A DNA stretch of 23,104 nucleotides from a virus: the IMG/VR virus record IMGVR_UViG_3300020201_000441, positions 1 through 23,104 of that record. One strand, 5' to 3'. A program made the translations under genes and the position numbers. Below are positions 1 through 23,104 of this stretch, one piece after another. The notes below the pieces were generated by a model that worked only from the letters and a program-made list of their open reading frames with translations, ran no database searches and was not told where the DNA came from. Positions within the stretch are counted from its first letter, which is position 1; each line of letters starts with the position of its first letter.

Positions 1-381
1 GCCACTAACCAATTGTCTGGCTTACAGATGCAACAAGGACGTGACCAGAGTCAGGTGACCCAGGCGTTAGGTAATGCGCAAATGTCAGCTTATGGTGCAA
101 TCGGAGATGCTAGAGCGAACAGCCTCTATCAACAAGGAAACTTGTATGCAGATGCGGCTAAGTATAACACCGGCTTAATTAACAGTGTTCTTGAGAGTAG
201 TAAAGATAGGGATGCTGCAGCTGCCAATCAGCAAACGGCAAGTGCTCCTGGCATGCAGAACGCACAGCTAGGTCAGCAACAATTTCAATATCAGGTGTTT
301 CAAAACCAACAGGGCGGCCAAGCTTATCAGGCAGGTAGAAACGCTGGTTCGAAAACTAACCAATACGGCATGAGGGTTTAA
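1..381 (+). CDS. Partial virion-associated protein (C-terminal part)
   Basis: The frame is open to the left window edge, so the gene begins upstream; about 126 residues are visible before TAA. The sequence is rich in Gln, Ala, Asn and Gly (repeated QQG/QQ runs), predicted mostly helical, with no cysteine, no catalytic motif and no membrane segment. It sits 2 nt before the next rightward gene, and the two following genes look like phage internal virion or DNA-ejection proteins, so I infer a virion role such as a small internal or ejection protein. This rests on composition and position only; I do not recognise the family. A TTG or ATG inside the visible part could be taken for a start, but the open frame upstream makes truncation more likely. 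Confidence 0.6.
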   Translation, partial: ATNQLSGLQMQQGRDQSQVTQALGNAQMSAYGAIGDARANSLYQQGNLYADAAKYNTGLINSVLESSKDRDAAAANQQTASAPGMQNAQLGQQQFQYQVFQNQQGGQAYQAGRNAGSKTNQYGMRV

Positions 382-383
382 TT

Positions 384-1958
384 ATGGCACAATACGGAAT
401 CACTGCTGAGGCTCTCCCTAAGGGAGGGGCTCCTGTAGATCAACGGTCATTTGGAACACCTACAGCTGAGGTAGCTCCTCTTACTCCAACTGCTCCAACT
501 TTCGTGCCAGGGGTTGGCATGCTAGGGGCAGACCTTGGAGGTATGGTTAAAGGAGACCAAGCTGCTCAAGATTTCAGACTTAAGGATGCAGAGAATGTAA
601 GAGCTGACCAGAAACTTGGTATGGATAAAGTTGAATTGGGCATGAAGTCGGACTACTTAGCTATTGCACAAGAAGACCTAGGCATCAGGAAAGAAGACCT
701 TAAGATTAGACAAACCCAGAGTAGCATGGAAGTTGCGACATTCAAGAATGCTCAAGAGAAATTTGATTGGGAACGCACCGCACACACTAAGCAACAAGAA
801 TTAACTGCGGGCATGGAGAATGCTTCTCGAGAGAATGGGTATACAGGTGTTATTGACTTCTTAAAGACACGCAACCCTGTGATGGCTATTCAATTCCACG
901 CAGCTAAGCTACAATTAGACAACTCCATCATGTCAAACGAAGTGATGCAAGTTAAGACAAAGAATGAATCTAGTCAAGCAATGTTTGATAGTTATGCTGT
1001 GTTAGGTAAGATGGGAAGCTCCTTAATGGCAGCTGCTCCAGAAGACCGTGAGACTATGTATCAGCAGATATTGCCGATGGTGAGGAAGGTTGTGCCTGAT
1101 GCTCCTGACAATATAGAAGAAGCTACACCTATGTTTCTATTGGGAATTTCTCAAGCAACTCCTGCGAATCAGCTTGCATCAATGAATGTGAATACACAAA
1201 AGTCTGTGTCAAAGTCAGGTAAGCTATATGATGACCTTTCTAGGGCAAAGACTGCTGGAGATGCTGGAAAAGTTGACTTCATCACCAAAGCAATACAAGC
1301 AGAAAGTGAAAAGTTTCAGGACATAACTATAAATAAAACTAAAGTTGAGCTTAGTCAATCTAAGACTAAAATGGATGCGACAATGAAAGTGAGCGCAGCA
1401 CTGGCTAGCGTTAGTAAACCGTTTACGGAGAACATGGAGAACTTCAAGAAAGTTAAACTTAACTTAGAACTCTTAGCAGCAGACCCGAACAACGGCACTG
1501 CAATGGCTCAGCTTAAGTATGGGGTGGTTAGATTGTCAGAAAAAGGACCTCTAACTAAAGATGACTTGGACAGAACTTCCGGGGTGGCTGGGTATAATAA
1601 CTATTCGAAACAGGTGGAAAGCTTCTTCACTGGAGATAACATCACCTTAATACCTAAAGAAATAGCTCAAGTGCGGGCTATGAGTGAAGTGTACATGAAA
1701 GATTTTAGACAGCAACAGGTTGATAGAGAGCAGTCTTATCAAAAAATGACTTCTTCCCCTAGCTTCAACGGCCTAGTGGATTGGAAGGATGTGCCAAAGC
1801 CTTCTGAAATCTATGACAAGATGACAGCGCCTGCCAAACAAGCTTCTCAAGAAGATATCCAGGCTGCTATGTCTGACCCTCAAGCTAGACAGGAATTTAT
1901 TGACTACTTTGGAGAAGACCAACTACCTAAGCAAGCACCTCAAACACCTCAACAATAA
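384..1958 (+). CDS. Putative internal virion / DNA-ejection protein
   Basis: A 524-aa protein starting 2 nt after the previous stop, with a GAGGG ribosome binding site ahead of ATG. The N-terminal 50 residues are Pro/Thr/Ala-rich and probably disordered. Residues about 55-150 form a long charged, Gln-rich helical stretch with coiled-coil character (repeats such as LGIRKEDLKIRQ). The remainder is helical and hydrophilic with no enzyme motif or membrane segment, and the C-terminus ends in a Gln/Pro tail. Long helical, Gln/Ala-rich proteins encoded just before a large glycine-rich protein are typical of podoviral internal core or ejection proteins that enter the host envelope with the DNA. That assignment is an inference from architecture and order, since no specific homologue was recognised. 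Confidence 0.6.
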   Translation: MAQYGITAEALPKGGAPVDQRSFGTPTAEVAPLTPTAPTFVPGVGMLGADLGGMVKGDQAAQDFRLKDAENVRADQKLGMDKVELGMKSDYLAIAQEDLGIRKEDLKIRQTQSSMEVATFKNAQEKFDWERTAHTKQQELTAGMENASRENGYTGVIDFLKTRNPVMAIQFHAAKLQLDNSIMSNEVMQVKTKNESSQAMFDSYAVLGKMGSSLMAAAPEDRETMYQQILPMVRKVVPDAPDNIEEATPMFLLGISQATPANQLASMNVNTQKSVSKSGKLYDDLSRAKTAGDAGKVDFITKAIQAESEKFQDITINKTKVELSQSKTKMDATMKVSAALASVSKPFTENMENFKKVKLNLELLAADPNNGTAMAQLKYGVVRLSEKGPLTKDDLDRTSGVAGYNNYSKQVESFFTGDNITLIPKEIAQVRAMSEVYMKDFRQQQVDREQSYQKMTSSPSFNGLVDWKDVPKPSEIYDKMTAPAKQASQEDIQAAMSDPQARQEFIDYFGEDQLPKQAPQTPQQ

Positions 1959-1969
1959 AGGACATCTAT

Positions 1970-3910
1970 ATGACAAACAGATTCGCTGCTAAATATGACG
2001 CTCCTGCTGAGGGGGCTACGTCTGCCTCTCAAGGGGAGGCTGCGCCTCCTGCTAACAGGTTTGCTGCTAAATATGAGGCTCCTCAAGAAGGAGCTGCGCC
2101 TGCTGCTGCCCCTGCCATCCAGCCTCCTCCTAGTACGGGCAATTCTTTTATGGATGGTGTAGAGCATTTCAATCGGCAGTTTGAGAGAATGGCACTAGGA
2201 ATTCAAGACAAGGTGTTACAAGGTATTGGAATGCTGCCTGGGGCAGAAGCCGGGGCAAACAAGGCACGTAACGCTCTTGCCACTTATAATCACATGCAAG
2301 AAAGAAGTGCTGCAGAGGCTGCTGCTCGTAGTCCTAAGTCGGCAATGGCCGGTTCAGTGTTAGGTGCCATAGGCACTGTAGCAGCATATGGAGGAGCCTC
2401 TCCTGTTGCGGCCGCTTCGTTGCCTTTTAAAATGGCGGTGGGTGCTGGGGTAGGTGCAGGTCAGGGATATGCAGATTATGCTGATACAGAAGGTGAGAGA
2501 ATACAGAAAGGAGTTATAGGAGGAGTGGTGGGAGGAGCTGTTCCGGTTATTGCTAAAGGACTTAAGGCTGGCTACGACTCATTGAAAGCAGGAGAAACTT
2601 CTGGAATTGTACAGAAAATATTTTCTCCTAAGAAGGCTGCATTGAAAGATGTTGCGTACAGAATGGGAACTGTTGTAGACGACTCTCCTGAAGCATTGGC
2701 TGCTGCTGCGGCTCCTGCAGAACGCTTAGGCATCAACACACTAACCCCCGGTCAAGTGGCAATGGGGAGTGTTGACGATGCAGGGTCAAAAACATCATTC
2801 GCTACAGGTGCTGACCAGCTGCGTGCCAAAGAGCTCAGTTTACAGGGCAGCGATGTAGTTAAAAGAGCTATGGTGCAGAATGACAAAGCCTCTCTAGGTA
2901 AGACGTCTGCTTACGTTAATGACACTATAGAAGCAATGGCTCCTCAGAATGCCAAAGGGATTCAGAAGGAAGCTTTCCAGAAGTTGAACACGGAGTTTGT
3001 CACGTCTACAGGTGAGATTACGGAGGATGCGAGCAAGAGTGGAGTGTTAGATATTATAAAAAACAACTCTGTGTTAGCTAACAAGTGGAAAGAAGTGAAG
3101 GGAGCCAGTAGTAAACAGGTGAAAGAACTTCCTGATAATAGCTTAGGTCAGTTGCATGCTATGAGGGCGTCTATTGATCACGACATTAAAGCTGCTTCTT
3201 CAACCAAGTTGAAAGCTGCAGATAAGCCATTGTCTAGGGACGTCATGATGAGCTTGAAAGAAGCTAAAGCTGAGCTGGATGGTGTGTTGAAACAAAGTAG
3301 TACATTTGAAAGTGCAATGAAAGTTACACAGCAGATTAAGATTAAGGAAGGTTATCAAGAACTATTGGCCAAAGCCCCCAACCCTTACGGAACCAAGCTG
3401 CCAACATTCGATAGTGTACATAAGACATTATTTGGAAGTCCTCAGAAAGTGGAGGATTTTTTGAAGAACGTAGGTGCTACAGGAGGTAATGTTAAGCAAG
3501 CTGAGGATATTATAGCGGTGTCTGGGCAGCTTTATAAGAGTACGCTGGCGCGTGTTGCTAAGCGTATTGGTCAGGATGATGCTGGAGTGTTTCAAGCGTA
3601 TGGTTCCACTGCAGGGATGGTTAGTAAAGCAATATCTTCCATCACCACCAGTAGGTACGCTACGGCGTTAACGGAGTTGACGTTGAGTGGAGGGAAATGG
3701 AAAGAGGAAGTGGCTAAAGTGTTAGCTGCTAAAGGTGCTAAACAAGTGAAGGGTTGGACATCTCTAATCTTAGAGGCTTCCATGCCCTCTCAACCCCTTA
3801 GAAATAGCATCAAGAACGCCGCAATTTTAGGAGTGAGTAGGGGTTCAATCTCAGGAAGCTCTAAATTTGTCGCAACCGATGAGGTAAGGAAGAAGTATGG
3901 AATACAATAG
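1970..3910 (+). CDS. Putative DNA-ejection / internal virion protein with membrane-active segment
   Basis: A 646-aa protein whose ATG follows an AAAGGACA ribosome binding site, 11 nt after the previous stop. The N-terminus carries a near-perfect tandem motif, NRFAAKYDAP (about residues 3-12) and NRFAAKYEAP (about 29-38), separated by Ala/Pro/Glu linker. Similar short repeated motifs are known in podoviral internal proteins. Residues about 125-205 are rich in Gly, Ala and Val, with segments such as VLGAIGTVAAYGG and GVIGGVVGGAVPVI that could insert in membranes, as in proteins that form an ejection conduit. The rest is helical and charged. It is the last gene of the visible rightward virion block and ends 5 nt from the convergent zinc ribbon gene. 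I see no lysozyme or transglycosylase catalytic motif in it. Confidence 0.6.
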   Translation: MTNRFAAKYDAPAEGATSASQGEAAPPANRFAAKYEAPQEGAAPAAAPAIQPPPSTGNSFMDGVEHFNRQFERMALGIQDKVLQGIGMLPGAEAGANKARNALATYNHMQERSAAEAAARSPKSAMAGSVLGAIGTVAAYGGASPVAAASLPFKMAVGAGVGAGQGYADYADTEGERIQKGVIGGVVGGAVPVIAKGLKAGYDSLKAGETSGIVQKIFSPKKAALKDVAYRMGTVVDDSPEALAAAAAPAERLGINTLTPGQVAMGSVDDAGSKTSFATGADQLRAKELSLQGSDVVKRAMVQNDKASLGKTSAYVNDTIEAMAPQNAKGIQKEAFQKLNTEFVTSTGEITEDASKSGVLDIIKNNSVLANKWKEVKGASSKQVKELPDNSLGQLHAMRASIDHDIKAASSTKLKAADKPLSRDVMMSLKEAKAELDGVLKQSSTFESAMKVTQQIKIKEGYQELLAKAPNPYGTKLPTFDSVHKTLFGSPQKVEDFLKNVGATGGNVKQAEDIIAVSGQLYKSTLARVAKRIGQDDAGVFQAYGSTAGMVSKAISSITTSRYATALTELTLSGGKWKEEVAKVLAAKGAKQVKGWTSLILEASMPSQPLRNSIKNAAILGVSRGSISGSSKFVATDEVRKKYGIQ

Positions 3911-3915
3911 GTGAG

Positions 3916-4092
3916 CTATATGGAAGGTTTGTAAAAGCCTTCTCCCTTTAATACAAAGGCTCCTCCACTCATCACTTTATGTATGGAAGGGGAGCTACAA
4001 GAAGGACACATTGTAGGTGCTGGGGAGTTCCATCTTTCTAGCACTTCCATAGAATGAAGGCATTTGCTGCATAAGTATTGTCTGATTGGCAT
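3916..4092 (-). CDS. FmdB-like small zinc ribbon protein
   Basis: A 58-aa leftward gene in what looks like an intergenic gap. It begins MPIRQYLCSKC and has two CxxC knuckles (Cys8/Cys11 and Cys29/Cys32), followed by a Ser-Gly-Gly and LKGEGFY tail. This matches the FmdB putative regulatory zinc ribbon family (MPxYxYxCxxC, then CPxC, then a conserved GxGFY/W end) in length, order and spacing. An AGGAGA ribosome binding site lies 8 nt before the ATG. The gene is the first coding sequence downstream of structured RNA copy 1 and its consensus promoter, starting about 22 nt after the conserved RNA block, so that RNA may be its 5' leader. It converges with the virion gene on the other strand. The function of FmdB-like ribbons is poorly known; a nucleic-acid or protein binding role is inferred. 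Confidence 0.85.
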   Translation of the reverse strand: MPIRQYLCSKCLHSMEVLERWNSPAPTMCPSCSSPSIHKVMSGGAFVLKGEGFYKPSI

Positions 4093-4113
4093 TTCTATGT
4101 TCTCCTGTTATTT

Positions 4114-4341
4114 GCGGGATAGCCCACAAGCCCTATTCTGTTAGCTTAACAGGGCAGTGGTTATATATATAGGAACACGCGGCAGTGGCTTGTAAGAAAC
4201 CGTTGCCGTATTCCCCTACATAACGCTACGCGTTCTTCCGGGGAATATTATATGAAGAGGGTTTAACATGCTACTACTTAGTAGTCTTCATAGTAACTAT
4301 ATAGTTAATTCCCTTTAGTTGTAGTTCAAATGAAACCCTTA
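4114..4341 (-). ncRNA. Structured phage RNA, copy 1
   Basis: A leftward region of about 228 nt from the predicted start site of a perfect sigma70 promoter to the last conserved base. It is homologous to 20246-20474. The first 80 nt counted from the -35 box are identical in both copies, as are 39 nt at 4209-4247. That 39-nt block folds as an 8-bp stem (TATTCCCC with GGGGAATA), an asymmetric-looking 5x5 internal loop (GGAAG/ATGTA) and an inner 5-bp stem AACGC/GCGTT with a GTA loop. Further stems here are CGGCA (4208-4204) with TGCCG (4184-4180), enclosing GGTTT/AAGCC with a CTTAC loop; GGGTTT with AAACCC near the 5' end; and CCAC/GTGG plus GCCC/GGGC near the 3' end. No conserved reading frame spans both copies. 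It may be a leader of the FmdB-like gene or an independent RNA. I do not recognise a known family. Confidence 0.75.
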
Positions 4342-4375
4342 GTGGCATTATATCAGTGGTTTTAGAGTGTGTCAA
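4296..4375 (-). repeat. 80-nt perfect inverted repeat, left copy
   Basis: Reading leftward from the -35 box at 4375, these 80 nt are identical to 20212-20291 read rightward. They contain the whole promoter and the first roughly 45 transcribed nucleotides, including a self-complementary AACTATATAGTT partly inside the repeat. Weaker similarity continues to 4114. Confidence 0.95.
4347..4375 (-). promoter_or_regulatory. Consensus sigma70 promoter for RNA copy 1
   Basis: On the minus strand: TTGACA (4375-4370), a 17-nt spacer, and TATAAT (4352-4347), with TGA directly before the -10, which makes an extended -10. All twelve hexamer bases match consensus. The sequence is identical to the copy 2 promoter. 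Confidence 0.92.
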
Positions 4376-4510
4376 TAGAAAACAGCTAAAAATGCAAAAA
4401 TAAATACAAGCCGAAGGCTGTCCATATTCCTACCCCTTTAGGGATGTATAGGAGCTACCTTCTTCGTTCAACCATGAAGCTCACAGGGGCTTTAACATAG
4501 GGAAACAAAC

Positions 4511-5077
4511 ATGGCAAAAGACATGAGTAAAGCAGGGCTGTCTGAGTTGGCAGCATACGAAGCGATTTCTACAGTTTCTTATCTCGATAGTGCTGGTGTG
4601 AAGACGATTGGACTAGGCTCCACCGTGAGCGACATTCCAGACATTGGCACTTGGGCGTGGACTAAAGAGATAACGATTAAAGAAGCGTGCGACATATATG
4701 TGAAGGGATTACGGAAATATATAAAAGGCGTAAACGAAGCTTTGAAGGTGGAAGTGACACAAGCTCAATTCGACGCACTAGTGTGCTTCTGCTACAACGT
4801 CGGGGTAGGAGGCATGAAAGCAAGCTCTCTACTGCGATATGTGAACGCAAAGGGTAGTGAGTTACAGATTAGAACAGGGTTTAGGATGTGGAATAAAATT
4901 ACAGTGGGTGGAAAGAAGGTGGTTAGCAAAGGATTGGACAACAGAAGGAACGCAGAAGCTGATTTATTTATTTTAGGGAAGTACAAAGGAAGTCCTATAC
5001 TTCACTTTCCTGTAAATGCTGCACATAAGCCTGTCTACGCTAAAGGAAAGTCCATATCTCTACTATCCTACCTCTAA
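4511..5077 (+). CDS. Endolysin, T4-type lysozyme (glycoside hydrolase 24)
   Basis: A 188-aa enzyme expected to cleave the MurNAc-GlcNAc bond of peptidoglycan during lysis. The N-terminal region has the GH24 catalytic triad with the expected spacing: Glu17, Asp26 and Thr32 in YEAI...YLDSAG.KTIGLG, the same 9- and 6-residue steps as T4 lysozyme. QAQFDALVCFCYNVG (about residues 84-98) and NRRNAEADLF (about 144-153) match the conserved helices of the family. There is no signal peptide or N-terminal SAR segment, so export probably needs a holin. Its 135-nt upstream stretch (4376-4510) holds short hairpins and an AGGGAAAC ribosome binding site but no clear promoter. It is probably transcribed with late genes from the left, across the antisense RNA copy 1 and zinc ribbon gene. 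Confidence 0.93.
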   Translation: MAKDMSKAGLSELAAYEAISTVSYLDSAGVKTIGLGSTVSDIPDIGTWAWTKEITIKEACDIYVKGLRKYIKGVNEALKVEVTQAQFDALVCFCYNVGVGGMKASSLLRYVNAKGSELQIRTGFRMWNKITVGGKKVVSKGLDNRRNAEADLFILGKYKGSPILHFPVNAAHKPVYAKGKSISLLSYL

Positions 5078-5083
5078 AGAAGA

Positions 5084-5101
5084 AAGCCCCGTGAGGGGCT
5101 T
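5084..5101. terminator. Bidirectional intrinsic terminator
   Basis: A 7-bp stem AAGCCCC/GGGGCTT with a four-base GTGA loop, 6 nt after the endolysin stop. The T-rich tract is better on the minus strand (TTTCTTCTTT), so it probably also ends the leftward envelope operon. It separates convergent transcription units. Confidence 0.8.
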
Positions 5102-5138
5102 CTATGGGGCGTACATGGATATGTTAAGGAATTGCAAG

Positions 5139-5207
5139 TTAGTCCTCTTCCCATACACACCACCCGAACACAGCCGCTACTACCACTATTACTAAAATCG
5201 TCAACAT
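5139..5207 (-). CDS. 22-aa hydrophobic membrane peptide
   Basis: A tiny leftward gene, MLTILVIVVVAAVFGWCVWEED, too short for usual gene callers. It is almost entirely one membrane-spanning helix ending in an acidic tail. Its ATG directly follows the TAA of the 36-aa gene upstream, with a GGGGGAA ribosome binding site 4-5 nt away, so translation is likely coupled. It is the last gene before the terminator. A role in lysis, holin control or envelope modification is possible but not shown. Confidence 0.5.
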   Translation of the reverse strand: MLTILVIVVVAAVFGWCVWEED

Positions 5208-5318
5208 TTACTTCCCCCAGTTAGTTTTAATATGTGATATTACAGCCTTGGCAGCAATAAGTAATATAACCACCATAACTACTACCGCCCCTATGCCCAC
5301 TTCTACAGTTGAAATCAT
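5208..5318 (-). CDS. 36-aa single-pass membrane peptide
   Basis: A leftward gene with an AGGAG ribosome binding site 7 nt before the chosen ATG; an adjacent upstream ATG would add one residue. After a short N-terminus (MISTVEVG) there is a hydrophobic run of Val, Ile and Leu of about 20 residues, then a basic end, HIKTNWGK, suggesting one membrane helix with a cytoplasmic basic C-terminus. It lies 16 nt downstream of the SbmA-like gene and its stop abuts the next ATG. The function is unknown. Position next to the endolysin makes a holin-like or transporter-accessory role worth considering. Confidence 0.55.
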   Translation of the reverse strand: MISTVEVGIGAVVVMVVILLIAAKAVISHIKTNWGK

Positions 5319-5334
5319 CATATCTCTCCTCAAG

Positions 5335-6153
5335 TTAAATTACGTCTATCTCTTTCAACCTCTTCCTACACGCCAGTAGCTTATTTAACATTCCAAAACT
5401 ACTCATTCCATAACTTAGATTGTCTAGCACTGTGGAGGCAGTTGAGTTGAACCTCATCAGTAGTCCAATAGGCATCGCTGTAGCGAAATACACAGGAGCT
5501 ATGATAATGAATGGTACAATAACTCCCACCTGACTCAAGAACGCTTGAGTGTAGCTAAGGTGTTTCTGCTTTCTAGCCATTCCAAACAGCACTTTAATAC
5601 AATGGTCAAAATTGGAAGGTGTCAACTCTGACCTATAAGAGGCCTCTGCCTGCTGGGTTGCGTAGTTCATCTTAATAAGAGGCTTAGCCACCCACCCACT
5701 TATCAATGTAGCCACTGCACCATAAACCACTAGAATGATTAGATAGCTCCAGCTAAACGATATAAGTAGGGATATGCTAAACGCTATTATGTATACCGCC
5801 GCTTTTGCCCATCCAAAGCCGAGCTGCAACACTAGGTCAGGGTAAGAGTAACAATCTTCTTGAATTCTCTGAGAAGTGTTCAACACCTCATCCCCCAACT
5901 TAAGAGCAAGTGCCTTAGTATTGAGCTTCTCTCTCCATTTAATTGCAGAGATAGTGAGCAAATACCCTGACATCCCTGATACGAAACATATAAGGAGTGC
6001 CGCTCCTGTAAACCAATACAACATGTTAATAAATTCTGAATATTGATGAGCACTAACAGCCTGCCAAAAGCTTTCCCTCCAGAAAGTTAGATATAGAGCA
6101 AGTCCAATCTCAGCTACCCCTACCACCCCTAACAACGCTATATATTTTTTCAT
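5335..6153 (-). CDS. SbmA/BacA-like inner-membrane peptide transporter homologue
   Basis: A 272-aa polytopic protein. Hydrophobic segments lie near residues 5-23, 44-66, 113-133, 136-157 and 206-226. It carries family hallmarks of SbmA/BacA (ABC-transporter-like membrane domain lacking an ATPase): SQRIQED (94-100) after a KWREKLN segment, EASYRSEL (170-177), the late APVYFATAMPIGLLM segment (219-233), and an Arg-Leu ending (RKRLKEI). In E. coli, SbmA takes up proline-rich peptides, microcin B17 and bleomycin using the proton gradient. The phage version is about 130 residues shorter than E. coli SbmA (about 406 aa), mainly at the N-terminus, so transport activity cannot be assumed. It starts at an AAGGGGAAAC ribosome binding site, 11 nt after a 59-aa membrane protein gene, in an envelope-related cluster. 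I see no Walker motifs. Confidence 0.8.
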   Translation of the reverse strand: MKKYIALLGVVGVAEIGLALYLTFWRESFWQAVSAHQYSEFINMLYWFTGAALLICFVSGMSGYLLTISAIKWREKLNTKALALKLGDEVLNTSQRIQEDCYSYPDLVLQLGFGWAKAAVYIIAFSISLLISFSWSYLIILVVYGAVATLISGWVAKPLIKMNYATQQAEASYRSELTPSNFDHCIKVLFGMARKQKHLSYTQAFLSQVGVIVPFIIIAPVYFATAMPIGLLMRFNSTASTVLDNLSYGMSSFGMLNKLLACRKRLKEIDVI

Positions 6154-6164
6154 TTTGTTTCCCC

Positions 6165-6344
6165 TTACTTCTTCACTGTCTTCAATCCGTAGGCTGTGTC
6201 ATCAATCCCTCTCAGCGCTGTAGGCAACCTCTCGCTAGTCTCGAAAGCGTCATGCACTACCTCAACTCCCTTCACTACTACAAAGCTAACTACAGCCAAT
6301 AACAACATAGTGAGAAAGGTGTTTCTAGCATGTATCATCATCAT
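6165..6344 (-). CDS. 59-aa single-pass membrane protein
   Basis: A leftward gene beginning with three ATG codons; the first follows AAAGGGGAAC with good spacing. The N-terminus (MMMIHARNTF) is followed by a hydrophobic helix (LTMLLLAVVSFVVV), then a charged, soluble tail of about 35 residues rich in Glu, Asp, Arg and Thr. The tail ends VKK at a TAA that overlaps the next gene's GGGG ribosome binding region. The type is a signal anchor, with topology uncertain. An open frame on the opposite strand (6196-6411) is a shadow. The function is unknown. It lies directly upstream of the SbmA-like gene, so co-expression is likely. Confidence 0.75.
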   Translation of the reverse strand: MMMIHARNTFLTMLLLAVVSFVVVKGVEVVHDAFETSERLPTALRGIDDTAYGLKTVKK

Positions 6345-6375
6345 TTTTGTTCCCCTTTGTTTATGTCTTAGTTTA

Positions 6376-6404
6376 ACTATAGACTATTGTTTATCAAATC
6401 ACAA
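6376..6404 (-). promoter_or_regulatory. Possible sigma70 promoter for the 59-aa gene
   Basis: Minus strand TTGTGA (6404-6399), 17-nt spacer, TATAGT (6381-6376). The match is 4/6 and 5/6. It overlaps the end of the hemolysin III-like gene and lies about 32 nt before the next start. Confidence 0.4.
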
Positions 6405-7020
6405 GCATTAATGCTACAAAGTTACAGGCACTACCTAGTAGAACTGCTATGTGCCACACGAAATGGCTGTACATAACCCTAGAGGATAGGTAGGCCACAA
6501 CCCCTAAGGAGTAACACATGCCCCCCGCAAGGATGAAGCTAGAGGGTAAGCCAGTGACGTAGGGCGCAGCCATCATCATCACTAACCACCCAAATGCTAC
6601 ATAGCTCAATGCGAACGAAATTAGATGAGCGTGCCGGAAGTAAATTTTAAACACCACCCCAAGAAGTGCTAGGGCGAAGATGGTAGATATGAATATGTAT
6701 ATAGTGAGAGAAGGAGGGGCAACAATCAGGAAGGAGCCTGCAGTGGAGGCAATTAGAATGTATATTGAAGAACAATCAAGGACGTAGAATATTGATTTTA
6801 ATTTAGCGTTGCCTGCACTGTGATAGAGCGTAGAGCTGGCATAGGTTAACATGGAAGACACACAAAATAGCATTCCAGCAAGCATCTCAGTAGGAGACGT
6901 AGCATAGAGGTAGACGAGGGAAGCAGCTATCATACTGCCTCCAAGTCCGATTACGTGAGATGTGACATTCAGCTCTTCTTCTCTCTCGGTTTCTCGAGTG
7001 TTTTTCTTGAGGGTGAACAT
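6394..7020 (-). CDS. Hemolysin III / PAQR-family seven-helix membrane protein
   Basis: A 208-aa protein with about seven hydrophobic segments. It has the metal-binding signature of the HlyIII/PAQR/ceramidase-like superfamily: EELNVTSH near the N-terminus (Glu16, Asn18, His22), STLYHS (Ser63 to His67), Asp82 in LDCSSIYILI, and a C-terminal HFVWH (His186, His190). Together Ser/His/Asp/His/His matches the expected zinc site. Bacterial members (YqfA, hemolysin III) are inner-membrane proteins with poorly defined roles in membrane-lipid homeostasis or, in some reports, cytolysis. Length is close to the bacterial norm. ATG follows AAAGGAGAGATGTC and a nearby TTGACA promoter. Finding it in a phage envelope block is unusual. 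A catalytic role (hydrolase on lipids) is inferred from the family only. Confidence 0.88.
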   Translation of the reverse strand: MFTLKKNTRETEREEELNVTSHVIGLGGSMIAASLVYLYATSPTEMLAGMLFCVSSMLTYASSTLYHSAGNAKLKSIFYVLDCSSIYILIASTAGSFLIVAPPSLTIYIFISTIFALALLGVVFKIYFRHAHLISFALSYVAFGWLVMMMAAPYVTGLPSSFILAGGMCYSLGVVAYLSSRVMYSHFVWHIAVLLGSACNFVALMLVI

Positions 7021-7050
7021 GACATCTCTCCTTTAGTCTCTTATACCTTA

Positions 7051-7078
7051 ACTATAATATAAGGATGTATAATGTCAA
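7051..7078 (-). promoter_or_regulatory. Sigma70 promoter for hemolysin III-like gene
   Basis: Minus strand TTGACA (7078-7073), 16-nt spacer, TATAGT (7056-7051), about 30 nt before the gene start. It lies inside the 3' end of the 45-aa gene. Confidence 0.7.
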
Positions 7079-7189
7079 GCTAACATATGCGATAGCTAAC
7101 ACTTTTACCTGCATCTTTAATTTAAGTAAAGAAGCTTCTAATTCCTTTTCTCTCCTTTCACTGTCTTGTAATTCTTTTAATATGTTCAT
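7052..7189 (-). CDS. 45-aa coiled-coil / tail-anchored membrane protein
   Basis: A leftward small gene with an AGGAGA site about 8 nt before ATG. Residues 1-28 are strongly charged and helical (LKELQDSERREKELEAS...), compatible with a short coiled coil. Residues 29-45 are hydrophobic and end at the stop, giving a C-terminal membrane anchor. Its last codons contain the -35 and -10 boxes of the next gene's promoter. It follows a 23-aa membrane peptide gene by 11 nt. The function is unknown; a scaffold or regulator at the inner membrane is a guess. Confidence 0.6.
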   Translation of the reverse strand: MNILKELQDSERREKELEASLLKLKMQVKVLAIAYVSLTLYILIL

Positions 7190-7200
7190 TTTCCAGTCTC

Positions 7201-7272
7201 CTAATATAAGGCGTTAAATATTCCAACGGCTATTATAACAGCAGCAATCACGTAAAACGAAAGTTCGCTCAT
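7201..7272 (-). CDS. 23-aa membrane peptide
   Basis: Sequence MSELSFYVIAAVIIAVGIF plus NALY, essentially one membrane helix. Its ATG overlaps the TGA of the M48 protease gene (ATGA), a standard sign of translational coupling, with GAGG located upstream inside that gene. The stop TAG is part of the next gene's AGGAG ribosome binding site. The function is unknown. Confidence 0.55.
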   Translation of the reverse strand: MSELSFYVIAAVIIAVGIFNALY

Positions 7273-7793
7273 TTTCCACACCTCACGTTAAGTTGATTAT
7301 ATCTCCACATCGTATTAGGATGAGTTTTCCCTCCTTTAATGCCTACCTTCTGTAGGTTAAGAAAGAATCCCCTACCTTTACACACATTATACCCTGCCTT
7401 CATCATGTAGAAGCTTCCCATCTTATCTGACAAAGATTCGTGTTCTTGAGACACCTCAGCACTCTCAGTTTTATTGAGCACGTGCCCCATCGTTATATGT
7501 GAAAGCTCGTGTCCAATAACTAATGCAAGCTCATCGTCATTCTTCACCACATCACCGAGACCTTTAAACACTACTATAGTGTAATAGGTGGCATATGCAT
7601 TAATATTATTATTGTCTTTCACCCACTTAATTGGACGCTTGTTCTTCAAATCTTCTCCAGAAGCTGCATATATCTTGTCGTAAACCGCTTGAACTTTCTC
7701 TTGAGACAGTACGTAAGGAGTTGTCTGAACTGAGTATATCCCCACTGATGTCACTGCTAATAAGGTGACGCCTGCTAATATGTTTGTTCCCAT
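7269..7793 (-). CDS. Exported or membrane-anchored M48-like zinc metalloprotease
   Basis: A 174-aa protein. I chose the ATG at 7793, not one 20 codons upstream, because GGAGA lies 6 nt before it and the N-terminus then reads as a hydrophobic export or anchor segment (ILAGVTLLAVTSVGIYS). The zinc site HELSHITMGH (HExxH) lies at about residues 96-105, and the third-ligand region ESLSDKMGSFYMMKAGYN follows about 20 residues later, resembling E.EAD..G in M48 peptidases (HtpX, BepA, LoiP relatives). In those families the proteases act on misfolded envelope proteins. This protein is shorter than most M48 enzymes, so it is a minimal catalytic domain. Probable location is the periplasm or the membrane face. 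A terminator-like hairpin just precedes it. Confidence 0.85.
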   Translation of the reverse strand: MGTNILAGVTLLAVTSVGIYSVQTTPYVLSQEKVQAVYDKIYAASGEDLKNKRPIKWVKDNNNINAYATYYTIVVFKGLGDVVKNDDELALVIGHELSHITMGHVLNKTESAEVSQEHESLSDKMGSFYMMKAGYNVCKGRGFFLNLQKVGIKGGKTHPNTMWRYNQLNVRCGK

Positions 7794-7803
7794 TATTGTT
7801 CTC

Positions 7804-7842
7804 CAAATAAAAGCCCTCACCTTAATGATAGGACAAGGGCTT
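7804..7842 (-). terminator. Terminator or attenuator between phosphoesterase and M48 protease genes
   Basis: Minus strand stem AAGCCCT (7842-7836) with AGGGCTT (7817-7811), an 18-nt loop, then TTTTATTT running straight into the GGAGA ribosome binding site of the M48 gene. The long loop makes it a moderate rather than strong terminator. Confidence 0.55.
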
Positions 7843-7856
7843 AAATAATGCAATCT

Positions 7857-9389
7857 TTATTTTTTATATTTCCTTTTTAAATAATCCAGGCTCACGATGC
7901 AAGGGTCGAAACTTCCATCTTTAACATCATGTAACATAATAACGCCTCTCCAATGTTTGTTACCTACATGTCCCTTATAGCTCTCGTCGTGCGTGTAGCA
8001 ATTGTGATGAGGATATCCTTCTACAATCATCGTCTTCTCATCAACTTCAATCCTAACAATCTCCTGTTGACCTATAGGTTTAATGCTCTTCACTTTATCA
8101 TTAGTGTTAGTGTGTACGCTACCTAACAACTCAGGTCTAAACTTATTTAAGAGTCTAATAGGTCTAACACTTCCGAGCATCTTAGCACAAACTCTTGCAC
8201 CTCCTTTGATCCTTAAGTCTGACACTCCTTTATTGTTTGTATGAGTTAAGGAGTCCATTCCTAGCATAGATGAAAGAATTGAGATACATTTGTCTAACAC
8301 TCTTCCTGGTTTTTGAGAGAGTGATAATTGCATAACACTTCCATTTACACTGTCTACGGGTCTGGCATATAAAGAACCTTCTCCATCGTACATTCCAGCT
8401 AAATACCCAGCATCATTAGAATCTAAGGTTTCCCACTCATCTAGCAGTTTAGGTATTACAGTACCTGCCCTCATTTCAGAGGTCATTCTCCACATATAAG
8501 AAGAACCCTCTGCCACGCTTTTCTGGCCTCCAACCCTTGTTAGCCAATAGTGATCCCCAGTCACTTTAAAAACCTTACCGCTCTCCAGTGAAACTTCGAA
8601 ACAATCTGACATCTCTTTTTTAACGTTTAGTACGGTTCCTGTCTTATATCCTCTTTTACGTCCCTTCCCGAATTCCTCAAAACTAACAATCTTGTCTCCT
8701 ACTTCCACACTACCTAAGGTTACATATCTTAAGTCGGCAGTTAACACCTTATGATCAGAAGTTAAGCACGCCCCGGCAATGACACCCCACTGCTGCCTAC
8801 CGCAAGGTAGGAAACGTGTAGCGACGTCTAATAGCTGCTGATGTCCACATACAAAGCTAGTTCCCACTTTCTCCAACTGTAGCGCAGCTCTACCGCCTCT
8901 AGGCTTTCCCGTCATCGGATTTGGGTTGAAGTGCGTGTACATTACCCCGTCAATTGTCACCGGCTTTAAGTAGGGCACTACTTCCCAATCACTATATGGT
9001 AGGTCGTCCATAGACATGAGGCCATCTAACTCTGGCTGGTTGTCTATAGCCCGATCAATCCTATCTTCATGGTTGCCTAGCGTCAGCACCATCTTAGGTC
9101 GATACATCTTGTGACCTTGTGATCTCATCTTTGCGTTATACTCTTTCATAGGACTTAATAGTAAGGACATGGCCTCTTTAGTTGCGTCTATGTCCTTCTT
9201 GTATCGCCTTCCTTCAAAAGATAGTTTGCCCTTATCGTAACTAGAGAGTGAGGGCATGTCAGCAAAATCACCAATTTGCACTATAACGTCAGGCTGCTTG
9301 TCTACAATATATTCACCAACCCACGATAAATGTTCAAGGGATACGCCCTCTTTAGCTTGTACATCTGGTATGAAAAGATGTTTTGTCAT
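7857..9389 (-). CDS. Calcineurin-like metallophosphoesterase interrupted by an intein
   Basis: A 510-aa precursor; ATG at 9389 has GAGGGGAAA ahead of it and overlaps the upstream stop by 1 nt (TAATG). Extein residues 1-207 contain the metal-binding motifs IPDVQ (about 7-11), IGDFADM (39-45), GNHEDR (105-110) and CGHQQ (181-185), typical of the phage phosphoesterase family. The first motif has Gln where many members have His. Residues 208-463 are an intein, and the C-extein starts at Cys464 (CYTHDESY) and runs 47 residues to the end. After splicing the enzyme would be about 254 aa. Such phosphoesterases are common in podoviral replication modules, where nuclease or nucleotide phosphatase activity is suspected. 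It is encoded downstream of the HNH and PrkA cassette genes. Confidence 0.88.
   Translation of the reverse strand: MTKHLFIPDVQAKEGVSLEHLSWVGEYIVDKQPDVIVQIGDFADMPSLSSYDKGKLSFEGRRYKKDIDATKEAMSLLLSPMKEYNAKMRSQGHKMYRPKMVLTLGNHEDRIDRAIDNQPELDGLMSMDDLPYSDWEVVPYLKPVTIDGVMYTHFNPNPMTGKPRGGRAALQLEKVGTSFVCGHQQLLDVATRFLPCGRQQWGVIAGACLTSDHKVLTADLRYVTLGSVEVGDKIVSFEEFGKGRKRGYKTGTVLNVKKEMSDCFEVSLESGKVFKVTGDHYWLTRVGGQKSVAEGSSYMWRMTSEMRAGTVIPKLLDEWETLDSNDAGYLAGMYDGEGSLYARPVDSVNGSVMQLSLSQKPGRVLDKCISILSSMLGMDSLTHTNNKGVSDLRIKGGARVCAKMLGSVRPIRLLNKFRPELLGSVHTNTNDKVKSIKPIGQQEIVRIEVDEKTMIVEGYPHHNCYTHDESYKGHVGNKHWRGVIMLHDVKDGSFDPCIVSLDYLKRKYKK
8001..8768 (-). other. Intein with LAGLIDADG-like homing endonuclease motif
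   Basis: A 256-residue intein in the phosphoesterase. Block A is CLTSDHKVLT starting at Cys208; block B is VTGDHYWLT with the T..H motif (277-280). A LAGLIDADG-like helix YLAGMYDGEGS lies at about 329-339. The C-terminal blocks are IVRIEVDEKTMIVEGYPHHN ending at Asn463, followed by extein Cys464. All splice-site residues (Cys1, block B His, His-Asn, +1 Cys) are present, so it should be splicing-competent. Only one LAGLIDADG helix is obvious, so the endonuclease may be single-motif or degenerate. The insertion is just upstream of the conserved C-extein THDESY segment, consistent with the intein preference for conserved sites. Confidence 0.9.
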
Positions 9390-9559
9390 TAAATTTCCCC
9401 TCTCTTGCATGTTAGTGTAATGCCCTCTTCTTCCATCCAATCCTTAAACATATCAACTTGACGGGAAGTATTCTCTCCACCCCCCTCGTATCCCTTACCT
9501 GACTCATACCAAGTGTTTTCCCAGTATTCCCAAGCATCGTCCTCAGTGTTAAAGTTCAT
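9389..9559 (-). CDS. 56-aa acidic protein, unknown function
   Basis: A small leftward gene fully coupled to its neighbours: its ATG overlaps the HNH stop by 4 nt (ATGA), and its TAA overlaps the phosphoesterase ATG by 1 nt. AAAGGGGAATC is the ribosome binding site. The protein is acidic and rich in Trp, Glu and Gly, beginning MNFNTEDDAWEYWENTW, with a central GKGYEGGGENT loop and a C-terminal helix (VDMFKDWMEEEG). No family was recognised. Its overlap with both neighbours strongly suggests a real gene expressed with them. Confidence 0.75.
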   Translation of the reverse strand: MNFNTEDDAWEYWENTWYESGKGYEGGGENTSRQVDMFKDWMEEEGITLTCKRGEI

Positions 9560-9996
9560 TGAGATTCCCCTTTAGTTTTCTTCTCTCTTAATGTTTTGGC
9601 TAGGTGGCAAATCTTGTCCAGTCGCTGAAAACCTTCCTTCTCTACAAAAGCCCTCTCTAACCATCCCTGAGCTTTAGAGAAACAGTTCATTCCTCCGCAC
9701 GGTATTATATGATCCACCTCTAAGTCTTGAAGCCTAAACCAATCTCCACAAACCTCACAAGTGTTTTCCCAATCACCGTTAGCTCTTCGTCTCTTTCCTT
9801 CATTAAGCTTGTCCATCTTAGGAATCCAATATCTTGTGCTCTCCCTCAACGCACTCAATACCCTTCCCACCATTTGAGCTTTTGTCATCGTGTTAGAACA
9901 ATGTGTCAATTCAACCCCCACCTTACCGGTGGGAGTTATTCTTCTCCACTTGCCTTCTATGAGCTGACGCTGTTGCTTTGGTTTCTTAGCTGCCAT
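9556..9996 (-). CDS. HNH endonuclease-like protein
   Basis: A 146-aa protein with the HNH/zinc-knuckle layout seen in many podoviral replication modules: CEVCG (Cys80, Cys83), LEVDHIIPCGG (about 92-102) and a C-terminal LDKICHLAKT (126-135). Usually the last motif is LCxxCHxxKT; here Asp127 replaces the first cysteine of the pair, so the structural zinc site may be altered. The basic N-terminus (MAAKKPKQQR) and region 67-73 (GKRRRAN) could bind DNA. ATG overlaps the SpoVR stop (TAATG) and its stop overlaps the next start. A free-standing homing role is less likely than a conserved replication or recombination nuclease, given its operon position, but this is inference. Confidence 0.8.
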   Translation of the reverse strand: MAAKKPKQQRQLIEGKWRRITPTGKVGVELTHCSNTMTKAQMVGRVLSALRESTRYWIPKMDKLNEGKRRRANGDWENTCEVCGDWFRLQDLEVDHIIPCGGMNCFSKAQGWLERAFVEKEGFQRLDKICHLAKTLREKKTKGESQ

Positions 9997-11516
9997 TATA
10001 CACTCTCCACTCTAATTCCATTCTCATCTCTATACTCCAGATTCACTGGAAAGCCCCAAAGAGAATAGATGTGATGCACTACATTTCTAGCACTCTTGTA
10101 GTCTAGCGTGACACCATCTCGAACAGTGTGTACTATGTGTAATGTTCTATCTCCTTCCCAATCCGCCCCCCTCACTTCAATTTGAGGCACTCGCTTACTT
10201 AAGTCATATTGACCACTTAACGAGGCTCTTATTGAATGAACGTCATCGTCATCATGTGTAGCACTCACTAAATGATAGGATAGGTCATTATCAATGTCAA
10301 GAGTGAACAGTCCAAAGTCTCTTATTATCTTCGGAGACAGGAATTGAGACACGAAACTCTCATCCCTATAGTTAGCCACTACATGCTGTATAGTCTCTCT
10401 CCAGTCCGTGTTACATATCTCCGGAAACCAGGCCTTGTCCTCTTTGTCCGGAGAGGTACACATTCTCCGTATATCTCTCATCATAGCATATCCTAATGCA
10501 TAGATGTTTATTCCACTATAATGCTTGCTGTCATATCCAGGCTGATACACTACACCACTATGACTAGTTAGGAATTCCAAATAGCTTCCCGCTGAAATGT
10601 TCCCCCTGTCGAACATCTCTGTCATTATAGTGTGATGAGACATACATGCAAATCCTTCATTCATCAACGACGTTTGACGCTGAGGATAGAAGTATTGTGC
10701 AATCTTCCTGACAATGCCCAGTATGTTCCTTTCCCACTGCTCTAAACTCGGGCTGTGTGTTTCAATGTAGAGAAGTAAGTTTTCTTCTTTCTCACTCGCT
10801 TGTTCAGCTCCCCAATCCCCCCAATCTTCCTCTCCGAAAATGGAAGGTTTAGATTTAGGCATAGGGGAGGCAGTGCGCCAAATGTCTGCAAAGCTCTCTT
10901 CCTCGTGTTTCTCTCTTTCATGTTTCTGCCTACCTGACTTCTTCTTACTGGCCAAAGGCTTCTTATACTTATCTACTCCATGTAGTTGCAGTGCATGGGC
11001 TGCGTCTAACAAGCACTCCACTCTAAGTTTGCCATGCTTCTCTTCGCATTGACTTATGTAAGATTTAGCGAACGACAAATACCCTAGAATAGAATCTGCG
11101 TCTGTCCACCCTGTGAACAAATAGTTGGTTTTAAAAAACCCACTATGTCCTACGCTAGCGTGTGCTAGCACAAGTGCCTGCATAGTGGCTGTATTGTTCT
11201 CCATCAGGTAGGCAATTGAGGGGTTGGTGTTAATAACCACTTCATATGCTAACCCTTGCTGTCCTGTCTTGTATGCATTGTCGTTCTGTACAAAGCTCTT
11301 TCCAAAACTCCAGTGGTTGTACATTTGCGGTAATGCATGTGTAGAGTAGTTATCAATCATTTGCTCGCTGCTTATAATCTCAATCTGAGCATCATAATAG
11401 TCAAACCCTAGAGTGTTCTTTCCAATGTCGTCCACCGTTTCCCATATCTTCTCTAAGAGCGGGAAATCCCAATCACTGTCAGATTCTTCAAACAACAACT
11501 CACCTTTGTTTGTCAT
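9996..11516 (-). CDS. spoVR: SpoVR family protein (YcgB homologue)
   Basis: A 506-aa protein with strong, full-length resemblance to E. coli YcgB (about 510 aa). It has the HQIEVITSEQM-like segment (here AQIEIISSEQM), YNHWSFGK, GQQGLAYEVVINTNP, HASVGHSGFFKTNYLF, the MNEGFACMSHH motif, YSGINIYALGYAM and DESFVSQFLSPKIIRDF. The conserved His and Glu residues suggest a metal site, although the biochemical function is not established. SpoVR is needed for spore cortex formation in Bacillus and is linked with YeaH and PrkA (YeaG) in stress-related operons of proteobacteria. I chose the ATG at 11516, where AAGGA precedes it and YeaH ends 2 nt upstream; an upstream ATG would overlap YeaH by 56 nt. It is intact with no frameshift. 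Confidence 0.95.
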   Translation of the reverse strand: MTNKGELLFEESDSDWDFPLLEKIWETVDDIGKNTLGFDYYDAQIEIISSEQMIDNYSTHALPQMYNHWSFGKSFVQNDNAYKTGQQGLAYEVVINTNPSIAYLMENNTATMQALVLAHASVGHSGFFKTNYLFTGWTDADSILGYLSFAKSYISQCEEKHGKLRVECLLDAAHALQLHGVDKYKKPLASKKKSGRQKHEREKHEEESFADIWRTASPMPKSKPSIFGEEDWGDWGAEQASEKEENLLLYIETHSPSLEQWERNILGIVRKIAQYFYPQRQTSLMNEGFACMSHHTIMTEMFDRGNISAGSYLEFLTSHSGVVYQPGYDSKHYSGINIYALGYAMMRDIRRMCTSPDKEDKAWFPEICNTDWRETIQHVVANYRDESFVSQFLSPKIIRDFGLFTLDIDNDLSYHLVSATHDDDDVHSIRASLSGQYDLSKRVPQIEVRGADWEGDRTLHIVHTVRDGVTLDYKSARNVVHHIYSLWGFPVNLEYRDENGIRVESV

Positions 11517-11517
11517 A

Positions 11518-12663
11518 TTAAGTTTCCTTTTTAAAAAGACCCCTAAGTACTGGATATACGTCCGCTGGAGCATATAGCCGCCCTTTGTTTAACTTCTTAT
11601 CTCCCACTTTCTCATAGGTATCCCACAGGTCTTTGAGGTCATATTTCATTTTAGTTTGACGTCTTCTAAGATCCTCTGTCTGTACGTATGCAAAATATTG
11701 AACCTTAGCTAACAACGAAGTGAGTGATTCTACACATTCCCCATCGCTTTCGAAGTTGTCTCCGTCCGATGCCTGGGCTACATATATGTTAGAGGTATTC
11801 TCGTCTATCCTATCCTCAATTATTTTGTTAATAAGGTTGAGTCCACTAGATACTACAGTGCCTCCGGTTGCTCTACCGTAGAAGAATTCGTTCTCATCCA
11901 CCTCTTTCGCCACCTGAGTGTGCCGTATGAAAATTATTTCCACTGTCTTGTATTCTTTCTCTAAGAATAGGTAGAACAGCAAAAAGAACTTCTTAGCTAG
12001 CAACTTCTCATACTCCCCCATGCTTCCTGAAACGTCCATCATCATAAAAATGACAGCACTTCTAATTGGCTTAGGTTTACGTACATAGTGCTTATAACGC
12101 AAATCAACGTCATCTAAGAAGCGTTCGCTTCCAGTGGCTATACGTCTAGCCAGTGCTTGCTTAAGCGTCTTGACGAGCGCTAAACGAGGCGGAGTACCTT
12201 CTTTAGCATATCCACTACGTTGTAGCTTGTATTGTATTGTGTCTTTCATGCTCTCTTTAACGAAAGAGGGAAGCTCCATATCTGAGAACAACATCTCAAG
12301 AAACTCAGCTTTCGACAATACAAATTCAAAATCATCCTCTCCCTCTCCTGAGTCGCTTCCTTGAGTGCCTGCTCCTCCTTCCTCGTCTTTCCCATTATCA
12401 ATGCGGTCACCCTTGTTTTTATCCTTATTTCCCACTAGAACGCGCTGTCCTTTGCCTTTCTTTCTATCAAATTCGAAAGAGGGTTCGCTAAGGGTTTTCC
12501 CAGGTATCTTTATTTTCTTGTTCTCTGTAGCATCCTTAATACCTCCTTCGCCTAAACTCTCGTCTATCTTCTTCTTAATAATAGGCTTCAACCTATCAAT
12601 TAGACGCTTGCGATTGTCAGCACTCTTATTCTTGCCGTTTTTGCGGCGGTCTATAATTGCCAT
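11518..12663 (-). CDS. yeaH: YeaH/YhbH family protein (DUF444, von Willebrand A-like)
   Basis: A 381-aa protein. The N-terminus IIDRRKNGKNKSADNRKR and the middle SEPSF and RVLVGN segments are family hallmarks. The C-terminal half is a vWA-like domain with a full MIDAS: Asp210-Val-Ser212-Gly-Ser214 (MMDVSGSMG), Thr269 (GGTVVSSGL) and Asp300 (QASDGDN). A Gly/Asp/Glu-rich disordered linker lies at about 85-112. Compared with E. coli YeaH (about 427 aa), roughly 45 residues of helical insert are missing just before DLRYKHY (about residue 187). YeaH functions with the YeaG/PrkA kinase; proteins of this type pair with AAA+ ATPases through the vWA domain. It lies between PrkA (upstream) and SpoVR (downstream), with AAGGGGAT as its ribosome binding site. 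Confidence 0.95.
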   Translation of the reverse strand: MAIIDRRKNGKNKSADNRKRLIDRLKPIIKKKIDESLGEGGIKDATENKKIKIPGKTLSEPSFEFDRKKGKGQRVLVGNKDKNKGDRIDNGKDEEGGAGTQGSDSGEGEDDFEFVLSKAEFLEMLFSDMELPSFVKESMKDTIQYKLQRSGYAKEGTPPRLALVKTLKQALARRIATGSERFLDDVDLRYKHYVRKPKPIRSAVIFMMMDVSGSMGEYEKLLAKKFFLLFYLFLEKEYKTVEIIFIRHTQVAKEVDENEFFYGRATGGTVVSSGLNLINKIIEDRIDENTSNIYVAQASDGDNFESDGECVESLTSLLAKVQYFAYVQTEDLRRRQTKMKYDLKDLWDTYEKVGDKKLNKGRLYAPADVYPVLRGLFKKET

Positions 12664-12717
12664 CCAGATCCCCTTAAAAGAGGAAGGACATTGCTGCCCC
12701 TCCCTTATGTCTTTAGC

Positions 12718-14640
12718 CTATGAACTCTTGGAGAATCTCATTTGCCATTCGACAACACGTTTCACTTGCTTTTCAGTGTAGCCCATCTCTGTCATTCTTT
12801 CAATGAAGCTCTCATGTTTCTTTTTATCCTCACTGTTTCCTTGTCCAGTGAATGAGATGACAGGAAGCAAATCTTGCGTCTTACTGAACATTGTAGCTTC
12901 AATGACACGCTTTAACTTCTCATAAGCCGTCCACTTAGGATTTGAGCCTCCATTCTGAGCTTGGAATCTCAACGCAAAGTTTACAACTTCATGTCGAAAG
13001 TCTTTGCTGTTGACGATGCCTGCCGGTTTCTCAAGCTTCTCCAGCTCTGCATCTATGGTAGCTCTATCATACATCTGTCCAGTGTCTGCATCCCTATAGT
13101 CGTTGTCCTCAATCCAATGATCAGCAAACGTAATATATCTATCAAAGATACTTTGTCCGTATTCAGTGTAAGATTCTAGGTAGGCGGTTTGGATATCCTT
13201 TTCCACCTTCTTAGCAAAACTAGGAGCTAAATAATTCTTAATAAACTGAATGTATTTTAGCTCGATCTCTGCTGAATAGCGCCCTTTTTCCACCGTACGC
13301 TCTAGTATGTATAACAAATGTACAGGGTCTGCACTAATCTCCGTCCCATCATAGTTGAACACCTCAGCTAAAACCTTGTAAGCTGTCCGTGTAGACAATC
13401 CAAAGAAGCCTTCGTTAAGTGAGGACATGTCCTTATACTCTTGGAAGCTCTTAGCCCTACTGTCCTTATCTTTAACGTTCTCTCCGTTATAAACTCTCAT
13501 CTTACTAACTGTAGACGATGTTTCTGTTTCTTCAAGTCGTGTCAACACACAAAACTCTGCCAACATTTCCAACGTGTTCGGAGCAATTGAAGCCTTCGAC
13601 AACGTACTACCTGACAGAAGCTTTTTATAAATCAGCACTTCTTCGTCCACTTGTAAGCAATATGGCACTTCAACTATATACACACGGTCTAAGAACGCCT
13701 CGTTGTTCTTATTCGCTTTAAAAGTTGTCCACTCGCTTTCATTACTATGTGCCACCACTACCCCATTATAAGGGATAGAAGAAATACTTTCTGTACCCTT
13801 GAAGTTGTGTTCCTGTGTTGCTGTCAACAAAGGGTGAAGCATTTTAATTGGAGCCTTGAACATCTCAACGAAGTCCAGCATTCCCTGATTACTCTGGCAC
13901 AATCCACCACAGTAGAGATAAGCGTCTGCATCATCCTGCCCAAATCTATCGAGCTTCCTAATGTCAACCTTTCCTACCAGTGCTGAAATGTCCTGGTTGT
14001 TCTCATCACCTGGCTCTGTCTTTGTAATACAAATCTGCTCTAGTTGAGACGGCATTTTTTTCAACACCGTAAATCTACTAATATCACCCTCATATTCTTT
14101 AAGTCGTTTCGTTGCCCAAGGGCTCGGAATCTCAGAAAGATAATGTGGGGCTATTCCCAACTCTGCTCCCATTGCCTTAGACAAGAGTCCTAAAGGGCTC
14201 TCATTAATAGGGCTAGGGTTGCCGTCTTCATCTGCTAATATGTACACTGGTTCTTTTTCCATCAGTTTCTTTAGCGTCTCCACCAAGCTACTCTTAGCAC
14301 TACCAACAGGACCTAAGAGGTATAAAATCTGACGGCTTTCTTCTAAGTTTTGAGCACTGTGTTTAAAGAATCCAACTATGCGCTCTACGATGTCTTCAAG
14401 TCCATGAAACTCTTTAAAAGCGTCATATTGATTGATGACACGGTTGCCGAAGATGCGGCTAAGTCGTGGTGTCTTAGCTGTATCAACCTTCTTTGGCTCT
14501 CCAATTGCTTTTAATATGCGCTCAGCAGGAGAAAGATAGTGTTCACTGCTCTTTTTAGCTAGCGTTAAATACGCCTCCAGTGTCATTTTCTCTTCTCGAG
14601 ATGCTTGGTAACTGCGCTTAAAGGTGTCTAACATTTTCAT
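12718..14640 (-). CDS. prkA: PrkA-family serine protein kinase (YeaG homologue)
   Basis: A 640-aa protein, close to E. coli YeaG (644 aa). The N-terminal AAA+-like domain has Walker A GPVGSAKSS (110-118) and a downstream region beginning QYDAFKEFHGLEDIVERIV typical of PrkA. The C-terminal part is the family's kinase-like domain. Family knowledge: E. coli YeaG helps cells adapt to nitrogen starvation with YeaH, and an ATP-dependent protease activity has been reported for Bacillus PrkA. In a phage it could phosphorylate or remodel host proteins during infection; this is inferred. The ATG at 14640 is preferred over one 15 codons upstream because AAAGGGGAAAAA lies 9 nt before it and the upstream gene stops 1 nt away. 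It heads the PrkA-YeaH-SpoVR order. Confidence 0.95.
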   Translation of the reverse strand: MKMLDTFKRSYQASREEKMTLEAYLTLAKKSSEHYLSPAERILKAIGEPKKVDTAKTPRLSRIFGNRVINQYDAFKEFHGLEDIVERIVGFFKHSAQNLEESRQILYLLGPVGSAKSSLVETLKKLMEKEPVYILADEDGNPSPINESPLGLLSKAMGAELGIAPHYLSEIPSPWATKRLKEYEGDISRFTVLKKMPSQLEQICITKTEPGDENNQDISALVGKVDIRKLDRFGQDDADAYLYCGGLCQSNQGMLDFVEMFKAPIKMLHPLLTATQEHNFKGTESISSIPYNGVVVAHSNESEWTTFKANKNNEAFLDRVYIVEVPYCLQVDEEVLIYKKLLSGSTLSKASIAPNTLEMLAEFCVLTRLEETETSSTVSKMRVYNGENVKDKDSRAKSFQEYKDMSSLNEGFFGLSTRTAYKVLAEVFNYDGTEISADPVHLLYILERTVEKGRYSAEIELKYIQFIKNYLAPSFAKKVEKDIQTAYLESYTEYGQSIFDRYITFADHWIEDNDYRDADTGQMYDRATIDAELEKLEKPAGIVNSKDFRHEVVNFALRFQAQNGGSNPKWTAYEKLKRVIEATMFSKTQDLLPVISFTGQGNSEDKKKHESFIERMTEMGYTEKQVKRVVEWQMRFSKSS

Positions 14641-14641
14641 A

Positions 14642-14992
14642 TTATTTTTCCCCTTTGTTTGTGTCATCTTCGTGAATGATACCACGCTTACTTCTAGTGT
14701 ACATCATTAAAGCCCTCGATGCAAGGTGTAATAACGGATGGAGGCCACTTTCTTTATCGTGCATTTCTCCTTTCCAGCTCTCTTCTAAATGTCGAGACAT
14801 TGAAGCATGCATATCATTATGGCTACTTTTCTTACCGTTTGGCTCTAGCCAGTTGTTAGCTCCATGTTTTTCAGCCCCCATCCTTAAAACAGCCTTCCAG
14901 TCGTCTAGTTCGGGGGGTTGTTCTATCTCCTCCCACTTTACTTTCCAGCTTCTTACCATATTTTCTCTAATTGTGTCTTTTAATGTCCCCAT
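14642..14992 (-). CDS. dATP/dGTP diphosphohydrolase-like protein (MazZ / DUF5664 type)
   Basis: A 116-aa protein with the family signature EKHGANNWLEP (about 41-51), MSRHLEESWKGEMHDKESG (about 64-82) and HPLLHLASRALM (about 84-95). The last part matches the helix D.ESG..H..HA...L of the phage dATP/dGTP diphosphohydrolase family, an all-alpha MazG-like fold where Glu and Asp bind magnesium. Family members, including the MazZ enzyme of phages that use 2-aminoadenine, hydrolyse dGTP or dATP to monophosphate. I see no PurZ or DatZ in this window, so a Z-genome cannot be claimed. A role in nucleotide pool adjustment is most likely. Its last codons form the ribosome binding site of prkA. Confidence 0.75.
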   Translation of the reverse strand: MGTLKDTIRENMVRSWKVKWEEIEQPPELDDWKAVLRMGAEKHGANNWLEPNGKKSSHNDMHASMSRHLEESWKGEMHDKESGLHPLLHLASRALMMYTRSKRGIIHEDDTNKGEK

Positions 14993-15199
14993 TTATTTCC
15001 CCTTCTTTACTATTTCCTTTATCTCTGTTAAGGGAAGTCCTTGTAACACTTCTCCTAACTCGTAGTATGTGACAAATCTGGTTAGAATGTAGATTGTATC
15101 TGTCTGTTTCCCCGCTGATATTGCGTCTGCCACTGCCAAATTCATGGCCTGACCTGTCGCAATCTTCTCGTTCATTGTCTTTTGTGTGCCCTCACTCAT
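14993..15199 (-). CDS. 68-aa protein, unknown function
   Basis: A small soluble protein, predicted helical, beginning MSEGTQKTMNEKIATGQAMN and ending EIKEIVKKGK. No motif was recognised. Its ATG overlaps the previous stop (ATGA) and it has a GAGAGGAG ribosome binding site. Its TAA is directly followed by the next ATG, whose AAGGGGAAA site lies in its final codons. These features support expression as part of the replication operon. Confidence 0.75.
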   Translation of the reverse strand: MSEGTQKTMNEKIATGQAMNLAVADAISAGKQTDTIYILTRFVTYYELGEVLQGLPLTEIKEIVKKGK

Positions 15200-15354
15200 G
15201 ATAGCTCCTCTCTTAAATATATCGCAGCTTTTAAGTCTGCCACTGCTTGATGTTCTGTCTCCCCATAGCCGTAAATAACATCCCCTAATACGTTAGCTGT
15301 AAAGGCTTCCCAATCACCTTCATCCTCGTTTCTTCTCACTGTAATGTCACTCAT
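15196..15354 (-). CDS. HicB-like small protein
   Basis: A 52-aa protein starting at MSDITVRRNEDEGDWEAF, with GGAG 6 nt ahead of ATG, 1 nt after the exonuclease stop. The pattern of a beta strand with DEGDWEAF, then VIYGYGETEHQAVADLKAAI, resembles the partial RNase H-like fold of HicB antitoxins and related small proteins (GeTeeEAl...L..AI). No HicA toxin gene is adjacent and there is no DNA-binding tail, so a toxin-antitoxin role is not supported. It may be a HicB-fold phage protein with another job. The longer reading frame starting at 15390 would overlap the exonuclease gene by 35 nt and lacks a site. Confidence 0.65.
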   Translation of the reverse strand: MSDITVRRNEDEGDWEAFTANVLGDVIYGYGETEHQAVADLKAAIYLREELS

Positions 15355-15355
15355 T

Positions 15356-16021
15356 TTATTCTCCATTATCTGTAAAATGAACTTTTGCACTACTCATTGA
15401 CAATAACATCTGTGCATCTTTCTTGTTCTTACTATTAACTCTAAACGTCGGCTCCTCTAAAAATCTCCCTATCTCGCTCTCTAACAATGTACAAAACCTG
15501 TTGTTTTTAGTCACCTTATATACCACTATAGGCCATATAAGCTTTTCTGTCAACATCGTTAAATCGGTGGACATAATCGCCAAATATCCAACCTCCTTAT
15601 TAGTACAGTGTAGTTGAACTTGTAGCTGTGTCAAGTAAGTGAGAGGTGCATTTTCTTTATATTTCTCAAAAGTGTGTGGCCGGGTTGTCTTACACTCCAG
15701 TAGTATGTCTCCCTCAACAGCGTCCGGGGTGGCTCCCATATTTCCATTAGTGAAAAAACTCTTTCCTGCTGCTCCGCTCTCATACAGCTTAAAATTCATT
15801 CCCATTATTTCATTCGTCACTTCTACGACAACTGGCTCTAAAACTTGGCCAACTCTCGTAAAGCTGTTGCCCTTGAAAGTGCTTTCAACTTTCTCAGCCT
15901 TGAGTTTGTTGGGAGAGCTATACGGGTTAAGTCCTAATATGATCGCTGCCTCTGAGGCCGTTATGTAGCTTTTACGTAGCTTTAACCACTTCTCTTCTGT
16001 ATCTGCTATTTGAATTTTCAT
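15356..16021 (-). CDS. YqaJ-family (lambda Exo-like) exonuclease
   Basis: A 221-aa enzyme of the PD-(D/E)XK fold, expected to degrade one DNA strand 5' to 3' during recombination or replication. Visible motifs: R..YITASEAAIILGLNPY (about 16-33), GQVLEP (Glu about 62), then the catalytic core GATPDAVEGDILLECKTT, with Asp and the E-C-K triad, and YLTQLQVQLHCT, the conserved Gln helix. Start at 16021 has GGAGG 5 nt before it; the ATG overlaps the polymerase stop by 4 nt. Its partner would usually be an annealing protein, which is not visible here; the SSB-like gene upstream may help. Length matches the family. Confidence 0.9.
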   Translation of the reverse strand: MKIQIADTEEKWLKLRKSYITASEAAIILGLNPYSSPNKLKAEKVESTFKGNSFTRVGQVLEPVVVEVTNEIMGMNFKLYESGAAGKSFFTNGNMGATPDAVEGDILLECKTTRPHTFEKYKENAPLTYLTQLQVQLHCTNKEVGYLAIMSTDLTMLTEKLIWPIVVYKVTKNNRFCTLLESEIGRFLEEPTFRVNSKNKKDAQMLLSMSSAKVHFTDNGE

Positions 16022-17985
16022 GCATTCCTCCAATATTTCTTATCCCAATACTCATTAGATTTAGTCCATTCATGTCCCAACGCAGCTTCTACAGTGATTC
16101 GCACAGAACTCAAAACCTTCTGCATCTCGTCTATCATTATGTAGGCAGCTTTCTCAATTAAATCCTCCCTATTTTCCCTCACATAAAAAAGAATCTCATC
16201 ATGAATGAAGGCCTTAGGGATGAGGTCTTTATTCCCATAAAACTGTCTATACACCTCACTAACCGCAGCCTTTGCCCCTTGAGCCGCAGGACTCTGCATC
16301 AAGAACCCATTACAGAACGCTGTATATGTACACCAGCTTCTTTCAAAGCTCCCAACTTTATACTTATACACGTCCTCAAGTTCCCATTCGTCATATTCGT
16401 TCTTCGTCCATTTAGTGCTTCCCTTCATTATATAGTCTTTGTGCTTGTGTTTCAAGAAGTCTTCAAGTTCTGGATAGAGCTTAAAGAACATTCTCTTCAA
16501 TTCCACCAGCTCGTCTTGCACCAAACCCCACTCGTCTTTATTCAATCTAGCTATTCGTAAATCTGGTGCATCCAGATTGTATAACAAATAAACCAGGTCT
16601 TCCTTTCTTGACGCTTTATGCAACACTTTAAACTTGGTTTTAATGCCTGCCATGTACAGCAACTTCCGCATCGTATCAAAGCCTAGCCCCCCTGGAAAGC
16701 CTAGATTAATGGGCTTAGCTAAAGTACGGACATGTTTAAGCTCTTTCTTCCTTAATATAAATTCTTCATAACTAATCTTCTGTATATACGCCGCTAATAC
16801 AGAATGCATGTCGATCGGGCTATCCCCTCCATTCACAACATCCCTCATCTTGCTCTTTCCATACACACTATACAGCTGGTGTGCCGTAGAACTTAGCTCA
16901 AGTCCTGCATAATCTATACTTAATATCTTAAATCCCTTAGGGGGAACAAAGCAATTACGTAAGTCATATGTAACTCCTTCCACTCCCCTAGGTAGTTGTT
17001 GAATGTTTAGAGACGGGTAGAAAGAGCTTCCAGATGAAGACGTCCTTCCGGTGCTCTTGACCGTGGAATAGGAAGAATACATTGTGTCATTTCCTTCCAT
17101 TCTACTAACAAAAGCACTCAGCACCTTCTCATATACCCCAATATCTGCAAATCGCTTCAACACTTCGTCCGGCTCTTGTCCTCGATAATATTCCAAAGCC
17201 TCACCTGTTACTGAAATCGACCCCTTAGCAGTGTACATAAAATCCATGTCCTTCACTTCTATGTGTTCCTTTAGCTTCTTCATGTTCTTTCTAGGTATGT
17301 CTTTTCCTTTAACTTTGGTGCAAAATCCGTGCTCTATCAAATAGTTGTAATGAGGAGTGAGAATGTCCATAACTTCCCTTTTTAACGTCATTACACGTTC
17401 TTGGCTTATCCCCATCCCTTGAGCTGCCATTAGATTTAGGTAGACACTGCTTTTCATAGAGAGCAGGGTGTCAACTTCTATTTGCTTTTCATAAATCTTA
17501 TATGCCCAAACACTATCATCTATCGCATAGTCTATGGCTTCCTTTGGCCAGTGTTCCATCTTAATTCCATCCAGCTCACTGTAGCGCATTCTCCAACTAT
17601 CTGCCGTCTTAGTTTCCGAAATGTCAACTTTAAAATAATGATCAACTAAATAGGAAAGCCCCATCCTCATGAGTGGCTTCTCTCGGTTGATGTTAATGTG
17701 TTGTTCTCTTATCATGGTACAAATGATTCTACCTTCTTCAATAGCCTTAAACAGGGGAAGGGCTAAGTGAGGGAAGTGCGTCACTATAATACCGCATTCA
17801 AAGGTCATGTTGTGCGCAATTATTACATCGTCCTTCAGCCACTTCCTCAGCCTTTGTTCCATTTCCACCATGCCTACGAATAGAAAACTACCATTTTCTG
17901 AATGAGAGGACACACAAACAGGCTTTGGAAATATAGCATTCTCTCCAATGAGATATGACTCAAAATCTATCGCTCTCGTTGTCAT
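16018..17985 (-). CDS. Family A DNA polymerase with 3'-5' exonuclease
   Basis: A 655-aa replicative polymerase. The N-terminal proofreading domain has Exo I IDFES (Asp7, Glu9), Exo II HNMTFE (Asn59) and Exo III YAIDD (Tyr153, Asp157). The polymerase domain has motif A LSIDYAGLELS (Asp358), the O-helix R420...K424 in RTLAKPINLGFPGGLG, and motif C FIHDEI (His595-Asp596-Glu597). The O-helix position equal to E. coli Phe762 is Leu428, and the Tyr766 position is Gly432. Leu762 forms are known from environmental phage polymerases and are associated with slower or less processive synthesis. ATG follows TAGGGGAAC and overlaps the mom stop; the gene overlaps the exonuclease start by 4 nt. No helicase or primase is in the window. 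Confidence 0.97.
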   Translation of the reverse strand: MTTRAIDFESYLIGENAIFPKPVCVSSHSENGSFLFVGMVEMEQRLRKWLKDDVIIAHNMTFECGIIVTHFPHLALPLFKAIEEGRIICTMIREQHININREKPLMRMGLSYLVDHYFKVDISETKTADSWRMRYSELDGIKMEHWPKEAIDYAIDDSVWAYKIYEKQIEVDTLLSMKSSVYLNLMAAQGMGISQERVMTLKREVMDILTPHYNYLIEHGFCTKVKGKDIPRKNMKKLKEHIEVKDMDFMYTAKGSISVTGEALEYYRGQEPDEVLKRFADIGVYEKVLSAFVSRMEGNDTMYSSYSTVKSTGRTSSSGSSFYPSLNIQQLPRGVEGVTYDLRNCFVPPKGFKILSIDYAGLELSSTAHQLYSVYGKSKMRDVVNGGDSPIDMHSVLAAYIQKISYEEFILRKKELKHVRTLAKPINLGFPGGLGFDTMRKLLYMAGIKTKFKVLHKASRKEDLVYLLYNLDAPDLRIARLNKDEWGLVQDELVELKRMFFKLYPELEDFLKHKHKDYIMKGSTKWTKNEYDEWELEDVYKYKVGSFERSWCTYTAFCNGFLMQSPAAQGAKAAVSEVYRQFYGNKDLIPKAFIHDEILFYVRENREDLIEKAAYIMIDEMQKVLSSVRITVEAALGHEWTKSNEYWDKKYWRNA

Positions 17986-18575
17986 TTGTGTTCCCCTAAT
18001 TTGTATATGTATGTTATCTTACCTGCCGTATGTTTGTATGTTGCCCTACCTTCTTCCAGAGCTAGCTTTAACCTCTTAGCAAACGGCTTTAATTCCCCTT
18101 TGTATTTCGTCCTAATGGCTTTGTCGTGGTATCGTTTTCCTTCAAATATTATAACTTTCGCTCCTGCAGTGATGGCTGTCTGCTTGAAATTGGAAGCTTT
18201 ATATATAATTCCTGAGTGTCCGTATTCCTTATCTGCATAACTGACTACAACACCGTTTGGGTTCCACTCTTTCCTCATCATTCGTAACGTTGCCCCAATG
18301 AAATATGATTCTGTGTTTTTTGGGGTGTCGTCTATACAGACGAGCCTTCTTAGCTCAATCACGTCTGTAGCAACTTCTGCGAACTTCTTCCACTGATTAT
18401 GCATCGCCATTCTTCCGTAAAACATGGCACCCACCATATTGTCATCTTCATCGTATAATGCGAAACAATAGTCACTAATACATCCATTTATTGAGTGTGA
18501 ATAGTGATGAGTTTCTATAAAATTAGTAATGACACTCCGTTCGGTTTTTCTAACTTTGAAGTTTTTTAGTGTCAT
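17982..18575 (-). CDS. mom: Mom-like DNA modification protein (GNAT fold)
   Basis: A 197-aa protein with the Mom family pattern: an early HHYSHSINGC-type segment (23-32), VIELRRLVCIDD (72-83), ESYFIGATLRMMRK (89-102) and VVSYADKEYGHSGIIYKASNF (110-130), the acetyl-CoA-like binding region of Mu Mom homologues. In phage Mu, Mom changes adenine in DNA to a methylcarbamoyl-type base and protects it from restriction enzymes. Here it lies between the SSB-like gene and DNA polymerase, so a role in modifying newly made phage DNA is inferred. GGAGA lies 8 nt before ATG, and an intrinsic terminator runs directly into that site. In Mu, mom is tightly regulated because it is toxic, which fits this placement. 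The true cofactor and product are unknown. Confidence 0.85.
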   Translation of the reverse strand: MTLKNFKVRKTERSVITNFIETHHYSHSINGCISDYCFALYDEDDNMVGAMFYGRMAMHNQWKKFAEVATDVIELRRLVCIDDTPKNTESYFIGATLRMMRKEWNPNGVVVSYADKEYGHSGIIYKASNFKQTAITAGAKVIIFEGKRYHDKAIRTKYKGELKPFAKRLKLALEEGRATYKHTAGKITYIYKLGEHK

Positions 18576-18587
18576 TTTGTATTCTCC

Positions 18588-18622
18588 AATAAAAAAGGGA
18601 GGCGAGAAATCTCTCGTCTCCC
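18588..18622 (-). terminator. Intrinsic terminator upstream of mom
   Basis: Minus strand stem GGGAG, one A/C mismatch, CGAGA, a short GATT loop, then TCTCG, C, CTCCC, followed by TTTTTTATT. It sits 10 nt after the SSB-like stop and its T-tract leads into the GGAGA site of the mom-like gene. Confidence 0.85.
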
Positions 18623-18631
18623 TACATTGTT

Positions 18632-19132
18632 CTAGTCTTTTGTTACACCGTTGATTGCTGCTTGTAGTGCTGCTCGTAAGTCATCACGGCTAGATGTTCC
18701 AGTTGAGCCTTCTGAAGTGGCTTCGCCCGCTTCTAGGCTGTGTACTACTACGCCGATAAGATTAATTGTACCGCCAAGTTCATTCTTGGTGTAGGGCTGT
18801 ACAATCATACGAGCTGTACCCTTGGAATCTTTATAGAAGTTTGGCTTCTCTTCCATATCGTTTCCTGCTGCATCTACTACAGACAATTCGAACTGCGTGA
18901 ATGCACGTACAGTGTATTCGCCTTTTACGTCCACATGCTTACTTCCAATCAGGTTAGGGTTGATTTTAGAAATAACATCCTTAAACGCCTTACCTTCTTC
19001 TGTAGTGCCATCAAACTTCAATCGAATAGCATACCCTTGGGCGCTGTCCGGCTTCATGTCCTTAGCCACTTTACGATTTAAAGCTAAGAATTGGATTTCG
19101 CCTTTTGGACTTGTGATTAAATTAACTGACAT
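18632..19132 (-). CDS. Probable phage ssDNA-binding protein
   Basis: A 166-aa protein, rich in beta strand pattern and with a flexible Ser/Gly/Thr/Glu-rich region at about 136-150. It ends in a helix and a short acidic residue (GVTKD). Its position directly before mom, DNA polymerase and exonuclease genes, its size and its composition suggest an OB-fold single-stranded DNA-binding protein like those of podoviruses, although no diagnostic motif can be named. It has TAGGGGAAAAC before ATG, and a strong terminator follows, consistent with high expression relative to downstream genes. Its start overlaps the preceding gene by 16 nt. Alternative: an unrelated early protein. Confidence 0.6.
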   Translation of the reverse strand: MSVNLITSPKGEIQFLALNRKVAKDMKPDSAQGYAIRLKFDGTTEEGKAFKDVISKINPNLIGSKHVDVKGEYTVRAFTQFELSVVDAAGNDMEEKPNFYKDSKGTARMIVQPYTKNELGGTINLIGVVVHSLEAGEATSEGSTGTSSRDDLRAALQAAINGVTKD

Positions 19133-19299
19133 TTGTTTTCCCCTATTAGATTAAATACCAAAGTTTCTTTTTCCCCTATTACTACTATTGTATTGCCTGC
19201 CATCTCAACAGTTAAGCCGAACATGTCTGCCAGCTGCAACACCTCTTTTACATCTACTACTTTCTCCTTTCTACTCTTATTCTTATTCTCATTTTTCAT
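19117..19299 (-). CDS. 60-aa early protein, paralogue of the 74-aa gene
   Basis: A small protein beginning MKNENKNKSRKEKVVDVKE. GGAG lies 6 nt before this ATG, which overlaps the stop of the 27-aa gene (ATGA). Its C-terminal half, LADMFGLTVEMAGNTIVVIG then VFNLIGENKCQL, aligns with the 74-aa gene at 19884 (LAEEFGLPLMIVNGEILIEG, then VFSIVSKNKCQL), showing a duplicated phage gene. The fold looks like a helix followed by a small beta sheet. Function unknown. Its 3' end codes the ribosome binding site of the SSB-like gene, with a 16-nt overlap. Confidence 0.75.
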   Translation of the reverse strand: MKNENKNKSRKEKVVDVKEVLQLADMFGLTVEMAGNTIVVIGEKETLVFNLIGENKCQLI

Positions 19300-19379
19300 G
19301 TCATACTCCATAAAGTGTGTACAAGGATGGTTGTGGCTATTGTCACTGACGCAAATAGTATTACTATTATGTGGCACAT
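19296..19379 (-). CDS. 27-aa membrane peptide
   Basis: A tiny leftward gene with ACGGGGAAAC ahead of ATG and a stop that overlaps the next ATG (ATGA). The peptide begins MCHIIVILFASVTIATTILV and is nearly one hydrophobic helix. Both translation signals match the pattern of neighbouring genes, but its short length leaves doubt. Function unknown. Confidence 0.45.
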   Translation of the reverse strand: MCHIIVILFASVTIATTILVHTLWSMT

Positions 19380-19390
19380 ATGTTTCCCCG

Positions 19391-19579
19391 TTAGCTTGCA
19401 TATTTGATGGCAAATGCGCCTTGGCTGTTTATTTCCACCTTACTGCCGTCTTCAAACTCCCAAATGTTCGTACCGTCTACAAGCTGACTCACTGCTACTC
19501 CACTCGCTAGTGCATATTCCAGGACATCCTTAACCTCTTTTCTTGCCGCATACTCTACCACTCTTTCACTTATGTTCAT
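19391..19579 (-). CDS. 62-aa small early protein
   Basis: A small protein, MNISERVVEYAARKEVKDV at the start, then LEYALASGVAVSQLVDGTNIWEF in short form (helix, then strands), ending INSQGAFAIKYAS. The helix-plus-strand layout resembles the two paralogues nearby (LADMFGL.../LAEEFGL...), but sequence identity is too low to call it a third copy. AAAGGGGAAC lies ahead of ATG, and a perfect consensus sigma70 promoter lies about 19 nt upstream of the start. Function unknown; an early host-takeover role is a guess based on promoter strength. Confidence 0.75.
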   Translation of the reverse strand: MNISERVVEYAARKEVKDVLEYALASGVAVSQLVDGTNIWEFEDGSKVEINSQGAFAIKYAS

Positions 19580-19597
19580 TTTGTTCCCCTTTCGTTT

Positions 19598-19626
19598 ATT
19601 ATAGTTGAACTAATGTGTGTTGTCAA
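19598..19626 (-). promoter_or_regulatory. Perfect sigma70 promoter for the early/replication operon
   Basis: Minus strand TTGACA (19626-19621), 17-nt spacer, TATAAT (19603-19598). All hexamer bases match consensus. It probably drives the 62-aa, 27-aa, 60-aa and SSB-like genes, and through the terminator some of the replication genes. Confidence 0.9.
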
Positions 19627-19629
19627 GCT

Positions 19630-19806
19630 TTATTTACGTGCCCACCCTAGAAACTTGAAGGGAATGGCATAAACATACTCGTATTCTTTGTTAATGTATT
19701 CATTTATGTCTTTAATTTCCTCTTGTGCTTCCCACTCTCTTCTAATCTCTTCTTCACTTAAGACGTTCGGTACAGAAAGTCTATAATCAAATCTGCTTGT
19801 GCACAT
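19630..19806 (-). CDS. 58-aa small charged protein
   Basis: A leftward gene in an apparent gap. ATG follows TAAGGGGAAC. The sequence starts MCTSRFDYRLSVPNVLSEEE, continues with a charged helix (IRREWEAQEEIKDINEYINK), and ends in an aromatic stretch, EYEYVYAIPFKFLGWARK. No cysteine pair or enzyme motif. Its own promoter with extended upstream box lies at about 19838. Function unknown. Confidence 0.72.
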   Translation of the reverse strand: MCTSRFDYRLSVPNVLSEEEIRREWEAQEEIKDINEYINKEYEYVYAIPFKFLGWARK

Positions 19807-19837
19807 TTCGTTCCCCTTAATCCCTTCTCTTACTTTA

Positions 19838-19867
19838 ATTATAGCCTATGTTTAGAAAAAGTGTTAG
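19838..19867 (-). promoter_or_regulatory. Promoter with upstream box (set A)
   Basis: Minus strand TATAAT at 19843-19838. The -35 region is weak (CTAACA at 18-nt spacing). A 21-nt block at 19861-19881 matches 20935-20955 at 17 of 21 positions, next to the other weak-35 promoter; it may bind an activator. Confidence 0.55.
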
Positions 19868-19883
19868 GGAAATGTGTAAAGAT

Positions 19884-20108
19884 TTAGTAAACTGCTTTGT
19901 CTCCGTAATACCCTAGCTGACACTTATTCTTTGATACTATGCTGAACACAACTGTACTTTCTTCACCTTCAATCAAAATCTCGCCATTAACTATCATAAG
20001 AGGTAGACCAAATTCCTCAGCTAGCTCTATTAAGCTGTCTATGTCGACTAACTCTTTTAGCTTGTCTGTTCTGTCGGGGTGTAGTCCCCCTTTGATTAAC
20101 GTGAGCAT
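19884..20108 (-). CDS. 74-aa early protein, paralogue of the 60-aa gene
   Basis: Starts MLTLIKGGLHPDRTDKLKEL with GAGGGGGAAC before ATG; a longer frame to 20174 overlaps the promoter and is unlikely. Residues 22-66 contain SLIELAEEFGLPLMIVNGEI, then a VVFSIVSKNKCQL segment shared with the 60-aa gene at 19117. The C-terminus adds GYYGDKAVY. A helix plus beta hairpin fold is likely. Function unknown; duplication of small early genes is common in phage regions that interact with host proteins. Confidence 0.78.
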   Translation of the reverse strand: MLTLIKGGLHPDRTDKLKELVDIDSLIELAEEFGLPLMIVNGEILIEGEESTVVFSIVSKNKCQLGYYGDKAVY

Positions 20109-20144
20109 TTTGTTCCCCCTCATTGATTCCCTACTCTTACTATT

Positions 20145-20173
20145 AGTATAGTGGGGAATTCCTATCTTGTCCA
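20145..20173 (-). promoter_or_regulatory. Sigma70 promoter for the 74-aa gene
   Basis: Minus strand TGGACA (20173-20168), 17-nt spacer, TATACT (20150-20145): 5/6 and 5/6 to consensus. It is back to back with the RNA copy 2 promoter, 38 nt away. Confidence 0.75.
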
Positions 20174-20211
20174 CTATTATTTACAACTTTATAATTATTT
20201 TCATTTTACCC

Positions 20212-20240
20212 TTGACACACTCTAAAACCACTGATATAAT
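20212..20240 (+). promoter_or_regulatory. Consensus sigma70 promoter for RNA copy 2
   Basis: TTGACA (20212-20217), 17-nt spacer, TATAAT (20235-20240) with TGA before it. Identical to the copy 1 promoter at 4347-4375 on the other strand. Confidence 0.93.
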
Positions 20241-20291
20241 GCCACTAAGGGTTTCATTTGAACTACAACTAAAGGGAATTAACTATATAGT
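20212..20291 (+). repeat. 80-nt perfect inverted repeat, right copy
   Basis: Identical to the reverse complement of 4296-4375. The two copies are about 15.8 kb apart and in opposite orientation. Homology continues to 20474 with substitutions and one 39-nt identical block at 20341-20379. Confidence 0.95.
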
Positions 20292-20474
20292 AACTACGAA
20301 GTTAACTACTTAGTAGCGTTCGTATAACACCCCTTGTATGTATTCCCCGGAAGAACGCGTAGCGTTATGTAGGGGAATATGCAACAACGGTTTCTCCAAA
20401 GCTACAGCAACGTGTTCCTATATATTACCACTGCCCCGTTGAGCTTATAGAAAAGGGCTTGTAGGCTATCCCGC
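20246..20474 (+). ncRNA. Structured phage RNA, copy 2
   Basis: Rightward RNA of about 228 nt from the predicted start. The 39-nt core at 20341-20379 folds as TATTCCCC (20341-20348) with GGGGAATA (20372-20379), internal loop GGAAG/ATGTA, inner stem AACGC/GCGTT with a GTA loop. The next hairpin is GGTTT (20389-20393) with AAGCT (20399-20403), where copy 1 has AAGCC: a G-U pair replaces G-C. Between the 5' block and the core, copy 2 can form TACGAA/TTCGTA, while copy 1 has TATGAA/TTCATA, although the partners are at different places. The 3' part has GCCC/GGGC and ends with CTATCCCGC in both. No protein gene lies downstream on this strand for 500 nt; the next gene is on the other strand, which argues for an independent RNA. 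The family is unrecognised. Confidence 0.75.
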
Positions 20475-20553
20475 GAACACCGCTTCGTGCTCCCCGAATG
20501 AGCAAAGCGAAATGAGAGTACCTCTCCGGTATTTCCAGAGAGTTCCTCTTCCT
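20475..20553 (+). other. Hairpin-rich tail after RNA copy 2
   Basis: A nested stem CGCTT...GCTC with GAGC...AAGCG starts near 20487. It is followed by three alternating segments GAGAG, CTCTC and GAGAG (about 20513-20542), of which the middle one can pair with either neighbour. No T-tract follows, so this is not a standard terminator. It may be the RNA 3' end or a processing region. Confidence 0.4.
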
Positions 20554-20838
20554 CTAGTTCTTTTCGTCCATGTAGTTCTCTTCCAGAGAAATCCCGGCCA
20601 TTCTTAACAAGTAACTGCCACTAAGTCCTAGCACTTCACATAGTTCTTTATAGTGTGCTTCTTTCAACCATGCTCTTGCGTCCGCTCTCTCCTCTACGTT
20701 GCCTCCATTGGCGTCTTCTAATGCCCTCTTAATTACTGCTGTCCATAACTCTTCGTAAGCCGTCACGTCCCTCACTTGTCCTTCAAACTCCGCACTATCT
20801 ATAGAATAACTCATTCTGATGTCTCGTATTTTTGACAT
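20554..20838 (-). CDS. Conserved small helical phage protein
   Basis: A 94-aa protein with TAGGGGAATA before ATG. The central region, TAVIKRALEDANGG (about 33-46), then DARAWLKEAHYKELCEVLGL and YLLRMAGISLEE, resembles a group of small phage proteins with the pattern aL.DA.g....A..WL...f..lCe..Gl....vR. I cannot name a family with certainty; the last helices could be an HTH. Its start codon overlaps the -35 box of a rightward consensus promoter, so expression of this gene and the rightward operon may interfere. Its own promoter is the weak-35 type at about 20912. Possibly a regulator. Confidence 0.7.
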   Translation of the reverse strand: MSKIRDIRMSYSIDSAEFEGQVRDVTAYEELWTAVIKRALEDANGGNVEERADARAWLKEAHYKELCEVLGLSGSYLLRMAGISLEENYMDEKN

Positions 20839-20860
20839 TATATTCCCCTAGTGATATAAT
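20832..20860 (+). promoter_or_regulatory. Perfect sigma70 promoter for the rightward HNH-HTH-ClpP operon
   Basis: TTGACA (20832-20837), 17-nt spacer, TATAAT (20855-20860) with TGA extended -10. The -35 box overlaps the start codon of the leftward gene at 20838. The only open genes downstream on this strand are at 20982-22167. Confidence 0.88.
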
Positions 20861-20911
20861 ATATTTATGCCTTAGGACATAAACATTCTTCTTTTCTCTC
20901 TTCATGTTTAA

Positions 20912-20941
20912 ATTATAACATCAATTTGGAAAAAGTGTGGG
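20912..20941 (-). promoter_or_regulatory. Promoter with upstream box (set B)
   Basis: Minus strand TGTTATAAT extended -10 (TATAAT at 20917-20912) with no good -35. The 21-nt box at 20935-20955 matches the block beside the 19838 promoter (17 of 21). It probably drives the 94-aa gene. Confidence 0.55.
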
Positions 20942-20981
20942 GATAAAGTGTAAAGAAATTGTAAAGGTAAGGAGAACAGAA

Positions 20982-21452
20982 ATGTGTAAAGAGATAAGAG
21001 GACTTGAGGGAAGATACAACGTCGATAAAAACGGAAATGTGTTTTCTCATATTAATGGTATAAAGTTAAAGCCATATCTAGTAGGTGCTGGGTATTATTA
21101 CGTAAACTTAGCCGGAAAAAGCAGACCAGTTCATAGGATTGTGGCTGAAGCGTTTCTACCAGATTTCCTTGAGAAACCTCAAGTGAACCACATCGATGGG
21201 AACAAACTTAACAATCATATTTCCAATCTCGAGATGGTTTCAGCAAAAGAGAATATACTCCACGCTTATAAGACAGGGCTAAAAGTTAGCTTAAAAGGAG
21301 AGAACCATACTAACTCCAAGTTGTCTGCCGAAGATGTCACCATCATTAAAATGCTTTTACGTAAGGGAGAAACAGGCACTTCCCTAGCAAGAAAGTTTGG
21401 AGTTAGTCAGACTACAATATCCTACATTAAATCGGGGATTGCGTGGAAATAA
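20982..21452 (+). CDS. HNH homing endonuclease with NUMOD4-like and HTH domains
   Basis: A 156-aa protein starting at ATG 20982 with AAGGAGAAC ahead. The N-terminus LEGRYNVDKNGNVFS (8-22) is NUMOD4-like. The HNH core has VHRIVAEAFLPDF (50-62), QVNHIDGNKLNNH (67-79) and SNLEMVSAKENILHAY (81-96). The C-terminus, SLARKFGVSQTTISYIKSG (134-152), is a helix-turn-helix that would set target specificity. Free-standing HNH enzymes of this kind spread among phage genomes. It is not inside an intron here; it is first in a rightward unit with an HTH protein and a ClpP-like protease. Confidence 0.92.
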   Translation: MCKEIRGLEGRYNVDKNGNVFSHINGIKLKPYLVGAGYYYVNLAGKSRPVHRIVAEAFLPDFLEKPQVNHIDGNKLNNHISNLEMVSAKENILHAYKTGLKVSLKGENHTNSKLSAEDVTIIKMLLRKGETGTSLARKFGVSQTTISYIKSGIAWK

Positions 21453-21475
21453 AGCATAAATACAAGGGGAAAGCT

Positions 21476-21637
21476 GTGTATAGCGTTAAAAATGGCACAT
21501 TAAAGGATATGATTAGAGAGTTGGTGGGCAAAGTGATGGCAAACAATGGCTACAATGTAGCTGCCACAGCCAAGGAACTCGGTATGGTTAGACAATCCGT
21601 CTATCGATATTTACATTCCACAGGGGAAAAGAAATGA
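21476..21637 (+). CDS. Small Fis-type helix-turn-helix protein
   Basis: A 53-aa protein if it starts at GTG 21476, which has AAGGGGAAA 6 nt before it. An earlier GTG at 21443 overlaps the HNH gene without a good site. The C-terminal half, VMANNGYNVAATAKELGMVR followed by QSVYRYL, is a Fis/NtrC-type HTH. Its TGA overlaps the ClpP-like ATG (ATGA). It probably regulates a nearby phage or host promoter; the target is unknown. Confidence 0.75.
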   Translation: MYSVKNGTLKDMIRELVGKVMANNGYNVAATAKELGMVRQSVYRYLHSTGEKK

Positions 21638-22167
21638 GCAAAAATAAAATGGCTATATATCATGATGACGTTGTGACACGGAACGTGACAATAGAAATCA
21701 AGGGTGCAATTGAGGAATTCGAAGATTATGACGCAATATTCAAACTACTACCTACATTAAAAGAGAAAGACAGTCTGATAGTTAAGCTCAATACTCCAGG
21801 TGGATGTTGCTCGGTGGGAATGGAGCTTATTGATGCTATACAAGCGGTTCCCTGTCCAATTCATTGCATAGTAACCTATCCTACATACAGCATGGGAGCA
21901 CTATTAGCACTATGTGGCGACCATCTCACCATCGCTGATGATAGTTATATAATGTTTCATGATTTTAGTAGTGGAATGAGCGGTAAAGGTGGGGATATGA
22001 AGTTGTATTTAGACAACTATAGAGAAGCGTTTGTTAAACGATTTAATAAACTGTGCCTTCCCTTCCTATCTAAGAAAGAGAGTGCTGCCATGTTCAATGG
22101 GAAAGACATATACATACATGACACTGATCCTTCTCTTCCAGATAGAATGAAACGCCATTTCCGCTGA
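21634..22167 (+). CDS. ClpP-like serine protease
   Basis: A 177-aa protein in the ClpP/SppA superfamily. Visible features: LNTPGG (52-57, oxyanion loop), the nucleophile Ser86 in YPTYSMGALLALCGD (82-96), and His109 in IMFHDFSSG (106-114). The third residue of the triad is not certain; an Asp in the C-terminal IYIHDTDPS region is a candidate. It lacks the N-terminal pore-loop length of bacterial ClpP and is not next to capsid genes, so a prohead protease role is less likely. It may act on host or phage regulators. Ribosome binding site CAGGGGAAAAG; it overlaps the HTH gene by 4 nt and is followed by a shared terminator. Confidence 0.85.
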   Translation: MSKNKMAIYHDDVVTRNVTIEIKGAIEEFEDYDAIFKLLPTLKEKDSLIVKLNTPGGCCSVGMELIDAIQAVPCPIHCIVTYPTYSMGALLALCGDHLTIADDSYIMFHDFSSGMSGKGGDMKLYLDNYREAFVKRFNKLCLPFLSKKESAAMFNGKDIYIHDTDPSLPDRMKRHFR

Positions 22168-22173
22168 CAATAA

Positions 22174-22195
22174 AAAGCCCCACTTAAGGGGCTTT
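22174..22195. terminator. Bidirectional intrinsic terminator
   Basis: Stem AAAGCCCC/GGGGCTTT (8 bp) with a 6-nt loop; T-rich on both strands (TTTCTCTTT rightward, TTTTTATT leftward). It separates the convergent ClpP-like and aminopeptidase genes. Confidence 0.92.
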
Positions 22196-22199
22196 CTCT

Positions 22200-23104
22200 T
22201 TAGTCTCTACCATTTAGAAATGTCACTAAACTCTTCAGCATCGCTCCTGTCGGAACTCCATCCTTGTACGCACTTCCTGCTATGTCCAAATGCAGCCAAG
22301 GTGTATCCCCCACGAAAACCTCTAAGAACGCTGCAGCTGTTGACGCTCCGGGAAACCCCCGAACACAATTCGATATGAAAGCTGAGGTGTCGCCCTTTTT
22401 CTTTTTCTCCCACTTCACGTCTATCGCTTCCCTGTGTTCTTTCCATAAAGGCAATCGCCAAGCCCGTTCCCCCTCGGCTTCCGCAACGGCCAAGAATTCC
22501 GCAGCCAGCTCATCATCGTTGGAGAACACGGCTGTTGCCTCCCCCACTGCTGCTGCTGCGGCTCCAGTTAGTGTCGCTATTGTAATTATAAGCCCTGCTT
22601 CCCCTTTCACCTTTAGAATTGCGTCTGCTAATATAAGCCTACCTTCAGCGTCTGTGTTATCTATCTCAACTCTAGTGCCGTCAGGGTAGGACAAAATATC
22701 ACCTGGCCTGTAGGTGTCGTCATGAAATGTGTTCTCTGCACATGGTGCCAAGATGGCCAGCGTGGAAGAGGGCTTCTGTATATACGCATTCCCTACAGCC
22801 AACACTGTTGCAGCCCCTAACATGTCAAACTTCATGTCTTTCATGTTAGCCCCTCCCTTGATGCTAATACCCCCGCTATCAAATGTGACGCCTTTGCCTA
22901 TTAATGCTGTAACCTTCTTTCCTCCCCCTAGCACTGTGTTGCCCATATACGCCTTATTCCCTCCCACTGCCCTCAACCCCACCAGCCCGCCATCTAATGC
23001 TACGTGTATGCTATGTTTAAACTTTCCGGCCAACACCTCAGGAGTCAGCACGTTAGGAGGCATCTGCCCTAGCTCAATTATTAGCTTCTTTCCTTTCTTT
23101 ATAT
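22200..23104 (-). CDS. Leucyl aminopeptidase, M17 family (5' end outside window)
   Basis: About 300 C-terminal residues are visible; the frame stays open to the right edge (ELGQMPPNVLTPEVLA at 23043-23090), so the ATG at 23063 is internal. Catalytic and metal motifs of M17 are present: KGVTFDSGGISIKGGANMKD (residues with Lys and Asp), KFDMLGAATVLA, and the signature NTDAEGRLILADA. The family removes N-terminal amino acids with two metal ions, usually as hexamers; some also bind DNA (E. coli PepA in site-specific recombination). Its role in a phage is unknown: peptide recycling with the ClpP-like protease or a recombination accessory are both possible. Confidence 0.93.
   Translation of the reverse strand, partial: IKKGKKLIIELGQMPPNVLTPEVLAGKFKHSIHVALDGGLVGLRAVGGNKAYMGNTVLGGGKKVTALIGKGVTFDSGGISIKGGANMKDMKFDMLGAATVLAVGNAYIQKPSSTLAILAPCAENTFHDDTYRPGDILSYPDGTRVEIDNTDAEGRLILADAILKVKGEAGLIITIATLTGAAAAAVGEATAVFSNDDELAAEFLAVAEAEGERAWRLPLWKEHREAIDVKWEKKKKGDTSAFISNCVRGFPGASTAAAFLEVFVGDTPWLHLDIAGSAYKDGVPTGAMLKSLVTFLNGRD

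Follow-up and report, generated by a model that had tools for sequence, protein, structure and literature searches.

A start-of-transcript module common to three kinds of transcription unit in a phage group, and a hairpin very probably selected as RNA

Phage morons consist of a small gene with its own promoter, wedged between late genes. One of the two units described here resembles a moron, as a single small gene with its own sigma-70 promoter is flanked by late genes on both sides; unlike a moron, it has a long leader with a structured hairpin and a module in common with a late promoter, and no terminator was found. A second relevant system is the put RNA of phage HK022, which comprises ~70 nt with two stem-loops near the promoter (PMC9378689). 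As in the case of putL and putR, two related leader elements are found here in opposite orientation, promoter-proximal and combined with promoters for the host polymerase. However, the part that they have in common has no fold; the hairpin is located ~100 nt into the transcript and is missing at the late promoter. The third system comprises late promoters of the lambda Q type with their leader, terminator and antiterminator site (PMC7171158). They correspond to a site on the related contig L018, where a strong promoter, a conserved start region and an intrinsic terminator precede the late genes. In contrast to the lambda type, the module also fronts non-late units, and the two copies in our locus have no clear terminator. 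Among the proteins scanned, which included part of the small ORFs, no antiterminator family that might represent a Q homologue was found. We put at roughly one half the probability that the module is a cis-acting control element of three kinds of unit, while the hairpin acts in the leader of a zinc-ribbon mRNA.

The two copies and their surroundings

The window, i.e. the whole stretch of 23,104 nt analysed here, is a record of an uncultured virus that encodes lysozyme, YqaJ exonuclease, family A DNA polymerase, a Gp2.5-like SSB and Mom. In related contigs, terminase genes and a P22-type head-closure gene were found, as well as a capsid protein whose identity to that of DSL-LC04, HTVC023P and similar phages reaches 47%. 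This is a little-known bacterial virus, apparently of marine origin. A search for tRNA and tmRNA yielded none. Sequence comparison revealed an element of ~262 nt that is present twice in inverted orientation:

4375 to 4112, minus strand: copy 1 of the element, inverted repeat with copy 2
4347..4375, minus strand: copy 1 promoter, TTGACA-17-TATAAT with TG ahead of the -10 box
3916..4092, minus strand: gene next downstream of copy 1; zinc-ribbon protein of 58 aa (Zn_ribbon_8), AGGAG ribosome site
20212 to 20476, plus strand: copy 2 of the element, inverted repeat with copy 1
20212..20240, plus strand: copy 2 promoter, same sequence as that of copy 1

The first-pass annotation had placed both copies correctly: four inverted repeats were recovered (I1 to I4: 124 nt, 88%; 39 nt, 100%; 41 nt, 83%; 59 nt, 86%). 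With copy 1 as query, copy 2 is matched at E 1.5e-58, so their likeness is not due to chance. The 80 nt from the -35 box onward are indeed shared (80/80), and beyond them the copies match at 147 of 186 positions (79%). Likewise, the promoters are identical and perfect, as had been reported, and of the sigma-70 type; a common reading frame had been denied, and stops are present in every frame of both copies.

Copy 1 is antisense among rightward genes (between 1970-3910 and 4511-5077), and copy 2 is antisense among leftward genes (between 19884-20174 and 20554-20838). Pattern scans of IMG/VR detected copy 1 in three related contigs, L004, L006 and L007. In all three it occupies the same place, again antisense, and is followed by the zinc-ribbon gene. 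L006 equals L007 over the element, which leaves two extra haplotypes and, together with copies 1 and 2, four distinct RNA sequences in all. No gene is located behind copy 2. Searches with DNA polymerase and SSB gave no relatives that cover copy 2, and all statements on this copy refer to the window alone. No terminator was found across 3700-4700, the region of the copy 1 unit, or between the copy 1 RNA and the ribosome site of the zinc-ribbon gene.

The absence of a named RNA family was borne out: no Rfam 15 covariance model matched the window at E<=1, and none matched the relatives' copies in L005 and L009. A blastn search of 50,697 phage records yielded no convincing similarity and no match to hairpin plus 3' domain. 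A 30-nt match in pYD6-A (E 0.3) is located within a coding gene and does not extend any further; matches of Staphylococcus and Shewanella phages to the late-unit version of the module (E 0.2, see below) are short and were taken as chance. This suggests a new, narrow leader or RNA family of a broadly known kind, with newness referring to Rfam and these 50,697 records; similar elements were found only within this phage group.

The module at the transcript start and its late-unit version

Directly behind the promoters, the following features were located:

4273..4346, minus strand: copy 1 module, CACTAAGGGTTTCAT...AACTAAAGGGAATTA with two ACTANNTAGT dyads
4296-4305 and 4273-4282, minus strand: the copy 1 ACTANNTAGT dyads, 23 bp apart
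20241..20314, plus strand: copy 2 module, dyads at 20282-20291 and 20305-20314

The module contains CACTAAGGG, AACTAAAGGG and the two ACTANNTAGT dyads, whose spacing is nearly fixed (22-23 bp) and whose 2-nt centre varies. In 100 first-order Markov shuffles of the window, no paired dyads occur. Neither the dyad pair nor the RNA is present in five phages that are more distant, four of which were picked via a related capsid protein and one via a related YeaG. CACTAAGGG resembles the promoter of the T3 single-subunit polymerase; a search of seven contigs for such an RNA polymerase (PF00940) gave no match, nor did it give one in control genomes.

A third kind of module site was found in L018, L019 and L023, ~470 nt upstream of late genes. 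This version is 80-83% alike over 81 nt, has a different promoter spacer, and its dyads are 22 bp apart. Downstream, a cluster follows with genes for a 198-aa protein, a 77-aa protein and the small and the large terminase and with a gene in portal position. Just ahead of these late genes, a bidirectional intrinsic terminator with a 7-bp stem and a T tail is located (L018, 2265-2283); no clear terminator occupies this position at the two window copies. L018 and L023 are identical over 620 nt at the late unit, and the three sites were counted as one independent observation, in effect one sequence. L013 and L018 belong to one contig, and the ejection protein of L013 shares 99% identity with that of L007; therefore, a single species probably has copy 1 as well as the late-unit module. 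This phage group thus has the module in three kinds of unit. Behind the late promoter, a search for the hairpin and the 3' half of the element gave no signal.

The 80-nt identity does not reflect RNA structure, as the first ~84 nt fold no more stably than their shuffled versions (z +0.38) and the module fronts a late operon without the hairpin. Across the four haplotypes, the module is identical at 79-80 of 80 positions, and the remainder of the element at 77-96%. The copy 1 module is 74/74 identical in L004 and L012, which is only a modest excess because the window and its relatives already share ~95% identity between copy 1 and lysozyme, both included. The comparison of the two paralogues (100% vs 79%) is the stronger argument for conservation, and gene conversion between the copies could have contributed in part to the module identity. 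The strongest conservation therefore belongs to the start-of-transcript module, probably a regulatory one, and not to the hairpin RNA. From its sequence, the module is best read as a site of sequence-level control, either an operator or a polymerase-modifying site, and not as an RNA structure.

These data bear on two alternatives. The module might function as nothing more than a DNA operator, on which a phage regulator acts; the hairpin would then be a remnant or contribute incidentally to stability. The paired dyads with their near-fixed spacing and variable centre, the lack of folding and a 64-aa Fis-type HTH protein encoded at 21443-21637 would agree with this, but the hairpin covaries in relatives (see below) and conservation runs from ~+1 on, beyond the dyads, so we regard it as improbable. 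Quite improbable, too, is a nascent-RNA antiterminator like put, whose leader RNA would bind the polymerase so that terminators are read through; put does so without a protein, by way of the zinc-binding domain of the polymerase beta' subunit. Two opposed copies right behind strong host promoters reproduce the layout of put (PMC9378689), and the late unit has a terminator ahead of its genes. However, the part common to the three units is unfolded (first ~84 nt) where put has two stem-loops within ~70 nt, the late unit is devoid of the hairpin, and no terminator was found behind copy 1.

The 21-mer AAGGGAATTAACTATATAGTT of the phage module also occurs in the ends of an insertion sequence in L027, L028, L029 and L032, which we take to be IS1595-like judging from its transposase. 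An origin of the module from such an insertion sequence was considered as one possibility, coincidence being the other; it is at odds with the late-unit version and with the flanks. Pattern matches in GTDB (L033-L036) have no dyads and were taken as chance.

L018 has a second strong promoter behind the late-unit module (TTGACA-17-TATTAT with TG ahead; region 1955-2285, same in L023). It is followed by a strongly structured stretch of ~297 nt (z -5.6) that ends at the intrinsic terminator and has no meaningful Rfam match. This stretch is possibly a second phage RNA.

The hairpin and the zinc-ribbon leader

Further downstream, the element comprises:

4209..4247, minus strand: copy 1 hairpin, z -3.9; 8-bp stem, 5x5 internal loop GGAAG/ATGTA, 5-bp apical stem, 3-nt loop
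4112..4208, minus strand: 3' leader domain of copy 1, two predicted hairpins near its end (4110-4160, z -3.0)
20341..20379, plus strand: copy 2 hairpin, identical to that of copy 1, z -4.5
20380..20476, plus strand: 3' domain of copy 2, sequence partly kept, fold lost (20428-20476, z +0.8)
20481..20545, plus strand: hairpins after copy 2 (20478-20560, z -3.4)

The first-pass annotation had described a double hairpin of 39 identical nt: the identity is complete, and the structure is a single hairpin of 8 + 5 bp. It lies ~100 nt from the transcript start and folds well in all sequences (z -3.9 to -5.1). L004 differs from copy 1 at five hairpin positions. One of them is in the loop, and the other four form two compensatory pairs (A-U to G-C and C-G to U-A), by which AACGC/GCGTT is turned into GACGT/ACGTC. 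L006 has one A-U replaced by G-U. When five substitutions were placed at random, all 13 pairs were retained and two double changes included in 0.05-0.08% of trials (~0.0005-0.0008), a figure computed after the changes had been seen. Because the apical-stem changes in relatives keep the pairs, selection very probably acts on the hairpin as RNA, as had been proposed. Over the RNAalifold structure as a whole, the score for covariation is only modest and reached by 27 of 500 shuffles, as expected with only four sequences. The covariance model also matches the antisense strand, since the hairpin is nearly palindromic; the strand was assigned from the promoter and from the G-U pair in L006, which would be C-A on the opposite strand.

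Other structural claims did not hold. The internal loop is not absolutely conserved, as GGAAG is GGAAT in L006. The GGTTT/AAGCC stem, thought to be kept by compensation, is GGTTT/AATCC with a U-U mismatch in L006, and the CGGCA/TGCCG stem shrinks with no compensating change. Whole-element folds yield z -3.7 for copy 1, -2.3 for L006 and -1.3 for copy 2 with its downstream hairpins. The latter stand where copy 1 has the ribosome site and the gene, and according to the prediction they are a possible weak transcript end.

The idea of a free RNA survived in part: the hairpin is very probably selected, but in the window and three relatives copy 1 leads the zinc-ribbon gene. Both copies might nevertheless encode an abundant trans-acting small RNA of ~230-315 nt. 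Its hairpin would have a host protein or RNA as binding partner, and the zinc-ribbon gene would merely share the promoter. In addition to selection on the hairpin, this would fit a gene-less copy 2 followed by structured, possibly terminating hairpins, and a leader that is better conserved (95/99 and 86/99) than the zinc-ribbon coding sequence (123/178 and 120/178). As copy 1 has no terminator ahead of the zinc-ribbon ribosome site, the 3' fold is lost in copy 2, and the late operon has the module without the hairpin, we consider a trans-acting RNA rather unlikely.

Proposed mode of action and neighbouring genes

In the favoured reading, a cis-acting module combined with a leader hairpin, both copies would be separate transcription units of the host RNA polymerase, antisense inside long phage operons. 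The ~70-nt module after the sigma-70 promoter would serve as a cis-acting control site that is also used at the late promoter. There, a putative phage or host regulator may set the timing of expression of the units, with either the paired ACTANNTAGT dyads in the DNA or the polymerase during elongation as its target. In copy 1, the zinc-ribbon mRNA would have the hairpin as the core of its 5' leader, and the hairpin might affect expression or stability of this mRNA in cis. Copy 2 appears to be an old paralogue without a gene that has lost part of the fold, kept module and hairpin and would yield a short RNA. Recurrence at the late unit, 79-80/80 identity, the unfolded module, the rarity of the dyads, the synteny with the zinc-ribbon gene, the covariation of the hairpin and the lack of a single-subunit polymerase match in seven contigs, with controls equally silent, were counted in favour; the missing gene behind copy 2, a possible share of gene conversion in the module identity and a sample of four RNA sequences and effectively one late-promoter sequence were counted against it.

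A bolder version, a novel phage regulon, is doubtful: one module on host sigma-70 promoters would control the late operon and two satellite units, and the gene-less RNA of one of these, with its selected hairpin, would act on the host polymerase or in trans. If the module indeed exerts such control, a phage group in which no RNA polymerase of its own was detected would tie small satellite units to late control, and the start-of-transcript module would provide a tractable system for how phages steer the host polymerase. The hairpin adds a small unnamed RNA family, whose covariation is real but thinly sampled.

Several other features of the window were observed. Two repeats, 70% similar, at 19821-19891 and 20895-20965 contain TATAAT when read on the minus strand and resemble a phage promoter pair. 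The metallophosphoesterase gene (7857-9440) has an in-frame insertion at ~8000-8765 that is absent in L006 and L012 and whose ends resemble those of an intein (CLTSDHKVL...HHNC). At 5335-7853, a possible cargo cluster comprises part of an SbmA/BacA-like transporter, a haemolysin-III-related membrane protein and an M48 peptidase. Genes for SpoVR, a PHROG 19072 protein and a YeaG-like protein adjoin at 9999-14685 and resemble the bacterial yeaG-yeaH-ycgB set; Enterobacter phage LAU1 likewise has YeaG and YeaH.
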